The notes below the pieces were generated by a model. That model saw nothing but the letters and a program-made list of their open reading frames with translations. It searched no databases and was not told where the DNA came from. DNA of 61,868 bases, taken from positions 1 through 61,868 of the IMG/VR virus record IMGVR_UViG_3300037843_001193; one strand, written 5' to 3'. The stretch comes from a virus. A program made the translations under genes and the position numbers. Shown one piece after another: positions 1 to 61,868 of this stretch; position 1 is the stretch's first letter, and every line of letters starts with the position of its first letter.

Positions 1-2
1 AG

Positions 3-107
3 CCTGACCCGTGCGACTACCCGGATAGCTGCACGAAGCACGGCCTGCTCGGGATAGTCGAGGATACCGTCAGTAGGTTCTGCGGAGGCACCATATGCGC
101 AAGCTGA
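3..107 (+). CDS. 3' end of a small hypothetical protein (partial)
   Basis: The reading frame is open from the window edge to a TGA at 105-107 and encodes 34 residues with five cysteines. It overlaps the next ATG by 13 bases, as many neighbours do. No family is recognised. The 5' part lies outside the window, so neither start nor function can be judged. Confidence 0.45.
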   Translation, partial: PDPCDYPDSCTKHGLLGIVEDTVSRFCGGTICAS

Positions 108-328
108 CAATCGACGGCAGGGATTGGCTGGTGAAGGTGGGGAGGAGCTTCCTGGTGGCCAAGACGGGCCACGGGGGCGTCCGGGTCAATATCCCCCTGG
201 ACAAGGTAACAGGGTATACGTGGAACACAATCGAGGAGCTACAGGACAACCATGGCCTGGAGGTCACCCCCTCCATGATGGCAGAGGCCATCCGCAAGGC
301 GGCCGAGAGGTACAAGGCGGTGCTGTGA
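95..328 (+). CDS. Small hypothetical protein, 77 aa
   Basis: The ATG follows a clear GGAGG ribosome site in the end of the preceding frame. The product is small and basic, with a beta-rich front half (MRKLTIDGRDWLVKVG) and an Ala/Arg helix at the end. The stop overlaps the next start as ATGA, so translation is probably coupled. No family is recognised; it is one of a run of short phage genes before the NAD salvage pair. Confidence 0.6.
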   Translation: MRKLTIDGRDWLVKVGRSFLVAKTGHGGVRVNIPLDKVTGYTWNTIEELQDNHGLEVTPSMMAEAIRKAAERYKAVL

Positions 329-624
329 TGGGGGTCTACGGCGACTATTCCCCTACGGACTACGAGTGGTATGACCTGGAGAACCTCTACGGCATAACCT
401 CGGTCGGCCCCGACCAGGACGATGAGGAGGAGAGCACGGCCACCAAGCCTACAACCCTGTACTGCATAGAGCAGCCCTTGCATGACGGCAGGGGGACATG
501 GTACGCCTACTTCTACCCCCATCCCAGGCTTACCGCATCCTGCGTGGGCAAGGGGGCCAGGGTCCCTGAGGCAGTGGTCAGCGAAGGAGAGGAGCAGGAG
601 GGATGCTCCCCCTCCCGAGCCTGA
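328..624 (+). CDS. Small acidic hypothetical protein, 98 aa
   Basis: It starts in an ATGA overlap with the preceding gene. The N-terminal half is acidic and Tyr-rich (DYSPTDYEWYDLENLYG), with a DDEEES stretch and then a Trp/Tyr-rich part. An upstream start in the same frame is less likely because the intervening residues overlap the previous gene and read as a shadow. No family is recognised. Confidence 0.5.
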   Translation: MGVYGDYSPTDYEWYDLENLYGITSVGPDQDDEEESTATKPTTLYCIEQPLHDGRGTWYAYFYPHPRLTASCVGKGARVPEAVVSEGEEQEGCSPSRA

Positions 625-656
625 GCCGGAGCCTTTCCAGGAGATGCTGGGGGAAT

Positions 657-851
657 ATGAAGCTCATCACGGTCAAGTTCAAGGACGGCAAGACGGTAAG
701 GATGGACGTCGCCGAGTTCGGCATGGGGGCAGGCACCCGAGCAGGCAGCCAGATGGCGGAGGTCGGCTCCGGGGGCGGCAGCGTCCTTGACCAGCTTGCC
801 TCCCTCCACGGCGGCGTCGAAGAGGTAACCGAGGGGGCGACATGTACCTAG
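657..851 (+). CDS. Small hypothetical protein, 64 aa
   Basis: The ATG at 657 is preceded by GGGGGA at a good distance and begins MKLITVKFKDGKTVRMDV, a beta-hairpin-like front. The frame is open from 603, but the extra residues look like a shadow. A Gly/Ser-rich middle is followed by an acidic end. It overlaps the membrane protein gene by ten bases. Function unknown. Confidence 0.5.
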   Translation: MKLITVKFKDGKTVRMDVAEFGMGAGTRAGSQMAEVGSGGGSVLDQLASLHGGVEEVTEGATCT

Positions 852-1228
852 CGCTTCTCCTGCTTCTCCCGCTGCTGCTGTGCTTCCTGGCGAAGTACGT
901 CTTCTGGAAGGACAGCTTCGGGTGGGCAAACCTCCTCATTACCATGGGGGCCTGCATCCTCGTCACCCTGGGCGGGCTGACCATAGAGTTCTACGGCACC
1001 ACGGCCGACACCGAGATATGGAGCGGCAGCATCACGGGCAAGGAGCGCCGGATAGTACCGTGCAGCCACTCCTACCCCTGCAACTGCCACGAGGTATGCA
1101 CGGGTTCGGGCAAGGACGAGAGCTGCTCCGAGCACTGCGACACCTGCTACGAGCACCCCTACGACGTAAGCTGGACCCTCTACTTCTCCACGGGCAACAC
1201 CATCAACATCGCCAGGGGCGGCACATGA
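842..1228 (+). CDS. Cysteine-rich membrane protein, 128 aa
   Basis: The first 55 residues hold two hydrophobic helices (LALLLLLPLLLCF and LLITMGACILVTLGGLTI). The rest is an exposed domain starting TADTEIWSGSITGKER with eight cysteines in CNC, C, C, C, CDTC spacing. From memory, this TxDTEIW/Cys-rich arrangement recurs as an uncharacterised protein in large phages, usually in longer proteins, so this copy may be short at its C end. The cysteines may bind metal or form disulfides outside the membrane. Role unknown. Confidence 0.6.
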   Translation: MYLALLLLLPLLLCFLAKYVFWKDSFGWANLLITMGACILVTLGGLTIEFYGTTADTEIWSGSITGKERRIVPCSHSYPCNCHEVCTGSGKDESCSEHCDTCYEHPYDVSWTLYFSTGNTINIARGGT

Positions 1229-1272
1229 AGGACACGAAGAAGGCCGAGCCGCTCAAGCTATTCCAGCCATGA
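1225..1272 (+). CDS. Possible 15-residue coupling peptide
   Basis: This tiny frame (MKDTKKAEPLKLFQP) starts in an ATGA overlap with the membrane protein gene and stops in an ATGA overlap with the next gene. It therefore bridges the 40-base gap. It may matter only as a translational coupler. No separate ribosome site is seen. Confidence 0.3.
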   Translation: MKDTKKAEPLKLFQP

Positions 1273-1559
1273 CGTACCTAGTTGACTACCTGGACGGCTT
1301 CCGGCCCCGCCTCACGGCAGTGCCGGAGTCCGTCTGGCGTGTCCTCAAGGCGATGGCGGACAGGTACCCCTGCGATATAATCCTGTCCGATGGCCGTACA
1401 AGGCAGGAGGAGGAGCCGCTGGAAAGGCTTGTCCTCCTCCGCAAGGGATGCCCAGGGGAGATAGTAGTAGAGCTTATGAGGGGGCGCACGGAAACGTGCA
1501 ATCCGGCCGGATTGCACGGAAACGTGCAAGGAGGGGACGGTGGAGAGCGACGAGCTTAG
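1269..1559 (+). CDS. Hypothetical protein, 96 aa
   Basis: The ATG overlaps the preceding stop as ATGA. The first 70 residues look like a compact alpha/beta domain (VPESVWRVLKAMADRYPCD, then LVLLRKGCPGEIVVEL). The last 25 residues are encoded by the tandem hairpin region and overlap the next gene, so they may be low-complexity read-through. No family is recognised. Confidence 0.5.
   Translation: MTYLVDYLDGFRPRLTAVPESVWRVLKAMADRYPCDIILSDGRTRQEEEPLERLVLLRKGCPGEIVVELMRGRTETCNPAGLHGNVQGGDGGERRA
1486..1529 (+). promoter_or_regulatory. Tandem GAAA-loop hairpins abutting a ribosome site
   Basis: Two identical stem-loops, GCACG-GAAA-CGTGC, lie at 1486-1499 and 1514-1527. The second extends to TTGCACG/CGTGCAA (1512-1529). 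Between them GTGCAATCCGG and its exact complement form a 22-base palindrome (1496-1517), so the hairpins and the central palindrome exclude each other. The second stem touches AAGGAGG (1528-1534), the ribosome site of the GTG start at 1540. A translation switch is an inference. Confidence 0.5.
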
Positions 1560-1719
1560 GGAGAAGGCGATGGTGGCCGCCCTCAAGGCGGCCATAAACA
1601 CCATGCCCTTCGGGGCCTCCATGCTGGAGTGCGCCATCGTCGCTGACATGGCCCTCGAAAGGCTGGAGGACAACCCCGAGGGGCTTAAGGCGCTGATAGA
1701 GAAGTGGGGGGACAGATAG
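1540..1719 (+). CDS. Small helical hypothetical protein, 59 aa (GTG start)
   Basis: The GTG has a textbook AAGGAGG six bases upstream. The product is almost wholly alpha-helical (ESDELREKAMVAALKAAI, then LERLEDNPEGLKALIEKWG). The stop overlaps the next GTG as TAGTG. The ribosome site borders the tandem hairpins at 1486-1529, so its translation may respond to RNA folding. Function unknown. Confidence 0.55.
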   Translation: MESDELREKAMVAALKAAINTMPFGASMLECAIVADMALERLEDNPEGLKALIEKWGDR

Positions 1720-1985
1720 TGGGACTGTGCAAGACCAACGACGACGCCACGGAGGCCACGCTCCACGGATACGTACACTGCGTGGACGGCGAGCTTGTGT
1801 TCAGGGCCAAGTTCGGGGAGAGGGACTCCGACTGGATGGACATCCCCTCCGGATGGCTAAGAAATAACCTAAACCTGCCGGAGTTCGTCGGCGGCATCAC
1901 GACGGTGGACATAGCCCTTACCGTAAAGGTAGGGCGGGCCAGGACCAGATGGGGGGCGAAGGCAGATGAAGAACATAAGGCTTGA
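1719..1985 (+). CDS. Hypothetical protein, 88 aa
   Basis: The GTG at 1719 overlaps the previous stop and follows a GGGGGG ribosome site. A GTG at 1704 is the alternative. The product looks beta-rich (ATLHGYVHCVDGELVFRAKF). Its 3' end overlaps the next gene by 20 bases. No family is recognised. Confidence 0.5.
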   Translation: MGLCKTNDDATEATLHGYVHCVDGELVFRAKFGERDSDWMDIPSGWLRNNLNLPEFVGGITTVDIALTVKVGRARTRWGAKADEEHKA

Positions 1986-2178
1986 GGTGCCGCCTAGGCA
2001 GAAGAGCATCGAGACATGTATAGCCACGCTGACCGTCGAGACCGAAGACGGGCGCACCATCCGCAAGGAGCTGGACTTCAGCGGCAACGCCATCGGCCCC
2101 ACGAGGTACGGCGCACGCCTCGTCGTCCAAGCGCTGGCAGAGGCACAGGCGGAAGAGGGGGCCAATGGACAAGCCTAG
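1966..2178 (+). CDS. Hypothetical protein, 70 aa
   Basis: A small protein with paired beta strands (CIATLTVETEDGRTIRKEL) and a C-terminal helix. GAAGG precedes the ATG. It overlaps the NAD salvage gene that follows by 14 bases and is probably in the same transcript. No family is recognised. Confidence 0.5.
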   Translation: MKNIRLEVPPRQKSIETCIATLTVETEDGRTIRKELDFSGNAIGPTRYGARLVVQALAEAQAEEGANGQA

Positions 2179-3157
2179 CTTCGGGGTCATCGTGGGGAGG
2201 TTCCAGTGCCACGAGCTTCACGACGGGCACATGGAGCTGTTCCGCATCGTGCGTGGCCGCCACAACCGTATCATCGTGTTCCTGGGGTGCAACAGGGTAG
2301 GCCCCACCCGGCACGACCCCCTGGACTTCGAGACACGCAAGCGCATGGTCCAGGCGAAGTTCCCCGACTTCACCGTCCTGCCCCTCAGGGACAAGAAGAC
2401 CGACGAGGAGTGGAGCAGGGAGCTGGACTCCCGCATCTCCGACGCCGTGGGCGAGGTGCCGGCCGAGGTCGTGCTCTACGGGAGCCGGGACAGCTTCGCC
2501 CCGTTCTACCACGGCTCGCACCCTGTCAAGGAGCTGGAGCTGCTCAACGTCCCCAAAGCGGTCAGCAGCACGGAGGTACGTGCCATCCTGACCAACACCG
2601 TCATGGAGTCGGCGGACTTCCGGGCGGGGGTCATCTACGCCATGGGGCAGCTATGGCCGAGGGTCGTAACCGTGGTGGACATCGCTGTCGTCCACAAGTG
2701 CAGGTGGGGTCCTGCCGGGGCCTCCGTGCCTGGGCTGTGCGTCCTGGTCGGCAAGAAGTCCGACGATGTCCTCTGGCGGTTTCCCGGCGGCCATGCGCTC
2801 TTCACCACCGACTCCTTCGAGGCGGACGCCAAGAAGGAGGTCTTCGAGGAGACGGGCCTGGACGTCCACAGCATCGAGTATGTCGGCTCCCGCAGGGTGG
2901 ATAGCTGGCGCTGGAAGTCCGAGCCTTCCGAGGGCTACAAGACCCTGTTCTTCGTCGCCGAGAGCATGACGATGGGCGGGCACGGGGCGGACGACCTTCC
3001 CGTGACCCAGTGGTTCCGCCTCGACGACCTGACCGAGGACGACATCGAGAAGGAGCACAAGCCCCTCTTCAGGATGCTCGTCGGCCACGTCACCGGGAAG
3101 TGGGGGTATGGCCTGAGGAAGAAGGAGGAGGCATATGCCGCAGCCGTTGAGGATTAA
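2165..3157 (+). CDS. nadM: Bifunctional NMN adenylyltransferase / Nudix hydrolase
   Basis: The N-terminal half (residues 1 to about 170) is a NadM-type adenylyltransferase, which joins NMN and ATP to make NAD. It shows GRFQCHELHDGH at 11-22 (the GRFQ..H.GH nucleotide site) and AVSSTEVR near 140 (the ISST..R signature). The C-terminal half is a Nudix domain with GGHALFTTDSF followed by KEVFEETGL, one residue longer than the usual box and with Lys for Arg; such domains often cleave ADP-ribose. The same fusion is known from phages such as KVP40. The gene overlaps nadV by 23 bases. Together they can rebuild NAD from nicotinamide. Confidence 0.92.
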   Translation: MDKPSFGVIVGRFQCHELHDGHMELFRIVRGRHNRIIVFLGCNRVGPTRHDPLDFETRKRMVQAKFPDFTVLPLRDKKTDEEWSRELDSRISDAVGEVPAEVVLYGSRDSFAPFYHGSHPVKELELLNVPKAVSSTEVRAILTNTVMESADFRAGVIYAMGQLWPRVVTVVDIAVVHKCRWGPAGASVPGLCVLVGKKSDDVLWRFPGGHALFTTDSFEADAKKEVFEETGLDVHSIEYVGSRRVDSWRWKSEPSEGYKTLFFVAESMTMGGHGADDLPVTQWFRLDDLTEDDIEKEHKPLFRMLVGHVTGKWGYGLRKKEEAYAAAVED

Positions 3158-4568
3158 CCCGCTGGAGAGGGACGACAGCTACAAGGACTCCCACTGGTTC
3201 CAGTACCCCAAGGACACGGAGGTAGTCTACAGCTACCTTGCGTCCCGTGGGGGCTTCTGGAAGCATGCCATGTTCTTCGGCCTCCAGTACTACCTGATGG
3301 CCTACCTTGAGGGAAAGGTGTTCACCCCGCAGGACGTCGCCGGGGCGGCCGACCATGCCAAGGAGCACTTCGGCAGCGGCAGCATCTTCAACCGTGACGG
3401 GTGGCTGCGCCTCTATGCCAAGCATGACGGCAGGCTGCCGCTGCGCATCCGGGCGGTCCCGGAGGGCACTGTCGTCCCTGTCAAGAACGTCCTTATGACG
3501 ATAGAGAACACGGACCCCGAGTTCCCGTGGCTCACCAACTGGGCGGAGACGCTGCTGCTCAAGGTCTGGTACCCCATCACCGTGGCCACCCTGTCCTTCG
3601 AGATAAGGCAGGCCATCGGGGCGGACCTGGTCAGGACCGGCACCCCCTCCCTCCTGGACTTCAAGCTGCATGACTTCGGCTATAGGGGGGTATCGTCCGA
3701 GGAGACGGCAGCGATAGGCGGTGCGGCCCACCTCGTCAACTTCCTGGGCACCGATACCAAGGCTGCCCTGGCGATGCTGAGGCAGTACTACGACGAGCCG
3801 ATGGCAGGCTTCTCCATCCCCGCCATGGAGCATAGCACCGTCACCTCCTGGGGCGAGGAGCACGAGGGGGATGCCTACGAGAACATGCTCAATGCCGTCC
3901 CCAAGGGACTCGTGGCATGCGTCATCGACTCCTACGACGCCTACCGGGCGGTCCGGGAGATATTCGGCGACCGCCTGAGGGAGCACGTGCTGCGCCGGGA
4001 CGGCGTGGTGGTGCTGCGCCCTGACAGCGGCGAGCCTACCGTCATGCTTGAGGACATCTTCAACATAGTGGCGGAGAGGTTCGGCTTCGAGACCCACCCC
4101 AAGGGCTGGAAGCTGCTGCCTGCGCAGGTCAGGGCCATCCAGGGAGACGGGGTCAACTACCAGAACATCCTCCGTATCAACTCGCATCTTACCCGTGCAG
4201 GCTGGAGCATGGACAACTGGGGCTACGGGATGGGAGGGGCACTCCTCCAGCAGCTAAACCGTGACACCATGCGCTTTGCCATCAAGTGCTCCGCCGTCCG
4301 CAGGGGAGGATGGTGGCAAGACGTATACAAGACTACCATGGCTGACCCGACCAAGGCCAGCCTGGCAGGACGCTTCGACCTTATCCGCTACCCGGACGGG
4401 GAGATGGAGACGGTCGAGTCGGACGGCTGGGACACCCGCAGCCAACCCGGCTGCATCAACGCCCTGGATACGGTGTTCGAGGACGGGGCCATCAAGCGGC
4501 ACCAGACCCTCGGGCAGGTAAGGGAGCTGGCACGCACCTACGACCGGTTCGGGGAGGAGGAGCAGTGA
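3135..4568 (+). CDS. nadV: Nicotinamide phosphoribosyltransferase
   Basis: Full-length NAMPT (477 residues, usual size). It converts nicotinamide and PRPP to NMN. Family signatures are DDSYKDSHWFQYP near 13-25, LHDFGYRGVSSEE, SIPAMEHSTVTSW, VIDSYD, LRPDSGEP and QGDGVNY. It starts inside the end of nadM and is translated with it, so its product NMN would feed that enzyme directly. This two-step nicotinamide route is the one called NARP2 where phages use it to restore NAD after host defence depletes it. That use here is inferred. Confidence 0.94.
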   Translation: MPQPLRINPLERDDSYKDSHWFQYPKDTEVVYSYLASRGGFWKHAMFFGLQYYLMAYLEGKVFTPQDVAGAADHAKEHFGSGSIFNRDGWLRLYAKHDGRLPLRIRAVPEGTVVPVKNVLMTIENTDPEFPWLTNWAETLLLKVWYPITVATLSFEIRQAIGADLVRTGTPSLLDFKLHDFGYRGVSSEETAAIGGAAHLVNFLGTDTKAALAMLRQYYDEPMAGFSIPAMEHSTVTSWGEEHEGDAYENMLNAVPKGLVACVIDSYDAYRAVREIFGDRLREHVLRRDGVVVLRPDSGEPTVMLEDIFNIVAERFGFETHPKGWKLLPAQVRAIQGDGVNYQNILRINSHLTRAGWSMDNWGYGMGGALLQQLNRDTMRFAIKCSAVRRGGWWQDVYKTTMADPTKASLAGRFDLIRYPDGEMETVESDGWDTRSQPGCINALDTVFEDGAIKRHQTLGQVRELARTYDRFGEEEQ

Positions 4569-4792
4569 CTACGACTATCGAGACAAAGACAGCCGAGGTG
4601 ACCTTCGAGGTCAGGGTGGAGTGCTCGGAGTGCGGGGCAGAGCTGGAGGCCGAGTACACCGAGAGCACCTCCTACGGGCGGACCACCAGGACGCTCAGCG
4701 TGGAGGCCTGCGAGAAGTGCCTCGACAAGGCCACCTCCGAGGCCAAGGAGGAGGGCAGGCACGAGGCAGAGGAAGAGGCAGAGACCCCATGA
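4565..4792 (+). CDS. Small zinc-ribbon protein, 75 aa (GTG start)
   Basis: The GTG overlaps the nadV stop as GTGA. Two cysteine pairs, CSECG near 20 and CEKC near 51, are spaced like a zinc ribbon. The C-terminal third is a run of Glu, Ala and Lys. It is probably co-transcribed with the NAD pair. Function unknown. Confidence 0.6.
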   Translation: MTTTIETKTAEVTFEVRVECSECGAELEAEYTESTSYGRTTRTLSVEACEKCLDKATSEAKEEGRHEAEEEAETP

Positions 4793-5016
4793 CGCCCGAG
4801 CAGGAGAGGGAGCACGACAGCGTGAAGAGGATTGTCCTGGCGTTCGTCTGGACCCTCCTGGGCATGCTGCTCCTGCTCCGCCTCCAGAACGGCCTGGGCA
4901 TAGCCCTGGCGTTCGGCCTGGAGGGGCTGGGGTGGGGCATGGCGTTCCTGCTGCACTCCAAGGCCTACCCCCAGGGATTACCATTCAGACTAAAGACCAA
5001 GGAGACAAACCTATGA
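4789..5016 (+). CDS. Small membrane protein, 75 aa
   Basis: It starts in an ATGA overlap. After a charged head (MTPEQEREHDSVKR) come two adjoining hydrophobic segments (IVLAFVWTLLGMLLLLRL and LGIALAFGLEGLGWGMAFL), so it is probably an inner-membrane protein with two passes. No family is recognised. Confidence 0.55.
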   Translation: MTPEQEREHDSVKRIVLAFVWTLLGMLLLLRLQNGLGIALAFGLEGLGWGMAFLLHSKAYPQGLPFRLKTKETNL

Positions 5017-5567
5017 AATCCTCGATTATGGCAGTGCTCGCATTCCTGGTGCTGCTCCTCTCTGCCCCGGCTTGGGCACAGAGCGACGGCGACCAGCTCG
5101 TCCAGGTTCCCAAGAGGTACGTCTCGGCAGAGGGCCTCAACCACACCCAGGCCTCCCCGCAGGTATCGGAGGAGGTCCAGAAGTGGAAGGAGATTGGGCA
5201 GGGCATAGGGGTGACCTTCAAGGAGGCCCTTAACTCCGCCGTGGACACCGCCGACAGGTTCGGCGCTACCAAGGTGGGCACCTTCATCATGGTCATGGTG
5301 GCATGGCGGATAATAGGCAAGGACTTGGCGGGCATCCTCCTGGGAATCCCGTTCCTTATCGCCGGGACCTTCCTCTTTATCTACCTGCTGCGCAGGCTGT
5401 TCCTCGGCTACAGAGTGGCCAAGAGAGCAGGCTTCTTCACCAGGGAGTACGAGGAGCATGCCCCCTACAAGTTTAACTCGAACGACTCCCGGACCGTCGC
5501 CGCTGCGCTCGTGGGCGTGGCCTATTGTGTTTTTGTCCTGGCGATGCTGATAGTGATATTCCCATGA
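5013..5567 (+). CDS. Membrane protein with signal peptide, 184 aa
   Basis: AAGGAG precedes an ATG that overlaps the previous stop. Residues 1-24 form a signal peptide with a likely signal peptidase I site (SAPAWA-Q). A soluble stretch of about 65 residues is followed by two close membrane helices (GTFIMVMVAWRIIG, LLGIPFLIAGTFLFIYLL) and one more at the C end (AALVGVAYCVFVLAMLIVI). It may act in the envelope, possibly in lysis or exclusion, but nothing proves this. Confidence 0.6.
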   Translation: MKSSIMAVLAFLVLLLSAPAWAQSDGDQLVQVPKRYVSAEGLNHTQASPQVSEEVQKWKEIGQGIGVTFKEALNSAVDTADRFGATKVGTFIMVMVAWRIIGKDLAGILLGIPFLIAGTFLFIYLLRRLFLGYRVAKRAGFFTREYEEHAPYKFNSNDSRTVAAALVGVAYCVFVLAMLIVIFP

Positions 5568-6172
5568 AGCAGTACCCGGAGATTCCCGGAAGCACACATG
5601 CCCCCCTCGGGGTGCCATGCATAGCCTTCTATAAGTACGACGGCTCCAACCTTCGCTGGGAATGGTCGAGGAAAAAGGGATGGCATAAGTTCGGCACCCG
5701 TACGCAGCTATTCGACCGGACCGACCCCCTCTACGGGCAGGCGATACCCATCTTCCTCAGCACCATGGGGGACGAGATTGCTCGGCGCTCCAACGGCATA
5801 GAGCGGGGGGTCCAGAGGGTCATCTGCTTCACGGAGTTCTTCGGCCCAGGCAGCTTCGCCGGGAAGCATGTTCTGGAGGAGCCTAAGGAGCTTAGGCTCA
5901 TCGACATCAACCTCTACAAGCGGGGCCTCATGGACCCCCGCCTGTTCGCAAGGTCTTTCGGCGACCTCCCCTGGTGCGCCCAGGCCGTCTACCAGGGCAA
6001 CCTCAACCGCCAGTTCATCGAGGACGTGAGGAAGGGCGTATACCCCGTATGGGAAGGGGTCGTGGCGAAGGGCGACGGATTCATGGTCAAGGTCAAGACC
6101 CTTGCCTACCTCGCCCGGCTGAAGGAGGTCTTCGGCGGCCGGGAGGAGGACTTCGGCAGGTATTGGGAGTAA
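5564..6172 (+). CDS. RNA-ligase-like nucleotidyltransferase, 202 aa
   Basis: This carries the covalent nucleotidyltransferase motifs of the RNA/DNA ligase superfamily: motif I KYDGSN with the likely adenylated Lys24, FTEFFG (motif III type), WEGVVAKG (motif IV) and MVKVKT (motif V). The length fits a stand-alone catalytic domain without an OB fold, as in the RNA_ligase family. It probably seals or caps nicked RNA ends, for example to repair tRNA cut by host defences, but the substrate cannot be read. The start at 5564 is an ATGA overlap; a longer frame begins at 5525. Confidence 0.8.
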   Translation: MKQYPEIPGSTHAPLGVPCIAFYKYDGSNLRWEWSRKKGWHKFGTRTQLFDRTDPLYGQAIPIFLSTMGDEIARRSNGIERGVQRVICFTEFFGPGSFAGKHVLEEPKELRLIDINLYKRGLMDPRLFARSFGDLPWCAQAVYQGNLNRQFIEDVRKGVYPVWEGVVAKGDGFMVKVKTLAYLARLKEVFGGREEDFGRYWE

Positions 6173-6199
6173 GGTAAACCAAACAAAGGAGACACAAAG

Positions 6200-6430
6200 A
6201 TGGATACTTTTCTCAAGATTCTCGGGGGGGTGGTTCTCTTCCTGGTCATCCTGGTCGTCGTCGGTCTGCTGGTGGGGTACCCTGCCAAGTGGATTATAAA
6301 CTACCTGTTTGCGCCCTCGGCCTTGCAGGCGGTCTTCGGCGTCGCCAGGATTACCTTCTGGCAGGCCTTCTGGCTCAACATCCTCTGCGGGATACTGTTC
6401 AAGGCATCGGCAAGCTCTTCGGTAAAGTAA
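6200..6430 (+). CDS. Small membrane protein, 76 aa
   Basis: AAAGGAG precedes the ATG. A long hydrophobic helix (GGVVLFLVILVVVGLLVGY) is followed by a second apolar stretch containing FWQAFWLNILCGILF and a short Ser-rich tail. From memory, the ending FWQAFWLNILCG..FK recurs in small membrane proteins of other phages. Role unknown. Confidence 0.6.
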   Translation: MDTFLKILGGVVLFLVILVVVGLLVGYPAKWIINYLFAPSALQAVFGVARITFWQAFWLNILCGILFKASASSSVK

Positions 6431-6440
6431 GGGGGGCAGG

Positions 6441-6710
6441 ATGGACGAGACACCGCTAGAAAGGTACCTGCGCAGACACCGGGAGACAGAAGAGAGGGGC
6501 AGGGCGTACGGGGAGGAGATATCCGGGGCCTTCCTCCAGATATTCCGAGAGCTGAGCGAGGCCCAGGGGCACTGCAAGCACGAGTTCCAGGACTTCCCCT
6601 ACAAGGACAGCCTGGGCAACACCGTAGGCACCTTCCAGAAGTGTTCTCTGTGCGCCTACGACGAGCCTGTGTCACGGAGCAGGTTCAGGGACAGCCAGAG
6701 GGTGGCCTAG
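6441..6710 (+). CDS. Hypothetical protein with two Cys pairs, 89 aa
   Basis: GGGGGGCAGG precedes the ATG. The N-terminal half is a charged helix (LERYLRRHRETEERGRAYG). The C-terminal half holds CKHEF and CSLCAYDE, a possible metal site. Its stop TAG shares the CTAG at 6707-6710 with the stop of the converging gene. Function unknown. Confidence 0.55.
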   Translation: MDETPLERYLRRHRETEERGRAYGEEISGAFLQIFRELSEAQGHCKHEFQDFPYKDSLGNTVGTFQKCSLCAYDEPVSRSRFRDSQRVA

Positions 6711-8371
6711 CTGTAGGACTGCACGAACCCCGTCACCCCGAAGGCCCTCCCTATCGGCGTGGGGGCTACGCCGTATCCGGGCGCATAGGCGGTGTTGGTT
6801 ATCTCCAGCCTGACCAGCCTGGTGACCAGCGGCACGTAGACCTTCCAGTCGGCCATGGCGGTGATGCCCACGCTGTACACGTACTGGGGGGCGGTGCCGG
6901 ACATGTCACGCTGCATCCCCTGGTAGGAGCGGCGGGCCTCGAAGACGGTCACCCCGTCCGCCTCCATGTTCTCCCTCCTCATCACGAGGAGCTGCTGCTT
7001 GAGCATCTCGCTCAGGTCCGAGGAGGTCTGGAGGTCGTTGGACCTCACGTCCAGGGTGAAGTCGATGTTCTCCTTGGAGCCGTACACCTCGTAGGTCTCG
7101 CACGTCTCGGGGGACACGATTACGGCCACCTGGTCCCCCACCACCACGTTGTCCCCTACCGCTATCCTCAGGCCTGGTATGAGGTGCTCGTTGGTGCGGT
7201 ACTTCCTGGCCTCCTTCTCCGCCTGGGAGGTCTTTATCCTCACCTCCCACCTGCACCACTCCCCCGGCATCAGCAGCCTGGGGAGCGTCACCGTGCCGTC
7301 GCTGTTCACCGCCGCAGAGTAGTAGTCGCCGTAGGCGGTATGGATGAACACCTGGCCGTCGGCCAGGGACTCCCCCGGCCTGACGTCCGTCTGCAATATG
7401 TCCTCCGGGTTGGTGCCCGGGACGTCCAGGGGGTTTACCCTTACCACCATCCTGGCCGTTATGGTCATGCCGGGAGGGGTCCAGTCGGACAGCCTTACCC
7501 AGCCGTTGGAGGCGTACCAGGTGTAGTCCTTGCCTAGCTGGAGGACGTACCCTGTCTGGTCAACCAGGGAGAACGACACGAGGGCGCTCATCTGCTGCGG
7601 GGGGCTGGAGCCTGGCACCGGCACCTTCTCCTGGGGGATGTTCGCTACCTCGGAGCCTCCCACGGTGCTGGCCACGATGACCTGGTCAACCTCCTGCTGG
7701 TACCAGTAGTCCGCCAGCGGGCGCAGGGCCGCAGGGGGTGAGCCTGCAAAGAGGGTAAGGCCGGCGGGGGTAGGGGTGAGCAGGTAGCCGACACGGGGCG
7801 AGAGCAGCAGGTCTATGGGCACCGGGGGGCTGCCGGTGTAGGTAGGGTAGCTCCCGTCGTTCACGGCGGTCACCAGGGGGGTAGGGGGGCTTTCCCTCCC
7901 CTCCACGTATCCGGACAGCGTGGTGCCGTCTATGCCTGGGGCCAGGTAGACCACGGACCCCTGGGCGTTGCATACCTTCCCCTCCTCCCAGCGGAACTGC
8001 TGCATGGTCAGCTTTACCCCGCTGCTCTGGTCGTCCACGGAGTCCACGTTGAAGTAGTAGGTCCCGGCCACGGGGGTCTGCTTGGTGGCGTCCACCTCCT
8101 GGAGCCATTCCACGAAGGAGCCGTCGTGGTGCTCCACCTTCGCCAGGATGGCCCTCCCGTACTGCTTGGTCATGAAGTAGTCGGGGGACAGGCGGTTGCC
8201 GGCCGAGGACACGTCCTTGATGCTGACCTGGGCGTCCTTCCACTGTATCAGGTTGTTGAAGGGGGTTGACACCTCGCCGAGCGTGTCCCTGAACCGGGGG
8301 CTGCGGCTTACGGCGTCCTCTATGATGCGGCGTATGTAGGCGATGAGGTTCCCGCCCGTGAGGTCAAGCAT
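6707..8371 (-). CDS. Probable virion structural protein, 554 aa
   Basis: A long, Pro/Val/Tyr-rich beta protein with a short helical front (LIAYIRRIIEDAVSRS) and no enzyme motif. Composition, size and position in a minus-strand run with two similar large proteins suggest a neck, tail or baseplate component, but I cannot name it. It is not an obvious portal. GGGAGA precedes the ATG and sits in the 3' arm of a hairpin (8377-8392), so start-site access may be regulated. Confidence 0.6.
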   Translation of the reverse strand: MLDLTGGNLIAYIRRIIEDAVSRSPRFRDTLGEVSTPFNNLIQWKDAQVSIKDVSSAGNRLSPDYFMTKQYGRAILAKVEHHDGSFVEWLQEVDATKQTPVAGTYYFNVDSVDDQSSGVKLTMQQFRWEEGKVCNAQGSVVYLAPGIDGTTLSGYVEGRESPPTPLVTAVNDGSYPTYTGSPPVPIDLLLSPRVGYLLTPTPAGLTLFAGSPPAALRPLADYWYQQEVDQVIVASTVGGSEVANIPQEKVPVPGSSPPQQMSALVSFSLVDQTGYVLQLGKDYTWYASNGWVRLSDWTPPGMTITARMVVRVNPLDVPGTNPEDILQTDVRPGESLADGQVFIHTAYGDYYSAAVNSDGTVTLPRLLMPGEWCRWEVRIKTSQAEKEARKYRTNEHLIPGLRIAVGDNVVVGDQVAVIVSPETCETYEVYGSKENIDFTLDVRSNDLQTSSDLSEMLKQQLLVMRRENMEADGVTVFEARRSYQGMQRDMSGTAPQYVYSVGITAMADWKVYVPLVTRLVRLEITNTAYAPGYGVAPTPIGRAFGVTGFVQSYS

Positions 8372-8376
8372 AGCGT

Positions 8377-8392
8377 CTCCCTAATAAGGGAG
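8377..8392 (-). promoter_or_regulatory. Hairpin covering the ribosome site of the 554-aa gene
   Basis: On the minus strand CTCCCT-TATT-AGGGAG is a perfect six-pair stem. The right arm contains the ribosome site (GGGAG), so the stem would hide it. The core also resembles the CTTTAGTAGG box found before plus-strand structural genes. Confidence 0.4.
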
Positions 8393-8423
8393 GGCATAGG
8401 CGGGAACCTGGGGCCTGCCGTGC

Positions 8424-8705
8424 TTAGAGCTTCTTGAGGAGCTTCTCGGCCTCTGCCTTGGCGTCGTTGTACACCTTGGCGGCTTCGGCCTTAATCTTCT
8501 CTGCCTCAGCCTTTGCCTCGTTGAGAATCTTCTCTGCCTCGGGCGTTGCCTTGGCTATGTCTGCCTTGGCAGCGGCCTCAAGCTTCTTCGCCTCGGACAC
8601 TCCCCTCCTCCACCATCCTATGATGATGGCCAGGACGTGCGAGAGGAACAGGGTGATTATCCCCTTGGCTCCGAGTATGCTGACGATGTCGCTCCAGATG
8701 GTCAT
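8424..8705 (-). CDS. Membrane-anchored coiled-coil protein, 93 aa
   Basis: Residues 13-33 form one membrane helix (GIITLFLSHVLAIIIGWW). The rest is a long Ala/Lys/Glu coiled coil with repeats of the KAEAEKI type, much like the stalk of ATP synthase subunit b. AAGGAG lies just upstream. It may be a holin-like or scaffold-type factor; neither is demonstrated. Confidence 0.6.
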   Translation of the reverse strand: MTIWSDIVSILGAKGIITLFLSHVLAIIIGWWRRGVSEAKKLEAAAKADIAKATPEAEKILNEAKAEAEKIKAEAAKVYNDAKAEAEKLLKKL

Positions 8706-8769
8706 CTTGCTCTCCTTGTTCTAGGCGTGTGCTTCCGCCGTAGGTTAATACTGGATGCCGGACGGGTAC

Positions 8770-9984
8770 CTACCAGCTACTACCCTGCCCCAGCCTCGTG
8801 TCTGTCACCTGGTCGATGTCGCCCACGTTCGTCTCCTTGTCCATTATCTTGACGGGCAGGGCGCTGTAGTCAACGCCAGGGGGCGGGGGCGGCACGGTCT
8901 GGGTGATAGGCTCAATCCACTGGTGGATGGAGCGCCGTATGTCCCCGATGGACACGAACCAGCTAATCCTCGGGTACCAGCGGTTCTCTATCTGTATCTT
9001 GCCTCCCCCGTCGTAGTACAGGATGTTCCACTCGCTGCCGTCATGGGCCTGGAATACGGCCCCCGGCAGCATGTAGGCGAAGAAAATCTCGTCCCCCTCG
9101 ATAGGGCTTAGGGGGTTGGGGAGCTGCAACGTGCCGGGGTTGGGCTTGAACTGGGCGAAGGTGCTCGTCCGCACGTCCTCCGGGTCCCCTACCATGGCCT
9201 GTAGCCCCTGGTCGGGGTTTGGGTGGTCTTCCTCGCATAGCACCCTGGCCGTCTTGGCCAGCTCGGCCGTCATCTCCTTGGTATCCATAGCCGTTCCTCT
9301 CTTATGGGGCGGATAGTCGCCATTCTTTCCTTCCGCCTCCTGGATTCTCTCGTCCACGGCGTCGTCGTCCAGCGACCTCATGGCCCAGTTCTTGTCCTCA
9401 AGCCTTATCTCCACCACCTGGCCGGGGGAGGGCCCTCCCCCCTGGGGCACCTTCTTGGGGTCCCCGTCCGTCAGGATGCAGGGCAGGGCAAGCTGGAGGC
9501 GTGAATGGCTGAAGGCGGCTATGCTGCCCCCCGTCTCCTCGAACACTCTCCTCGCCCTCTCCTGGAGCCAGCGGACTATCTTCGTTGCCCGGTCGTAGAA
9601 CTCCCTGTAGGACCTGCCCCCTGGCGGGGCCTCGTCCATGCTCTGCTGGAGGGCCAGCATCTCCTCCTCGTGGTCCCGCACGTAGTCCCCGGACCACTCC
9701 CCCAGGTCCCAGGGGCGCAGGTTGGGGATGAGGTAGAGGGCGGCCCCGGTGGCCTTGGCCACCTCCCTGGCGGTCTCGGCCGCCCTGTCCAGGTCGGACG
9801 AGTATATCTCCTTCACGTTCAGGCTCTTGAACTTCTTGGCGTCCTCTTTTGCCTCCCTCTTCCCCTCTTCGTCCAGGGGGATGTTGGCCCATCCCCGGAT
9901 GCGGCTGTCGAGGGAGTCCCCCGTAGTGCTGTTGTAGGGCGTGTGCCCGTGCCGGCCGAAGTATATGGTGGGCTTCCCTTCCAT
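8770..9984 (-). CDS. Histidine phosphatase fused to a second domain, 404 aa
   Basis: Residues 1 to about 210 are a phosphoglycerate-mutase-type histidine phosphatase: GRHGHTP at 10-16 with His12, YSSDLDRAAETA, RPWDLGEWSG and FSHSRLQLAL with the second His. Residues 233-404 form a separate domain rich in Pro, Trp and Tyr that resembles the neighbouring virion proteins. An in-frame ATG at 9288 has its own ribosome site (GAGAGGAACGG), so the second domain may also be made alone. The chosen start overlaps the previous stop as TAATG. Substrate unknown. Confidence 0.75.
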   Translation of the reverse strand: MEGKPTIYFGRHGHTPYNSTTGDSLDSRIRGWANIPLDEEGKREAKEDAKKFKSLNVKEIYSSDLDRAAETAREVAKATGAALYLIPNLRPWDLGEWSGDYVRDHEEEMLALQQSMDEAPPGGRSYREFYDRATKIVRWLQERARRVFEETGGSIAAFSHSRLQLALPCILTDGDPKKVPQGGGPSPGQVVEIRLEDKNWAMRSLDDDAVDERIQEAEGKNGDYPPHKRGTAMDTKEMTAELAKTARVLCEEDHPNPDQGLQAMVGDPEDVRTSTFAQFKPNPGTLQLPNPLSPIEGDEIFFAYMLPGAVFQAHDGSEWNILYYDGGGKIQIENRWYPRISWFVSIGDIRRSIHQWIEPITQTVPPPPPGVDYSALPVKIMDKETNVGDIDQVTDTRLGQGSSW

Positions 9985-11297
9985 TATGCCTCTATCTTCC
10001 CGAAGGTCACCGTCCTGCCGATGGGTACCTCGACGGTGTTCTCCCACGGCTCCCGGTTGGGCTGCTCCCTGGCGTCGTAGAGCGGCTCCCCGTCCCCCCT
10101 GAGGTGGTGGGGGTCGATGCCCTGGTCGGGGTTGTCCCTCACTACAGGGTTGTAAAGCGTCGGCAGGCCCGTGTTGAGGGGGATGAGGTAGCGGGTGTCG
10201 CCGGGCTTCAGCAGCTCGGTGCCGAAGTCCTGCTGTAGGAGGATGCCCCTGGGCTGCTTGTAGGTCACGCCGTGTATGACCAGCCGGTCGCCGGTCCTCC
10301 GCACCAGGAGGTCCCCGTCCTGGACGATGGGGGTGTTGGTCAGGTACGAGCGGCTCTCACGGGCCGCCTTGATGCCCCCTCCCTCGTCCAGCTCACGCAC
10401 CAGGGCGGTGTCCGGGGGGACGTAGAGCAGGTCGTAGGGGCCGTAGTACCCCCCGATTATGCCGGTCTCGAAGCACGACTTGCACCCGTGCCTGGGCGCT
10501 CCCAGCCCGGCCTCGGGGCGCACGCACCCGCACGGCTCCCCCCTCGTCCGCCTGAACAGGACATAGGCCGGCTCCCCCACCTGCTCGAACACCCACTGGT
10601 TGCGCCTTACCATCTCGGCGTACTCCCAGGTGATGGCGTCCACCTCCTGGGTGTTCACTACCTTGCTTCCCGGCGCTCCTGGCCTGTGAAGCTCCCCGTG
10701 GTCCCCGACAGGCACCACGGTATAGAACTGCCGGACCATGGAGGTATAGATGTCCACGTAGTTCGCCAGGCGCTTGTAGGTCGCCCGGAACCTCTGTATC
10801 CCGCCGTAGTTCACCTGGTTGACGTTGTCGGTATAGACCTGGGCCCGGTCCGACACCGCACCCCCCTGCGGCAGGTCGTTGTCGGCCGGCAGCCAGACGG
10901 CCTGGTCGAGCGGCACCACGGCTATGGGGCGTACGGTAATGGTGCTGTTGGAGATGTCCGTCAGGGTGACGGAGACGTCGTCGGGGCTGGTGGCCAGCTT
11001 CGGCCTGGACGCCACTATGTCGGAGTAGGGTGCCTCGGGGAGCTTGAACCCCCACTTGCCCATCCCCCCCTTGTCAATCCAGTCCTTGGGCCCTACCTCG
11101 TAGGTTACCTCCTCCAGGGCCGCCTGGTCACGCCAGAAGTGGCCCCTCCATACCCCCCGGTTCAGCCTCTCCCAGTTGTCCGGGTAGTCGTGTGCCCTGT
11201 AGATGTTGTACCCCTTCGTCGCCTCGGGGTCGTCCACCCACCATAGGTCACGGCTCCCTACGTAGCTGGAGTTAAGGACGAGAAGCTCGTTTACCAT
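9984..11297 (-). CDS. Probable virion protein with a zinc-binding loop, 437 aa
   Basis: The front (residues 25-60, GYNIYRAHDYPDNWERLN) looks like a fibronectin-III-type strand pair. Near residues 265-290 a loop CGCV..CKSC followed by GIIGGYYGPYD resembles a DnaJ-type zinc turn. The rest is beta-rich without enzyme motifs. It overlaps the phosphatase fusion and is probably part of the neck, tail or baseplate. GGGGG precedes the ATG within a small stem-loop. Confidence 0.6.
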   Translation of the reverse strand: MVNELLVLNSSYVGSRDLWWVDDPEATKGYNIYRAHDYPDNWERLNRGVWRGHFWRDQAALEEVTYEVGPKDWIDKGGMGKWGFKLPEAPYSDIVASRPKLATSPDDVSVTLTDISNSTITVRPIAVVPLDQAVWLPADNDLPQGGAVSDRAQVYTDNVNQVNYGGIQRFRATYKRLANYVDIYTSMVRQFYTVVPVGDHGELHRPGAPGSKVVNTQEVDAITWEYAEMVRRNQWVFEQVGEPAYVLFRRTRGEPCGCVRPEAGLGAPRHGCKSCFETGIIGGYYGPYDLLYVPPDTALVRELDEGGGIKAARESRSYLTNTPIVQDGDLLVRRTGDRLVIHGVTYKQPRGILLQQDFGTELLKPGDTRYLIPLNTGLPTLYNPVVRDNPDQGIDPHHLRGDGEPLYDAREQPNREPWENTVEVPIGRTVTFGKIEA

Positions 11298-11300
11298 TGC

Positions 11301-11318
11301 CCCCTACTGATAAAGGGG
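11301..11318 (-). promoter_or_regulatory. Hairpin at the ribosome site of the 437-aa virion gene
   Basis: On the minus strand CCCCT, an eight-base loop (TTATCAGT) and AGGGG form a five-pair stem. Its right arm is the ribosome site. The sequence matches the box seen at 8377-8392 and before plus-strand structural genes. Confidence 0.35.
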
Positions 11319-11348
11319 CGGGTAGTCCTGCCTCGTATAAAACCCGAA

Positions 11349-11384
11349 GAATCCTGCTGTAACGTGTGTATCCTGGTGTATAAT
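11349..11384 (+). promoter_or_regulatory. Accessory-type promoter for the Ku-ligase operon
   Basis: GAATCC (11349-11354), exactly 24 bases, then TATAAT (11379-11384) preceded by GGTG, with GTGTAT in the spacer. The same arrangement occurs at seven other places on both strands. The predicted start leaves a leader of about 14 bases containing GGTGGAGGG before the Ku ATG. Confidence 0.75.
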
Positions 11385-11404
11385 GTAGGTGGAGGGAAAA
11401 GGAC

Positions 11405-12412
11405 ATGCCAAAAGCAAAGCCTACCGTAGCGGACGCCGCCAGCATCGCCAGCCAGCTCAGCGCCGTGCTCAAGCCGCAGCCCGCCGTCGCCCCGCAGGCC
11501 GCAGCCAAGGAGAAGGTCTACGTCAGCAAGGCAACGTGGTCGGGCACCCTTGTCGTCGCCCCCGGCCTTGCCTTCAAGGCAAAGCTCTACAAGGCCACCA
11601 ACGACCCCACGGAGGGGTTCAAGTCCAACATGGTACACCAGTGTGCCTGTGCTGACGGCACCACGCAGTACTCGCAGCTAAGGCAGGGCAGCATGAAGTG
11701 CTCCGTGTGCGGCGTCGATGTCCCCAAGGAAAGCATCCAGAAGGGCATCCCCAACGGCGACGGCACCTTCACCGTCGTCAGCGAGGACGATAAGAAGTCC
11801 TGCATGGTCCGCTCCGAGGGAGAGGCGGAAATCCTCCGCTTCGTCCCCCTTACCTCCGTTGACCCCATATACTTCGACGGCGCATCCGAGTTCCTCGGCC
11901 CCGACAAGGGCACCGAGAAGCACTACGCCATCCTGCGTGAGATGCTGAACAAGGGCCTTGCCGCAGTCGCCATGAACGTCCAGCGTGGGCAGGAGTACAT
12001 GCTGGTCCTCCGCCCCTACGGCACGAGCGGCATCATCGCCAACTACATCCGCAGGGAGCACGAGGTCCGTGCGTGCGACAAGTTCCCCACGGTCGCCCTG
12101 AGCGTCCAGGAGAAGGCGCTTGCCTCCTCCCTTGCCGACGCCCTGACGGGACGGTTCGACACCGACGAGTTCCCCGACACCTACGCCAGCAACCTGCGTG
12201 GGCTTATCGCCGCCAAACAGGCAGGGACGGCGGCCCCCGTGGTCGAGAAGCAGGCACCCGCCCCCCTGACGGTTGACCTGATGGCGGCCCTCCAGGCCTC
12301 TATCAACGCCGCCAAGGCAAAGCAGGGCGGGCAGCCCGTCGCCGTCGCCGAGCAGCTTATCGCCGAGAAGGCCGCCGAGGCCTCCAGCGCCGCCAAGTTC
12401 GCCATCAACTAA
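11405..12412 (+). CDS. ku: Ku-family DNA end-binding protein
   Basis: Family features in order are ATWSGTLVVAPGLAFKAKLYKAT (start of the Ku beta-barrel), a CAC...CSVC pair, KGIPNGDGTFTVVSEDDKK, FVPLTSVDPIYFDGAS, LGPDKGTEKHYAILREML and LVLRPYG. These match bacterial Ku closely. Ku forms a ring on double-strand ends and recruits a ligase. The protein is 335 residues, slightly longer than usual, with a 26-residue front and an Ala/Lys-rich tail. The Cys pairs may bind zinc, unlike most bacterial Ku. A ligase gene follows after ten bases. Confidence 0.9.
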   Translation: MPKAKPTVADAASIASQLSAVLKPQPAVAPQAAAKEKVYVSKATWSGTLVVAPGLAFKAKLYKATNDPTEGFKSNMVHQCACADGTTQYSQLRQGSMKCSVCGVDVPKESIQKGIPNGDGTFTVVSEDDKKSCMVRSEGEAEILRFVPLTSVDPIYFDGASEFLGPDKGTEKHYAILREMLNKGLAAVAMNVQRGQEYMLVLRPYGTSGIIANYIRREHEVRACDKFPTVALSVQEKALASSLADALTGRFDTDEFPDTYASNLRGLIAAKQAGTAAPVVEKQAPAPLTVDLMAALQASINAAKAKQGGQPVAVAEQLIAEKAAEASSAAKFAIN

Positions 12413-12422
12413 GGAGCCGCAG

Positions 12423-13193
12423 ATGAAGGCAGAGCTTCTGACACCGATAGGCATACCGAGGCTGATGGCCCTTGCCAGGGACGACAACTACGGGTTCCAG
12501 CAGAAGCACGACGGGCACCGCACCCTGGTAGAGAAGCACGGCAATGCTATAAGGACCTACAACCGGGAGGGGGAGCCTACGCACCCCCTCCCCCCCTCCC
12601 TGCAAGGCACCCTCCTGGCGAGCGGCATCCCCGACTTCTATATCGACACGGAGCGTGTGGCCAGGCGGCTCATAGTCCTGGACGTCGTCAGCCTCCTGGG
12701 GTCAGACCTGAGGGCCCTGCCCTACAGCAGCCGTGAGCCTATCGCCCACCAGGCGTTCGACTGCCTGGGGCCCGGGGTAGAGGCCATCGGCACCATCCTG
12801 GGGACGGAGGCCAAGCTGGCCTACGTGGAGTACCTCATCAGGACCAAAGCAGAGGGGGTGGTCGTGCGTGACATGCGGAAACCCTACAGGGAGGGCGACG
12901 CCTGCCAGCACTTCAAGCTGAAGTTCGTCAAGGAGTGTGACGCCGTGGTCATAGGCCCCTCCCCTGACGGCAAGGACAGCGTCCGCATAGGGCTGTACAG
13001 GGGCGACGGTACCCTGCACGAGATATCCGGGGTTAGCCTCAGGAACAAGTTCAGGGTCCAGCCCGGCGACGTCATAACGGTGCGCTACCTATGCGCTACC
13101 AGGGACCTGCACATACGGGAGCCTCACCTCGTCCGCAAGCGGGACGACAAGAGGGCCTCCGACTGCTGGCTCAGCCAGCTAACCGAGGAATGA
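12423..13193 (+). CDS. ATP-dependent DNA ligase (minimal, LigD-like)
   Basis: Motif I is QQKHDGHR with the likely adenylated Lys28. Further motifs are DTERV near 77, AEGVVVRD (motif IV) and FKLKFVK (motif V). The OB-fold tail ends in EPHLVRKRDDKRASDC, like the end of LigD-type ligases. At 256 residues it is a minimal enzyme without the polymerase or nuclease domains of LigD. It lies directly behind Ku under one promoter, so the two probably act together in end joining or genome circularisation. Confidence 0.9.
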   Translation: MKAELLTPIGIPRLMALARDDNYGFQQKHDGHRTLVEKHGNAIRTYNREGEPTHPLPPSLQGTLLASGIPDFYIDTERVARRLIVLDVVSLLGSDLRALPYSSREPIAHQAFDCLGPGVEAIGTILGTEAKLAYVEYLIRTKAEGVVVRDMRKPYREGDACQHFKLKFVKECDAVVIGPSPDGKDSVRIGLYRGDGTLHEISGVSLRNKFRVQPGDVITVRYLCATRDLHIREPHLVRKRDDKRASDCWLSQLTEE

Positions 13194-13204
13194 GGGGTAA
13201 TATC

Positions 13205-13411
13205 ATGGTAGTGGTCAGCCACGGGAGAGCCGAGCTGCTCTCGGAGGCAGAGGAACAGGATATCCTATGGGAGATAGCCGGGGATGTCCTGGGGCCAGCC
13301 TATAGGGAAGCATACAAGAGGCTGTTTACGCTCACGGAGGAGGTCAGGGTGCAGTATATCCCCCCGTTCCGGCATATGAGGAGGGCTGTCCATGTTCCTA
13401 AAGCTGCTTAA
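13205..13411 (+). CDS. Hypothetical protein, 68 aa
   Basis: GAGGGG precedes the ATG at 13205; an in-frame ATG at 13190 overlaps the ligase stop. The product is helical (EAEEQDILWEIAGDVLG) with no recognised family. Its end overlaps the following membrane protein gene. Confidence 0.5.
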   Translation: MVVVSHGRAELLSEAEEQDILWEIAGDVLGPAYREAYKRLFTLTEEVRVQYIPPFRHMRRAVHVPKAA

Positions 13412-13577
13412 GCGCATGGCGTTCCATGCCGCCGTGGTCATAGGCGGCTCCTGCTCCATCATCCTGCTTGTCCTGAGGAGGCTTGTCACCTTCCAGCAGG
13501 GGGTAGGGCTGGCCATGGTCCTGGGCCTGGTCCTCGGGCTGGCAAGCATGTTCCTTGAGAGGAAAGGGGTTATCTGA
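13392..13577 (+). CDS. Small two-helix membrane protein, 61 aa
   Basis: Two hydrophobic segments (AAVVIGGSCSIILLVL and GVGLAMVLGLVLGLASMF) are separated by RRLVTFQQ, with basic ends. The stop overlaps the next start as TGATG. It could be a small holin-like protein, but there is no lysis gene beside it. Confidence 0.5.
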   Translation: MFLKLLKRMAFHAAVVIGGSCSIILLVLRRLVTFQQGVGLAMVLGLVLGLASMFLERKGVI

Positions 13578-13960
13578 TGGTCTTCGTCTTCGGCAGCAAT
13601 GAGAAGGGAATCCATGGCGGGGGGGCAGCACGCACCGCCGTGGCCCGCTACGGTGCCGTATGGGGGCAGGGGGAGGGAAGGCAGGGCAACGCCTACGCCA
13701 TCCCCACATGCAGCGCCCCGATGCGCTCGGACGGGGACCGGCTTCCCCTCCCCAAGGTCAGGGAGTACGTCCACAGGTTCGTCCAGTACGCCAAGGGCCA
13801 CCCCGAGGAGAAGTTCAAGGTCACCCAGGTGGGGTGCGGCCTGGCGGGCCTCGCAGCGGCGGACGTCGCCCCCATGTTCGAGGACGCCCCCCGGAACTGC
13901 TACTTTGACCTGGCATGGGAGGGGTTCCTCCCCCACCATCTATTCTGGGGCACCTACTAG
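13577..13960 (+). CDS. Macro-domain-like phage protein (A1S_2505 type), 127 aa
   Basis: The start MVFVFGSNEKGIHGGGAA, then YGAVWGQGEGRQGNAYAIPT and VTQVGCGLAGL, match a family widespread in phages, named after A1S_2505 as far as I recall. It resembles macro domains, which bind ADP-ribose. Ligand and role are not established here. It ends the Ku-ligase transcript, and its TAG is also the first part of the next promoter (TAGAATCC). Confidence 0.75.
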   Translation: MVFVFGSNEKGIHGGGAARTAVARYGAVWGQGEGRQGNAYAIPTCSAPMRSDGDRLPLPKVREYVHRFVQYAKGHPEEKFKVTQVGCGLAGLAAADVAPMFEDAPRNCYFDLAWEGFLPHHLFWGTY

Positions 13961-13995
13961 AATCCCGTCCCATCCTGTGTATCCTGGTGTATACT
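13960..13995 (+). promoter_or_regulatory. Accessory-type promoter
   Basis: GAATCC (13960-13965), 24 bases, then TATACT (13990-13995), with GTGTATCCTGGTG before the -10. It begins in the stop codon of the macro-like gene and reads into the gene at 14016. Confidence 0.75.
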
Positions 13996-14015
13996 ACAAA
14001 AGGAAGGAGAAACCC

Positions 14016-14252
14016 ATGCCATCACCCAGGAAGAGGGTCCCGGTCACCAAGGACGAGAACTTCGGCAATGCCGTCGCCGAGCTTATGGACACCCTGGAGG
14101 CGGTCGGGAAGAAGAGCCAGAGCCTACCCGACGAGCTTCTGGACGAGGTCCATGAGAGGGTCGAGGACCTTACCATACTTATCCAGAAGGCCCTGGTGCA
14201 TGAGGGCGTCAGGGTGCAGTACCGCAGCGGCCCCACGGAGCCGGGGGACTAG
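14016..14252 (+). CDS. Small helical hypothetical protein, 78 aa
   Basis: AAGGAAGGAG precedes the ATG, about 20 bases after the promoter -10. After a basic front (SPRKRVPVTKDENFG) the protein is two acidic helices. Its TAG shares CTAG (14249-14252) with the stop of the converging gene. No family is recognised. Confidence 0.55.
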   Translation: MPSPRKRVPVTKDENFGNAVAELMDTLEAVGKKSQSLPDELLDEVHERVEDLTILIQKALVHEGVRVQYRSGPTEPGD

Positions 14253-14842
14253 GCCCTCATCCAGTCCCTCCTGACCTCTACCCACTCCCCTGGCTGTATC
14301 TCGCTCTCCTCGCTGTACTTGAACATGAAGTCAGGGATGTCCGGCAGCCCGGCGAACAGCCACTCCGTCCCCATCATCACGTTCTGGAGATGGGTGCAGA
14401 CCAGGACATGGCCCTCCTCGGGGGCGTCGTAGATTATCTTCTTTATGTCCTCCGTCAGCCTCTCCAGGAAGGAGTTCATGGACTCCCCGTCCTTGGGCGC
14501 AAGGTCCCTGCCAGCCCCGGTGGCCAGGATGTTCAGGACGTCCCTTATCCCCGCTATCTCCCTGCCGTTCAGGATGCCGTAGTTGCGGCTCCTCAGCCCC
14601 TCCAGCTTGGCCACCTTCAGGTCGTACTCGTGCGCCACGCTGGTGGCGAGGATGGACGCCCTCTCCAACGGGCTGCTGTACACCTGCTTGATGCAGGAGT
14701 AGGCCTCCTTCAGCCTCTTCACGATGATGGGTATCTGGGCGAACCCGTCCGGGGACAGGGGTATGTCCAGCCCTCCCCGGAGCCTGACCGGCTCCAGGTT
14801 GAAGGCCGTCTGCGGGTGGCGGAGGAAGACTATCTTCTTCAA
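14249..14842 (-). CDS. Histidine phosphatase (phosphoglycerate mutase type), 197 aa
   Basis: FLRHPQTAFN near residue 8 (RHP instead of RHG), VYSSPLERASILA, LRSRNYGILNGREIAG and VCTHLQNVM supply the family's catalytic residues. It removes or transfers phosphate on a small molecule or protein that cannot be named. It is the second such enzyme in the window and, like the first, lies among virion genes. The start is uncertain: TTG at 14842 lies just after the previous stop and follows GGGAG; no ATG or GTG fits. Confidence 0.75.
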   Translation of the reverse strand: MKKIVFLRHPQTAFNLEPVRLRGGLDIPLSPDGFAQIPIIVKRLKEAYSCIKQVYSSPLERASILATSVAHEYDLKVAKLEGLRSRNYGILNGREIAGIRDVLNILATGAGRDLAPKDGESMNSFLERLTEDIKKIIYDAPEEGHVLVCTHLQNVMMGTEWLFAGLPDIPDFMFKYSEESEIQPGEWVEVRRDWMRA

Positions 14843-14846
14843 GGGC

Positions 14847-15035
14847 CTACAGCTCCCTCTTGCAGTAGGGGCACCTTCTCGGCCCCGTCGAGTCGTACTC
14901 GGGGCTGGGGTCCTGCCCGCTCGGCAGGCAGAGGAAGCCCCCGGTGCCCGTGATGACGATGCGGAAGGTGCCGTCTGCCAGCGTCTCTGCCGACACCTGC
15001 GGGCTGTCGCCGTTCTCGCCCAGTATGTGCAGCAT
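14847..15035 (-). CDS. Small Cys-containing protein, 62 aa
   Basis: It begins MLHILGENGDSPQV and has a beta front (GTFRIVITGTGGFLCL), then CPYCKREL at the end. The last cysteines may form half of a zinc site with the earlier one. It lies between a virion gene and the second histidine phosphatase in one operon. Function unknown. Confidence 0.5.
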   Translation of the reverse strand: MLHILGENGDSPQVSAETLADGTFRIVITGTGGFLCLPSGQDPSPEYDSTGPRRCPYCKREL

Positions 15036-15042
15036 GCCCCTC

Positions 15043-15966
15043 CTATCCGAGCAGCCACCTCTGCTGCCTGAGGCCGGCGCTGTAGGGCCGGATGGCGGTG
15101 ACGAGGGGTGCCCACTCCTGGAACTCCTGCTGGTAGGACTGCCCCAGGCTCATGTAGAGCTGGGACTTGTTTATGTCCAGGCTTACCCCGTTGAGGCTGT
15201 AGCTGAACTCGTCCGCCGCCCACCTTGCCCCCTCGGCGGTCAGGCAGGAGGACGCCGCCCCCACCGCTGCGCACTTACCCCAGTCCCTAGGCACGGTGTC
15301 CAGGGTGTAGTTCGTCAGGTTCTTGGGGTTCCAGGTGTTGAGCTTGCTGATGCTTATGTCCAGCATCCTCAGTATGGTAGGGTCGAGCCAGATGTACCCT
15401 ACCCTGGTCGTGTACCCCGCCACGACCTTGCCGGGCGTGGGGGGGCGGAAGTGGTAGTTCCTGTCCGGGTTGGTGTCCGACAGCAGCTCCCGGACGTACA
15501 TGACGGCCGGGGCGTACCTGTTGGTCGTCGCTGGCCGGGGGGCGATTATGGCGCTGGGTGCCTCGAAGGAGGAGCTTGCCGGGTCTATGGGCTGGACGAT
15601 GAAGTCCTCGAACACCCGGTTCTCCGGCTGCCCCTGGTACTGCACGATGTACCATACCAGGCGGAATATGCCCTTCCAGAGGGTAGGCACCACCATGGGG
15701 ACGTAGTATGCCCCCTGGGAGGCCCTGGCGGGCACCATCTTGGGCTGGCTGGCCAGGATGAGGTCCTTCTCCGGCAGCACCATCATGTGGTTGGGCTGCT
15801 CCAGGTCGTAGTCGTACGCCCGCTGCCCCACCAGGGGGACCTTCTCGGTGACCTGGAATATGGAATAGGTTATAATGGCGGGGTCTATGAGCGCCCCGTT
15901 CGAGTCCCTCACCAGGATGCTGAGGTCCCCCGGTCCTAGCCGCTTCCCCTGCGTTACGGTCTCCAT
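15043..15966 (-). CDS. Probable virion structural protein, 307 aa
   Basis: The ATG at 15966 has GGGGAG at a good distance; an ATG five codons upstream is weaker. The protein has a beta-rich front (LSILVRDSNGALIDPAIIT) and a mixed C-terminal half, with no enzyme motif. Its neighbours are tail genes, so a neck or tail role is plausible but unproven. Confidence 0.55.
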   Translation of the reverse strand: METVTQGKRLGPGDLSILVRDSNGALIDPAIITYSIFQVTEKVPLVGQRAYDYDLEQPNHMMVLPEKDLILASQPKMVPARASQGAYYVPMVVPTLWKGIFRLVWYIVQYQGQPENRVFEDFIVQPIDPASSSFEAPSAIIAPRPATTNRYAPAVMYVRELLSDTNPDRNYHFRPPTPGKVVAGYTTRVGYIWLDPTILRMLDISISKLNTWNPKNLTNYTLDTVPRDWGKCAAVGAASSCLTAEGARWAADEFSYSLNGVSLDINKSQLYMSLGQSYQQEFQEWAPLVTAIRPYSAGLRQQRWLLG

Positions 15967-15996
15967 GCTGCTCCCCTGCATAGGATAACGGTAGCC

Positions 15997-16025
15997 AAAA
16001 CACGACTTTTACCTGCCTCTAGTAG
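15997..16025 (+). promoter_or_regulatory. Structural-type promoter-like element
   Basis: AAAACACGACTT is followed 11 bases on by TAGTAGG. The same two boxes precede the sheath, tube, protease and other structural genes. A role as a late promoter is inferred from the repetition. Confidence 0.4.
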
Positions 16026-16046
16026 GGGTCCCTGCGGCAGAGGCGG

Positions 16047-16065
16047 CCCTGCCCCGAGGGCAGGG
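16047..16065 (+). promoter_or_regulatory. Leader hairpin before the zinc-ribbon gene
   Basis: CCCTGCCC-CGA-GGGCAGGG is a perfect eight-pair stem ending just before the GGGGGAGG ribosome site of the gene at 16078. It may protect the mRNA 5' end. Confidence 0.5.
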
Positions 16066-16077
16066 GGAGGAAAGCAG

Positions 16078-16494
16078 ATGGCAGTCTATTCGTTCAGGTG
16101 CGGCAAGTGCGGTACGGTCCTGGAGGAGCTTATGCCCATGGCGACCGCCACCTTCGAGGACCGGCCCTGCCCGGTCAGGGGGTGCGGGGGCATGTGCCTC
16201 TACCAGCTCAGGGGGGCACCCTCCCTGGGCACGGAGGGCATGGCAAACGCAGCCTTCGACGTGAAGGTAGGGGCGGACGCCGAGAGGCGCTGGGCGAGGA
16301 TTAGGGCCCGGCAGGAGAAGAGGGACAAGATACGGCAGGAGGCTGGGTCAGGGGCGCTGTCCGCTACTACCCACGAGGACTGGCGGCCTGTGCCGGGGGC
16401 GAGGCTCCGGGAGCTGGAGATACCCCCCAAGGCCCAAGACCAGATAATCATCCCGATGAAAACGGGGGAGAAAAACAGACTTCCGTCCCCCTAA
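16078..16494 (+). CDS. FmdB-like zinc-ribbon protein, 138 aa
   Basis: The front YSFRCGKCGTVLEE, then CPVRGCGGMC, is the CxxC...C..C zinc ribbon of the FmdB type. The back half is a charged helix and a Pro-rich tail. GGGGGAGG precedes the ATG. It comes directly before the sheath gene and may be a virion or assembly protein. Confidence 0.65.
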   Translation: MAVYSFRCGKCGTVLEELMPMATATFEDRPCPVRGCGGMCLYQLRGAPSLGTEGMANAAFDVKVGADAERRWARIRARQEKRDKIRQEAGSGALSATTHEDWRPVPGARLRELEIPPKAQDQIIIPMKTGEKNRLPSP

Positions 16495-16497
16495 TAG
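16471..16497 (+). promoter_or_regulatory. Structural-type promoter-like element for the tail sheath
   Basis: AAAAACAGACTTCCG is followed after CCCC by CTAATAG. Position and sequence match the elements at 15997 and 22253. It overlaps the end of the zinc-ribbon gene. Confidence 0.45.
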
Positions 16498-16508
16498 AGA
16501 GAGAATCA

Positions 16509-16525
16509 GGCGGCAGCCTGCCGCC
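16509..16525 (+). promoter_or_regulatory. Leader hairpin before the tail sheath gene
   Basis: GGCGGCA-GCC-TGCCGCC is a perfect seven-pair stem immediately before AAGGAG and the sheath ATG at 16540. Confidence 0.5.
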
Positions 16526-16539
16526 AAGGAGAACTGGCC

Positions 16540-19500
16540 ATGGCACTTTTCGGTTCCTACGCACCCCCTGGGGTATACACCTCGGTCGTCATCAGCGGAG
16601 CGGGCATACCGCTCTTCGGGAACGTCCGCATCCCTGTCGTAATCGGGGAGGGCCAGGAGTTCTTCGAGCAGGACAACGTGGAGCTGCACCGTGGCTCTAG
16701 CTCGGTGGCCGACGAGCAGGTCGTGAACGAGAACATCAGCGACCAGGCCACTGACATAACCAACCACCTGCACTGCACCTACTTCCCGGTAGTTATCGGG
16801 GACGGCACGGGGACGGTCACCGACGACCCGAGCAAGGTGCAGGTCGTGGTGGACGGCATCCCTGCCACGGTCATCCAGCTCGACGGGACGACCGGCGACT
16901 TTTATACCCAGGAGCTAATCACCCCTGGCCAGAACGTCGAGATTACCTACTATTTCAAGCGGACCGACACCCTCATCTCCAACGAGGACGAGTCCGACCA
17001 GGTCCCGAGCTTCGCTGCATGGCAGGCCTACGACACCAACCAGAACTACCTCCCCATCAGCGTCCAGCTCCCCGGTGTGACCGGCAGCAACGTCACGGTC
17101 ATCGTCACGGACGACACCCTGGACTCCCCTCCGGGGACGGGCGTCCTGGACACGCAGGCCATCGGCGGGGCGGGCACGGACACCATCACCCTCGACATCG
17201 CCAAGGTAGGGGGCGGCAAGCGTACCCTCCATGACTTCTACAACCTCATCCAGGCGGGCATCCCCACCAACGACGCTGGCTACCTGACGGCCCAGCCCCC
17301 GGTCCTGGCAGGCTCCCCCCCGGTCCTCTCCGCCATGTACCCGGCCACCTACAGGCTCCAGGGCGGATACGGCCCCAACACCAACAAGGTGTTCAAGGTT
17401 CAGCACGTCCCCATCGTGGACGGCAGCAACGGCGGCGTGGTCACCACCGACCCGACCAAGGTCAAGGCTCTGGTGAACGGCTCCAAAGCCACGGTCTCAG
17501 CGGTGGACGGCCAGCATGGCCTGGTCACCCTGGCGAACGGCGTAGTGGCGGGCAGCACGCTTACCCTTACCTACTACACCAACACCTACCAGAACACCTA
17601 CGACCTCCTCCCGGCATCCAGCGTCTCCTCCATCGTCGAGGTCGGCCTCGGCCCCAACCGGGCGGACTTTATCGAGGACACGGACTATGTCCTGGGGAAG
17701 GACTCCAGCGGCAACGACACCATCAACTGGGGTGCCAGCACCACCACCGCCGTGGGGCAGTCCACTACCGGCTACACCCCCTTCGGCCCCGTCCAGATTA
17801 AGACTACCCTGGTGGACGAGAGGGTATGGCTGCGGCCCACCATCAGGGGTTCCTGCAACGGCACGAACCTGGTCTTCACCCTGCCGGACAGCCCTACCGA
17901 CCATGGCACGGTTACGGACGACCCGACCAAGATAATGGTCTTCGTGGGCGTCAACCCCGTGGAGGCCCTGGACAACTACCTGCCCGGCACCTCCGAGCGG
18001 GTCATCACCCTCTCTGGCAGCACAGGGGACTTCACCCTCTACAAGGCCCCCCTGCTGGGCACCCACGTCTATGCCAGCTACTACCGGAACACCCTGAACG
18101 ACCACAGCTACACGGCCACGGTCGTCAACCCCGGCATACCGGGGCAGGGCACCTACACCGTCAAGGACGAGGTCAGCAGGGTGCTCCCTGTGGCCTGGTT
18201 CGATGCCCCCAGCAGCAGCGTCACCCAGTCGGGCGAGTTCGCCCAGACGGGCATCGTCTGGCCCTATGCCTTCCCGGACCTGTACGACTCCCCCGGCGAG
18301 GTGGACGAGACCGTCACCCTGACCTTCCAGGACGATGGCCTGCACCGTGACGCCAACCCAGGGGCGCAGGCCTACCTCACGACCCAGGGCATCCTGTTCT
18401 TCTGCACCACGCCCGGAGTGGGGGGCGACGCTATCAGCGTGGCCTTCAACACCACCGGCACCTATGGGGTAGTGGTCGCAGGCAACGGCATCACCTTCAA
18501 CGGCGTCACCACTACCACCCAGGTACTCGCCCTGGCCGGGGCAGGCATCAGCACCACCTTCGGCACCGTCCTTGCCCAGCTCGTCACGGTAGGCTCCGTC
18601 AGCACGGCGGCGGCCCTCAACCTGGACGGCGGCGTTGACCCGAGCGACCCCGAGCCGTACTCCATCCGCTACATCGTCACCTCCTCCAGCCCCAAGGGGT
18701 CCAGCGGCATGGGCTACCTCGACCAGACCTACATCGACCAGAACACAGGGTTCAAGCTCACCGTCGTCAGCCCGCAGGACGCCCTGGACTACGGGTACCA
18801 GTCCCTCCCCGACCCGCAGTACACCTTCGAGCCGGGGGACACGCTGGTGTTCCAGGTCAGCAGCGAGCAGGCCCGCTACACGGGCACTACCTACTCCCCG
18901 TACAGCCTGTCCCAGCCCAACAACCTGGTCTGCATCGCCGGCCTCCAGACCGAGGTCATCACCACCTTCGGTGCCAACACCGGGGACACCGCTATCATCC
19001 AGACCTTCAACAAGTCCGGGAACGAGCCGGCCATCGGCGAGTACTACTTCGTCTCCTTCCAGACCGACAAGACGCCCGCCGACATGGCCATCAAGCTGTA
19101 CAGCAAGGCCTCCGACGCCTATGCCGCCTACGGGCAGCCCACCACCGTCAACCGCCTGTCCCTGGGCGTCCAGTTCCTCACCCAGAACGGGGCGCAGCAG
19201 TTCGGGTGCATCCAGGTCCCGAAGCAGCCCGGCATGAACACCGGCTCGGACGCCAACTTCATCGCAGCCATCCAGACGCTAACCACGGCGCTCCCCGGCA
19301 GCACCCAGAAGGCCAACGTCATCGTGCCGCTGAGCACCAGCACCACGGTCCACCAGTTCCTCAGCAGGCAGCTCATCACCCAGGCCAACGTGAGGAACAA
19401 GGGGGAGGCAATCGGGTTCGTGGGGTACAGCACCTACACCGACCCGAACACCGCCAGGGCTAACGCCCGTGCCCTCAAGAACGCCCGCATGATTGCCATA

Positions 19501-20088
19501 GGCATGCCTGCGGCCGCCGTCCTCCTGACCGACTCCCAGACCGGGCTGTCGCTGGAGTACGCCGTCAGCGGCGAGTTCATGGCAGCGGCGATGGCAGGGC
19601 TTAACACCAACCCGGCCAACGACGTGGCGACCACCCTGACCAACCAGGACCTCGTCGGGTTCAGCAGGCTGCTCGTGCAGTACGACGACGCAGACATGAA
19701 CCTGATGGCCTCGGACGGGCTGGTCTGCCTCACCAACAACAACGGGGCGCTCTACATCCGCCACTACAAGAGCACGGACCCGAGCAACCCCATCACCTCG
19801 GAGCCGACCTGCACCACGGTCACCGACTACGTCTGCCAGCAGTTCCGCATCGACCTCCAGCAGTTCATCGGGAGGAAGATGGTGGACGGCCTGACCACGG
19901 ACATCCAGGTGGTAAGCGACGCCAGGCTGAAGTCCTTGCAGAACAACCAGATAATCTCTGGCTACAAGAACCTCGTCGTGGTCCAGGACCCGACGGACCC
20001 GACCACGGTGGACGTGACGGTCACGTTCAAGCCGATGTTCAGCCTGCTCTACATCTCGGTCACCTTCACCGTGACCACGACACTGTAA
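16540..20088 (+). CDS. Tail sheath protein, 1182 aa
   Basis: The start SYAPPGVYTSVV and the C-terminal beta region ending VVVQDPTDPTTVDVTVTF are typical of contractile tail sheaths, which shorten to drive the tube into the cell. At 1182 residues it is far longer than T4 gp18 (659). The extra length includes three copies of a module of about 65-80 residues, near 80-148, 285-350 and 438-520, each with G.VT.DP.KV.V.V.G..A then GT.GDF and a YY strand. These are probably outer decorations of the sheath. A promoter-like element and hairpin precede it and a strong hairpin follows it. Confidence 0.85.
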   Translation: MALFGSYAPPGVYTSVVISGAGIPLFGNVRIPVVIGEGQEFFEQDNVELHRGSSSVADEQVVNENISDQATDITNHLHCTYFPVVIGDGTGTVTDDPSKVQVVVDGIPATVIQLDGTTGDFYTQELITPGQNVEITYYFKRTDTLISNEDESDQVPSFAAWQAYDTNQNYLPISVQLPGVTGSNVTVIVTDDTLDSPPGTGVLDTQAIGGAGTDTITLDIAKVGGGKRTLHDFYNLIQAGIPTNDAGYLTAQPPVLAGSPPVLSAMYPATYRLQGGYGPNTNKVFKVQHVPIVDGSNGGVVTTDPTKVKALVNGSKATVSAVDGQHGLVTLANGVVAGSTLTLTYYTNTYQNTYDLLPASSVSSIVEVGLGPNRADFIEDTDYVLGKDSSGNDTINWGASTTTAVGQSTTGYTPFGPVQIKTTLVDERVWLRPTIRGSCNGTNLVFTLPDSPTDHGTVTDDPTKIMVFVGVNPVEALDNYLPGTSERVITLSGSTGDFTLYKAPLLGTHVYASYYRNTLNDHSYTATVVNPGIPGQGTYTVKDEVSRVLPVAWFDAPSSSVTQSGEFAQTGIVWPYAFPDLYDSPGEVDETVTLTFQDDGLHRDANPGAQAYLTTQGILFFCTTPGVGGDAISVAFNTTGTYGVVVAGNGITFNGVTTTTQVLALAGAGISTTFGTVLAQLVTVGSVSTAAALNLDGGVDPSDPEPYSIRYIVTSSSPKGSSGMGYLDQTYIDQNTGFKLTVVSPQDALDYGYQSLPDPQYTFEPGDTLVFQVSSEQARYTGTTYSPYSLSQPNNLVCIAGLQTEVITTFGANTGDTAIIQTFNKSGNEPAIGEYYFVSFQTDKTPADMAIKLYSKASDAYAAYGQPTTVNRLSLGVQFLTQNGAQQFGCIQVPKQPGMNTGSDANFIAAIQTLTTALPGSTQKANVIVPLSTSTTVHQFLSRQLITQANVRNKGEAIGFVGYSTYTDPNTARANARALKNARMIAIGMPAAAVLLTDSQTGLSLEYAVSGEFMAAAMAGLNTNPANDVATTLTNQDLVGFSRLLVQYDDADMNLMASDGLVCLTNNNGALYIRHYKSTDPSNPITSEPTCTTVTDYVCQQFRIDLQQFIGRKMVDGLTTDIQVVSDARLKSLQNNQIISGYKNLVVVQDPTDPTTVDVTVTFKPMFSLLYISVTFTVTTTL

Positions 20089-20098
20089 GGAAAGACAT

Positions 20099-20126
20099 GG
20101 GGGAGAAGGCAGGCACCTTCTCCCCC
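20099..20126 (+). terminator. Strong hairpin after the tail sheath gene
   Basis: GGGGGAGAAGG-CAGGCA-CCTTCTCCCCC is a perfect eleven-pair stem eleven bases after the sheath stop. There is no T-run, so it may act as an mRNA 3' end stabiliser, a processing site or the leader hairpin of the gene at 20146 rather than a simple terminator. Confidence 0.55.
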
Positions 20127-20145
20127 GTGACGACAAGGTGGCAGA

Positions 20146-20610
20146 ATGCAGATAAATCCAGTCGTTACACAGGCAGGCGGGGTAATCAGCGTCCGCCTCC
20201 AGGCCTTGTTCATCGGCGACCCCACGGACGCCACGGACAAGACCCTGATTGCGGCGTACGGGGACCCGCAGATATCGCTGGTCGGGAACGGCACCTTCGT
20301 AGGGCCGGTGCCCAATGCCAGCCCCCCGGCCACCTTCAGCTTCACCTTCCCCAGCAGCGAGTACTACGTGGGGATAACGACCAAGATGTCCTCCCAGAGC
20401 CTCCGGTTCATGACGTCGCTGCCGACCGTACCCCCGCTCGGCAACCCCAATGCACCGGCACCCATGCAGGGGCCGCTGGACTGCATCACCATCTACCCTG
20501 CGGCCGCACTGGACATCTGGTACACAGCGATGGTCAATGCCATCACTACGGCCATGACGGCCCTGAGGAACCTTGCCCCCGTGCCGCCCCTGCCACCAGT
20601 GGACGTTTAG
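20146..20610 (+). CDS. Probable virion protein between sheath and tube, 154 aa
   Basis: A soluble protein with a beta-rich front (VISVRLQALFIGD), a Pro-rich middle and a C-terminal helix ending in PPLPPVDV. AAGGTGG precedes the ATG. It lies between sheath and tube genes. A role in the tail or head-tail joint is inferred from position only. Confidence 0.5.
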   Translation: MQINPVVTQAGGVISVRLQALFIGDPTDATDKTLIAAYGDPQISLVGNGTFVGPVPNASPPATFSFTFPSSEYYVGITTKMSSQSLRFMTSLPTVPPLGNPNAPAPMQGPLDCITIYPAAALDIWYTAMVNAITTAMTALRNLAPVPPLPPVDV

Positions 20611-20620
20611 AGGAGCCAAG

Positions 20621-22240
20621 ATGAAGTCGAACCTCATAGCTCGCCGCAAGAAGGCCGCCCTGGCATCCGCAGGGAACGACCCCTGGGTAACCGACCGGGA
20701 CGAGAAGGCGGACGCCAAGGCCCCGGAGACCGCAGAGGTCCCCAGGCTGGCCGCCGAGTCCAAGACCGCCCAGCCCGTCCCAGGAGCGCCCCCTGCTGCC
20801 CCTGCCCCTGCCGCAGCCCCGGCCCCTCCCCCCGCAGCCCCGGCCCCTCACGGAGGGGGGGCGGTTGACCTCACCCAGATATCCAGCGAGGGGCTTGCCA
20901 AGATGATAAAGGCCCTCTCCGGCGTCAACGACCTGCTGAACGACAAGGCCCTCCTGGCGGTCATCGAGAAGGCCACGGAGCTTCTCAAGGGCCGCCCCGC
21001 CGAGCCTGAGGCACCTGCCCAGGCACCCGCCCCCAGGGCGGCATCGGCGAAGAAGGCCTGGAGCGGGGAGGACATGGAGATGGCCGACCGCCCCTGGGAG
21101 CAGGATAACTACGACCAGAACAACATGAACGAGCCGTCCGTCCCCTCCTGCAACCAGTGCGAGATGCTCAGTATCAACGGCGTCAACTGCCACGAGACCG
21201 GGTGCCCGAACGAGGGCAGGACATGGTCCCCGGAGCGCCAGGAGTGGGTAAGCTATAACAAGTGCCCCGAGTGCGGCAGCGAGGTCGAGGAAGGACAGGC
21301 GTGCGACTGTATGGCACCTAGCATGGAGCACTTCTGCCTCGGGGGCCTGAACGTCGCCTCCTTCGAGAAGGAGGCAGTGACACCCCCAGGCATCAGCGAG
21401 GAGACGATGCACGAGCTTAAGGCCGACCCCGGCATCGACGAGCCTTACGCCGTGGCCTGGAGCATCCACAACAAGAAGAAGGAGGGCAGCTTCCTGGTCA
21501 CCGCCGTGACCCCGCCCGGCATCAGCGAGGGGAAGATGCACGAGCTGAAGGACCAGTACCCCGGCAACCCCGAGGCGGCATACGCCACTGCCTGGAAGAT
21601 TCACAACGAGAAGGAGGGCAGCGACAGGACCGCTGCCGGTGCCGAGGGTAGCTGGTGGGTGAATGTGAAGGACCAGACCGGCAAGGTAGAGGAGTCCGGG
21701 GGCAGGACCCCGGAGGTCGAGGAGGCCCACGGCAAGGTGGACGAGAAGCCCGCCAAGCTGGACCGCCCCGAGACCACCCTCCCCGAGAAGCTGGCGGCAG
21801 AAAGGCAGTACTGCACGAACTGCCACAAGGATATGGACACAAAGACAGCCCATGGGGTGACCCACTGCACGGGCTGCGACAAGGTCCTGTTCACCAGCCC
21901 CTCGGCCCAGGGAGGCTCGCTGTCGGGCACGGGGAAGAAGGCCGCAGACGGCCCCATGAAGGCCAGCACGGCGCTCAAGAGGGTCGAGACCCTGGCCGAC
22001 CGCCTCAAGGAGATGTACCTGGACGCCAAGGAGGTATGCGACGCCAACGACTCCCGGCCCGTCCGGGAGGCGGTGGAGGCGATATACCGGGCGTACGACC
22101 TGCTCGGGACCGCCGCCAAGGTGCTGGGGAGGCAGGACATGCAGGAGAAGGCCGAGGCCGACGCCATCGAGGCGAAGGGCAAGGCGAAGAAGAAGAAGGG
22201 GGGCCTGCTGGACAGCCTGGTGCTGGCCGCCGCCGAGTAG
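20621..22240 (+). CDS. Multi-zinc-ribbon protein with tandem repeats, 539 aa
   Basis: After a basic front comes DPWVTDRDEKADAK (about 19-32), a motif shared with the protein at 42779. A Pro/Ala linker follows, then Cys clusters CNQCEMLSINGVNCHETGCPN-type near 185-205, CPECG near 219 and CTNC/CTGC near 408. Two repeats of about 40 residues starting AVTPPGISE, with MHELK..PG and AWxIHN, lie near 250 and 290. The C end is a Lys-rich helix. It may be a scaffold, chaperone or internal virion protein. No named family fits. Confidence 0.55.
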   Translation: MKSNLIARRKKAALASAGNDPWVTDRDEKADAKAPETAEVPRLAAESKTAQPVPGAPPAAPAPAAAPAPPPAAPAPHGGGAVDLTQISSEGLAKMIKALSGVNDLLNDKALLAVIEKATELLKGRPAEPEAPAQAPAPRAASAKKAWSGEDMEMADRPWEQDNYDQNNMNEPSVPSCNQCEMLSINGVNCHETGCPNEGRTWSPERQEWVSYNKCPECGSEVEEGQACDCMAPSMEHFCLGGLNVASFEKEAVTPPGISEETMHELKADPGIDEPYAVAWSIHNKKKEGSFLVTAVTPPGISEGKMHELKDQYPGNPEAAYATAWKIHNEKEGSDRTAAGAEGSWWVNVKDQTGKVEESGGRTPEVEEAHGKVDEKPAKLDRPETTLPEKLAAERQYCTNCHKDMDTKTAHGVTHCTGCDKVLFTSPSAQGGSLSGTGKKAADGPMKASTALKRVETLADRLKEMYLDAKEVCDANDSRPVREAVEAIYRAYDLLGTAAKVLGRQDMQEKAEADAIEAKGKAKKKKGGLLDSLVLAAAE

Positions 22241-22252
22241 GCGACTGCGAGC

Positions 22253-22279
22253 AAAAGGACTTCCGGGGCTTTGATTAGG
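22253..22279 (+). promoter_or_regulatory. Structural-type promoter-like element for the tail tube
   Basis: AAAAGGACTTCCG is followed by CTTTGATTAGG. GACTTCCG and the TTAG box match the sheath element at 16471. Confidence 0.45.
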
Positions 22280-22283
22280 AACG

Positions 22284-22300
22284 CCGGCCAGCAGGGCCGG
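22284..22300 (+). promoter_or_regulatory. Leader hairpin before the tail tube gene
   Basis: CCGGCC-AGCAG-GGCCGG is a perfect six-pair stem just before AGGAGG and the ATG at 22315. Confidence 0.5.
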
Positions 22301-22314
22301 ACAGGAGGAAAGAC

Positions 22315-23007
22315 ATGGCGCAGGGCGGTTACATCTACCAGCAGGGGGCAAGCCCCCAGACTGAGTCCGTCATCTCCAGCCGCTTCAAGATTTTCACCGA
22401 CGTCGTCGGCGTCGGCAAGTTCGTGAAGCTCGGGGTGACGTCCCAGTTCAACATCTCCGAGACCAGGACGGTCGAGGCGATACGTGGCCTCGGGTACGGC
22501 GACCAGGTCGCCGAGCTGGTGCCCGGCGTCACCGAGCCGCTGAGCGTCACCATCCAGCGCACATGCCTCTACCTCGCCAACATCATGCAGGTGCTCGGCT
22601 ACAAGGCGGGCGTCTCGGGCGGGGTGCGGTCCATCCGTCACCACAGGTGGCCGTTCGACATCAAGACCGAGATTGTGTTCAGCCAGCTAGCCTCCGAGGA
22701 CCCGAAGAACGCCGCAGGCACGGGCGGGGGCACCCCCGACCTGACCAAGGCCGACATCCCGAACGAGGGCGGCTTCAACAACCTCGGCAACCCCGGCCTG
22801 TACGCCGTGGCCACGGTGTACGAGGGCTGCTGGATTAGCAACTACACCACGGGGTACGTCATCGAGACGGCGGCCGTCAACGAGAACGTGACCATCTCGG
22901 TCACCGACATCTTCGACGTGTCCGGGACCGTCTACGGCGAGTTCCTCGACAGTGGCCTGAACAGCGGCGACGCCACCGGGCGCAGCCTGCTGTACTCGAT
23001 ATCCTAA
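22315..23007 (+). CDS. Tail tube protein, 230 aa
   Basis: The beta-rich sequence, with SVTIQRTCLYLANIMQVLGY and NYTTGYVIETAAVNENVTIS, fits the tail-tube fold that stacks as hexameric rings inside the sheath. Size and position behind the sheath support this. A promoter-like element, leader hairpin and AGGAGG site suggest high expression. Homology is judged by eye. Confidence 0.7.
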   Translation: MAQGGYIYQQGASPQTESVISSRFKIFTDVVGVGKFVKLGVTSQFNISETRTVEAIRGLGYGDQVAELVPGVTEPLSVTIQRTCLYLANIMQVLGYKAGVSGGVRSIRHHRWPFDIKTEIVFSQLASEDPKNAAGTGGGTPDLTKADIPNEGGFNNLGNPGLYAVATVYEGCWISNYTTGYVIETAAVNENVTISVTDIFDVSGTVYGEFLDSGLNSGDATGRSLLYSIS

Positions 23008-23062
23008 GCAAAAGCTAGTATTTAAGCTCTGGCTCTTGAATCCTTTGCGGAGGTGCGGGCGG

Positions 23063-23320
23063 ATGCCGGGGAGGGTGGTCCGTGAGCAGGCCTGGGTGAA
23101 CGTGTCCCCGGCCCGCAAGTGCTGGAGGCTGGTCTACAACACCAAGACCAGGAGGGTGTTCATCCTCTTCGAGAAGGAGGGGCTGACCAAGACCTTCCAG
23201 GCCATGTTCTGCTCCGACCCCACCGACGACGGGCCAGGCTCCGTCACTAGCAGGGAGGGCAGGGGGCAGTGCCTAGAGCATGCCAGGAGGCTGGGCCTGG
23301 ACATCCGCAGCCGCCGATAG
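23063..23320 (+). CDS. Small hypothetical protein, 85 aa
   Basis: The ATG at 23063 follows GGAGG and GGGCGG; a TTG at 23036 is a weaker start. The product is basic and beta-rich (CWRLVYNTKTRRVFILF) with Arg at its end. Its stop TAG merges with the next promoter (TAGAATCC). Function unknown. Confidence 0.45.
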   Translation: MPGRVVREQAWVNVSPARKCWRLVYNTKTRRVFILFEKEGLTKTFQAMFCSDPTDDGPGSVTSREGRGQCLEHARRLGLDIRSRR

Positions 23321-23355
23321 AATCCCCCCGCCAATAGTGTATCCCGATGTATACT
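23320..23355 (+). promoter_or_regulatory. Accessory-type promoter
   Basis: GAATCC (23320-23325), 24 bases, then TATACT (23350-23355), with GTGTATCCCGATG before the -10. It reads into the gene at 23379. Confidence 0.75.
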
Positions 23356-23378
23356 AACCGTAGGAGGATACACCCGAT

Positions 23379-23942
23379 ATGGCGACCATCACTATAGGCA
23401 AGGCCCCCCGGCTGGCAATATCCAACATCAAGTCGCACCGTGGCATGGAGGGCCCTACCCTGGACTGCGACCTCTACCTCGACGGCAGGAAGGTCGGCTA
23501 CTGCATCGACGACGGGAACGGCGGCGGGATGTACTTCAACTGGGCAGGGTACAGCCCCGACCTGTCCCCCGAGGAGTCGGGGCGCAGGGAGCGGGAGAAC
23601 GAGGAGGCCGTGGAGCAGTACATCGCCAGCCTCAGCCTGCCCCCGGAGGTAGTCACCGGCATAGGCCCCGAGCCGTTCGAGATGAAGCAGGACCTTGAGC
23701 ACCTCGTCAACGAGGCGGCTGGCAAGTGGGAGGAGGAGAAGGCGCAGCGGGCGCAGTTCGCACGCCTTGCCAAGGGCAAGGTCCTCTTTCGCATGCCCGG
23801 CGAGCCAGCGGACAAGTTCTGGACGATGGCGCTCAAGAGCAGGGGCAAGGTATGGACGGTGGAGCAGGTGAAGGCCGCCGTTGTCAAGCGCTACCCTGGG
23901 GCCATCTTCATCGAGACCTTCGAGCAGTTTATCGGAAAATAA
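23379..23942 (+). CDS. Hypothetical protein, 187 aa
   Basis: TAGGAGG precedes the ATG in a leader of about 20 bases. The front (VGYCIDDGNGGGMYFNWAG) looks beta-rich; the rest is a long charged helical region and a final alpha/beta part. It is an accessory gene with its own promoter inside the structural block. Its end overlaps a converging gene by 14 bases. Function unknown. Confidence 0.6.
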   Translation: MATITIGKAPRLAISNIKSHRGMEGPTLDCDLYLDGRKVGYCIDDGNGGGMYFNWAGYSPDLSPEESGRRERENEEAVEQYIASLSLPPEVVTGIGPEPFEMKQDLEHLVNEAAGKWEEEKAQRAQFARLAKGKVLFRMPGEPADKFWTMALKSRGKVWTVEQVKAAVVKRYPGAIFIETFEQFIGK

Positions 23943-24306
23943 CACTTCCTCGGGCTTGGTAGTATACCCTGCCTAGCAGTCTCCTGCATCTCCTGGAGGG
24001 ACGCTGCGTCAGGAAGGCACAGCGCCTCCCCCTCTCGTAGGGAATCCTCTTCCCGCCCCACTGGCCCGACGTCGGGTCGGCTATCCTGCCGTCCTGGTGC
24101 TCCAGGAACCAGTGGGTCCACCCCCTCCCGCTTATCACCTTGGGGTAGAACCCCCTCCTCTTCCCCCAGAGGTGCCATAGCGCCTCTGCCCCCAGGTAGC
24201 AGTGCCCGAAGGTCGGGTGGTCGGAGGGCCTCCGCCTCCCCCGCCACTCCCTGCTCAGCAGGTCGTCCGACAGGGAGGCATGTATCAGGCCTATCACCTT
24301 CCTCAT
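23929..24306 (-). CDS. Conserved phage hypothetical protein, 125 aa
   Basis: The core HPTFGHCYLGAEALWHLWG, then GWTHWFLEHQDGRIADPTS and AFLTQRPSRR, matches an uncharacterised protein that recurs in many large phages (GHCYVASEALYH..., DPTA, FLT..PS). The His, Cys and Trp pattern suggests a papain-like or metal-dependent enzyme, but no activity is known to me. The ATG at 24306 starts at MRKVIGLI; upstream in-frame ATGs are less natural. Confidence 0.6.
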   Translation of the reverse strand: MRKVIGLIHASLSDDLLSREWRGRRRPSDHPTFGHCYLGAEALWHLWGKRRGFYPKVISGRGWTHWFLEHQDGRIADPTSGQWGGKRIPYERGRRCAFLTQRPSRRCRRLLGRVYYQARGSVIFR

Positions 24307-24321
24307 ATCCCTGGAATACCG

Positions 24322-24350
24322 AAAACCCGCTATACGCTGCTTTAGTTGAG
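24322..24350 (+). promoter_or_regulatory. Structural-type promoter-like element
   Basis: AAAACCCGCTATACG is followed by CTTTAGTTGAGG. It precedes the 1245-residue gene at 24358. GAGGAG within it doubles as the ribosome site. Confidence 0.4.
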
Positions 24351-24357
24351 GAGAACC

Positions 24358-27300
24358 ATGCCACACTCGCCCCTGCTAGACAAGAAAGGCACCATGCTCC
24401 CGACCCCAGGAGGCGGGGTAGGAGGGTTCGACAAGGCCGAGCTTTACGACGACCCCGGCTTCGCCACGGAGCAGCACCATGCCAGGCCGGGGGAGGACGA
24501 CGACTACAACATGCCGTTCGGGGAGAAGGGGACGGAGCCGGAGAGGACCAAGCACGGGGGCCGCCGGGGCAACACGGACTGGGAGGTCCTGACGGGCCTG
24601 GGCGACACGGAGGAGGTCCGCAGGATAGTCTCGCAGGTCTTCGGGGAAGGGTTCAGCGCTGCCATATCCCGTTTCCCGGAGGGCGTAAAGGTGTACCTCG
24701 ACACCCCCCCCTCCGAGCTTCCGAGGGTGAAGGAGCTTGCCAGGGCCCTGGGGGCCAGGAGCCTGGAGGAGGTCAAGAGGACGGGCAGAAGGGTACCGCA
24801 CGCCCTTACCGCCTCCCATAGGTGCGAGTGCCACGGCTTCACGGAGAGCGAGAAGGACAAGTCCGTATGCACCTGCGGCCACCAGTGGCACGAGCACTGG
24901 CACAAGGGGGGCTTCGGGTGCAGGTTCAAGGAGGCCGGCACGGGCAGGGGCAACCCCCCCATCCCTGCCAAGACACGCAAGGAGCAGGACCGCCTCCAGC
25001 GCAGGTATGAGCGGGGGGAGGCCACCCCGGAGGAGATGCAGCGCCTTTGGCAGATGAAGGGCCTTGTCAAGAAGAACGCTGCCCATCCCTCTGAGCCGGC
25101 CTACCGTGCCGCCCAGGTCCTAGCCCAGTTCGGGCAGATTAAGGACAACGACGTCAGGAGGATAGCCAGGGAGATTGACCTCCTGGTGTCAGGGGCCGCC
25201 CCCAGGGCGGCCAGCGGGGCCAAGCAGGCGGTGTCCGAGACCCCCATCAAGGTGGTGGAGGACCTGGAGGACGCTCCCCTCCTGCTCAAGTCTGCCCATA
25301 CGGACGCCGAGAGATTCCGGGAAGACCTCAAGGAGGAGGCACCGGGCCTCGACGCCTACCTCTACCGGTCCGAGGTCTACTGCCCCACCTGCGGGCAGGA
25401 CATCATCGACGAGCTGGTGGACAAGCACCTTATCCTCCCGCCCGCCCCCGGCACGGATGCCCCCTGGGCCACGGACTCCGAGCACGTCCCGCAGCCCCTC
25501 TTCTTCATGGAGCAGGACGAGTCCTGCACGAGGTGCGGGGACGACATCGGCAGGGGCAGGAGGGAGCCTGCGGAGCTGTTCACCGAGGAGGACAGGGGAT
25601 TCCTGGGGGGCATGGGCATATCCGCCTCCCTGAAGGGGCTTACCCAGCAGGTGCTCCCCTCCAACCCCCTCCTCGTCCCCAAGGAGCCTGACCCGGAGAC
25701 AGCCACGTTCTTCAAGGAGAGCGAGGGGGACAAGCCCTGCTGCCCGTACTGCGGCTCCGACGACTATGGCCTGATGCCGGCCGACTTCGAGACCGCAAAG
25801 TGCAACAAGTGCGGGAGGAACTGGCACCACGGGATTGTCGAGGGGATAAACGACCCCAAGACCGCCACCGAGAAGTCGTACGGCACGGGCACCCCGATAG
25901 GCGGCACCGAATCCGGCCTCCCTGCCTCCAAGGAGGACCCCTCCCATCCACGCTGGACCCCCCCTACCCCCCCTAGCCCCACGATGCCCCCGCAGCAGCA
26001 GCCCCAGGCCGAGCCTGGCCAGCCTGCCCAGCCGCCGCCCACCCCCCAGTCCCAGGTCAGGCAGGTGGTCAACGAGGTGGCCCAGGACAACCCCCAGGCG
26101 GACAGGAAGGCCCTGGAGCAGGTTGCGGAGGGCCTCCAGGAGAGGACTGGTGCCGTGCTCGTCCCCGACATCGACCCGCACGAGACCCCCGAGTTCCTCC
26201 CCCCCAAGCCCCGCAAGCACCTCGACGACTCCCTTATCGACGAGACCGGCAACCCCCCTATCCCCCTGCACAAGGGGGCAGGCACGGCGGAGGACGAGCC
26301 GGACGAGGACGTGACCGACCTCGGGACCATATACGGGAGGCCGCTAAGAAGGAGCGCCCCCCCTCCCCAGGGGCCGGGCAGGACGTTCATCAACCAGCCT
26401 GCCGCCCAGTACCCTACGGAGTACCCCGAGGGGTGGATGGAGGCCTGCTACGAGTGCGGGAGGTTCATCCCGGACCTAGACGGCGAGAGCCAGTTCTTCG
26501 ACTCGGCGGACTTCGCCCGCAGCGCCCTCATCGACCACTATGCCATAGACCACCCGGACCTGAGGCCCCCCAAGTACCTGGACGAGATTGACGAGCCTAC
26601 AGGCGGATGGGAGTGGAGGATAACCTGCCCCGAATGCGGGGTCGCCCTCAAGAACTTCACGAAGGACGGCGTTGACAGCGTCTTCTACAAGCACTGGACC
26701 GCCAACCACTCGGGACGGCCAGCCCCGTCGAGGAACGACGTGGAGGCGGTCCCGTACAGGAAGGGCAGCGAACCTCCGAAACGGCCCCAGAAGGGGGGAG
26801 AGCCGTCCCTCGACCTTACCGATAGGGACAAGCAGGAGCTTAGGGCCATGGGCATCCAGGCGAGGAGGAAGACAGCGGAGGACGCCGCCTCATGGTGGGC
26901 CGGCACCCCTGCCGACACCAGGCGCAGCATGGCGGACAGGCTGGGGATAGACAAGTACTGGACCCACTTCAGGTGGACCTCCCTTCCCCCCGGCGTGCAG
27001 GACACGGTGAGGATACGCATCCAGGAGCCTGCCCTGGAGCTTACGGAGGAGGACAGGAAGCACCTCAAGGAGATGGGGGTGCAGGCAGCCAGGGGCAGGG
27101 GGGACCCGCTGCTGGCCAAGAAGCTCTACGAGGAAGGCAAGGAGGCCTTCGAGCACGGCAAGCCGGACGAGGCGGCGGACCTCCTGAAGAAGTCCCTGGA
27201 CAGCAACCCCTACAACGGCCCAGCACACTTCATGCTGGGCATCGCCCTGGCACAGGAGGGGGAGATAGGGGGGGCGATATACGAGCTGGAGAGGGCGCTG

Positions 27301-28095
27301 AGGATAAGGCCCCAGGACAGCTACGCCTACCACTCCCTTATCAAGGGCATGGAGAAGGGGGGGCTGCTGGACTCCCTCCCGAAGGAGGTCTCGGACCTCC
27401 TCCGTGACAAGATGGTGTCCAAGGAGGCGGCCGCCCAGGACGTGCTGTGGAGCAGCGAGAAGCTCCTGCCCCCTGAGATGGTCATGAAGTACCGGGGGTT
27501 CGAGAGCGCCTACTACACCAAGACCCCCGAGCAGATGAAGCTCGACCTCGGCCTTACCGACGCTGAGCTGGCGAGGTTCAACCAGCTCCACGACGAGATG
27601 GAGGAGAGGGTCCGCAAGTGGCAGGCAAGGCGTGACAGGCCCCTGTCGGACTTCAGCGGCAAGGACGACGGGGCCCCGGATGAGGCAATCGGCGAGATAG
27701 AGGACTACGAGCGAAGCTATGGCCCGCAGGCCAAGGCGATGCGTGACAGGGATATCATACGGACCCACAAGAAGCACCAAAAAAAGCGTGCCGACTGGCC
27801 GTACAGGCAGATGCCCCCTCCGGGAGAGATATCCCGCATGAAGACGGACACGGGGGTATGGAGGGGGGAGGACGGCCCGTTCGACACCCCGGCCAGCACC
27901 TATGGCAAGGGCCCGAAGCCCCAGCCCATGCCGGACGAGTACCGCCTGCCCGACTTCCCGTCCGTGCAGCCCCACGGGGAGGCAAGGGCATGCCCCAACT
28001 GCAAGGCCACGGACGCCCGCCCTGTCGAGGACCCGGACAGCCCTGGCGAAAGCCTAATGGAATGTGGTAGTTGCGGGGCGTTCTTCTCCCTCTAG
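24358..28095 (+). CDS. Very large multi-zinc-ribbon protein with TPR, 1245 aa
   Basis: GAGGAG precedes the ATG. Zinc-type Cys clusters occur near 156-185 (C.C, C.C and HEHWH), 341, 391, 461/482, 698, 757 and 1212-1240 (CPNC...CGSC). A Pro-rich linker lies near 530-570. Two to three TPR repeats occupy about 920-1000 (ALAQEGEIGGAIYELERAL). A motif of the form LT.xD..xL..MGI.A occurs three times, near 410, 820 and 893. It lies just before the protease-scaffold-capsid genes. A tape measure, internal head protein or assembly platform is possible; none can be chosen. Confidence 0.6.
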   Translation: MPHSPLLDKKGTMLPTPGGGVGGFDKAELYDDPGFATEQHHARPGEDDDYNMPFGEKGTEPERTKHGGRRGNTDWEVLTGLGDTEEVRRIVSQVFGEGFSAAISRFPEGVKVYLDTPPSELPRVKELARALGARSLEEVKRTGRRVPHALTASHRCECHGFTESEKDKSVCTCGHQWHEHWHKGGFGCRFKEAGTGRGNPPIPAKTRKEQDRLQRRYERGEATPEEMQRLWQMKGLVKKNAAHPSEPAYRAAQVLAQFGQIKDNDVRRIAREIDLLVSGAAPRAASGAKQAVSETPIKVVEDLEDAPLLLKSAHTDAERFREDLKEEAPGLDAYLYRSEVYCPTCGQDIIDELVDKHLILPPAPGTDAPWATDSEHVPQPLFFMEQDESCTRCGDDIGRGRREPAELFTEEDRGFLGGMGISASLKGLTQQVLPSNPLLVPKEPDPETATFFKESEGDKPCCPYCGSDDYGLMPADFETAKCNKCGRNWHHGIVEGINDPKTATEKSYGTGTPIGGTESGLPASKEDPSHPRWTPPTPPSPTMPPQQQPQAEPGQPAQPPPTPQSQVRQVVNEVAQDNPQADRKALEQVAEGLQERTGAVLVPDIDPHETPEFLPPKPRKHLDDSLIDETGNPPIPLHKGAGTAEDEPDEDVTDLGTIYGRPLRRSAPPPQGPGRTFINQPAAQYPTEYPEGWMEACYECGRFIPDLDGESQFFDSADFARSALIDHYAIDHPDLRPPKYLDEIDEPTGGWEWRITCPECGVALKNFTKDGVDSVFYKHWTANHSGRPAPSRNDVEAVPYRKGSEPPKRPQKGGEPSLDLTDRDKQELRAMGIQARRKTAEDAASWWAGTPADTRRSMADRLGIDKYWTHFRWTSLPPGVQDTVRIRIQEPALELTEEDRKHLKEMGVQAARGRGDPLLAKKLYEEGKEAFEHGKPDEAADLLKKSLDSNPYNGPAHFMLGIALAQEGEIGGAIYELERALRIRPQDSYAYHSLIKGMEKGGLLDSLPKEVSDLLRDKMVSKEAAAQDVLWSSEKLLPPEMVMKYRGFESAYYTKTPEQMKLDLGLTDAELARFNQLHDEMEERVRKWQARRDRPLSDFSGKDDGAPDEAIGEIEDYERSYGPQAKAMRDRDIIRTHKKHQKKRADWPYRQMPPPGEISRMKTDTGVWRGEDGPFDTPASTYGKGPKPQPMPDEYRLPDFPSVQPHGEARACPNCKATDARPVEDPDSPGESLMECGSCGAFFSL

Positions 28096-28097
28096 GG

Positions 28098-28128
28098 CAA
28101 ATACATACTAGGGAACACCTTTAGTAGG
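28098..28128 (+). promoter_or_regulatory. Structural-type promoter-like element for the protease gene
   Basis: CAAATACATACTAG is followed by CCTTTAGTAGG nine bases before the ATG at 28137. There is no good ribosome site, only AGGCAG. Confidence 0.35.
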
Positions 28129-28136
28129 CAGAGCAA

Positions 28137-29036
28137 ATGGCCTTTCCCAAGACGGCGAATGCGGTGGTCAGAGAGCCGGTGCTCTCCTCCCATGACTGGG
28201 AGAGGGCATGGGGGAGCCTTGCCTTCCATATCCCCCTGTCCCCGGAGGCCAGGGGGTTCTGGAAGACCGCCTCGTCCGCCCAGAGCAAGTACCTGCTGAG
28301 CCACTGCACCATCATGTCCTCCGTGGCCACGGAGGAGGAGCCTTACGACTACCTCATCCGCCCTGCCAGCGCCCACCTGGTGAACAACAACGACGACGCC
28401 TGGTCCAACGAGGTCATGAGGATGTCCCACCGTACCTTCGTGGGGGCGTTCAACTTCGTGGAGCACTTCCAGAACTCGAAGTACGCCAAGGGGCACATCA
28501 TCGACAGCATCCTGCGGAGGATACACCTCACCCAGGACCCCAGGGACAGCGTCTACTTCGTGGACATCCTGGTCGCCACGGACCTCTCCCACAGGAAGCT
28601 GGCGAACGACATACGGACCGGCAAGGTCAAGTACCTCAGCATGGGGTGCGTGACGGACCTCGTCATCTGCTCCTTCTGCGGCCAGAGGGTGGCCGACGCA
28701 GGCTCCTACTGCCACCACCTCCAGTTCAACAAGGGGGCCTTCCTGCCCGACGACGACGGCGTGCCGAGGCGGATAGCCGAGCTTTGCGGCCACAAGTCCC
28801 TGCCAGGAGGCGGGGTACGGTTCGTGGAGGCGTCCTGGGTACAGACCCCGGCGTTCCCAGGGGCGGTCAAAAGGTCCATAGTGGCGGAGGAGTGGCTCGG
28901 CCCTGCCACCCAGTACACCCGGCAGGTGGCCTCGGACGAGGAGTTCGCCAAGGCAGCCTCGGAGAACGACAACTACCAGGGCCTTAATGTGGGAGAGTAC
29001 CTCCTCTCCATGGACGACGGGAGGAACCTAAGATAA
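28137..29036 (+). CDS. Prohead maturation protease, 299 aa
   Basis: The core FNFVEHFQNSKYAKGHIID, VYFVDILVATDLSHRKL and KYLSMGCVTDLVICSFCG matches phage prohead proteases, with a likely catalytic His near 109 and Ser near 168 in LSMG. The CSFCG...CHH part may bind zinc. It would cut scaffold and capsid proteins during head maturation. It overlaps the scaffold gene (TAATG), as expected for this module. Confidence 0.75.
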   Translation: MAFPKTANAVVREPVLSSHDWERAWGSLAFHIPLSPEARGFWKTASSAQSKYLLSHCTIMSSVATEEEPYDYLIRPASAHLVNNNDDAWSNEVMRMSHRTFVGAFNFVEHFQNSKYAKGHIIDSILRRIHLTQDPRDSVYFVDILVATDLSHRKLANDIRTGKVKYLSMGCVTDLVICSFCGQRVADAGSYCHHLQFNKGAFLPDDDGVPRRIAELCGHKSLPGGGVRFVEASWVQTPAFPGAVKRSIVAEEWLGPATQYTRQVASDEEFAKAASENDNYQGLNVGEYLLSMDDGRNLR

Positions 29037-31228
29037 TGGCAGGACCCAACCCCCTAATCGCCGCCTACCAGCGCAAGCTGGCCGAGCTGGGCGAGCTTGA
29101 CAGCGAGATAAACAGGCTGGACATGACCCTCCCCGAGGGCGAGGGGGGGAAGACCTTCGACTACCTTGCCCAGAAGCGCCAGGAGATAGAGCGTGAGATA
29201 CGGGGCATGAAGGAGAAGATTGACCTCCTGTCCGCCTGGCAGAGGCTCAAGGAGGGCATGCACTGGTCCGAGGGCCTCCGCTCCCAGCTAGACGGCCTGG
29301 ACGAGAGCATAGGGGAGATAGCCACCAGCAGGTCCGCCGAGGGCGGGGCCGGGGAGGCCGGGGCACTACCCCCGGAGCAGCCCCCTGCCGAGGCCCCGGA
29401 GCAGCCTGCGCCTGCGCCAGAGGCACCCCCCGAGCCTTCCCCCACCGAGGAAACACCGCCTCCGCCACCCCCAGCGCCCGTCCAGGCGGCCAAGAAAGAC
29501 AACTATCCGATTCCTGATAAGAAGGGCAGTAGTGGCCCTAACCCTGAGAGAGGAAAGACTATGGCAAACGATTCCAAGACCTCGCTGAAGACAGCGCTAG
29601 CCGACATGAAGGCCAGCAGGGAGGCGGTAACCAGGGAGGCCAAGACCCGTGTCGCAGCCGCCTGGACCATCGCCAAGACCATGCTGCCCACAGCGCCCCC
29701 GGAGGCGCAGAAGGCCTTTGCGCAAACGCTGCTGGCGAACGGCACCAAGGCGCTGATTGCGGCCCTTAAGCAGACCGCCGTCAATGCCCACTATACCAAG
29801 GTGGCCGAAGAGTTCAAGAAGGTCCACAAGGTCGAGCTGAACGACCTGCTTGAGGACCCCTCCGTCCTGACCAAGGAGAAGGGAGCTGTCAAGTCCGAGG
29901 TCAAGGGCGACCCGAAGAGCGCCACCGGGAAGCAGGCAGACGACCGTAAGGACTCCGGCCCTCAGCCCTCGACCTACAACGACGGCCGTGGCTGCGGCGG
30001 CGGCACCCACTCCGAGCCGAAGGAAGTCGATGCAGGCAAGGCTGCGGAGCGCCCAGGGGCAGGAGAGCGCCCCGGCGACACCGTGAACCTGTCCGAGGGC
30101 AAGTCCGCTGGCAAGGAGAGCGACAAGGCGGACGAGAAGCTGGAGAAGGCCAAGGCGAAGCAGGAGGTCAAGGACGCCAAGAAGGACGCCTCTGCCAAGA
30201 CGGCCCAGCCCGTTCCTCCCCCGGCACCGCCCGCAGCACCGCTCGCACCGCCCGCCGAGGGCGGGGCAGCACCGCCAGCGGAGCCTCCTGTCGAGGAGAC
30301 GCCCGCTGAGGAGCCTCCCGCCGACATCCCGCCCGTCGAGGGCGAGGGCGCACTCCCGCCCGCACCCCCTGCCGAGGGGGGGGCGGCCGAGATGGTGACC
30401 GAGGAGAAGATTAAGGACATCGTCGAGAAGGTCGAGGAGGTCGCCGAGGAGATTAAGGAGCTTGAGAAGGACATCTCTACGGAGACCAGGGAGGGCGAGG
30501 AGGTCCCTGAGGGCGTCCTTGAGACCGAGGGCAAGGAGCTGGAGGAGACCGGAGAGCAGCTTGAGGGGGAGGGCGAGTCCCTGGAAGGAGAGGGGGAGGC
30601 GCTCAACCTCGACAGCATCTTCAACGAGGAGGCCATCGACGACAAGACCTCCGCACTCGCCAACGAGGGGGACAACTCCGGGGCAGAGTTCTTTGCACCC
30701 TCTGCCGCCGTGGAGCTGGAGGCCGCCATCGACGACAGCGGCATGGGCAGCATCCAGGACATGTTCTCCGTCGTAGGCTCCGACGCCGACCCGCTGGCAG
30801 CCCTGCTCGACGTCAAGACGGCTGCCCAGGTGGCAGGCATAGACGTGGTCCCCAGCTTCACCGGGGAGGCGGCCAAGAAGTTCCAGAGCGACACGGCCGG
30901 CAGTGACGGCAGGGACTTCGAGGACGACCACTCCGCCACCCTGTGGGCAGAGGTCATCAAGACCTCCGACCTGCCGGAGTTCAAGGACTCTGGCCCTGGC
31001 AAGGGCCCCGTCCGGGTCCCGCAGGACTCCCAGCCCAAGCTGGAGTCCCCCAAGGACGGCGAGGCACCCTCTTCCCAGGGCAAGGCGGCCGCCAAGCCCG
31101 CTGACAAGAAGGCCCCGGCTACCCTGAGGAAGATAAAGCCGGTTATCGCCTCCGACAAGGACGCTGTCCGCAGCATCGACCTCGCCGACGCCCTGTTCGG
31201 GGACGGCGGTGCCGGAGAGGGCCGGTAG
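29036..31228 (+). CDS. Scaffold-type head assembly protein, 730 aa
   Basis: Residues 1-90 form a coiled coil (YQRKLAELGELDSEINRLD). A Pro/Glu/Ala linker follows. From residue 176 an in-frame ATG (29561) has its own ribosome site (GAGAGGAAAG) and opens a helical segment, then Lys/Glu-rich and Pro/Ala-rich stretches and a long acidic coiled coil. The position between protease and capsid and the composition fit a core scaffold removed during maturation. A shorter nested product starting at 29561 is likely, as in other phage protease/scaffold genes. Confidence 0.65.
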   Translation: MAGPNPLIAAYQRKLAELGELDSEINRLDMTLPEGEGGKTFDYLAQKRQEIEREIRGMKEKIDLLSAWQRLKEGMHWSEGLRSQLDGLDESIGEIATSRSAEGGAGEAGALPPEQPPAEAPEQPAPAPEAPPEPSPTEETPPPPPPAPVQAAKKDNYPIPDKKGSSGPNPERGKTMANDSKTSLKTALADMKASREAVTREAKTRVAAAWTIAKTMLPTAPPEAQKAFAQTLLANGTKALIAALKQTAVNAHYTKVAEEFKKVHKVELNDLLEDPSVLTKEKGAVKSEVKGDPKSATGKQADDRKDSGPQPSTYNDGRGCGGGTHSEPKEVDAGKAAERPGAGERPGDTVNLSEGKSAGKESDKADEKLEKAKAKQEVKDAKKDASAKTAQPVPPPAPPAAPLAPPAEGGAAPPAEPPVEETPAEEPPADIPPVEGEGALPPAPPAEGGAAEMVTEEKIKDIVEKVEEVAEEIKELEKDISTETREGEEVPEGVLETEGKELEETGEQLEGEGESLEGEGEALNLDSIFNEEAIDDKTSALANEGDNSGAEFFAPSAAVELEAAIDDSGMGSIQDMFSVVGSDADPLAALLDVKTAAQVAGIDVVPSFTGEAAKKFQSDTAGSDGRDFEDDHSATLWAEVIKTSDLPEFKDSGPGKGPVRVPQDSQPKLESPKDGEAPSSQGKAAAKPADKKAPATLRKIKPVIASDKDAVRSIDLADALFGDGGAGEGR

Positions 31229-31251
31229 CCAGGTAGGCATGCGCAGTCAAC

Positions 31252-31274
31252 GCCCCCCGGGCCAGCCGGGGGGC
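31252..31274 (+). terminator. Terminator-like hairpin after the scaffold gene
   Basis: GCCCCCCGG-GCCAG-CCGGGGGGC is a perfect nine-pair stem 24 bases after the scaffold stop. No T-run follows. Confidence 0.55.
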
Positions 31275-31519
31275 TATCCCCTTGCCCCTATGCAACCCAA
31301 CCCATCCTACGGCCCCATCATGGGGGACCTTATAACATATACGGGGGAAGGCCTTCCCTCCCTCGTCCCTGTCCCCTCCGTCCTCCTTCCCGTACCCAAG
31401 ATGCCAGCGAGTCGGGCTTACACGGCTGGAACCCCGCCAAACAAGCGCCCGGAGCCGACTTCCGGGCGTCCCTTCTAGCCGGAATTTCCCAAGTTCCACA
31501 ACTACGGACCCCCTTATAT
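31275..31519 (+). other. Gene-free stretch before the capsid genes
   Basis: No convincing gene lies here; the short frames read as shadows. It holds an A/T-rich patch (CTTATAACATATAC, 31330-31343) that could be a promoter, a GGAAGGCCTTCC palindrome and the hairpin at 31446-31468. No tRNA cloverleaf was found. At about 380 bases including the flanking elements, the gap is the longest in the window. Confidence 0.4.
31446..31468 (+). terminator. Second GC-rich hairpin in the capsid leader
   Basis: CGCCCGGA-GCCGACT-TCCGGGCG is a perfect eight-pair stem followed by TCCCTTCTAG. It could end transcription or be part of a structured leader. Confidence 0.45.
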
Positions 31520-31600
31520 GTAGGCGTGTGTGGCATGCTATAGCCCCGGATGTCCCTCCCTGGACGACGGGCTGGCTGGCCGCATAATCCAACCGCCTAC
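31520..31600 (+). promoter_or_regulatory. Structured leader of the capsid operon
   Basis: GTAGGCG (31520-31526) pairs perfectly with CGCCTAC (31594-31600), enclosing 67 bases, and ends one base before the GATGGAG ribosome site of the gene at 31615. The left arm is part of a CCCTTATATGTAGG box like those before other structural genes. Confidence 0.4.
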
Positions 31601-31614
31601 GATGGAGTAGTCAA

Positions 31615-32262
31615 ATGGGTCTAAAGCTCATCTACTACGGGCAGAACGACTCGGTGAACTGCACGCCCGACGTGCTCCTGACCGGCGACCCCGGCACCGA
31701 CCAGCAAACGCTGATTAGCGCCGGATACCTGGGCGGGCGCATCATGGCGCTGGCAGGAGACCCCCAGAACGCAGTCGGGGTCAGCACTGTCATCGTGCCC
31801 TGCGACGTGGACTCTACCCCCGGTGTCTCGGGGATGGAGACCGCCAAGGCAGGCATCGTCGGCCCTGGCCCGTACAACCCGAACGACAATTACTACACCT
31901 CGACGGCGACCACCACCGTGGCGGCGGGCAACATCCCCTTCGGGACGCTGCTCAACGGCCCTGGCGAGTTCTCTGGCGCAGTCGGGCCTGCCGGTTCCAA
32001 GAAGGCCCCGATTGTCCGGGCGCTTTGGCAGGGGAACCTCAACCAGGAGTCGTACGACACGAACTCCTATGCCCTGGCGGCCTATGCAGTAGGACAGTAC
32101 GTCTACGCCGGGGGCAGCAGCAGCGCTCACGCCTCCAACGTGGGACTGTACACCTCGTCTGGAAACTACTCCCAGACGGCGGGCAACCGCATCCCCGTGG
32201 GAATCTGCACTCACGTGCCGACCACCCAGGAGCCTTGGCTCGGCGTAGCCAGCCTGCTATAA
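31615..32262 (+). CDS. Probable capsid decoration or head protein, 215 aa
   Basis: A Gly, Ala, Thr and Tyr-rich beta protein without enzyme motifs, directly before the major capsid gene and read together with it. Size and position fit a head decoration or stabilising protein. The long structured leader suggests strong, regulated expression. Confidence 0.6.
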   Translation: MGLKLIYYGQNDSVNCTPDVLLTGDPGTDQQTLISAGYLGGRIMALAGDPQNAVGVSTVIVPCDVDSTPGVSGMETAKAGIVGPGPYNPNDNYYTSTATTTVAAGNIPFGTLLNGPGEFSGAVGPAGSKKAPIVRALWQGNLNQESYDTNSYALAAYAVGQYVYAGGSSSAHASNVGLYTSSGNYSQTAGNRIPVGICTHVPTTQEPWLGVASLL

Positions 32263-32284
32263 GGCAGCGAGAGGAGACAAACAG

Positions 32285-33286
32285 ATGGCAAACCTTTCCC
32301 GCACTCAACAGCAGACGGCAATGCTAGGCCAACTGCTGAAGACGGCCGGCGGCCGGCAGAAGCTAGCCGCTAGCCTCGGACCGTCCCTCCGCAGGCGTCG
32401 TGACTACATGAGCATCGCACGCAAGGCGCTCATGGTCGAGACCCTGCCGGACGGCGCTCTGCCCATCTACGACAAGGAGTTCGACATTGCCGCCCAGACC
32501 GTTTCCGGTCCTGCGGGCGGGTCCTTTGTCGAGGCCTTCGTGGTGGGCGAGGAGGGCGGCGACATCGTTCGGGTCACCAAGCCGAAGCGTGTCACCGTTC
32601 CGACGTTTGAAATCGTGTCGAACCCGATGATTCCCATCACGCAGATTAAGGAGCGTCGGTTCGACCTGGTCGCCCGCTCCCTCAACCTGGCGAAGGCCGA
32701 GGTTGGGGCAGCCGAGGACGGGTACGTCTTCGGGCTGTTCGACGCCGTGGCAGCCGCAGCCAACGCCCAGGTGGTGCTGGACAACGCAGCCAGGGCCGGC
32801 AGCGGCCTGTTCGACCCCGTCTACAACGGGGACATAGCCATCAGCCCGCCCATCGACCTCAACTCGATGGCTGACGGCTTCGGGCAGGTGCAGCGGCACG
32901 ACCTGTCTGTGGCGTTCTGCTTCTTCAACCCGAGGGACTACACGGACCTCCTGAAGTGGACGCAGCAGAACATCGACCGTGAGACGCAGCGCAAGCTGCT
33001 CAAGACCGGCGTCATGGGATACCTGTGGGGAGCCACCCTCCTCCAGTCCCGTAAGGTCGGCTTCGGGTGCGTCTACATCCTGGCGGACGCCGAGTTCCTG
33101 GGCGTCATCCCGGAGCGTATCCCGCTCACCGTCATGTCCGCCGACAGGCCGGACCTCAGGCAGATTGGGTTCAGCATCTTCGAGAACCTGGGCTTCCTGG
33201 TGTTCAACCCCTCCGGCGTGCAGCGGCTCACCGTCACCGGGCGCTACAAGGCCTGGGACGGCTCGACCAACCAGGGCGAGAACTAA
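32285..33286 (+). CDS. Major capsid protein, 333 aa
   Basis: A helical front (LGQLLKTAGGRQKLAASLG) is followed by a mixed domain with VTVPTFEIVSNPMIPI and GFGQVQRHDL..AFCFFNPRDYTDLL, and a beta end (FLVFNPSGVQRLTVTG). It fits the HK97-type capsid fold in size and order. It follows protease, scaffold and decoration genes. GAGAGGAG precedes the ATG. Confidence 0.75.
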   Translation: MANLSRTQQQTAMLGQLLKTAGGRQKLAASLGPSLRRRRDYMSIARKALMVETLPDGALPIYDKEFDIAAQTVSGPAGGSFVEAFVVGEEGGDIVRVTKPKRVTVPTFEIVSNPMIPITQIKERRFDLVARSLNLAKAEVGAAEDGYVFGLFDAVAAAANAQVVLDNAARAGSGLFDPVYNGDIAISPPIDLNSMADGFGQVQRHDLSVAFCFFNPRDYTDLLKWTQQNIDRETQRKLLKTGVMGYLWGATLLQSRKVGFGCVYILADAEFLGVIPERIPLTVMSADRPDLRQIGFSIFENLGFLVFNPSGVQRLTVTGRYKAWDGSTNQGEN

Positions 33287-33308
33287 AGCCCTTCATCGAC
33301 AGTCCTCC

Positions 33309-33338
33309 AAGGCGGGGGCCCAACAGGGCCCTCGCCTT
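33309..33338 (+). terminator. Hairpin after the major capsid gene
   Basis: AAGGCGGGGGCCC-AACA-GGGCCCTCGCCTT pairs over thirteen positions with one G-T wobble, 23 bases after the capsid stop. TCC and CTCTTCC follow, so it is a reasonable terminator. Confidence 0.65.
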
Positions 33339-33384
33339 CCTGTCTCTTCCCCCCGACACACCGAAAACCTCAGTATTATGGGGC

Positions 33385-33864
33385 ATGAGCCTGCCTATAC
33401 GCTTCGAGAAGGTGGACTCCCGCTACTACCGCAGCGGACGCCCCGCCCTCAGGGACTACGAGGAGCTGGCCACCAAGGTCAGGTCCATCGTCAACCTGGA
33501 GGGGCACGGCCCTGCCTCCGCCGAGGTAGAGGCCTGCCTCCCCTACATCATCGAGCACCTCTGGTTCCCTATCAGCGTGGAGCAGATATACATGGAGGGG
33601 GTGCCGCAGCCGCTCCTGGACTGGGCGCTGAACTCCATGGATAGCCTCCCGACCCCGGTGCTCATCCACTGCCAGCACGGGGAGGACCGTACCGGGATGG
33701 TGGTGGCCATAATACGCATCCGCTCGGGATGGAGCTACGGGGATGCTATTAAGGAGGCTGTCTCCCACGGCTACCGCCAGCTACTCAACCGGGGGCTGGA
33801 CGAGGTCCTGGAGAGGTATGCCGCTTGCCTTGGGGACAAGGCCAAGGACGGGGAGCAGGGATGA
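33385..33864 (+). CDS. Dual-specificity / tyrosine phosphatase, 159 aa
   Basis: The CX5R signature is HCQHGEDRTG near 93-102, preceded by a VRSIVNLEGHGP strand-loop and an IEHLWFPIS segment, as in compact cysteine phosphatases. It removes phosphate from protein or a small molecule; the target is unknown. The start lies only six bases after a possible -10 (TATTAT, 33374-33379), so the mRNA may have almost no leader. Its end overlaps the next gene as ATGA. Confidence 0.8.
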   Translation: MSLPIRFEKVDSRYYRSGRPALRDYEELATKVRSIVNLEGHGPASAEVEACLPYIIEHLWFPISVEQIYMEGVPQPLLDWALNSMDSLPTPVLIHCQHGEDRTGMVVAIIRIRSGWSYGDAIKEAVSHGYRQLLNRGLDEVLERYAACLGDKAKDGEQG

Positions 33865-34496
33865 CGAACTATGTGGCCAGCACGACCATAAACTTCGAGA
33901 AGTCAAGGTTCTACGTCCGCCCAGGGGACATGCTCTCCTACGACCCCCAGCACAGCGGCGGGTCGCTTGCCATATACCGGAACGGACAGCTTGTCAAGGT
34001 CCTCAGGGTGGAGTCCCTGGCCATCGAGGCGTTCCTGAAGAGCAGGTTCATATCCGAGGTCAGGGTACCTGCCAAGCCCGGCCCCCCGGCGACCAAGGAG
34101 GCTCCTCCCAGGGAGAATGCCGGGACAATCACCATAGATACCCTCGCCAGCGGGTATGCCAGCCCGCTCAAGGCGGCCGAGCCTGCCCCCGACCCGCACG
34201 GCCTGCTTACCCCGCCAAGCGACCCCCCTCTTACCAGCCCGCACCTTACCGGCTTCAAGCGCCTGCTCCCCGACTACAATGCATTCCCCTCCGACCTGGG
34301 CGTGGCGCTCGTGGACGGCCAGGCAAGAGTCGGGCCTCCAGGGGAGACCCCCAAGAGGGAGAGGAAGAGGAAGAAGCCTGCCCCCGCAGGCGAGATTGAC
34401 TTCGCCGTGCATCCTCCCGACCCTCCCCCGTCCCAGGTACAAGGCCCTAGTGACCCGCCAGAGCAACCCGAGCATAACCGAATAAGCGAACCATAG
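33861..34496 (+). CDS. Pro-rich hypothetical protein, 211 aa
   Basis: The ATG overlaps the phosphatase stop. A folded front of about 65 residues (STTINFEKSRFYVRPGDML) is followed by Pro-rich, probably unfolded segments and a basic patch (KRERKRKKP). A virion or assembly role is possible from position. No family is recognised. Confidence 0.5.
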   Translation: MTNYVASTTINFEKSRFYVRPGDMLSYDPQHSGGSLAIYRNGQLVKVLRVESLAIEAFLKSRFISEVRVPAKPGPPATKEAPPRENAGTITIDTLASGYASPLKAAEPAPDPHGLLTPPSDPPLTSPHLTGFKRLLPDYNAFPSDLGVALVDGQARVGPPGETPKRERKRKKPAPAGEIDFAVHPPDPPPSQVQGPSDPPEQPEHNRISEP

Positions 34497-34508
34497 ATTG
34501 AGGGGTCT

Positions 34509-35492
34509 ATGGCCTTTGCAAGCCTCCCATCCAGCCTGGACACTAGGCTCTGGGTACAGGTTCCCGTAATCGTCCTCCACCCTCCGTACACGAAGGTGGC
34601 GATAAGCCTCCCGGAGCTGGTGAGGCAGACGAACGCCTTCAGCGTGAAGCGGAGGGCAGGGTGCCAGCCTACCCTGAAGCGGAGCCGTCCCAAGGAGCTT
34701 TACCTGGAGTACAACGTGGTGTGCCACGAGAGCTACTCCGACCCCCGTGGCCATGACGTGCAGGTCCAGTTCGACCTCTCCCAGGTGGAGGAGACCCAGG
34801 ACGCCAAGAGGCTGGACGTAAGGGTAAGCTGCTCCTGCCCGGCGTTCCTCTACTGGGGGGCGCAGTGGAACCTCCACCAGCGGGACGGGCTGCACGGGCA
34901 GGCCCGCCCCCTCCTCCAGGCACCGACCCAGAGGCTCGACCTGCGGGGGAACTTCGTCATCTGCAAGCACGTCAAGGCCGTGTTCGAGCGCATACTGCCG
35001 GCCATCCAGCACAACATCACCAAGGTCGTGCGTGAGCGGGAGGTGAAGCGCACCAAGGAGCGCATGCTGAAGGAGGAGCGCCCGACCGAGAAGGAGAAGC
35101 GCCTGCACCGGGAGCAGATGGAGATGAGGATGAAGAAGGACATCGACCGCATCCTCAGGACCAGGGACCCGGACGAGAGGGAGAGGCTGATAAAGGAGCT
35201 GGTGGAGAAGGAGAAGAAGCGCCTCTACAAGCAGGTGGAGACGGAGCGGGGGGAGAGGCCCAGGAGGAAGCCCCCTGCCGTGCCCCGGCCATCCCCCCCG
35301 GCGGCCCCAGGCCCTCCCCCCGAGGAGAAGAAGAAGGTCGTCAAGAGGGACGAGCCTGCCACTGCCCCCCCCAAGCCCCCCGTGCCTCCCAGGCCCCCCA
35401 GGGAGGAGCCTGGCCTGGAGGACCTGGTCAAGGAGGAGGAGAGGAAGCTGCGGGCCAGGAAGCCCCCCGAGAAGGGAGGGGTGCGCAAGTGA
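34509..35492 (+). CDS. SWIM-type zinc protein with coiled-coil and Pro-rich tail, 327 aa
   Basis: Residues 105-160 carry CSCPAFLYWGAQWN followed by VICKHVKAVFERI, a C.C...C.H SWIM-like zinc site. A phage family with the same CSCP.. and CKH.. pattern is known near capsid genes. Residues 165-245 form a charged coiled coil and the rest is Pro/Lys-rich. It may be a structural or assembly protein binding nucleic acid or protein. Confidence 0.65.
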   Translation: MAFASLPSSLDTRLWVQVPVIVLHPPYTKVAISLPELVRQTNAFSVKRRAGCQPTLKRSRPKELYLEYNVVCHESYSDPRGHDVQVQFDLSQVEETQDAKRLDVRVSCSCPAFLYWGAQWNLHQRDGLHGQARPLLQAPTQRLDLRGNFVICKHVKAVFERILPAIQHNITKVVREREVKRTKERMLKEERPTEKEKRLHREQMEMRMKKDIDRILRTRDPDERERLIKELVEKEKKRLYKQVETERGERPRRKPPAVPRPSPPAAPGPPPEEKKKVVKRDEPATAPPKPPVPPRPPREEPGLEDLVKEEERKLRARKPPEKGGVRK

Positions 35493-37621
35493 TTACAGCG
35501 ATAGTGAACGCCCCGTACTCCAACCGTATCCAGCTCGCCCTGGAGGGATGGGTAGGGCCCTTCGTGCGCCCGCTCAGCCCCCCTGTCCCCTTCGACCCCA
35601 CGGACCCCAAGGTCCTGGAGGTGTACATAGACGGCAGGCCCGCCAGGGTCAGCACCTTCTCCTTCGACAGCATCAACAACCGCTACCTGCTCTTCATGGA
35701 GGACGCCTTCGACCCCTCCACGGCGGTGGTCCAGACCATACACCACATGCCCAAGCCCCCGTACCAGTACGGGGTGCCCGTGCCGGCCAACCCCATCCCA
35801 GCCATCACCAGCCTCGACCCCCCGTCGGCCCCCTCCGGCCACAGCGCCCAAGTGCTGACCATAGACGGCGCAGACTTTATGCCTACCTCCACTGCCACCT
35901 ACAACGGCGTCCCCCACACCTTTACCTACGCCTCCGCTGGCCAGGGGGCCATACCCCTTACCTCGGGCGACCAGGCGGCGGCGGGCAGCTACCCCGTGGT
36001 GGTCACCAACCCCCCTCCCGGAGGGGGGGCGTCCAACGCCGTGGACTTCAGCGTCGTCTCGTCCCTGCTGCCCGCCCTCTACATAGGCGACGCCGACAAC
36101 GGGGCGGTCCGCCTCGTTGACCAGGCCGGGGACATCCACACCCCCGTGTTCGCCAGCGCCGACCCGCTGCTCTCCTATACCCAGGGCATATGGGCACCGC
36201 TCAACTTCGCAGCCGGGGCAGGCGGAAGCCTCTATATCCTTGACGCCAACACAGTAGGCATATGGCAGGTAAGCACGTCCTATGTAATGACCAGGGTGGC
36301 CGGCACCGCTACCGGGACGACCGGCACCCCCATCCCCGGCCCTGCCACGAGCAGCCCGCTCCCCACCGAGCCTTGGCTGGCCGCCGACCCCTCGGGCAAC
36401 CTGTTCGTCGGGGACTTCCAGCACCACAAGGTCTATGCCGTCAACATGCAGGCCTCCCCCCAGACCATCCTCGGGGTGAGCATCGCCGCAGGCGACATCG
36501 CCCTGGTGGCAGGCACGGGCACGGCAGGGTTCAGCGGCGACGGCGGGCCGGCGCTCAGCGCCACCTTCCGCTACCCGCAGGGCCTTGCCTGCGACTCCTC
36601 CGGCAGCCTGTACGTGTGCGACGAGCAGAACTACTGCGTGAGGAAGATTGACACCTCGGGCAACATCAGCACAGTGGCGGGGCAGGGGCATGTCTACGGG
36701 CAGGCAGGGGACGGCGGCCTGGCTACCCTGGCCACCATGACGGAGCTTTACGGCCTGGGGATAGACCCCAGCGGCAACCTCTACATAGCGGACATGGACT
36801 CCCCCAAGATACGGGCCGTCAACATGACGGGCGGGCCTGCCGTCATCTGCGGCATAGCCATAGCGGCCGGGCACATCGACACCGTGGCAGGCACGGGGAC
36901 GGCGGGGGATACCGGCGACGAGGGCCCCGCCATCTCGGCGGAGATAGGCGCAAACATACTACAGCTCTGCACCGACGCCTCCGGCAGCCTCTACCTCACG
37001 GACTTCTACAACAACCGTGCCAGGAGGGTGGACTCGGGCGGCACGATACATGCCTTCGCAGGCACGGGGACGGCGGGGTACAGCGGGGACGGGGGCGCAG
37101 CCACGGCCGCCGACCTGGGGGAGGCAGAGGGCATAATATACCTCCCTGCCCCCGTGCAGAGCACCCCGACCTTCACGGTCGGCCTGGTGCCCAGCACCCC
37201 CCTGCCCCACACCCTGTCCTATGCCACCGAGAACAGCCTGACGGCGTCCCTGGCGTCCCTGGGCGGGAACTCCGTGCCAGCCGCCAAGACCAACGTAGGC
37301 TACCTGGAGGTGGGCGGGGACGCCGACATCCTGAGCCTGGACATGGCCTCCTTCCCGCAGCTATTCTACCTGGACTGCCACGGGAACTCGGGCATGGCGT
37401 CCCTCGCCCTGGCGGGAACCTACGTGACATACCTCAACGCCAACTCCTGTGCCCTAGGCCAGGCGTCCGTGGACGCCGTGCTGGTGGCCCTGGACGGGAA
37501 CGGCCTGCTCAACGGGACCGTCAACCTCGGCGGGGCAGGGAACTCCGCCCCCTCCGCCACGGGGCTTGCCGCTGCCAGCAGCCTGCAAACCAGCAAGGGA
37601 TGGAGCGTGACCCACAACTAG
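35489..37621 (+). CDS. Tail or surface protein with TIG and NHL propeller, 710 aa
   Basis: The GTG overlaps the previous stop as GTGA. After a front domain (1-105) comes an IPT/TIG Ig-like domain near 107-190 (ITSLDPPSAPSGHS). Residues 195-560 hold five to six NHL repeats of the form VAGTGTAGFSGDGG followed by SGSLYVCDEQN, predicting a beta-propeller. The C-terminal 140 residues look like irregular leucine-rich strands. Such proteins often bind sugars or proteins, so this is probably an adhesion or baseplate-associated part. Confidence 0.7.
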   Translation: MITAIVNAPYSNRIQLALEGWVGPFVRPLSPPVPFDPTDPKVLEVYIDGRPARVSTFSFDSINNRYLLFMEDAFDPSTAVVQTIHHMPKPPYQYGVPVPANPIPAITSLDPPSAPSGHSAQVLTIDGADFMPTSTATYNGVPHTFTYASAGQGAIPLTSGDQAAAGSYPVVVTNPPPGGGASNAVDFSVVSSLLPALYIGDADNGAVRLVDQAGDIHTPVFASADPLLSYTQGIWAPLNFAAGAGGSLYILDANTVGIWQVSTSYVMTRVAGTATGTTGTPIPGPATSSPLPTEPWLAADPSGNLFVGDFQHHKVYAVNMQASPQTILGVSIAAGDIALVAGTGTAGFSGDGGPALSATFRYPQGLACDSSGSLYVCDEQNYCVRKIDTSGNISTVAGQGHVYGQAGDGGLATLATMTELYGLGIDPSGNLYIADMDSPKIRAVNMTGGPAVICGIAIAAGHIDTVAGTGTAGDTGDEGPAISAEIGANILQLCTDASGSLYLTDFYNNRARRVDSGGTIHAFAGTGTAGYSGDGGAATAADLGEAEGIIYLPAPVQSTPTFTVGLVPSTPLPHTLSYATENSLTASLASLGGNSVPAAKTNVGYLEVGGDADILSLDMASFPQLFYLDCHGNSGMASLALAGTYVTYLNANSCALGQASVDAVLVALDGNGLLNGTVNLGGAGNSAPSATGLAAASSLQTSKGWSVTHN

Positions 37622-37622
37622 C

Positions 37623-40445
37623 ATGAGCCTACTGCGCCCCAGCATCGTCTACCTGTCGAGCAGCGAGAACCCCTCCCTGACCGGCGACAACGTGACCTTC
37701 ACGGCCGACGTGTACCCCAGCGTCACGGTGGTGCAGAGCACCAGCGGCACCAACGGGCTGTACTCCCCCTCCGTGACCCTCACCCTCGGGAGCTTCCCCA
37801 CCCTGGGCAACACCCTCCTGGTGTTCGGCGGCATCCCCATCTCGGCGGCCGGCGCTGCCTCCGCCCTGGGGTTCACGGCGGCGGCGGCGTACTACGGCTC
37901 CGGAGGCTCGTCCTTCGTCCTTACGAGGACCGTCCTGCCGGGGGACGGCAAGAGCTGGACGGTGTCCGGCCTCCCCTTCAACAACGTGGCCAACCAGGGT
38001 AGGGTATTCCTGCTGGAGATACAGGGCACCCCCAGCATCCTCGCCGACGCAGGGGTGACGGCAGGCAGCCAGTACTACTACACCGCCCCGCTGTCCACCT
38101 CGGCCGTCTTCGGCGGGCCGGGGCTTGCCATAGCGGGGTTCTGGCACTACTTCCTCGGCAACGTGGAGAACATCCTCCCCACGGCCTACTCCTACCCCTC
38201 CTGGCTAGGGGGTACAGGGGCCGGGTATGATATCGTGGCCTGCAACGGGGACGTCCCCGCCAGCACCGCCGTGACGGCCACGCTCCTCTCCACGGTGGAC
38301 AGCGGCATCATAGGGCAGGCGGTGTACGTGGACATCATGCTGCCCATCCCTACCGTCCCTACCGGGCACGTGGACTTCTACGACAGCTCCAGCCCCCCTG
38401 GGTACATGGGCACCGGCACGCTGTCCGGCAGGCAGACCTCCATATCCTCCTCCTCCCTGCCGGTAGGCAGCCAGACTATCACCGCTGCCTACAGCGGCGA
38501 CTCCGGCTTCCTGCCCGGCAGCGGCAGCCTGGTGCAGACGGTCAGCTCCGGCACCTCCCCGACGACGACCTCCGTCGCCAGCAGCCAGGACCCCTCCGTG
38601 CAGGGGCAGGCGGTCAAGTTCACCGCCACGGTCTCCCTTGCGCCCGAGCTGGTCCAGTACAAGGGGGCATACTCCAGCCAGGCTGGGCGGTACGGCTTCC
38701 CCGTCTCCGTTACCCTCACCAGCAGCCCTACGGCCGGCAACACCCTCATAGCCCTGGCCAGCCTGTCGGAGCCGTACAGCGACTACTACTTCGACCTCCC
38801 TGCGGGGTTTACCGAGCTAGCCTCCTATAGGCCGGGCGTCAACATACGCAACAGCGAGATAGTAGGCTACCGCATAGCCCAGGGCGGGGACCCGGCGACA
38901 TGGAGCTTCCCCTGCAACACGGGGTCGGACGTGGCCCCGGGCCAGGTCTACATCTTCGAGTTCCTGGGGCAGCCCACGGTGCAGGCATCGTGCGGGGCGG
39001 CAGGCACCCAGGGCACATACCCCTGGTGGCAGACCCCTCCCCCCCTCCCGGTCACCACCGGCTCCATCGGCTCCAGCAGCCCCTTCATAGCCATCTGCCA
39101 GTTCATGATGTGGATGATGGCCGCCCCCTACGACTGGAACCCGGCCTTCTCGGAGATGGGGGGACCGTACGAGCCTTACACGGACGCCCATCCCTGGGAG
39201 CTGGTGGGGGCGTCCCTTGCCAGCGGCCCTGTGACCGCCATGATGGGCGTAGGCTCGGCGGAGACGGTAGGGTACGCCCTCATCCTGCTCAACTACAGCA
39301 GCCAGGTCAGCGGCACGGTGAACTTCTTTGACAGCTCTAGCCCTCCCGGCTACCTGGGGAGCGCCGACGTCTTCAATAGCCAGGCATCCGTCTCGACCTC
39401 CCTGCTCCCCGTGGGGCTTCAGACCATAACGGCGGACTACCTGGGCAACGCCGTCTTCCTGGCCAGCAGCGGGAGCACGCCGCAGACCGTCACCGCCGCC
39501 CCGCTGGTAGCGGTGGACGGCACCCCCAACCCGAGCTACGTGGGCAGCCCCGTCACCATCGACGTGTCCGTCTCGGGCAGCAGCGGCACCCCCACCGGCA
39601 CCGTGACCATCGCCGACGGCCTCGGCTCCCCTCCCTATGTCATAGGCACCATTACCCTGTCGGGGGGGAGCGGCTCCCTCGTCACCTCCTCCCTGTCGGC
39701 CGGCAGCCACACCATCTGGGCGCTGTACAACGGGGACGTCAACTACCCCGCCGCCTCCAGCTACTACATCCAGGTGGTGGTGGACAAGTACGCCCCCGTG
39801 GTGGGCATCGCCAGCGACCACAACCCCCAGTTCTTCGGGCAAGAGCTTATGCTGACCGTCACGGTATCCCCCCCCGCAGGGGTGCTTACCCTCCCTACCG
39901 GCACGGTCACCCTGACGGATTCCGTGACGGGCGGCATGGGCACCTATGCCCTCCCCCCCTCGGGCACCGTGCAGTGGACCATGGACCCCTCCAGCCCGTG
40001 GGCCGTGGGGACGCACCTGGTGACGGCGTCCTACAGCGGGGACGCTCACTACTACCCCGGCACGGCCACCCTCTCCCAGCTCATAGTCGCAGAGGGGGGC
40101 ATATACGCCGACCTGCCGGGGTTCGCCCTGGTGGCCTACTGCTCACCGGGGGGGGACGACAGCCTCCCCCCCTGGGCGTCCTTCGTCGCCGACCCCTCCA
40201 CGGCAGCGGCGGGGCAGCCCGTCTACCTGCTGTGGACCGGCCTCAACATCGCCTCTGTCAGGATGTACGGCGACAACGGGGTGGGGGACTCCCTGGACAC
40301 GGGGGTGCTCCAGACCAGCGGCTCCGGCATCTATACTGTTTCCAACGGCTTCCAGCATAGCATAACCCTTAGCTGCGTCGCCTACGACTCCTCCGCCCCC
40401 CCGGACGTGGTGGCGTCCCAGGCCTTGGCCATCACCGTCACGTAG
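37623..40445 (+). CDS. Surface protein with four Ig-like domains and two inserted domains, 940 aa
   Basis: Four bacterial Ig-like (Big_3-type) domains are visible from their ends, such as VGSQTITAAYSGDSGFLPGS and VGTHLVTASYSGDAHYYPGT. The first two are split: after the opening strands (NPSLTGDNVTFTADV, DPSVQGQAVKFTATV) about 190 residues are inserted before FYDSSSPPGY and FFDSSSPPGY. The inserts resemble each other (LTLGSFPTLGNTLLVF / LTSSPTAGNTLIAL) and look like jelly-roll sugar-binding modules. The remaining Ig domains lie near 632-825; the last 110 residues differ. It is probably a virion fibre or decoration. Confidence 0.7.
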   Translation: MSLLRPSIVYLSSSENPSLTGDNVTFTADVYPSVTVVQSTSGTNGLYSPSVTLTLGSFPTLGNTLLVFGGIPISAAGAASALGFTAAAAYYGSGGSSFVLTRTVLPGDGKSWTVSGLPFNNVANQGRVFLLEIQGTPSILADAGVTAGSQYYYTAPLSTSAVFGGPGLAIAGFWHYFLGNVENILPTAYSYPSWLGGTGAGYDIVACNGDVPASTAVTATLLSTVDSGIIGQAVYVDIMLPIPTVPTGHVDFYDSSSPPGYMGTGTLSGRQTSISSSSLPVGSQTITAAYSGDSGFLPGSGSLVQTVSSGTSPTTTSVASSQDPSVQGQAVKFTATVSLAPELVQYKGAYSSQAGRYGFPVSVTLTSSPTAGNTLIALASLSEPYSDYYFDLPAGFTELASYRPGVNIRNSEIVGYRIAQGGDPATWSFPCNTGSDVAPGQVYIFEFLGQPTVQASCGAAGTQGTYPWWQTPPPLPVTTGSIGSSSPFIAICQFMMWMMAAPYDWNPAFSEMGGPYEPYTDAHPWELVGASLASGPVTAMMGVGSAETVGYALILLNYSSQVSGTVNFFDSSSPPGYLGSADVFNSQASVSTSLLPVGLQTITADYLGNAVFLASSGSTPQTVTAAPLVAVDGTPNPSYVGSPVTIDVSVSGSSGTPTGTVTIADGLGSPPYVIGTITLSGGSGSLVTSSLSAGSHTIWALYNGDVNYPAASSYYIQVVVDKYAPVVGIASDHNPQFFGQELMLTVTVSPPAGVLTLPTGTVTLTDSVTGGMGTYALPPSGTVQWTMDPSSPWAVGTHLVTASYSGDAHYYPGTATLSQLIVAEGGIYADLPGFALVAYCSPGGDDSLPPWASFVADPSTAAAGQPVYLLWTGLNIASVRMYGDNGVGDSLDTGVLQTSGSGIYTVSNGFQHSITLSCVAYDSSAPPDVVASQALAITVT

Positions 40446-40463
40446 GGGCCTGGAGGGGGCCTG

Positions 40464-40503
40464 AAAACGCACTATGGCATACCTTAGTAGGGCAACACTG
40501 CCC
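40464..40503 (+). promoter_or_regulatory. Structural-type promoter-like element with leader hairpin
   Basis: AAAACGCACTATGGC is followed by CCTTAGTAGGG, then GGGCA-ACAC-TGCCC (40490-40503), a five-pair stem directly before AAGGAGAGG and the ATG at 40516. Confidence 0.5.
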
Positions 40504-40515
40504 AAGGAGAGGAAA

Positions 40516-40743
40516 ATGGCCAAGAAGATAGCACGCATCGACGCAGAGAACATGAACTCCCTCTACGCCGCCGAGCTGGAGAAGCTGGGTGCCAAGGTCG
40601 CTGCCAAGGACGACACCGGGCAGCCCAAGGACATCCAGGCCTTCAAGGACCACGAGGAGTACCTCAGCACCCTGGAGGCCGCCTTCAAGGAGGACAAGAA
40701 GGCAGAAGGCTCCACCGACCCCAACGACGTGGTCCTCGACTAA
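40516..40743 (+). CDS. Small helical protein, 75 aa
   Basis: AAGGAGAGG precedes the ATG at 40516; an ATG at 40474 lies inside the promoter-like element and is less likely. The product is charged and mostly helical (LYAAELEKLGAKVAAK). Its strong leader suggests abundance, for example as a small virion or assembly protein. Confidence 0.55.
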   Translation: MAKKIARIDAENMNSLYAAELEKLGAKVAAKDDTGQPKDIQAFKDHEEYLSTLEAAFKEDKKAEGSTDPNDVVLD

Positions 40744-40756
40744 GGAGGGCAAGCCG

Positions 40757-42118
40757 ATGTTCACCTGCAAGGCGGCGGACGCCCGCCTGCTCGTCCCAGG
40801 CAGGCTTGTCGGCTCGACCGACGGCCAGCCGTGGGTAGTTGTCTCTGCCGTCAGGACCGAGGACGGCGTCCTCGTGAGCCTTGCCGACATCACGGGGGAG
40901 CCTGCCCCGCCCTGGACCCACTTCGACCCCGTCCCCCTGGGCATGTCCCGCTTCGCCGCCCTGCTGCGGCGGCTCGCCTACAACAAGGACTACGACCTCT
41001 ATGTCAAGGGGGCCATCCGGGAGGCGGGCCTCCCGGTGGACCAGTCCATGGACTGGTCGAAGTACCTCTTCAACATCATGAGCAAGGGCCTGGGGCCCGC
41101 CGAGGACGAGGACATCGACGAGGTCACCCACTGGGCCATCACCAAGGAGCTGTACGAGCTTAAGAAGCTCAACCCCAACAACCCCTCCGGCTTCCAGCAG
41201 ACCATAGACAGGTTCAAGTGGGGGCCGGGCCAGACGGAGGAGCTGCCGCTGGAGAAGCAGGTCACGGAGTTCCTGAAGAAGACCTTCCTGTACTCGGTGG
41301 ACAAGGGCAAGAAGTACCTCAGGCGGATTATCAGGGGCCTGCCGAAGGGCTGGAAGCAGGAGGACGTGGTAAGCCTGGACCCGGTCGAGATAGGGGGGGA
41401 GGAGGCATATGGCCCGATAGACTACCTGGAGCATCCCGAGTCGGGCAAGGAGTTCCGTGAGGCCGAGGAGACCGCCGAGCTGGGCGACTACAGCCTCCGG
41501 CGCAAGAAGGTCATCAAGGGCAGGTTCACCGAGGGCCTGTACCACTGGCTCCTGGAGCAGAAGAAGCGGCCGGAGGGCAGGAAGAGGTACCCCTACTCCC
41601 CGAGCCAGTACGTGCGGCTGCTGCGCCTGATGCACGAGCATGCCCAGACCTACGGGGCCAAGCCCTCCCTCCCCGACATAGAGGGGCGCTGGAGGTCCCT
41701 CCAGCAGGAGGTGGGGAGCCACAAGCGCCTGGGGCACGACGACTTCGCCAAGCTCTTCGCCATGTTCCCCGAGACCATGGAGACATACGTCAGGACCTTC
41801 CTGCGCCTCCCCCCCGAGGAGCACCACGTGCTGCCCAACATCGTCCGCCTCCTGGTGAGGGAGGGGGAGATGAGGCGTCAGAGGAGGCTGGAGGAGTCCG
41901 ACAAGGACAGGGAGTCCCGCAGGACGGGGCCGGAGCCGGGCGGGCCGCAGGACGCCCCCGAGGCGGGCAAGACCTCCGCCAAGCAGGTAGAGGTGCCCCG
42001 CTGCGCAACCTGCAAGACGGCGAGGGAGGTCAGCAGGTGCCCAGGCTGCGAGCAGAGCTACTGCGCCCTGTGCGTGAGGGACCACTTCGCCAACAACCCA
42101 GGGCACGACAGGACATAG
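40757..42118 (+). CDS. Hypothetical protein with C-terminal B-box-like zinc motif, 453 aa
   Basis: AAGGAGGG precedes the ATG. The body is helical and charged without a recognised domain. Residues 415-453 hold CATC, CPGC, CALC and a His pair in the spacing of a B-box/RING-like zinc finger (CATCKTAREVSRCPGCEQSY). It lies among structural genes and is probably a virion or assembly protein. Confidence 0.55.
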   Translation: MFTCKAADARLLVPGRLVGSTDGQPWVVVSAVRTEDGVLVSLADITGEPAPPWTHFDPVPLGMSRFAALLRRLAYNKDYDLYVKGAIREAGLPVDQSMDWSKYLFNIMSKGLGPAEDEDIDEVTHWAITKELYELKKLNPNNPSGFQQTIDRFKWGPGQTEELPLEKQVTEFLKKTFLYSVDKGKKYLRRIIRGLPKGWKQEDVVSLDPVEIGGEEAYGPIDYLEHPESGKEFREAEETAELGDYSLRRKKVIKGRFTEGLYHWLLEQKKRPEGRKRYPYSPSQYVRLLRLMHEHAQTYGAKPSLPDIEGRWRSLQQEVGSHKRLGHDDFAKLFAMFPETMETYVRTFLRLPPEEHHVLPNIVRLLVREGEMRRQRRLEESDKDRESRRTGPEPGGPQDAPEAGKTSAKQVEVPRCATCKTAREVSRCPGCEQSYCALCVRDHFANNPGHDRT

Positions 42119-42119
42119 C

Positions 42120-42728
42120 ATGGCCGACGTAGAGGTGAAGAACGAGGGGTCAGTCGTCCTCCTCATCCCCATGAGCGACAGGGGGAAGGACTGGATTGAC
42201 GAGAACCTCCAGCTTGAGAGCTGGCAGTGGTACGGCAACGCTGCGGCCGTCGAGGCACGCTATGCCGACCCTATCGTGGACGGCATGATGGACGACGGCC
42301 TGGAGGTGAAGGGGACCACGAGGGTCATACCCGAGGAGTCCGACCTCACCCCCGAGCAGGAGGAGGACATGGTCAGGAGGGGCCAGCTCCCCCCCATGGA
42401 GATGCGCTCCTCCAGGACGGCCGCCCTCCCCGCCCAGCAGCGGCCCCCTGAGGGCACCCCCGCCGCAGACATGAGGGAGGACCCCTGGGCGGCCGCCTCC
42501 CAGGCCATATCCCAGCCGGACGACCAGGCCGCCCGCCGGAGGCTGAGGCACACCGTGGAGCCTGAGATACCCGGAGGCCCCTACCACATGGTATCGTCCG
42601 GCAGGGGGTTCAGGTCAGCCTTCCTGCGCCAGCCGAGGAGGGATGGCTACTGCGACGCCTGCGACCGCCCCGAGGCGCAGTGCGTGTGCAGCCCCGAGGA
42701 CTGCGACCTGACAAGGGAGAGGGCATAG
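42120..42728 (+). CDS. Conserved hypothetical protein, 202 aa
   Basis: The front NEGSVVLLIPMSDRGKDWID, WQWYGNAAAVEARY and IVDGMMDDGLEV follows a pattern seen in small uncharacterised proteins of phages and bacteria. The middle is Pro-rich. The end (CDACDRPEAQCVC) is a possible zinc site. Function unknown. Confidence 0.6.
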   Translation: MADVEVKNEGSVVLLIPMSDRGKDWIDENLQLESWQWYGNAAAVEARYADPIVDGMMDDGLEVKGTTRVIPEESDLTPEQEEDMVRRGQLPPMEMRSSRTAALPAQQRPPEGTPAADMREDPWAAASQAISQPDDQAARRRLRHTVEPEIPGGPYHMVSSGRGFRSAFLRQPRRDGYCDACDRPEAQCVCSPEDCDLTRERA

Positions 42729-42751
42729 AGACTACAGGAACCATTTTAAGA

Positions 42752-42768
42752 GCCGCCAGGAAGGCGGC
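42752..42768 (+). promoter_or_regulatory. Leader hairpin before the gene at 42779
   Basis: GCCGCC-AGGAA-GGCGGC is a perfect six-pair stem ending just before GGAGGAG. It follows an A/T-rich ATTTTAAG, as in other structural leaders. Confidence 0.45.
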
Positions 42769-42778
42769 GGAGGAGAAC

Positions 42779-43483
42779 ATGGCAAAGACGTCGAGGGAAG
42801 CCCTAAGGGAGAAGATAGCGGCGATAGCCGAGGACAGGAAGGCCCAGGAGTACGGCCTGCTGAGGGAGGTGGCCGCCAGGGAGCCTGAGAAGGTCGGGGA
42901 GGCCCTCGGGGAGCTGGCGCACGCCGCCAGCGCATGGGGGGCGTCCGCCGCCGCCCTGCGTGAGAACCTGGACCTGGTGAGCGCCCCGCATGCGGCGTCC
43001 CTGAGGGCCAGGACAGCGGCCAGGAGGAAGTACGCCGCCGAGTTCCGGCGCATCGCCGAGGTGGCCCCGGAGCAGGTCGAGGACGCCGTGGTCGAGCTTT
43101 ACCGCTCCATCGACGAGATTGCCGCAGGGCTGGAGAACCTGGCGTCCCACCTGGGGATAGACCTTGCGGAGGCCGGCGAGGAGGAGCTTCCCCCTGCGGA
43201 GGGCGCAGGGGACGGGGACGAGGGCCTGCACGGCGAGATGCCTGTCGGGGGGACCGAGCCTGCCGAGGAGGACGACCTTGCCAAGGAGGCCGGCGGCGAG
43301 GGGGCGTTCACGACCGACCGTGACGAGGAGGGCAAGCCCAAGCCCCCCTCCAGGATGGAGAACCGGACGGCCACCGGGAGCGGGGCCTTCGTCACCGACC
43401 GTGACCAGGGGGCAGAGCCTAAGCCCGTGGAGAAGGCCGAGATTCCCGTCTCCCAGGGCGAGGCCGCCATCAAGCAGAAGTAA
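42779..43483 (+). CDS. Helical protein with repeated TDRD tail motif, 234 aa
   Basis: GGAGGAG precedes the ATG; the frame is open upstream but those residues overlap the previous gene. The first 140 residues are Ala/Arg/Glu helices. The tail has two copies of G.GAFxTDRD....PKP, the second followed by EKAEIP. The gene at 20621 carries the related WVTDRDEKADAK with AEVP. The shared motif may be a targeting or cleavage signal for virion assembly. A head-core or scaffold role is possible. Confidence 0.55.
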   Translation: MAKTSREALREKIAAIAEDRKAQEYGLLREVAAREPEKVGEALGELAHAASAWGASAAALRENLDLVSAPHAASLRARTAARRKYAAEFRRIAEVAPEQVEDAVVELYRSIDEIAAGLENLASHLGIDLAEAGEEELPPAEGAGDGDEGLHGEMPVGGTEPAEEDDLAKEAGGEGAFTTDRDEEGKPKPPSRMENRTATGSGAFVTDRDQGAEPKPVEKAEIPVSQGEAAIKQK

Positions 43484-43539
43484 CCCTGCCGCCGCTGCCA
43501 GCATCTAAAAGCCAAGGTATTGTATAGGTGGAGGTGCGT

Positions 43540-44316
43540 ATGAGCAAGATACTGCTCTCTGCTCTCGTGTTCCTGCTTCTCTCCCTGCCTGCCCCTGCCC
43601 AGCGCCACGGCGGGCCGGCTGCGGGAGGAAGGTCCCCTTCCCCTGCTGCCGCCCCCAGGCCGGGCGGAGGGGGTACCCATGCCCAGGCACCTGCCAGGGC
43701 GGGGGGGCGCTCCTACGGGCGTCCTGGCGCTCCTGCGGGGCATCCTGGCGAGGCCCACGGCAGTATACGGGCACCCGGCCAGTCTTCCTACCATAGCCCC
43801 TACCATGCCTCTATCCCAGGGGGACGCTACAGCGCCTACTTCGGGAGGGGGCACCGGTTCGTCCCCTGGCACGGGTCCCCCTACTTCCATGGCGGACGGG
43901 GATGGCACGGGCACCGGGGGTTCCGGTACGGCGGGTTCTACTGGGGGTTCGACATCTGGCCCTACGGCGTAGGGCCCTGGTGGTGGGGCTACGACGACCC
44001 GGTATACATCATAATCGAGGGGGGCTGCTACTATGCCTACGACGACCTGCACCCTGGGCAGAGGGTAGAGGTGACCCCGCAGCCCGATAGGGAAGAGACA
44101 GGCACGGTGGTCATCAGGGGCGGGGCCAGGGGTGACCAGGTCCTCGTGGACAAGGCGCTTGCCGGGTATATAGGCGAGCTGGGTGCGTTCTCCCTCCCGG
44201 CAGGCCCCCATGCCCTTGAGGTCAAGGGCAGGGGGCCGTACTTCGGGGAGGACATAATGGTCCTTGCAGGGCACGAGCTTGACATCGACGTGCCGGGCGC
44301 TCCGCCCTCCGACTAG
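43540..44316 (+). CDS. Secreted Gly/His/Tyr-rich protein with PEGA-like end, 258 aa
   Basis: A signal peptide (ILLSALVFLLLSLPAPAQ) leads into a Pro/Gly/His-rich stretch and a Trp/Tyr-rich block (WPYGVGPWWWGYDDP). Residues 190-250 resemble a PEGA domain (TGTVVIRGGARGDQVLVDK, LPAGPHALEVKG), a small beta fold of bacterial surface proteins. Such proteins are common in Acidobacteria and deltaproteobacteria. In a phage it may alter the envelope or block other phages. GGTGGAGG precedes the ATG. The stop shares CTAG with the converging gene. Confidence 0.6.
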   Translation: MSKILLSALVFLLLSLPAPAQRHGGPAAGGRSPSPAAAPRPGGGGTHAQAPARAGGRSYGRPGAPAGHPGEAHGSIRAPGQSSYHSPYHASIPGGRYSAYFGRGHRFVPWHGSPYFHGGRGWHGHRGFRYGGFYWGFDIWPYGVGPWWWGYDDPVYIIIEGGCYYAYDDLHPGQRVEVTPQPDREETGTVVIRGGARGDQVLVDKALAGYIGELGAFSLPAGPHALEVKGRGPYFGEDIMVLAGHELDIDVPGAPPSD

Positions 44317-44786
44317 CCGTTGATGGGCTGTAGCCCGTGCGGCCACTTCTCGACAGCGGGGGCATCGGGGGCCTTCTTGCGCCCCGGCTCCTGCTGCTCC
44401 AGGGCACGCCGCACGCCGTCCACGGGGAGGCAGAACACCTTGCCGTCCTTCGCACGCTTCGCCAGGATGGGGAAGCGTGTAGCCTTGGGGCGCATGCCTG
44501 TGATGGTGTACCTCTCGAAGCTGAAGGTGATGGTCTTGCCGAGGTCGTCCGCCTGGAGGTCGTAGAGGGTGGCGTAGCTCTTGAAGTCCTCCGCCTCCTT
44601 GCTGTTCACGGTCCCGTCCTGGGACACGGTGCTGCACTCGACCTTGAGGGTGAAGTGCCCGCCCGAGAACGTCCCCCTCCCCGGCCTGATTACGATTCCG
44701 TGCTTGGCCGCTATCGCCTGCAACGCCTCCTCGATGTCCCTGCTGAGGATACGGCACGACGTCCTGTCGAAGCCCGTGATAGCCAT
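44313..44786 (-). CDS. Hypothetical protein, 157 aa
   Basis: GGAGGAAGGG precedes the ATG. The front (TSCRILSRDIEEALQAIAAK) and a beta middle (ITFSFERYTITGMRPKATR) suggest a small mixed fold; the end is Pro/Lys-rich. It closes the minus-strand accessory run. Function unknown. Confidence 0.6.
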   Translation of the reverse strand: MAITGFDRTSCRILSRDIEEALQAIAAKHGIVIRPGRGTFSGGHFTLKVECSTVSQDGTVNSKEAEDFKSYATLYDLQADDLGKTITFSFERYTITGMRPKATRFPILAKRAKDGKVFCLPVDGVRRALEQQEPGRKKAPDAPAVEKWPHGLQPING

Positions 44787-44789
44787 AGG

Positions 44790-44960
44790 TTACCCTTCCT
44801 CCTGGTTTAGCATCCGCCTTACCGCCCGGTTCGCCGACACCCCTGCCTTGCCCTGCGGGTGCTCCTCCAGCGGCCTGCCGCAGACGGCGCATCCGGGGCC
44901 CGTATAGGTGGGGTTCTCGGTATAGGGGTGGTTCTCCGGCTTGAAGAAGTCTCTGTCCAT
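44790..44960 (-). CDS. Small zinc-type protein, 56 aa, possibly leaderless
   Basis: The frame encodes MDRDFFKPENHPYTEN, then CAVCGRPLEEHP and a basic helix. The ATG lies only seven bases after the -10 of the promoter at 44968-45004 and has no ribosome site, so the mRNA may begin at the start codon. Its stop lies four bases before the next start. Confidence 0.55.
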   Translation of the reverse strand: MDRDFFKPENHPYTENPTYTGPGCAVCGRPLEEHPQGKAGVSANRAVRRMLNQEEG

Positions 44961-44967
44961 CGGGTAT

Positions 44968-45004
44968 AGTATACACCGTCCTACACGGAGCAGGCAGGGG
45001 ATTC
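44968..45004 (-). promoter_or_regulatory. Accessory-type promoter (minus strand)
   Basis: Read on the minus strand: GAATCC (45004-44999), 25 bases, then TATACT (44973-44968), with GTGTAGGACGGTG before the -10. It lies partly inside the end of the gene at 44981. Confidence 0.75.
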
Positions 45005-45154
45005 TGCCCGGCTGTAGTAGTTCTTCACCAGGCTCCTCATCGTCTCGTCCACCGACATGTGCCAGGAGAGGTACCCGTCCTGCCCCTCCCGGAGCAGCGC
45101 CACGAGGCGCTCGGCGTCCCTCAGCATCTCCTCCCTGCGGGCCTTCTCTGCCAT
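44981..45154 (-). CDS. Small helical protein, 57 aa
   Basis: GGAGGAAG precedes an ATG that overlaps the previous stop (TGATG). The product is a charged helix (KARREEMLRDAERLVALL) with a short tail. Function unknown. Confidence 0.5.
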   Translation of the reverse strand: MAEKARREEMLRDAERLVALLREGQDGYLSWHMSVDETMRSLVKNYYSRAESPACSV

Positions 45155-45243
45155 CACTTCCTCCTCCCTGCCCCCCATATCACCAGGGCATTGGGCACCA
45201 GCATGGCCAGGAACAGGCCTATGACCGCTAGCCCTGCGCTCAC
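45154..45243 (-). CDS. 29-residue membrane peptide (GTG start)
   Basis: GAGGGG precedes a GTG that overlaps the previous stop as GTGA. The product is one hydrophobic helix (GLAVIGLFLAMLVPNALVIW) with a basic tail. Its stop overlaps the next ATG. It may be a small membrane toxin, holin partner or coupler. Confidence 0.45.
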   Translation of the reverse strand: MSAGLAVIGLFLAMLVPNALVIWGAGRRK

Positions 45244-45449
45244 CTGCCCCTCCTCGGGAAGTCCGCCTCGAAGTCCCGGTCGTTGAGGTCATGGTAAAGC
45301 TCCCATACCCGGCAGCCTACCTCCTTCTCCCATCCCAGGGCCTCCCGGTCCGTCTCCAGCCTGGGCTTCTCCAGCAGCCCCAGCAGGGCCCTGGCGTGCC
45401 CGAGCATGGACTCCCTGCGGGTCCCTGGGTGCAGTATCCTCTCGTCCAT
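45240..45449 (-). CDS. Small hypothetical protein, 69 aa
   Basis: GGAGGAGG precedes the ATG. The product is charged and mainly helical (MLGHARALLGLLEKPRLE), with a Trp/Tyr patch and an acidic-basic end. No family is recognised. Confidence 0.5.
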   Translation of the reverse strand: MDERILHPGTRRESMLGHARALLGLLEKPRLETDREALGWEKEVGCRVWELYHDLNDRDFEADFPRRGR

Positions 45450-45469
45450 ACCTCCTCCTAACCGGCAGG

Positions 45470-46060
45470 CTATACCCCCCTGCCCCTGAGCACATGGGAG
45501 ACGGTGACCGCCAGCAGCAGCAGGTCGTAGGCAAGCCCCCTGCGGCGGCGGTAGCAGCGGTGCAGGCGCACCTCGTACCCCCTCCCCAGCGAGTTGACCC
45601 TCTCCCGCCCCACGAGCTGGGACAGCCCTGTGATGCCGGGGGGCATGTCCAGGCAGTCGGAGTAGCCGGGCACCGTCCTGGACAGGTGCTCGGCTATGCC
45701 GTACTCGTCCGGCCGTGGGCCGACCATGCTCATGTCGCCCACGAGGACGTTCCAGAGCTGCGGCAGCTCGTCCAGGTGGGTGCGCCGCAGCAGCCACCCC
45801 AGCGGGGTCACCCTGGGGTCGCCCCTCTCCACCAGGTCCAGCCTGCGGGCCGAGCCGTTGCGCATGGTCCGCAGCTTGTACATGGTGAAGGGCCTGCCGT
45901 GCCTGCCCATCCGCTTCTGCCTGAACAGGGCGGGCCCGGGGGAGGTCAGGCGCACGGCGGCGGCCAGGGCGGCAAGGAGCGGGGACACGGCCGCCAGCAG
46001 CAGCACGGCCAGGGCCACGTCGAGCGCCCGCTTGGCATGGTAGTACCTGGCGTCCGCCAC
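45470..46060 (-). CDS. Phosphoglycosyl (bacterial sugar) transferase, 196 aa
   Basis: The family order is complete: a membrane helix entry (KRALDVALAVLLLAAVSPLL), SPGPALFRQKRMGRHG, FTMYKLRTM, DELPQLWNVLVGDMS, MVGPRP and PGITGLSQL. Such enzymes move a sugar-phosphate onto a polyisoprenyl phosphate and start a surface polysaccharide. The GTG at 46060 has a perfect GGGGGAGGG site and gives the usual length. It could start or redirect a host glycan, possibly with the cassette at 57369-61868. Confidence 0.85.
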   Translation of the reverse strand: MADARYYHAKRALDVALAVLLLAAVSPLLAALAAAVRLTSPGPALFRQKRMGRHGRPFTMYKLRTMRNGSARRLDLVERGDPRVTPLGWLLRRTHLDELPQLWNVLVGDMSMVGPRPDEYGIAEHLSRTVPGYSDCLDMPPGITGLSQLVGRERVNSLGRGYEVRLHRCYRRRRGLAYDLLLLAVTVSHVLRGRGV

Positions 46061-46071
46061 TATCCCTCCCC

Positions 46072-46338
46072 CTAGCGTGGGTGCGGCCCCCCTGCGCAGT
46101 AGCATATGGCCCTGCCGCTCGCCCTCGCCTTCCTCAGGCGCTCCTCCCTGCGGGCCTCGGCCGCAATCTGGTTCGCCCGGTTCCACATCTGCGCCCAGGA
46201 TATGCTGACCTCGTGCCTGCACCCCTTGGGGCGCAGCCTCAGCCCCCATGCCTCCACGTGGGCCACCATCAGGCGCTTCCCCACGAGGAGCGGCGTCTCC
46301 AGGCACAGCTTGGTCTTGCGCCTCAGTATGCTGGTCAT
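46072..46338 (-). CDS. Conserved phage hypothetical protein, 88 aa
   Basis: The pattern TKLCLETPLLVGKRLMVAHV, then GCRHEVSISWAQMWNRANQ and IAAEARREER, recurs as an uncharacterised small phage protein. GGGGAAGG precedes the ATG, which overlaps the previous stop. Its C end has two Cys and a His. Function unknown. Confidence 0.6.
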   Translation of the reverse strand: MTSILRRKTKLCLETPLLVGKRLMVAHVEAWGLRLRPKGCRHEVSISWAQMWNRANQIAAEARREERLRKARASGRAICYCAGGPHPR

Positions 46339-46499
46339 CGGTACCTTCCCCTCCTTGGCCCCTGCCCTGCCACGTGCCCTGCGATAGCGCCCATGTTCCC
46401 TGCGATGCCCAGGATGGCGGCCACCGCTACGAGGAGCACTGCCGCTACCGCCGACAGGAGCGCCACCTCCAGCCAGTCTACCGCATACCAGTTCACCAT
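46335..46499 (-). CDS. Single-helix membrane protein, 54 aa
   Basis: One long hydrophobic helix (VALLSAVAAVLLVAVAAILG) follows a short N-terminal part, and the tail is basic. GGAAGGG precedes the ATG. Function unknown. Confidence 0.5.
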   Translation of the reverse strand: MVNWYAVDWLEVALLSAVAAVLLVAVAAILGIAGNMGAIAGHVAGQGPRRGRYR

Positions 46500-46510
46500 G
46501 GCTGCCCTTC

Positions 46511-46810
46511 CTACTCTATGGTCATCACCACGAGGCCCCTGTCCTCCAGCGACACGGTGACCACCGTGCCGGGCGGGAGGGGGCCTGCGCAGTGCCATAC
46601 CGACACGTGGTAGCGCCCCTTGGGGAACTCCATGTCCCTCGTCCATGCCGTCCCCCCGCCGTCCGTGAGGCATGCCACGGGGGCACGGCTCCTGAGCACC
46701 AGGACGGTTGCGTCCTGCGGCCCCTGGTGCTTCCACCACTCGACCTTCACGCCCGCCCCGCTGTCCTCCATGTGCCCCCAGGACACGAGGCGGTTGCCGT
46801 TGCTAGGCAT
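46511..46810 (-). CDS. Hypothetical beta-rich protein, 99 aa
   Basis: Contains several short strands (KVEWWKHQGPQDATVLVL, RYHVSVWHCAG, TVVTVSLEDRGLVVMTI), suggesting a small beta sandwich. The ATG at 46810 lies inside the end of the preceding gene; a second ATG at 46771 is possible. No family is recognised. Confidence 0.5.
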   Translation of the reverse strand: MPSNGNRLVSWGHMEDSGAGVKVEWWKHQGPQDATVLVLRSRAPVACLTDGGGTAWTRDMEFPKGRYHVSVWHCAGPLPPGTVVTVSLEDRGLVVMTIE

Positions 46811-47189
46811 CCTTGCGGTCCCCCGGTGCCTCCCCTGGGAAGTATACCCCCAGGTCCCTGACCATCTGCACGATTGCCTCGCACATGTCGATGTCGAACC
46901 ACCCCTCGTCCGGCACGGGCCTGACGGAGTAGCTGCGCAGCTTGCCGGACTCCTTGAGGCGCTGGAGGCCTGCCGTGAACTCCTGGTAGTCGTCGTAGCT
47001 GAGCATGGCCCTGAAGGCCCGCTCCTCGTCCGGCACGGCGACCTTCGCCCTGGAGCCGAGCAGCATCCTTACCTCGAAGAGGCAGGTGTTGTCGGTCACC
47101 CTTATGGCCTCCAGGATAAGCTCGTCCATCCCCTGCCTCCCCCCCGTGAAGGGGAAGCCTGCCTTGTCGTCCCGCTCCCTCTTGTGCAT
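46803..47189 (-). CDS. Hypothetical protein, 128 aa
   Basis: GGGGGG precedes the ATG at 47189 (MHKRERDDKAG). The middle is a mixed helix-strand region (ELILEAIRVTDNTCLFEVRM) and the end is acidic (GWFDIDMCEAIVQMVRDLG). An accessory gene of unknown role. Confidence 0.5.
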   Translation of the reverse strand: MHKRERDDKAGFPFTGGRQGMDELILEAIRVTDNTCLFEVRMLLGSRAKVAVPDEERAFRAMLSYDDYQEFTAGLQRLKESGKLRSYSVRPVPDEGWFDIDMCEAIVQMVRDLGVYFPGEAPGDRKDA

Positions 47190-47200
47190 CCCTGCCCCCC

Positions 47201-47527
47201 TCAGTACCAGTGCTCCGTCAGCTCGCTGACCAGCTTCCTTATCTCCCCGCCGATGACGGAGGCGTATGCGGGGGAGATTACCTCCCCCTCGGGGTAGTCC
47301 TGCCCGTTCATCAGCCTGTAGAGCCGCTTGATGATGCGGATGGTCGTGGCATCGACGTGCTCCTCCCACTCCGGCTCGAAGCCGTCGCTGGGCCTGCGCA
47401 CGTCTATCCATCCCATGCCGTCGCCGATGGTGCCGGTCAGCATGTCCGTCTTCCTGCCTTCCTCCCTGGGCACGCCGCACCTTACCGTTCCGCATGGTAC
47501 ACAGTTGAACTCGCTATGGGTTTTCAC
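47201..47527 (-). CDS. Hypothetical protein, 108 aa (GTG start)
   Basis: GGAGACCA precedes the GTG, which lies inside the end of the nucleotidyltransferase gene. The front has two Cys (NCVPCGTVRC), possibly half of a metal site. The C-terminal half is helical (TTIRIIKRLYRLMNG). Function unknown. Confidence 0.5.
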   Translation of the reverse strand: MKTHSEFNCVPCGTVRCGVPREEGRKTDMLTGTIGDGMGWIDVRRPSDGFEPEWEEHVDATTIRIIKRLYRLMNGQDYPEGEVISPAYASVIGGEIRKLVSELTEHWY

Positions 47528-48071
47528 TGGTCTCCTTCTCCGCCAGCCGGTATGCCCCCAGGTACCTGTCCCTTACCGACGCATCGACTCCGTATCCCCT
47601 CGGCAGCCGGTTCAGCTTTATCAGCTCTACCACGTCCGCAAGGTCCTTCTGCCTTCCCGAGGACAGCTTGGTGGATACGAGGTCTTCGAGGGTGAGCAGC
47701 AGGGGCCTTCCCGATACCTTCGTGGGCATAGGCAGGGAGAACTTCCCCCCCTTGGACACCGTGCTCCCCCCTTGCAGGAGGTCTACCGGCACCCTGGTCT
47801 CCCTGTCCGTCACGGTCATCCCCGACCCCTGGTTCTTCCTGAACAGCCCGCTCTGCTGGAGACGCCAGATTGCCTCCGCAGGGTCCGGCACGATGATGTC
47901 CACGTCGATGGTCATCCTGGGGTACCCGTGCTCCTGCACGGCGAACCCGCCACAGACGTAGTGCGGTATGCCCCACCCTGCCAGGACGCCCACGGCCTTC
48001 CTCAGGGTCCTGGTCAGGGCGGTCGTGCCCGTCGCCCTCCTCAGGAACTCCGCCTTGAGGTTCATCGGCAT
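47514..48071 (-). CDS. MNT-type nucleotidyltransferase, 185 aa
   Basis: The core HYVCGGFAVQEHGYPRMTID and VDIIVPD gives the GG...D.D pattern of polymerase-beta-like nucleotidyltransferases, followed by an RVPVDLLQGG strand. Related proteins include AbiEii-like toxins and MNT antitoxins that add AMP or other nucleotides. No HEPN partner is adjacent, so a toxin-antitoxin call is not supported. GGGAG precedes the ATG at 48071; an ATG at 48065 overlaps the stop of the frameshifted gene upstream. Confidence 0.7.
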   Translation of the reverse strand: MPMNLKAEFLRRATGTTALTRTLRKAVGVLAGWGIPHYVCGGFAVQEHGYPRMTIDVDIIVPDPAEAIWRLQQSGLFRKNQGSGMTVTDRETRVPVDLLQGGSTVSKGGKFSLPMPTKVSGRPLLLTLEDLVSTKLSSGRQKDLADVVELIKLNRLPRGYGVDASVRDRYLGAYRLAEKETSENP

Positions 48072-48195
48072 GTCATCTCCCACAGGCCCTTCGCCTGCAC
48101 TGCCCTGATGGTGCGCCTGAGCGCCTCTGCCTCGCTGCGCCCCCTGCGCCGTACCAGCACCCCGTGGTAGGGGGCCTTCGGGCACGCTCCCTCAT
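48062..48195 (-). CDS. Small basic protein with an apparent -1 frameshift
   Basis: The ATG at 48195 overlaps the previous stop (ATGA) and reads MRERARR. After the run GGCCCCC the natural-looking frame is the -1 one: YHGVLVRRRGRSEAEALRR and on to WEMTCR, whose TGA (48064-48062) overlaps the next ATG. One extra C in the run would join the two parts into about 44 residues. It is either a real -1 slip, an inactivating mutation or an assembly error. Confidence 0.4.
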
Positions 48196-48407
48196 GTCTC
48201 CATCCTTAGCCGCTTCCTCTGGTACTTCCGGTAGCATCCAGGGCAGTCCTTCTCCGGCTCGAACCTGTCCCGCAGGTAGGGCATCCGCCCCGCTCCCTTG
48301 CCGCACAGGGTGGTGCTCTCCCCGAACGGCACCAGGTGCCCCCTTCTGCCGCCTGTGCTCACCACGGAGTAGCCTTGCAGGTCTACCTCTTCTCCGGCTT
48401 CAGCCAT
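48192..48407 (-). CDS. Small Cys-containing protein, 71 aa
   Basis: The ATG at 48407 (MAEAGEEVDLQGYSVVST) lies within the end of the previous gene. Later residues include TTLCGKG and CPGCYRKYQRKR, a possible zinc site with a basic tail. Function unknown. Confidence 0.5.
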   Translation of the reverse strand: MAEAGEEVDLQGYSVVSTGGRRGHLVPFGESTTLCGKGAGRMPYLRDRFEPEKDCPGCYRKYQRKRLRMET

Positions 48408-48547
48408 TCCCTGTACTCCTGGTCGTACCTCTCGCAGGCCTTGCAGCAGTAGGGGCTTCCCCCCTTCGCTGTGTTTATGCCGCAGTAGAGGCATACCGGT
48501 ATTTCCCTCTTCTTGCGCTTCTTCTCACGTGGGTCCCTGTCTCTCAT
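48383..48547 (-). CDS. Small zinc-ribbon protein, 54 aa
   Basis: CAGGAGAG precedes the ATG. A very basic front (MRDRDPREKKRKKREIP) is followed by CLYCG and CCKACERY, a clear two-pair zinc ribbon. It probably binds nucleic acid. It overlaps the next gene. Confidence 0.6.
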   Translation of the reverse strand: MRDRDPREKKRKKREIPVCLYCGINTAKGGSPYCCKACERYDQEYREWLKPEKR

Positions 48548-48565
48548 ACACTCTCCTGTCAGTGC

Positions 48566-48763
48566 TTAGCGGTCATACCTGAAGACCAGCGGGACCTTTT
48601 CGTCCAGGTGGTACATGGGTCGGTCCAACTTCCTTACCCGGTCCTTTGCCCCGAGCGGGGGGCCGTCCCCCACAAAGTCCCTCGTGATGCAGTACCCTAG
48701 CTGTATCCCGGAGACGTAGGCATGTTGCAGGGCGTTCCTGAACTCTGTCTCGCTCAGCCTCAC
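48566..48763 (-). CDS. Hypothetical protein, 65 aa (GTG start, perhaps longer)
   Basis: The GTG follows a GGGGGG run. The product RLSETEFRNALQHAYVSGI continues through LGYCITRDFVGDGPPLG. Upstream in the same frame AFSDYYNSQEVDPHGG also looks coding but has no usual start. A +1 shift from the small frame at 48851 would supply one, so the true protein may be about 94 residues. Confidence 0.5.
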   Translation of the reverse strand: MRLSETEFRNALQHAYVSGIQLGYCITRDFVGDGPPLGAKDRVRKLDRPMYHLDEKVPLVFRYDR

Positions 48764-48791
48764 CCCCCCGTGCGGGTCAACCTCCTGGCTG

Positions 48792-48851
48792 TTATAGTAG
48801 TCCGAGAAGGCGCTGGGTATGCTCCTTCAGCCCTTTCGCTAGCTTTTTCAT
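48792..48851 (-). CDS. 19-residue frame, possible 5' part of the next gene
   Basis: It starts in an ATGA overlap and reads MKKLAKGLKEHTQRLLGLL, then stops. Skipping one C in CATACCC would join its first 12 residues to AFSDYYNSQEVD of the next frame. It may be a separate peptide or half of a frameshifted gene. Confidence 0.35.
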   Translation of the reverse strand: MKKLAKGLKEHTQRLLGLL

Positions 48852-49207
48852 TGTTCCTCCCGGTAGATGTCGATGAAGGTGGGCTGCGAGGGGGCGTCGG
48901 TGCCGCCGCTCCAGCCCAGGGCGTTCGCCATGGCCACTATCCTGGGGAAGGATGCGGCATGCCGCCTGCCCCTGCCGTCTACCCTGTGCATCAGCGCCAG
49001 CGGCAGGGCACGGTGGTCCTTGAACACCATCCTGCCCGTCAGGGAGTTGTAGGCCACCCATCCTGGGAGCAGCCAGAAGCACTGGTGGGCGCAGACGCCG
49101 CTCCCGGGGACCATCTCACGGGCGCACCCGCACACGGCGCAGCAGGGGCGGCCTACGCCCCGCCGCCCGACCGCCCTTACCGTATAGCGCTGCGACTGGC
49201 TCTTCAT
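48848..49207 (-). CDS. Hypothetical protein with Cys/His cluster, 119 aa
   Basis: GGGGAGA precedes the ATG at 49207. Near residues 20-45 CCAVCGCA and VCAHQC form a likely zinc site. Then WLLPGWVAYNSLTGR and a Lys/Arg/His-rich part follow. The end (SQPTFIDIYREEQ) is acidic. No family is recognised. Confidence 0.55.
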   Translation of the reverse strand: MKSQSQRYTVRAVGRRGVGRPCCAVCGCAREMVPGSGVCAHQCFWLLPGWVAYNSLTGRMVFKDHRALPLALMHRVDGRGRRHAASFPRIVAMANALGWSGGTDAPSQPTFIDIYREEQ

Positions 49208-49479
49208 CGGTCTCCCCTTGCCGTGCCCCTCTTCCTGCGGGGCCCCCTCTTCCTGTCCAGGCACTTGAGGAGGTCCTCCTCCTCCCATACCATGGACTCC
49301 TGGAAGCAGCCCAGGAACCTGACCTCGGCCCTCCCCTTGCCCTTGAAGGTGTCGCCAATGGCCCTCTGGATGTCGTCGAACTGCGGTATGCTTATCAGCC
49401 ACTCCCCACGCACCCCGACCAGGAAGTCCTGGGATGCGTCCCCGTCCGTCAGCGTCACCTTGAATGCCCTTACTGCCAT
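49204..49479 (-). CDS. Hypothetical protein, 91 aa
   Basis: GGGAGGG precedes the ATG, 21 bases after the -10 of the promoter at 49500-49536. The front is beta-rich (RAFKVTLTDGDASQDFLVGV) and the tail is basic (CLDRKRGPRRKRG). It opens a minus-strand operon. Function unknown. Confidence 0.6.
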   Translation of the reverse strand: MAVRAFKVTLTDGDASQDFLVGVRGEWLISIPQFDDIQRAIGDTFKGKGRAEVRFLGCFQESMVWEEEDLLKCLDRKRGPRRKRGTARGDR

Positions 49480-49499
49480 GGGTAATCCCTCCCGCTACT

Positions 49500-49536
49500 A
49501 CTATACACCAGGATACACAGGGCGCTGGCGGGATTC
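49500..49536 (-). promoter_or_regulatory. Accessory-type promoter (minus strand)
   Basis: Minus strand: GAATCC (49536-49531), 25 bases, then TATAGT (49505-49500), with GTGTATCCTGGTG before the -10. It overlaps the end of the gene at 49501. Confidence 0.75.
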
Positions 49537-49722
49537 TCTCCGTAGCTGCCTCCGCAGGTTCCTCCTGGCGCTGGCCACGGCGTCCGCCTTGAAGGGACCT
49601 TCCCCCCTGGCGGTATGGTACATGCCGCTGCGGTCGGACCTGGAGGCATAGGCATGCCACCACCCGCCCGCAAAGTAGGTGAGGCGCACCCTGTAGGCGC
49701 TTATGGAGGTCCTCTCCCTCAT
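49501..49722 (-). CDS. Small basic protein, 73 aa
   Basis: The ATG overlaps the previous stop as ATGA. The product has a Tyr/Trp-rich front (YRVRLTYFAGGWWHAYA) and an Arg-rich helix (SARRNLRRQLRRE), suggesting nucleic-acid contact. Its end contains the next promoter. Confidence 0.5.
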   Translation of the reverse strand: MRERTSISAYRVRLTYFAGGWWHAYASRSDRSGMYHTARGEGPFKADAVASARRNLRRQLRRESRQRPVYPGV

Positions 49723-50093
49723 GCCGCTGCCTGTGCCGCCCCCTCTTCCTTCTTCCCGCTCCAGAGCTTGCTCCACTCCCGCTGGCGCTGCACCTCCTGG
49801 CGCAGCCCCCTGGCGGAGAAGTGCTCGATGCCCCGGTACTGCCATGCGTCCCCCAGCGGGATGTGTATCAGGACTGCCGGGCTGAGGCTGTACACCATGT
49901 AGATGGCGTGCCCGTCCGCCACGGGGAAGGTGATTGTCTCCCCCTTGCAGTCGCCGCTGCCGTGCTCCGTGCAGTACTGCCGGAGCTTTCCTATGTACTC
50001 CGCCTCGGTCCTCTGCCATGCCTTCCAGTCGAAGTGCTCGAAGTCCATCTCCGGGACGGGCAGTTCCCTGGGCGGTCCGTAAACCTTGGCCAT
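49719..50093 (-). CDS. Conserved phage hypothetical protein, 124 aa
   Basis: GGAGGAGGGAAG precedes the ATG. YGPPRELPVPEMDFEHFDWK, then GETITFPVADGHAIYMVYSL and IHIPLGDAWQ, follow a pattern seen in other phage genomes. Function unknown. Its leader contains a small stem (CCTGG...CCAGG) after the promoter at 50134. Confidence 0.65.
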   Translation of the reverse strand: MAKVYGPPRELPVPEMDFEHFDWKAWQRTEAEYIGKLRQYCTEHGSGDCKGETITFPVADGHAIYMVYSLSPAVLIHIPLGDAWQYRGIEHFSARGLRQEVQRQREWSKLWSGKKEEGAAQAAA

Positions 50094-50133
50094 TCTGCTT
50101 CCCTCCTCCTGCCTGGTATTGTCTTCCAGGCAT

Positions 50134-50169
50134 AGTATACACCGTCCTACACGGGGCAGGCGGGGATTC
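50134..50169 (-). promoter_or_regulatory. Accessory-type promoter (minus strand)
   Basis: Minus strand: GAATCC (50169-50164), 24 bases, then TATACT (50139-50134), with GTGTAGGACGGTG before the -10, nearly identical to the promoter at 44968. Confidence 0.75.
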
Positions 50170-50173
50170 TACG

Positions 50174-50317
50174 TCACATCCTGGGGCCCAGCATCTCTCC
50201 CAGCCTTTCCTTGTAGCGCTCGAAGCGGAAGGACTCCCTCGCCCACCGCCTTATCCAGGCAGGGGCCATCCTCCAGGCGGTCCGAGGGTTCCTTGGGAAC
50301 AGCCTTCTCTTCCTCAT
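50174..50317 (-). CDS. Small very basic protein, 47 aa
   Basis: The frame reads MRKRRLFPRNPRTAWRM, then AWIRRWARESFRFERYKERL. It is rich in Arg and Trp. The ribosome site is weak; TATAGT lies just upstream and might give a short leader. Function unknown. Confidence 0.45.
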   Translation of the reverse strand: MRKRRLFPRNPRTAWRMAPAWIRRWARESFRFERYKERLGEMLGPRM

Positions 50318-50363
50318 GGCTCTACTATACCTTGGTCTTCGGCGGGCGGGGGGTAATACCGGT

Positions 50364-51059
50364 CTAGTTCATGGTGTTCAGGAGTTCCAGGGCCTTCCTG
50401 CGCCTCTCGTCCCCGTGGGGGATGCGGGCCCTGGCCCCCCTTGGGGTACGGCATGGCAGGCCAGCAGCCTGCCCGCACTTGGGGCATTCTGAGAAGCGGG
50501 TACTGTCCGTGAACAGCCAGCCCGAGAACAGGGCGGCCGTGACCGGCAGGTCCAGGCTGGTCGGGTCGGGGTCTAGCCCCCTCCAGTCGTCGTCAAGGGG
50601 CTGCGGAGTGCCGTCCAGGAGGAAAGCAGCAAGGGAGGACATACGCATCTTTGACGGCTTCGATACCTGCCAGTTGGGGGGCCTCGTCTCCGGGCTGCTG
50701 AGGTGGCCCCACCATACGGCAAGCTCCCTCCCAGCCCTCATGCGCCTCCCGATGATGGTCTTTACCCCGTCATGGATGCCAACAAGCTGCGCCCCGTCCC
50801 GGAGCCTCCAGCTCCACTCCTCGTGGGCCGGGGCCCAGACAGGGAACAGGTCAGGGATACTGAGCCAGAGCCGAACCTCTGCGAAGCCCTCCGTTGTCAC
50901 CCTGACATGGGCGGGGTCTACGATGTTCAGCCCCTCATCCCTTCCTTCTCTGTAGGCATCCCACAGGTGGTCCATTCGCCATTCTTCTAGCTTCTTCTCT
51001 ATGGGGACAATAAGGCCTTTCTGTCTTAGTGATTCGAGCTTGGCGGGAGAAAGCGGCAT
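50364..51059 (-). CDS. Hypothetical protein with C-terminal zinc motif, 231 aa
   Basis: The ATG at 51059 begins MPLSPAKLESLRQKGLIVP. The middle is Trp-rich and mixed. The C end has CPKCGQAAGLPCRTPRGARA and a HGDERRRKALELL helix. A CPxCG...G..C..P.G..... HxxR..A pattern of this kind is common in actinobacterial and phage proteins with a short zinc motif. Role unknown. Confidence 0.6.
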   Translation of the reverse strand: MPLSPAKLESLRQKGLIVPIEKKLEEWRMDHLWDAYREGRDEGLNIVDPAHVRVTTEGFAEVRLWLSIPDLFPVWAPAHEEWSWRLRDGAQLVGIHDGVKTIIGRRMRAGRELAVWWGHLSSPETRPPNWQVSKPSKMRMSSLAAFLLDGTPQPLDDDWRGLDPDPTSLDLPVTAALFSGWLFTDSTRFSECPKCGQAAGLPCRTPRGARARIPHGDERRRKALELLNTMN

Positions 51060-51064
51060 AGGGG

Positions 51065-51223
51065 CTACGCCTTGTTGCAGACGACCGCCATGAACTTGCG
51101 CCAGTCCGCCAGGGTACGGGGGGACTTCCGGTAGACGTCCTCCGCTGCTGTGACCTTGCGGACGGCTTCCTTTTTGGCGGCGGCTAGCTTTGTGGCGGCT
51201 TCCTTTTTGGTCTGCTTTGCCAT
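51065..51223 (-). CDS. Small Lys/Ala-rich protein, 52 aa
   Basis: GGAGGG precedes the ATG. The front is a repetitive helix (TKKEAATKLAAAKKEAVRK) from a short internal duplication, and the end is DWRKFMAVVCNKA. It may bind DNA, like a small histone-type protein. It is the first gene after the promoter at 51246. Confidence 0.5.
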   Translation of the reverse strand: MAKQTKKEAATKLAAAKKEAVRKVTAAEDVYRKSPRTLADWRKFMAVVCNKA

Positions 51224-51245
51224 GGGTGTTTTTCCCTCCACCTAT

Positions 51246-51281
51246 ATAATACACCGGAAAGCCTCTTTCCGGGAGGGATTC
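51246..51281 (-). promoter_or_regulatory. Accessory-type promoter with a hairpin in its spacer
   Basis: Minus strand: GAATCC (51281-51276), 24 bases, then TATTAT (51251-51246), preceded by GGTG. The spacer holds a perfect eight-pair palindrome, CCGGAAAG and CTTTCCGG around three bases (51254-51272), a candidate operator. Confidence 0.7.
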
Positions 51282-51300
51282 TACACGTAGATACATATTT

Positions 51301-51441
51301 CTACATGTTTTTCTTGGCAGGCTTATCCCGCTTCTTATCAGGCACTTCCGCTTCCGGCCGCCTGTAGCACTTCGGGCAGCGCTCCAGCTTTGCGATGCTG
51401 TTCCCGCACCCTGGGCAGACGCTCCCTATCGAGTATGCCAT
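51301..51441 (-). CDS. Small zinc-ribbon protein, 46 aa
   Basis: GAGGGAGG precedes an ATG that overlaps the previous stop (TGATG). CPGCGNSIAKLERCPKC is a two-pair zinc ribbon; the tail is Lys-rich. It probably contacts nucleic acid or ribosomes. Confidence 0.55.
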   Translation of the reverse strand: MAYSIGSVCPGCGNSIAKLERCPKCYRRPEAEVPDKKRDKPAKKNM

Positions 51442-51674
51442 CACTGCCTCCCTCTGCATGGGTCCCTCGGGGGCACCATGCCCCCCCTCTCGCATACGTC
51501 ATGGAGGTACAGCACCCTGTGCCTGGCCCCCCGCCTGCCCACCAGGGTTATCCCCCGGCGTGGGACGCCGGCCCCGTAGAGCCTGTTGCAAGGGGGCCTT
51601 CCACGCAGCAGGTGGCCCACTACCACCTGCCTGCACCTGGTGCATAGCCCCAGGAAGTACGGTACCCTCTTCAT
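51441..51674 (-). CDS. Small basic Cys protein, 77 aa
   Basis: GGGAG precedes the ATG at 51674 (MKRVPYFLGLCTRCRQVVVG). The rest is Arg/Gly-rich with two further cysteines and may complete a zinc site. No family is recognised. Confidence 0.5.
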   Translation of the reverse strand: MKRVPYFLGLCTRCRQVVVGHLLRGRPPCNRLYGAGVPRRGITLVGRRGARHRVLYLHDVCERGGMVPPRDPCRGRQ

Positions 51675-51687
51675 GGCAGCGCTCCCT

Positions 51688-52614
51688 CTAGTCATACCAG
51701 CACCTTGCATAGCGCTTCCCTACCTCGAACTCGTCGGCCCTCCCGAAGGCCTCCCTGAACGCCTTCCCCTCCCTGGTGCCGACCCTCCCCTCCTTCTCCA
51801 GCCCCTCGATGGTAAGGCGGACGTCGCCCCTGTCGGGGGAGACAGCGTAGCCGTGCGCCGTCCAGGAGGGGTGCTTGCGCATGAACCCCAGGAAGGCGGC
51901 GTTGCCGGGGCAGTTGTTCCAGGGTCCCTCTGAGGCGACCCCCAGGCGGGTCAGCCTCTCCAGCGCCCTCAGGCTCAGCCCCTTGAAGTTCCGGGTGCCG
52001 CCGCAGGGGAACCCGCTGGGGCTGGAGCCGAAGCGCTCCTTCCAGTAGGCGTCGGACTTGGCGAAGAAGGGGGCGAGTATCAGGTCCCTCTTGTCGTATA
52101 CCCCGTTGCCCAGGGCCTTCCTCACCTGCCTGTCCAGGGCGATGTCCCAGAACGGCATCGCCCGGACCAGCCTCTCCGTCCTCGGGCTGTTGAACCGGTA
52201 GGTGTCCATGTCGGGCAGGGCCAGGGGGCCGTCGGAGTTGCCGGGGGTCGTCATCACGCAGCGCTCGCACTGGCGCACGCACCACTTGTTCATCTTCTCC
52301 CCGGTCCTGGGCCTCCAGTCGGGCTTGCCGTGCCCCCCCTCGTAGGTGCCGAGGTCCGTAGGGGCCTTTCCCAGGAGGCGGTCCGGGATATAGGCGTGGT
52401 TGTCGGGGTCTACCTCCTCGTCCCTCTTGAGGAACGGGAGCGTCCCCTCCTCTATCTCCTGCATGTCGCTGGTACTGGTGCCGATGCCCACCAGGCTCCC
52501 CCCTGCGTCGAAGTACACACGGGGGCGGCACTGGATGCCCCATGCCTTGCGGCAGTCGTTGTCGCACCCCACCCTTGCGCCCTGTGCGAAGTACACGATG
52601 CGCTTCTCAATCAT
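51688..52614 (-). CDS. Two-domain hypothetical protein, 308 aa
   Basis: GGGAGG precedes the ATG at 52614. The first 120 residues contain GCDNDCRKAWGIQCRPR, AYIPDRLLGKAPTDLGTYEG and NKWCVRQCERC, a cysteine-rich pattern seen in small phage proteins. The second part (FNSPRTERLVRAMPFW to the end) looks like a different globular domain, so this may be a fusion of two usually separate proteins. Function unknown. Confidence 0.6.
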   Translation of the reverse strand: MIEKRIVYFAQGARVGCDNDCRKAWGIQCRPRVYFDAGGSLVGIGTSTSDMQEIEEGTLPFLKRDEEVDPDNHAYIPDRLLGKAPTDLGTYEGGHGKPDWRPRTGEKMNKWCVRQCERCVMTTPGNSDGPLALPDMDTYRFNSPRTERLVRAMPFWDIALDRQVRKALGNGVYDKRDLILAPFFAKSDAYWKERFGSSPSGFPCGGTRNFKGLSLRALERLTRLGVASEGPWNNCPGNAAFLGFMRKHPSWTAHGYAVSPDRGDVRLTIEGLEKEGRVGTREGKAFREAFGRADEFEVGKRYARCWYD

Positions 52615-52636
52615 GCCACGGCCTCCCATGCCAGCT

Positions 52637-52891
52637 TTAGCAGCGTGCGTTCCACCAGTCCCAGATGCCCTTGCCGTAGATGGCCTCCAGGACGGCCTCG
52701 AAGCACCAGTGTGCCTGGTCGTCGTCGTCCTTCCCCTCGGCATGCGCCTCGACTATCTCCTTCGCCAGGCGCACGACGCCGTCGAAGCTCGGGCTGGCAA
52801 GCGCCTCCGGGGGCGCACTGGCCTCCTTCTGCCGCCGCTCCAGCTCGGCCTTCAGCTCCTCGTCGCTTACCCCCCTCAGCCTGCTTGCCAT
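52637..52891 (-). CDS. Helical hypothetical protein, 84 aa
   Basis: GGAGGG precedes the ATG. The product is mostly helix (SDEELKAELERRQKEAS), then an acidic part (EAHAEGKDDDDQAHW). No family is recognised. Confidence 0.55.
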   Translation of the reverse strand: MASRLRGVSDEELKAELERRQKEASAPPEALASPSFDGVVRLAKEIVEAHAEGKDDDDQAHWCFEAVLEAIYGKGIWDWWNARC

Positions 52892-52930
52892 GCGTATCCC
52901 TCCGTTTCAGGGGAGGAGCAGGCCAGGCGC

Positions 52931-53119
52931 TTACAGCCCCGCCAGCCCCTCCCGGATTCTCAGCGCCAGAACGGCGCACTTGCCGGCCTCCTGCCTGTTG
53001 AACTCTACCTGGACGGTGCTCCACCCCCCTGCCTCTATCCGCCCGTTCCACTCCTCCAGGTCCAGCGAGAGCCTCTCCAGCTTCCCTGCCGTCTCCTCCA
53101 TCAAGGCCTTCATGTTCAT
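52931..53119 (-). CDS. Small helical protein, 62 aa
   Basis: GGAGG precedes the ATG. The front is a helix (LMEETAGKLERLSLDLEEW) followed by a short strand pair and a final helix. Its ATG overlaps the stop of the frame at 53116. Function unknown. Confidence 0.5.
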   Translation of the reverse strand: MNMKALMEETAGKLERLSLDLEEWNGRIEAGGWSTVQVEFNRQEAGKCAVLALRIREGLAGL

Positions 53120-53244
53120 GCTGTATCCTCCGTATGCCTCCGCTCAGCCTCCTGCTCGGCAAGCCGTGCCATCGCCCGTTGCTCGCCGCCGCAGGTCCAG
53201 CTCGTCCAGCAGGCCCGGCAGCTCGGGAGGAACACCTTCTCCAT
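53116..53244 (-). CDS. Possible 42-residue Cys protein overlapping another gene
   Basis: It reads MEKVFLPSCRACWTSWTCGG and then a charged helix, with high GC at third positions and an ATGA overlap with the next gene. It shares 101 bases with the gene at 53144 in another frame and has no ribosome site. Either frame could be the shadow in the shared part. Confidence 0.35.
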   Translation of the reverse strand: MEKVFLPSCRACWTSWTCGGEQRAMARLAEQEAERRHTEDTA

Positions 53245-53350
53245 CGGTGCGCCTGGGGCCGCACTCGAAGCAGCAGTGGGCGCACTGGTAGCAGCACCTT
53301 GTGGTCAGGCGGACCGTGATGACACGCCCCTCCGGGGTCTTCTTACCCAC
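53144..53350 (-). CDS. Small protein with a radical-SAM-like Cys signature, 68 aa
   Basis: AGGGGGAC precedes the GTG. VITVRLTTRCCYQCAHCCFE shows the CxxxCxxC arrangement and the preceding strand of radical SAM enzymes, but the protein is far too short for one and lacks the rest of the barrel. It may be a remnant, a zinc or iron-sulfur peptide, or one half of a split protein. Confidence 0.45.
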   Translation of the reverse strand: MGKKTPEGRVITVRLTTRCCYQCAHCCFECGPRRTDGEGVPPELPGLLDELDLRRRATGDGTACRAGG

Positions 53351-53687
53351 TCTTGTCCCCCTGCCACATCTCCTCCGTGTGCCCGCACTCCCTGCACTGC
53401 CAGGAGTCGCCCATCACGTCGTGGACCTCCTCCATCCTCTTGCCGCACCCTGGACAGACGCCAAAGCGGGCGTCCGCCTCCTTGAGTAGCTGCCGCAGGG
53501 CCTTACTGACCCTGTATACCCTTTCCTCGGGCTTCTTCTTCCTCCTGGGGGCCTGGAGGCGGGCCACCACCTCGACATAGACGTCCCCGCTGTCAATGCC
53601 CAGAGCCTTTGCCACCCCCCCGCCTACCAGGAGGTCCAGCTTCCCCTGGCGCAGGGGGACATATCCCTTGTAGCTGAACCGCTTCAC
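53343..53687 (-). CDS. Zinc-ribbon protein with a small beta front, 114 aa
   Basis: The GTG overlaps the previous stop as GTGA. The front (YVPLRQGKLDLLVGGG, then VAKALGIDSGDVYVEVV) resembles a swapped-hairpin DNA-binding strand set, although this is only a visual likeness. Residues 80-105 hold CPGCGK and CRECGH, a zinc ribbon. A regulator is possible. Confidence 0.6.
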   Translation of the reverse strand: MKRFSYKGYVPLRQGKLDLLVGGGVAKALGIDSGDVYVEVVARLQAPRRKKKPEERVYRVSKALRQLLKEADARFGVCPGCGKRMEEVHDVMGDSWQCRECGHTEEMWQGDKSG

Positions 53688-53989
53688 TGCCCCTCCAGTG
53701 CCTTGATTTTCTCGGGGTCCGCCGCCCTGGCTATGGCTATGAGGTCGGCCAGGTTGACGTTCAGCAGGCCGGAGGCCCCCTTCACGATAGTCAGGAAGAG
53801 GTTGTATCCCCCTACCATGTTGGGGGTCATGCTGGCGTCGCTCAAGCGGAGGTGGGGCACGCAGCCGTTGTCCAGGCCGTGCCCGTGGACGCACCCGAAC
53901 ACCCCCTGCTTGTCCGGGGTGCGCATGTCGGGCCAGCAGTCCTTGGTTATCTCCACCAGGGCCTCGTGAAGGTCGGCGAGCCTGCTCAT
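53684..53989 (-). CDS. Hypothetical protein, 101 aa
   Basis: GGAGGG precedes the ATG, following the promoter at 54012. The front is helical with DLHEALVEITKDCWPDM; a His/Cys patch (GCVHGHGLDNGCVPH) might bind metal. It leads the minus-strand operon that faces away from the terminase gene. Confidence 0.55.
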   Translation of the reverse strand: MSRLADLHEALVEITKDCWPDMRTPDKQGVFGCVHGHGLDNGCVPHLRLSDASMTPNMVGGYNLFLTIVKGASGLLNVNLADLIAIARAADPEKIKALEGQ

Positions 53990-54011
53990 CGGGGTTGGTC
54001 CCTCCGCTATA

Positions 54012-54048
54012 AGAATACACCGGGCGGGCCTGCCTTCCCCTGGGATTC
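54012..54048 (-). promoter_or_regulatory. Accessory-type promoter (minus strand)
   Basis: Minus strand: GAATCC (54048-54043), 25 bases, then TATTCT (54017-54012), preceded by GGTG. It diverges from the terminase gene. Confidence 0.7.
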
Positions 54049-54076
54049 CTCTATTGCTCTCTCATATAGGAGGGGT

Positions 54077-56101
54077 ATGCCCAGCGCAGGCAGGTTCAGG
54101 AGGGGAGAGGGCTTCATCAGCAAGTCGGTGGAGGAGAGGGGGATATCCGTCCCCCACGAGACCCTCAACGCCGTGGACTTCATAGAGTCCCACCGTGGCC
54201 TGAGCGTCAGGCTCTTCCCCGTCCAGCGCCTCATCATAAAGTGCGTGTTCGGCGTCCCGATGGATTACAAGGAGAAGAAGGTCCCCCTCTACGACGTCTT
54301 CCGGGAGCGCCTGCTCACCACGGTCACGGAGTCCGAGGCCCTGCATATCTTCCACGAGGAGGGGCGCTGCAACATAGGGGACTGGCGGGACATCCCCGAG
54401 AGGGGGTACAACGAGGCCTGCATCATCGCTGGCCGCAGGGGGGGCAAGTCCCAGCTAGTCAGCGCCATGGCGGCATACAAGCTCTACCTCCTCCTCAACT
54501 TCCGCAGCCCCCAGGAGTACTTCGACCTCGTCCCGAACTCCCACATAGACTTCACCTTCCTGGCCCAGGACGAGGAGGGGTCGGACCGCCTCTACGACAA
54601 GCTGCGTGAGGACGTCAACCGGGCCCCCTTCTTCGCCCCCTTCTTCAAGGCAGGCACCGGCACCTGGATGGGGTTCATCACCGAGTCCGACCGTGGCAAG
54701 AGGGATGTCACCCCCACCGTCAACGTGGACTCCCACCCCTGCACCACCCGCTCCGTGCGCAGCCCCAGCAGCCTTATGCTGGCCCTGGACGAGTTCGCCC
54801 ACTTCCGGTCGGAGAAGGGTTCCACCTCGGACGAGGTCTACCAGGCGGCCACGCCCAGCACCCTCAACTTCCACCATGCCGAGCTGCTGAACGGCTCCTG
54901 GATAAGCCAGGAGCAGATGAAGCACCTCGACCCCCCGCAGTACAGGGAGTTCCAGGACTCGCTCATCGTCAGCATCAGCTCCCCCTGGACCAAGGTCGGC
55001 AAGATGTACGACCTCCACAGGCTGGCCCTGGACAAGGGGAAGGACTCCAGCATCTTCACCCTGAGGGTATCGACGGCGGAGATGAACCCCACCGTCCTCC
55101 CCAAGATACTCCACGAGGAGCACGAGAAGAGTCCGATGACGTTCAGGGCGGAGTACGGGGGGCAGTTCCTCGACTCCTCCGAGACCTACGTCACCGAGGC
55201 CACTATCCGGGCATGCACGGACGTCAGGTACACCGAGGGGCCCGACCCCAAGCCCATCCCCGAGACCGCCCGCCTCAACCTGACGGTCTTCGCCCCCTCC
55301 TGCATCGGCCGGCAGTACTTCTGGGGCCTGGACCTGGGCATGATGAGGAACGCCACGGCGGTCGCCATCGGGCACCTGGAGCACGTCGGGGGCAAGAACC
55401 CCCTGATGCTGGTGTACGACTACATCGACCGCATGATGGTCGGGGAGAGGTTCGAGGGGCCCGGGGTGGAGGCGGTGCCCGGCGCTACCAAGTACGTCGG
55501 CTACCGGGCGCTGCCCCTGGAGGACATCGTCCTCTGGCTGCGGGCGCTCAACCGGGTCATGCCCTGCTTCCGTGGGGCCACCGACCAGCACGGCGGGCAG
55601 CAGCTCGTCCAGCTATTGGAGATAAACGAGATATACAATATCGAGCTGCTCAACCTCACTACCATTATAAACTCCCAGATGGCCTTCGCCCTCAAGGGGT
55701 ACATGGACAACACCAGGTGCAGGTTCCCCTACGTCCCCAGGTTCATGCACGAGCTGAGGACGGTGGAGGCGGAGTACGTCGGCAAGTACCAGATTAGGGT
55801 CCAGGCACCCCCGGAGAAGGGGGCCACGGACGACATGTGCGACGCCGCCGAGGAGGTCGCCTACGTCGCCCAGAAGTGGCTGATGGACGAGGGGGGCCTG
55901 CACGTGGACCCCTCCGGGGCCAGCCTCGCCATCCAGGAGCAGATGCAGAAGCCGCCCGCCCCCCTCATGTCCCTGGACGGGGTAAGCATGACGGACATCA
56001 AGGTCATAGAGCGGATGCGCAGGCTACAGAGGGGGCTGATGATGTCCCCCGGCACGGTGGTGGTGGCCAACCCCTTCCACCGGAGGACGAGGCTGAGGTA
56101 A
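54077..56101 (+). CDS. terL: Terminase large subunit, 674 aa
   Basis: The packaging motor of the head. Walker A is AGRRGGKS at 118-125 and Walker B LMLALDEFAHF with Asp238-Glu239. The nuclease half starts at GLDLGMMRNATA with Asp419 and continues through TDQHGG and ATDDMCDAAEEV, the acidic residues expected for an RNase-H-like nuclease. The length is normal for large myoviruses. TAGGAGGGG lies almost against the ATG at 54077. No small subunit is recognised nearby. Confidence 0.92.
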   Translation: MPSAGRFRRGEGFISKSVEERGISVPHETLNAVDFIESHRGLSVRLFPVQRLIIKCVFGVPMDYKEKKVPLYDVFRERLLTTVTESEALHIFHEEGRCNIGDWRDIPERGYNEACIIAGRRGGKSQLVSAMAAYKLYLLLNFRSPQEYFDLVPNSHIDFTFLAQDEEGSDRLYDKLREDVNRAPFFAPFFKAGTGTWMGFITESDRGKRDVTPTVNVDSHPCTTRSVRSPSSLMLALDEFAHFRSEKGSTSDEVYQAATPSTLNFHHAELLNGSWISQEQMKHLDPPQYREFQDSLIVSISSPWTKVGKMYDLHRLALDKGKDSSIFTLRVSTAEMNPTVLPKILHEEHEKSPMTFRAEYGGQFLDSSETYVTEATIRACTDVRYTEGPDPKPIPETARLNLTVFAPSCIGRQYFWGLDLGMMRNATAVAIGHLEHVGGKNPLMLVYDYIDRMMVGERFEGPGVEAVPGATKYVGYRALPLEDIVLWLRALNRVMPCFRGATDQHGGQQLVQLLEINEIYNIELLNLTTIINSQMAFALKGYMDNTRCRFPYVPRFMHELRTVEAEYVGKYQIRVQAPPEKGATDDMCDAAEEVAYVAQKWLMDEGGLHVDPSGASLAIQEQMQKPPAPLMSLDGVSMTDIKVIERMRRLQRGLMMSPGTVVVANPFHRRTRLR

Positions 56102-56126
56102 ACCCCTAGCTACACGGCCCATATAT

Positions 56127-56142
56127 GAGGGAACCTACCCTC
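56127..56142 (+). promoter_or_regulatory. Leader hairpin before the gene at 56157
   Basis: GAGGG-AACCTA-CCCTC is a five-pair stem directly before AGGAG. It follows GGCCCATATATGAGGG, similar to the boxes before structural genes. Confidence 0.4.
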
Positions 56143-56156
56143 TAGGAGAAGACTGG

Positions 56157-56705
56157 ATGCTGTTCTTCCTGGACCCCAGCGCAGCGCAGCCCGGCCCGTG
56201 GACCTGGCTGATAAAGTACGCCCTCCCCGGCCTGGGATGGCCTACCCTTATCCTAATCGCCTGGAAGATAAGCAGATACCTTGCCAAGGCGGAGGACAAG
56301 GCCAAGGAGGTCCTCACCTCCGCCGTGAAGGACATCGAGGCCAACACCAAGACCATCAAGTCGGCCGACGAGAGCCTGTCCAGGCTTGCAGGCACCTTTG
56401 AGCAGCACACCAAGGACGACGACCGCAACTTCAAGGACATCTATGACACCCTGAAGGACCACCGGGAGCAGTCCAGGGCCATGCTGGAACTCCTGAACAG
56501 CCGTACGACGCTCTTCGGGGACGTCTCCAAGGCCATCCAGTCCCTTGCCGAGGCGATACACCACCAGTCGGACGTGCATGCCTCGCAGTTCGAGATTATC
56601 CGGGGGATAGCCGAGAGGCAGGCCACGCTTGCCGCCAACCAGGAGCATATCACGCAGGGCTTCCAGAGGGTGGTCGAGCAGCTCATCTCCCTGATGAAGG
56701 AGTAG
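56157..56705 (+). CDS. Membrane-anchored coiled-coil protein, 182 aa
   Basis: One hydrophobic segment near 18-38 (YALPGLGWPTLILIAW) is followed by a long coiled coil to the end. The layout resembles small envelope or virion spike-like proteins and some lysis accessory proteins. AGGAG precedes the ATG. Function unknown. Confidence 0.55.
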   Translation: MLFFLDPSAAQPGPWTWLIKYALPGLGWPTLILIAWKISRYLAKAEDKAKEVLTSAVKDIEANTKTIKSADESLSRLAGTFEQHTKDDDRNFKDIYDTLKDHREQSRAMLELLNSRTTLFGDVSKAIQSLAEAIHHQSDVHASQFEIIRGIAERQATLAANQEHITQGFQRVVEQLISLMKE

Positions 56706-56714
56706 CGGGACGGT

Positions 56715-56975
56715 ATGGGTACAGAGGACAAGGACGACAAGGGGAAGGGCAGCGGCCTCCCTATGGGGAAGCTTGAGGACGCCCTGGTCCGGTTCGAGAA
56801 CACGGGCCTGGCGGGCCCCGTGCTTGCCTCCCCCATGGAGAAGCTGGAGGATACCCTGGTCCGGTTCGAGACCATGTGCCTGAACGGGACAGGGCAGCAT
56901 TTCAGGAACAGGCTGAAGGCAAGGGTGGGCACCAGGCTCCATACCATGCTGGCCCGGCTGGGAAGCCTGTCGTAG
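56715..56975 (+). CDS. Small protein with an internal repeat, 86 aa
   Basis: Residues 18-31 (MGKLEDALVRFEN) and 41-53 (MEKLEDTLVRFET) are a direct repeat. The rest is basic and helical. Function unknown. Confidence 0.5.
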   Translation: MGTEDKDDKGKGSGLPMGKLEDALVRFENTGLAGPVLASPMEKLEDTLVRFETMCLNGTGQHFRNRLKARVGTRLHTMLARLGSLS

Positions 56976-56985
56976 GGGAGAGCAG

Positions 56986-57372
56986 ATGATTATAAAGCAC
57001 TTGACAGCACTCGACACCAAGGCGGCCGCCGATGGCACCTGGACCTGGGTAGGCAACTGGTCGGCCATGTCCGTCCATATCGTAGGGCTGGAGGGGGACG
57101 TCTGGGTGGAGGTCTCGAACGACCCGGCCGCCGACCCGGCCCGCTATGCCAGCCCCCCCACCATACCGGAGGGGTGCGACATCACCGGCAACCTCACCTC
57201 CGGCGGCTCCCCCCCGGCCATCGTCGAGGAGGTCAGCATCGCCTACAGCCGGGACGGCACGCAGGTCATGGTCAGCCCCTCTGCCCTGGTATGGAAGTGG
57301 CTCCGTGTGTGCAAGAGCGGGGGGGGCGCTACCGATACCGTCGCCTACCTGATGGGCCAGGTGGAGGCCTAG
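56986..57372 (+). CDS. Probable small virion protein, 128 aa
   Basis: A beta-rich protein (GTWTWVGNWSAMSVHIVGLE, DVWVEVSND) like small decoration or tail-associated proteins. GGGGAG precedes the ATG. Its TAG shares CTAG (57369-57372) with the stop of the converging gene. Confidence 0.55.
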   Translation: MIIKHLTALDTKAAADGTWTWVGNWSAMSVHIVGLEGDVWVEVSNDPAADPARYASPPTIPEGCDITGNLTSGGSPPAIVEEVSIAYSRDGTQVMVSPSALVWKWLRVCKSGGGATDTVAYLMGQVEA

Positions 57373-58211
57373 CCCGTGAAGGGGTGCATGGCGCACTCCA
57401 GGAACCGCAGGTAGTCCTCCCGCAGCCTCGGGGCACCTACCGGCTCCGGCCTTCCCAGGGCGGCAGGCGGCAGGCCCCCTTCCCTCCCTACCACCTTGAC
57501 TCCTACCTCGCCGAGGATGCTGGTACGGTCGTCGTCCGGGCCGACGTACACGACCGGCGTCCCGAACGCCACGCAGGGTAGGGCCGCATGCAGGCGGGAC
57601 GTGAACACCAGCTCCGCCCTGCGGTACCGTGCGAGGAGGCCGTAGGCCTCCCTGTACTGCCCTGCCACCGTCTCCTCGCTGGCCTCCTCGTAGGAGAAGG
57701 GGGGGAGGGTATGGGACACGGCGACGGCGTCCCCGTAGGCCCCGGACACCGCCCTGTAGACCTCCTCCCCCGTGTCAACGCAGAACACCCCCTCCCTCTT
57801 CCCCTGGTACGGCGGCAGGGTAAGGGTGGCGCACCCCACCAGGACGGAGGGGAGGCCGTGCCTGCGGAGGAACCCCTCCGTGGCCGGGTCCCTGCACCCG
57901 ACTATGCCGCAGGGCCTTACCGCCTCGGCCGTCTCCGTGGTCCGGCAGAAGGGGGCTATATGGATGCCCACGTACCTGACGTCACGGAACCAGTCCCTCC
58001 TGGGCATGCCGTAGAACGCCATCCACCCGTTCGCCAGCAGGACCAGGTCCCCCTGCTCCGTCAGGTGGTCCCGTGGCACGAGCCTCCGTGGGGCCACGTG
58101 CTGGAGCAGGGCAAGGGTCTGGATATGGTCCCCCAGGTTGTGGTTGAAGTACGAGAGCACGCAGAAGGGCGAGTCGTCGTCCAGGGCCATCAGTTCTTCG
58201 AGGCTTTTCAT
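57369..58211 (-). CDS. Polysaccharide pyruvyl transferase, 280 aa
   Basis: The front LSYFNHNLGDHIQTLALLQH and the back FTSRLHAALPCVAFGTPVVY are signatures of the family that adds pyruvate ketals to sugars, using phosphoenolpyruvate. The pieces GIVGCRDPATEGFLRRHG and VGCATLTL fit the same fold. It is the last gene of the glycan cassette and may cap the product with a negative charge. It could instead act on another polymer. Confidence 0.8.
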   Translation of the reverse strand: MKSLEELMALDDDSPFCVLSYFNHNLGDHIQTLALLQHVAPRRLVPRDHLTEQGDLVLLANGWMAFYGMPRRDWFRDVRYVGIHIAPFCRTTETAEAVRPCGIVGCRDPATEGFLRRHGLPSVLVGCATLTLPPYQGKREGVFCVDTGEEVYRAVSGAYGDAVAVSHTLPPFSYEEASEETVAGQYREAYGLLARYRRAELVFTSRLHAALPCVAFGTPVVYVGPDDDRTSILGEVGVKVVGREGGLPPAALGRPEPVGAPRLREDYLRFLECAMHPFTG

Positions 58212-58253
58212 CTACCCGCCCCTTTCTTAGAGGTCCCCGGTGCCCATCCAAGA

Positions 58254-58365
58254 GGGGGGCTTTAGCTCCCCTGGGCCACGAGCCATAGGGACTGCCACTG
58301 AACTGGCTCCCGCACCGTGGCAGGGGAGGAGGGGCCGGGACCGGGGAAAGTCGGTCCTCCTCCCC
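58254..58365 (-). other. Gene-free, highly structured intergenic region
   Basis: Three foldable units lie between two cassette genes: GGGGGGC/GCTCCCC around TTTA (58254-58271), nested stems GCCACG/CGTGGC and GAGCCA/TGGCTC (58275-58321), and a long stem GGGGAGGAGG/CCTCCTCCCC with inner GACCG/CGGTC (58323-58365). It may hold a terminator, processing site or small RNA. Confidence 0.4.
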
Positions 58366-58368
58366 AAC

Positions 58369-60066
58369 TTACCTCACCAGGAACAGCACCTTCTTGCCCT
58401 GCGGCGTATCTACCACCTCCTCCAGGTGCTCCGGCATCGTCTTGCGTAGCTGCATATGGTAGGACGACCCCATAGGGCATACCGCTGCCACCCTGAACCC
58501 CCTGGATACCGCATGGTTGACCTTGTTCCCCAGTATGGTGCTCTGCCAGTCCGACCTCGGCGGGGGGGCAGGAGGGCGCTGCGGCACGGGGCGCTGGGGG
58601 ATAGTGGGGCGCTGGGCTGGCGGCCGCTGGACCTGCACGGGGCGCTGGGGCCCGGGGACGGGCATGATTATCGGGACTGGCCGGGGCGGCACGGCCGGGG
58701 GCCTGGGCGGGAAGGGCTTCCTCCCCGTCAGCATGTCGTGGCACTCCTCCATGTCCCCGGCGCTCGGGAGCTGTGTCACCACCACCGTATCCTTGCTGAT
58801 TATCTTCTGGAAGGGGACCTGGTTCCTGTGCGGGTCGAGGAACGGGGGGATAAGGTACCCAGGGAGGGGCTTCAGCCTTATGCCCGCCTTCCCTAGCACC
58901 TGCCCTACCCACCTGTCCTCCGCCCAGTCCCCGTAGAAGGGGGCGTCGGCCACCATCCCCATCGCCTTCCTGGAGAGCCAGTATGCCCCGCCGCTGGCGT
59001 AGTCGTACCTGATGGTCCCGTTGGGCAGCGGCGGGATTCCCATCGCCACGCTGCCGCAGTCGTTCCTGGGCAGGAACAGCCCGGCATAGTCCTCCCTCGG
59101 CACCGCCAGGTTGGCGACGTTCACGTAGCAGTCGTCGTCCGTCTTCATCATGCTGTCGTAGCCCTTCCCCAGCGCCCACCCGCACAGGGCCTTGGTCTTG
59201 AGCGGCAGGGACAGGTAGTCGTCCGGTACCCCCAGCTTCTCCCCGTCGAAGGCCACGACGTCGTAGCCCGCCGCCTCGGCGGCCGGCACCCACGTCTTCC
59301 TCTGTATGGCGAGCCTCTCCCTGTACCTCGGCTGGCCGCAGGTCACGATGGCTATGAGGGCGTTCTTGCGTGCCTTCCACCTTGCCTGGTCGGGCTTCTC
59401 CAGGTGCTTTATCTTCGGGGAGAAGGCGGCAGGGCTTACGGTCATCCAGCGCTCCGGGTGCCTTATGGCCCTGGGGTCCGGGTAGGCGTATGCGGGGGTC
59501 AGGGCCCTTGCCGGGGGATGGTCCAGGAGGTAGCGGTTGAGGTGCGACTCGTCGTGCCATACCGCCGTTATGCCCTTGGCCTTGTCGGCGTCTATGCTCG
59601 CCGCCAGCACCCTGCACATCTCCAGGAAGGGGTCTGTCCTCCCCCCTTGCAGGCACCCCTGGTAGTAGGCGGGGTCCCCCTCCACATAGGCCGTGGACTC
59701 CCTCCTTCTCTCGAAGGTCCCTGGGTACCCTGGGTGGATGACGGCCGTTATGCCGTCCGAGAAAAGCTCCTCCTCCGTCACCCTCTGGCATGCCAGCATG
59801 TCCACGTCCAGGTACAGGAGGTGCTCGTAGCCCCGCAGCGCCTCCTCCTGCGACAGGAAGGCATGGTAGCGCATCAGGGAGGCCCCCGGCCACCCCAGGT
59901 CCGCCCAGGGGGCCTTCGTGACGCCCCCGAACTCCTCCTCGCTGTCCGTGAACAGGATGACGTCGTGGGGGGGGAAGTTCTCCCTCAGGGAGGCCACGAG
60001 GGGGGCCACGAACTTGGTGTACCTCTCTCCCCCGGTCGCAATCAGCAGTATCGCCAGCTTATGCAT
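58369..60066 (-). CDS. GT6 (ABO-type) - GT31-type glycosyltransferase fusion, 565 aa
   Basis: Residues 1-235 are a GT6 domain, the family of histo-blood-group A/B transferases: LLYLDVDM with DVD at 87-89, HPGYPGTFERRRES at 111-124 and AVWHDESHLNRYLL at 168-181, nearly identical to the human signature. Residues 236-430 resemble GT31 beta-1,3-galactosyltransferases: RKTWVPAAEAAG, KTDDD at 308-312 and WAEDRWVG at 381-388. A Pro-rich linker (about 450-505) leads to a 60-residue end domain. The DVD motif is like vertebrate GT6, whereas most bacterial GT6 have NxN. GT6 is known in a cyanophage; this fusion is new to me. Confidence 0.85.
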   Translation of the reverse strand: MHKLAILLIATGGERYTKFVAPLVASLRENFPPHDVILFTDSEEEFGGVTKAPWADLGWPGASLMRYHAFLSQEEALRGYEHLLYLDVDMLACQRVTEEELFSDGITAVIHPGYPGTFERRRESTAYVEGDPAYYQGCLQGGRTDPFLEMCRVLAASIDADKAKGITAVWHDESHLNRYLLDHPPARALTPAYAYPDPRAIRHPERWMTVSPAAFSPKIKHLEKPDQARWKARKNALIAIVTCGQPRYRERLAIQRKTWVPAAEAAGYDVVAFDGEKLGVPDDYLSLPLKTKALCGWALGKGYDSMMKTDDDCYVNVANLAVPREDYAGLFLPRNDCGSVAMGIPPLPNGTIRYDYASGGAYWLSRKAMGMVADAPFYGDWAEDRWVGQVLGKAGIRLKPLPGYLIPPFLDPHRNQVPFQKIISKDTVVVTQLPSAGDMEECHDMLTGRKPFPPRPPAVPPRPVPIIMPVPGPQRPVQVQRPPAQRPTIPQRPVPQRPPAPPPRSDWQSTILGNKVNHAVSRGFRVAAVCPMGSSYHMQLRKTMPEHLEEVVDTPQGKKVLFLVR

Positions 60067-60622
60067 TTCTCTTCTCCTGGAACGGGCGGTGCGCCCTTGC
60101 TATGTCGTCCTGCACGTAGAAGGACCAGTCCGGATGGGCGTCCAGCAGCCTCCTCCTTATGTCCTCCACGGGGGGATAGTCCTTCGCCGTGCCGAAGGCC
60201 CGCATGTCGTCTATGACGACCACGATGTCGTCCCTCCCCCACCCCAGGATGGCGTCCAGCTCCCCCTGGATGGCGCTGTCCTGCGGGCCACGTGCCGTCC
60301 TCCCCTCCGACCAGTGGGCGTCCAGCCAGAACACCGCTGGCCTTCCTATGCCGTGCAGGATGCAGGGCAGGACCACGGCGCTGTCCCCGTGGAAGAGGTG
60401 GACGTTGGGGCACCCTGCGAACCTTTGCAGGCAGAGGCCGTAGAAGAAGTCGGACAGCTCTATGGAGTAGACGTCCCTGAAGAACCACCTGGTGTACTCT
60501 ATCGTGTCCCCGTCGCAGGAGCCTGTCTCCACCAGGGTGTCTATGCCCGCCCTGAGGGCGTACTCCACGAGGGTCCACCGCTTGTACTCGCCTGGGGGCG
60601 AGGGGTTATGCCATGCTCCCAT
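60059..60622 (-). CDS. SAM-dependent methyltransferase-like protein, 187 aa
   Basis: LVETGSCDGDTIEYTRWFF gives the E.G...G.T motif I, followed by VYSIELSDFF (acidic motif II), FHGDSAVVLPCIL and VFWLDAHWSEG. This is a Rossmann methyltransferase pattern close to sugar-modifying FkbM-like enzymes. Its start overlaps the previous gene. It probably methylates or otherwise edits a sugar of the cassette product. Confidence 0.7.
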   Translation of the reverse strand: MGAWHNPSPPGEYKRWTLVEYALRAGIDTLVETGSCDGDTIEYTRWFFRDVYSIELSDFFYGLCLQRFAGCPNVHLFHGDSAVVLPCILHGIGRPAVFWLDAHWSEGRTARGPQDSAIQGELDAILGWGRDDIVVVIDDMRAFGTAKDYPPVEDIRRRLLDAHPDWSFYVQDDIARAHRPFQEKRNA

Positions 60623-61313
60623 CTTTCCCCCTCCTGAAGCCCAGCACCCTCTCGGGGTCCAGGCCCTTGCCGTGCCCGAGGTGGGACAGCTCTGCCACCC
60701 ATGCCCCCATCCCCGTTATGCGGTGGTAGTTTATGCCGTTCCTCCGCATGATGTCCCCCACCCACCAGTCCTCTGCCCACAGGTCCATGGGGGCGTCCAG
60801 CAGCAGCCCTGCGGCGGCGGCGGTCAGCCAGTAGCCGTGCGCCCCCCAGATGGCCTCGTCGCCTGGGTTGCACGTCCCGGCGTACTGGTGCCCCTCAAAG
60901 CCGCTGCCCCTTATGCCCTCCCAGTCCAGCACGTAGCTGTCGGCCACGAACTGGAGGCAGTGGGTGTACCCCCGCTCTAGCTGGAACCTGGTAATCTCCT
61001 TCTTCTTCCACGGGAGGGCGATATAGGCGTCGCAGCAGCCCACCTCCACCTCGTCGGGCAGGAGGGGCCTCCCCATCTCCTCCCTGGAGAAGAACCCGTG
61101 GAACCTCCTCCCCCTCTCGTCTATGAACCCGTGCTTCTTGCAGTCGTCCAGGAAGCGGTCGGTGAGAGGCTCCAGCGGCACCTCCCCCGGCCTGCCCACG
61201 AAGAGGAACAGCGGCCAGGGGCACCCCCTCCCCCATGTGTCCCTTATCGCCTGGTGTACCCCGGTCATGGCGAACTTCACGCAGGAATGCACTGCTACGA
61301 ACGGTCTCAGCAC
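60606..61313 (-). CDS. GT31-like glycosyltransferase, 235 aa (GTG start)
   Basis: VAVHSCVKFAMTGVHQAIRD with TWGR fits the RxTW entry of GT31, and LWAEDWWVGDIMRRNG shares AED.WVG with the second half of the fusion gene. The expected DxD is weak (FVADSYVLDWEG), so metal binding may differ. GAGAGGTGG precedes the GTG. It would add another sugar in the same pathway; specificity cannot be read. Confidence 0.65.
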   Translation of the reverse strand: MLRPFVAVHSCVKFAMTGVHQAIRDTWGRGCPWPLFLFVGRPGEVPLEPLTDRFLDDCKKHGFIDERGRRFHGFFSREEMGRPLLPDEVEVGCCDAYIALPWKKKEITRFQLERGYTHCLQFVADSYVLDWEGIRGSGFEGHQYAGTCNPGDEAIWGAHGYWLTAAAAGLLLDAPMDLWAEDWWVGDIMRRNGINYHRITGMGAWVAELSHLGHGKGLDPERVLGFRRGKDGSMA

Positions 61314-61867
61314 TTTAGCCACCTCTCCGGCACGATGTCCCCGGTGTCGAGCCTGGCCATCGGCCCCATCCATACGGCGGGGGCCACTACGGTCCTCCCC
61401 GCCGCCCAGTCCCCCAGCCATGCGCCCCACCACGAGAAGGAGCTGTTGGCGACGACGGCGTGCCTGCACAGGGACATCAGCCACAGGTCCTCGTTCTCCC
61501 TGCCCGGCATGCCGGAGCCGAACAGCCTCCCTCCCGGCCTGTTGTGCCCGACCACCCTGAGGCCCGGGAACGCCTCCCTGCACCACTCCGGCTCGTCCGA
61601 GAAGACGAAGAAGCGGGCGTCCTCCACCCTCTCCCTCACCAGGGCCATGGCGGGGGGGTAGTACCCGGTGTCCCAGAGGTTGCGGTGGTACTCCGCCTGC
61701 TTCAGGTAGTCCGTCCTGCGCACGTGCAGGAAGGCGCTCCTCCTCCCGGCCGCTGCAATCTCGTCCGCCGCCCTCCTGGAGGCCTCGCTCGGGCTGCGGC
61801 ACGTGGAGAACCAGGACCTTACCAGCGGGGGGTCGTCGTAGTACCTCTCCGTCTGCCAGTAGCCGTC
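61307..61867 (-). CDS. GT11 alpha-1,2-fucosyltransferase-like protein (5' partial)
   Basis: The frame enters from the window end with DGYWQTERYYDDPPLVRSWF. Then FLHVRRTDYL is the HxRRxDY motif that binds GDP-fucose, FFVFSDEPEWC follows, and NSSFSWWGAWLGDW is the family signature. All are classic for GT11 alpha-1,2-fucosyltransferases. The N-terminal third is outside the window. Its stop overlaps the next gene. It would put fucose on a galactose acceptor. Confidence 0.85.
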   Translation of the reverse strand, partial: DGYWQTERYYDDPPLVRSWFSTCRSPSEASRRAADEIAAAGRRSAFLHVRRTDYLKQAEYHRNLWDTGYYPPAMALVRERVEDARFFVFSDEPEWCREAFPGLRVVGHNRPGGRLFGSGMPGRENEDLWLMSLCRHAVVANSSFSWWGAWLGDWAAGRTVVAPAVWMGPMARLDTGDIVPERWLKC

Positions 61868-61868
61868 G

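Follow-up and report, generated by a model that had tools for sequence, protein, structure and literature searches.

Does one end of this viral DNA encode an assembly line for a branched, blood-group-like glycan, and where would such a glycan be displayed? The window, the whole stretch of 61,868 nucleotides analysed here, belongs to a large phage and carries on its minus strand (57369-61868) five intact frames: a GT11, a stand-alone GT31-like protein, a methyltransferase-like protein, a GT6-GT31 fusion and a PF04230 pyruvyl transferase (Table 1). From GT11 to the fusion, neighbouring genes overlap by 7, 17 and 8 nt (start and stop codons, counted by hand), while 157 bp separate the end of the fusion from the start of the pyruvyl transferase, a gap with no unusual RNA fold (z -0.93). 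The cassette extends past 61868, beyond the contig end. It probably serves to alter the sugars on the surface of the bacterium or on the phage's own particle.

On one side the cassette borders the structural genes at their terminase end; on the other lies a 278-aa gene that is 57% identical in the related record G004 and has no match in Pfam or PHROGs; the genes flanking both sides are common to G004. The head protein is 93% identical in G004, 88% in G007 and G008, and 66.8% in the nearest isolate, Tunturi_5.

Table 1. Features of the window, in order of position
Feature	Coordinates	Strand	Evidence and remarks
Major head protein	32408..33286	+	phrog_2522 1.8e-33; used for placing the phage
Phosphoglycosyl transferase (initiating sugar-phosphate transferase family)	45470..46060	-	PF02397 2e-50; one membrane segment
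Terminase large subunit	54077..56101	+	phrog_2 3.9e-9; downstream side of cassette
Polysaccharide pyruvyl transferase family protein	57369..58211	-	PF04230 (PS_pyruv_trans) 1.3e-12
GT6-GT31 fusion, 565 aa	58369..60066	-	PF03414 (GT6) 1.3e-21, PF01762 (Galactosyl_T) 9.4e-6
C-terminal 62-aa domain of fusion, after proline-rich linker	58372..58557	-	same domain after GT31 in loci L007, L008
Methyltransferase-like protein	60059..60622	-	weak profile matches
Stand-alone GT31-like protein, 235 aa, GTG start	60606..61313	-	aligns with GT31 set A3; ED-WVG block kept
GT11 (alpha-1,2-fucosyltransferase family), last 186 residues	61307..61868	-	PF01531 6.3e-18, phrog_2644 4.6e-34

Enzyme families and catalytic residues

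A preliminary description had assigned the families from motifs, and Pfam searches uphold this reading for GT6, GT11, the GT31 domain of the fusion and the pyruvyl transferase, all of which score above the cut-off (PF03414, 77.1 bits against 25; PF01531, 65.5 against 23.9; PF01762, 26 against 23; PF04230, 48.6 against 25.3, covering profile positions 118-279 of 280). The weakest family, PF01762, has matches in 15/16 related records, most of them chosen by a query that holds the GT31 domain, with 14 above the cut-off, and in 0/14 control genomes, a difference beyond chance.

GT11 is cut by the contig end and its 5' part lies outside the window. The complete gene is present in three other IMG/VR records that are 99.97% identical over 11.5 kb, and encodes 277 aa from a GTG start at 5927 of locus L006 (5927-6760, plus strand). 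The window GT11 contains HVRRTDY and SSFSWWGAW blocks (alignment A2), and keeps the H, R, D and Y of the HxRRxDY block that are invariant across 11 sequences. A phmmer search with GT11 against the PDB gave a best E value of 0.72, the others being worse.

The fusion comprises GT6 (residues about 1-199), GT31 (about 234-440), a proline-rich segment (about 450-503) and a C-terminal domain (504-565) that matched no other ORF at E 10 in L002-L246 or the window. The GT6 part has DVD and WHDES, and resembles BoGT6a (1.8e-28) and the human ABO enzymes (about 1e-18); conservation of WHDESHLN among the GT6 matches is circular, this string having served as search pattern. Specificity of GT6 enzymes for GalNAc or Gal depends on residues 266 and 268 (human numbering). 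At the donor site the window has Q and C (YYQGC), a pair found in 22/81 viral rows and for which we know of no specificity. The GT31 domain has DDD, SGG and ED motifs, and the GT31 profile matches B3GALT5 (4.8e-11). The GT6 part of the predicted model is unreliable (pLDDT mostly <60), because the folding alignment was without GT6 homologues, and the GT31 domain alone was therefore used. It matches human B3GalT5 (Z 20.4, 213 aligned, rmsd 3.7), in a comparison that covered the chains listed in the match tables (GT31, glycogenin, xylosyltransferase and other GT-A chains).

The stand-alone GT31-like protein has no Pfam match above cut-off, PF01762 included (best PF10765, E 0.11), and none in PHROGs. 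Its DxD position reads V-A-D, the first Asp being gone, in an alignment where 17/18 members have D-x-D. It is classed as GT31-like only, because of the missing PF01762 match and the V-A-D. The predicted model (pLDDT 81), folded from an alignment of the GT31 family itself, matches B3GalT6 best among the same kinds of listed chain (Z 14.4, 177 aligned, rmsd 3.6). Judged by its sequence, activity of this protein is doubtful and the enzyme may be dead. Loss of a catalytic residue was found in this enzyme only, not in two or more. As a search query, alignment A3 was too divergent and was dropped; with a single GT31 protein as query instead, the matches apart from the query were limited to one new locus, L248, where GT6 and GT11 are present as well.

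The methyltransferase-like protein gave nothing above cut-off in Pfam and no NCBIfam match. A profile of five homologues matches five PDB sequences weakly (1.1e-3 to 1.9e-2), of which three are named methyltransferases and two CmcI; the best values are CmcI at 1.1e-3 and an rRNA methyltransferase at 1.3e-3. We take CmcI to have a methyltransferase fold. Searches by phmmer with this protein and with the pyruvyl transferase gave no convincing match.

Pairing and fusion of the families in other loci

GT11 is present in 67 of the 79 GT6-bearing viral loci among the matches listed (flanks up to 8 kb, near-duplicates kept), and GT6, GT11 and GT31 together in 17. GT31 was located with iterated profiles in 20 of the 79; L062 and L068 lacked the motifs and were removed by hand, leaving 18 GT31 loci and 17, not 18, with all three families. 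Clustering at 80% identity of 81 GT6 rows, with two cyanophages in and the doubtful L062 and L068 counted, gave 43 viral clusters (35 with GT11, 16 with GT31, 14 with all three). Pairing of GT6 with GT11 is not a phage invention, since GT11 also occurs in 51/80 bacterial GT6 loci among the matches listed. It is clearest as adjacency: the gap is 300 bp or less in 45/67 viral pairs among the matches listed, against 5/27 in a control using GT25 of P-SSM2 as query (best 80 loci: GT6 in 48, GT11 in 47, both in 27), a weak control because GT25 sits in the same cassette type. With GT11 as query, the best 80 loci include 36 with GT6, 20 of them adjacent. DxD is present in every one of the 81 viral GT6 rows, and NxN in 50/80 bacterial rows.

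Domains of the cassette recur as single proteins: GT6+GT31 (window), GT31+GT6 (L010, L011, L012), GT31+GT6+GT2 (L033), GT2+MT (L007), MT+GT2 (L010), GT2+MT+GT6 (L022) and GT11+MT-like (L085, G003 record), MT being methyltransferase. Homologues of the window's methyltransferase-like protein are among these, joined to GT2 with or without GT6. Such fusions argue for one pathway, and with the bacterial GT31+MT+GT11 protein described below they support a joint pathway of the enzymes, as the preliminary description supposed. A type 1 H, A or B antigen as its product, Fuc-alpha-1,2(Gal/GalNAc-alpha-1,3)Gal-beta-1,3-GlcNAc, gains no such support: family membership does not tell donor or acceptor, the GT6 donor-site pair is Q and C, and the sugar-nucleotide proteins typed in relatives do not agree on one donor. 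The order of fused domains differs even among phages with 88-93% identical head proteins. The cassette occupies the same site in G003 and G004 with reshuffled content; G003 departs from the window's phage in places, with identity of about 90% close to the left end of the window.

The pyruvate branch proposed earlier fared unevenly. Its PF04230 gene is sound; the branch itself is not conserved, with a match in 1/21 related records, though the distant isolate Tunturi_5 has a PF04230 protein.

Lipid carrier, donors and the place of assembly

A further gene of the window, absent from the preliminary description, encodes a phosphoglycosyl transferase. The enzyme matches PF02397 over its full length (171 bits against a cut-off of 27, profile 1-178 of 179), with a hydropathy maximum of 2.6 at residues 15-33; TIGR03025 scores 223 bits, under its cut-off of 295.55. 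Members of PF02397 charge undecaprenyl phosphate. The presence of this enzyme makes a lipid-linked host-surface glycan the leading hypothesis. It sits 11.3 kb from the cassette, and most relatives do without it, since PF02397 matches in only 3/15 records (G003, G004, G005), two of which (G004, G005) hold a same-looking cassette. We know of no phage flippase or ligase here; the family searched, the GtrA flippases (PF04138), matches in 0/15 records, some possibly incomplete, and in 7/14 controls.

Sugar donors in this phage probably come from the host, because its 127-kb record, possibly incomplete, has no match to the epimerase family PF01370; of the other IMG/VR records searched, 12/13 carry one or more. 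Near the cassette, L013 and L016 have gmd above cut-off and a GDP-fucose-synthase-like protein below it, and L010 a GDP-mannose 3,5-epimerase (5.3e-94). By sequence, these proteins point to GDP-fucose in some relatives and GDP-L-galactose in another.

We give an even chance to the reading that the phage uses the cassette to assemble a single short, branched glycan at the cytoplasmic side of the host membrane. The genes, their families, most catalytic motifs, the fusion and the co-location are observed; from these we infer the linkages, the step order, the use of a lipid carrier by the cassette, the product, its purpose and its location on host or virion. The phosphoglycosyl transferase would put the first sugar onto undecaprenyl phosphate, and GT2 and GT31 domains would extend the chain, GT31 probably with a beta-1,3 hexose. 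GT11 would then attach an L-galacto-configured sugar (L-fucose or similar) alpha-1,2, and GT6 would place alpha-1,3 Gal or GalNAc beside it. A methyl group, plus a pyruvate ketal in this phage, would cap the chain before display through the host flippase and ligase. The altered surface of the infected cell would block superinfection or hide receptors.

Alternatively, soluble multidomain enzymes may build the glycan in the cytoplasm on a capsid, tail or fibre protein, as in chloroviruses, with methyl and pyruvate caps and a role in shielding the particle or tuning adsorption. This is possible, if somewhat on the improbable side. The cassette adjoins structural genes, the cassette enzymes tested are without a membrane segment (maximum hydropathy 0.62 to 1.54), and the GT/methyltransferase fusions resemble PBCV-1 A064R (two GTs and a methyltransferase) and A111/114R (GalT, XylT, FucT), in which several domains per polypeptide serve one glycan, according to PMC7826918. 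Unlike the cassette, that system uses other families, belongs to an algal virus and acts on the major capsid protein. The PBCV-1 capsid glycosyltransferase 2p72 is also among the structures that the GT31 model resembles (Z 12.8), weak evidence because GT-A folds widely match one another. Against glycosylation of the virion, no initiating protein glycosyltransferase was identified, and the window encodes the lipid-carrier enzyme instead.

Some phage glycosyltransferases act on DNA (cited in PMC12619734), and those of the cassette could attach sugars to hydroxymethylated bases in the phage's own genome, as a block to host nucleases. Two DNA cytosine-methyltransferase-like genes lie past the cassette in L006 (read by eye), and Tunturi_5 has an annotated thymidylate synthase. 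We nevertheless consider base modification most unlikely: GT6, GT11 and GT31 are oligosaccharide-extending families, relatives carry enzymes of GDP-fucose or GDP-L-galactose type, and PF00303 (thymidylate synthase/hydroxymethylase family) matches in 0/5 of G003, G004, G005, G007 and G008, records possibly incomplete, against 9/14 controls. It is also very unlikely that the cassette is cargo from a bacterial surface locus, without selected use and being lost. The lost Asp of the stand-alone GT31, the poorly conserved pyruvyl transferase and HNH/Endonuclease_7 profile matches in 14/79 cassette loci among the matches listed, suggesting mobility, would fit such decay; the frames are intact and overlapping, DxD is kept in 81/81 viral GT6 and 17/18 GT31 rows, and G003 and G004 share one site despite reshuffling.

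A broader account is offered tentatively and seems unlikely rather than likely: large phages, probably infecting Acidobacteriota, and others would carry a fast-shuffling glycan line of recombined and fused GT31, GT11, GT6, GT2 and methyltransferase modules, at a fixed site in the window's group. In the window's phage it would begin with the loading of a lipid carrier and end with methyl and pyruvate caps. The resulting blood-group-like glycan would change the serotype of the infected cell (or cover the virion), and the line would evolve like a variable-antigen locus.

Comparison with known systems

The earlier suggestion of a new system does not hold for GT6 together with GT11, which is known in marine phages: in LPS-type cassettes of the cyanophages P-SSM2 (AY939844) and B23 (MN695335) they lie two genes apart or adjacent on one strand, with further GTs and sugar-nucleotide genes alongside. 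Both differ in host group and in having no GT31 match above cut-off, and P-SSM2 has no PF02397 match. Cyanophage S-SCSM1 has gmd, GDP-fucose synthase, GDP-mannose 3,5-epimerase and alpha-1,2-fucosyltransferase (PMC9602691).

What looks new is the way in which the families are combined and fused. Among named phages, by BLAST only, GT31 and the GT6-GT31 fusion were not found; no match spans 80% of the fusion, and the GT31 result (two queries) is soft, as the pyruvyl transferase by the same method also missed gp300, the PF04230 protein of Tunturi_5 annotated galactosyl transferase. The BLAST matches of GT6 and GT11 (both sorted by the opening word of the name) and those of GT31 do not include this jumbo myophage of the acidobacterium Tunturiibacter, and its proteins gp300, gp301 and gp35, the three compared, match none of the GT6, GT11 and GT31 profiles. 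Serotype conversion by gtrABC, phage genes that alter host surface sugars, differs in having GtrA.

Human and bacterial ABO(H) synthesis uses the same three families, with donor-site residues unlike those of the window GT6. BoGT6a has NxN (PMC3961637), against DxD in all viral rows. If this reading holds, relatives of the ABO transferases with DxD, probably metal-dependent, exist in phages alongside GT31 and GT11 partners in the form of ready-made fusions; these would serve synthesis and help to ask why viruses alter surface sugars. Domain shuffling among phages with near-identical capsids offers a natural experiment on the glycan's purpose.

In Akkermansia muciniphila CSUN-56 (L312), GT31, MT and GT11 form one 756-aa protein and GT6 ends the next, with NGT where the window has DVD. 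The existence of this fusion hints that a cell, too, makes use of the module, and source and direction of transfer are therefore testable. Its neighbours are cytidylyltransferase, CgtA and group 1 transferase family genes, a bacterial cell-surface type cluster.

Gene content and family assignments of the cassette

The window spans the virus record in full (61,868 bases) and carries a myophage structural module comprising tail sheath, head maturation protease, major head protein and terminase. The five minus-strand glycan genes claimed in the preliminary description are real, with intact frames except for GT11, truncated where the contig ends. Counted by hand, the GT11 stop overlaps the start of the GT31-like gene (GTG at 61313, codons read) by 7 nt, the GT31-like and methyltransferase-like (MT) genes overlap by 17 nt, and the MT and GT6-GT31 fusion genes by 8 nt; 157 bp separate the fusion from the pyruvyl transferase, next in order. 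The last 11.5 kb of the window match three other IMG/VR records at 99.97%. In a related locus, L006, the start of the complete GT11 and the stop of an upstream GT2 gene (PF00535, 1.3e-19) share a GTGA; that GT2 gene is itself preceded by an Endonuclease_7 gene.

Compared with a related 127-kb record (G003), window positions 49372-61868 are 99.98% identical, and 842-1507 are ~90% identical to its left part, with different spacing. Another GT11 gene in G003 is joined with a methyltransferase-like domain. Because identity is only ~90% where its left part meets the left end of the window, G003 is a close relative and not simply the same genome; the records are mosaic.

Pfam matches exceed the cut-off for GT11 (6.3e-18), the GT6 part of the fusion (1.3e-21), its GT31 domain (Galactosyl_T, 9.4e-6) and the pyruvyl transferase (PS_pyruv_trans, 1.3e-12). 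The families first proposed were mostly upheld. For the stand-alone GT31-like and MT-like proteins Pfam returned no match over cut-off; a methyltransferase assignment for the latter is weakly backed. The GT6 half is nearest to BoGT6a (1.8e-28), followed by the human ABO enzymes (about 1e-18). A GT31-type profile built from 18 sequences matched B3GALT5 (4.8e-11), C1GALT1 (9e-11) and B3GNT2 (3.6e-10) in the PDB, and the high-confidence predicted model of the GT31 domain of the fusion matches B3GalT5 with a Z score of 20.4 (213 aligned, rmsd 3.7). DxD motifs are present in both halves of the fusion (GT6, DVD; GT31, DDD). The stand-alone GT31-like protein, which has V-A-D in place of D-x-D and is the sole one of 18 aligned members to lack it, may therefore be inactive. 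An ABO-like product of the cassette is a fair hypothesis.

Spread, fusion and shuffling of the transferases

Relatives of the GT6-GT31 fusion, used as query, are encoded in 255 stretches of viral_contigs, the best of which gave 79 loci; the same query in genome_contigs gave 151 bacterial loci, of which the best 80 were considered. GT11 lies within the flanks (up to 8 kb) in 67 of the best 79 viral loci, with a gap of at most 300 bp in 45. With two doubtful loci left out, GT31 occurs in 18 of the 79, and GT6, GT11 and GT31 occur together in 17; of these, L004-L006 barely differ from the window in this region, and a single phage seems to account for both L007 and L008. Among the best 80 bacterial loci, GT11 is found in 51 and GT31 in one. 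The GT6-GT11 pair is therefore general across viral and bacterial loci, while GT31 within the set is mostly viral in the samples searched. DxD is present in all 81 viral GT6 rows (the 79 and two cyanophages), and the best 80 bacterial rows comprise 28 with DxD, 50 with NxN and two with neither. By record title, about half of the 28 (within L252-L331) come from Dependentiae, Babeliales and Chlamydiae bins; two DxD-type bacterial GT6 enzymes were already known in a 2014 paper (PMC3961637).

Several relatives join these modules in single proteins: GT2, MT and GT6 in L022, and GT31, GT6 and GT2 in one 1000-aa protein of L033, in which a Gly_transf_sug stretch falls below cut-off. In Akkermansia muciniphila CSUN-56 (L312, 1195-5841), a GT31, MT and GT11 protein adjoins one ending in GT6, with NGT where DxD is expected. 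Such fusions of transferase and MT modules argue that the parts of the cassette would act on one glycan.

Cassette composition varies among related phages. Head protein identity to the window is 93% for G004 and 88% for both G007 and G008, with a short weak match only for G005; terminase identity is 74% for G004 and G005 and 52% for G008, and the window terminase found no match in G007. The cassettes read GT11, GT31-like, MT and GT6+GT31+tail in the window; GT2+MT, GT6, GT11 and Gly_transf_sug+MT-like+GT31+tail in G004; GT31+GT6 and MT+GT2 in G007 (locus L010); and GT31+GT6 in G008 (locus L011). In FastTree phylogenies, the GT31 domains of the window, L010, L007 and L016 form one group (local support 0.995), the four having four different partner sets; for the GT6 halves, the window and L010 are placed in separate clades (0.981 and 0.905). 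The simplest reading would therefore be that GT6 and GT31 fused at least twice, in opposite domain order. In G003 and G004 the cassette is flanked on one side by terminase-side genes and on the other by a gene matching sigma-70 region 4, the homolog of which in phage Tunturi_5 is annotated as an exonuclease. An Endonuclease_7 gene immediately precedes the cassette in L006 (4810-5274, Pfam) and L007 (3325-3891, same profile), and the profile matches in 14 of the best 79 viral loci; this gene may move the cassette.

Lipid carrier, donor sugars and host

Lipid-linked glycans are started by enzymes of the PF02397 type. The window encodes one such phosphoglycosyl transferase (see table), for which the best NCBIfam model is TIGR03025 (polyprenyl glycosylphosphotransferase subfamily), below its cut-off. 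Its presence moves the reading towards a cassette product that would be displayed on the host surface. PF02397 matches occur in three of 15 records (G003, G004 and G005), and tblastn found 39 PF02397-like genes in phage records, some annotated as sugar transferase or wcaJ. In G004 (L335, 7124-8537), the phosphoglycosyl transferase is followed by a small protein whose start looks signal-like by eye and whose end resembles PEP-CTERM.

A search of G003 with PF01370 found no gene; at least one is present in 12 of 13 other IMG/VR records and in cyanophage P-SSM2, and none in cyanophage B23. Both L013 (503 bits) and L016 (466 bits) carry gmd over the cut-off of 415, together with proteins that have GDP-L-fucose synthase as best model, below its cut-off. 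L010 has a GDP-mannose 3,5-epimerase (5.3e-94 to 8sg0), L014 has PseB/FnlA-like and RmlD-like proteins, and L010 and G004 have dTDP-glucose dehydratase-like proteins, the last two sets all below cut-off. Since donor-gene types differ among relatives, the sugar partnering GT11 may not be fucose everywhere.

By head protein (66.8% identity), the nearest isolate is Tunturi_5, a 309-kb jumbo myophage infecting the acidobacterium Tunturiibacter (PMC11924767); an acidobacteriotal host is therefore likely for the phage of the window. Tunturi_5 gp300 (L338, 31959-32726) is annotated as a galactosyl transferase, yet matches the pyruvyl transferase family PF04230 over cut-off (35.4 vs. 25.3 bits). The searches that covered Tunturi_5 turned up no trace of the GT6, GT11 and GT31 trio.

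Glycan cassettes in phages and multi-domain transferases in viruses already exist in the literature. A 2014 tally placed GT6 in 36 species of bacteria and in two cyanophages (PMC3961637); S-SCSM1 carries gmd, GDP-fucose synthase and an alpha-1,2-fucosyltransferase, interpreted as modifying the host cell wall (PMC9602691); PBCV-1 has multi-domain GT/MT proteins (PMC7826918); and a paper on jumbo phages (PMC12619734) cites work on virion and DNA glycosylation. Titles and abstracts in the open PMC literature on GT31 with bacteriophage, or on phage-encoded histo-blood-group, included no such cassette among the matches listed. As far as these searches show, the combination of GT31 in the set, GT6-GT31 fusions, shuffling and a lipid-carrier enzyme is undescribed.

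Other genes in the window

Features of the window outside the cassette
Feature	Position	Strand	Match
Cytidylyltransferase/NUDIX protein, then nicotinamide phosphoribosyltransferase	2165-4568	+	phrog_448 7.5e-143 (phosphoribosyltransferase)
Two uncharacterised proteins	8770-9984 and 14249-14842	minus	phrog_12933 (both)
Ku-like DNA end-binding protein adjoining ATP-dependent DNA ligase	11405-13193	+	
HicB-like antitoxin family	44313-44786	minus	phrog_497 1.1e-6 (weak)
Phosphoglycosyl transferase, one predicted membrane segment	45470-46060 (ORF to 46306)	minus	PF02397 2e-50, whole profile

The cytidylyltransferase/NUDIX protein and its neighbor are likely an NAD salvage pair, of the kind with which some phages restore NAD to counter host defence. 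The Ku-like protein and ligase are a phage-borne end-joining pair.
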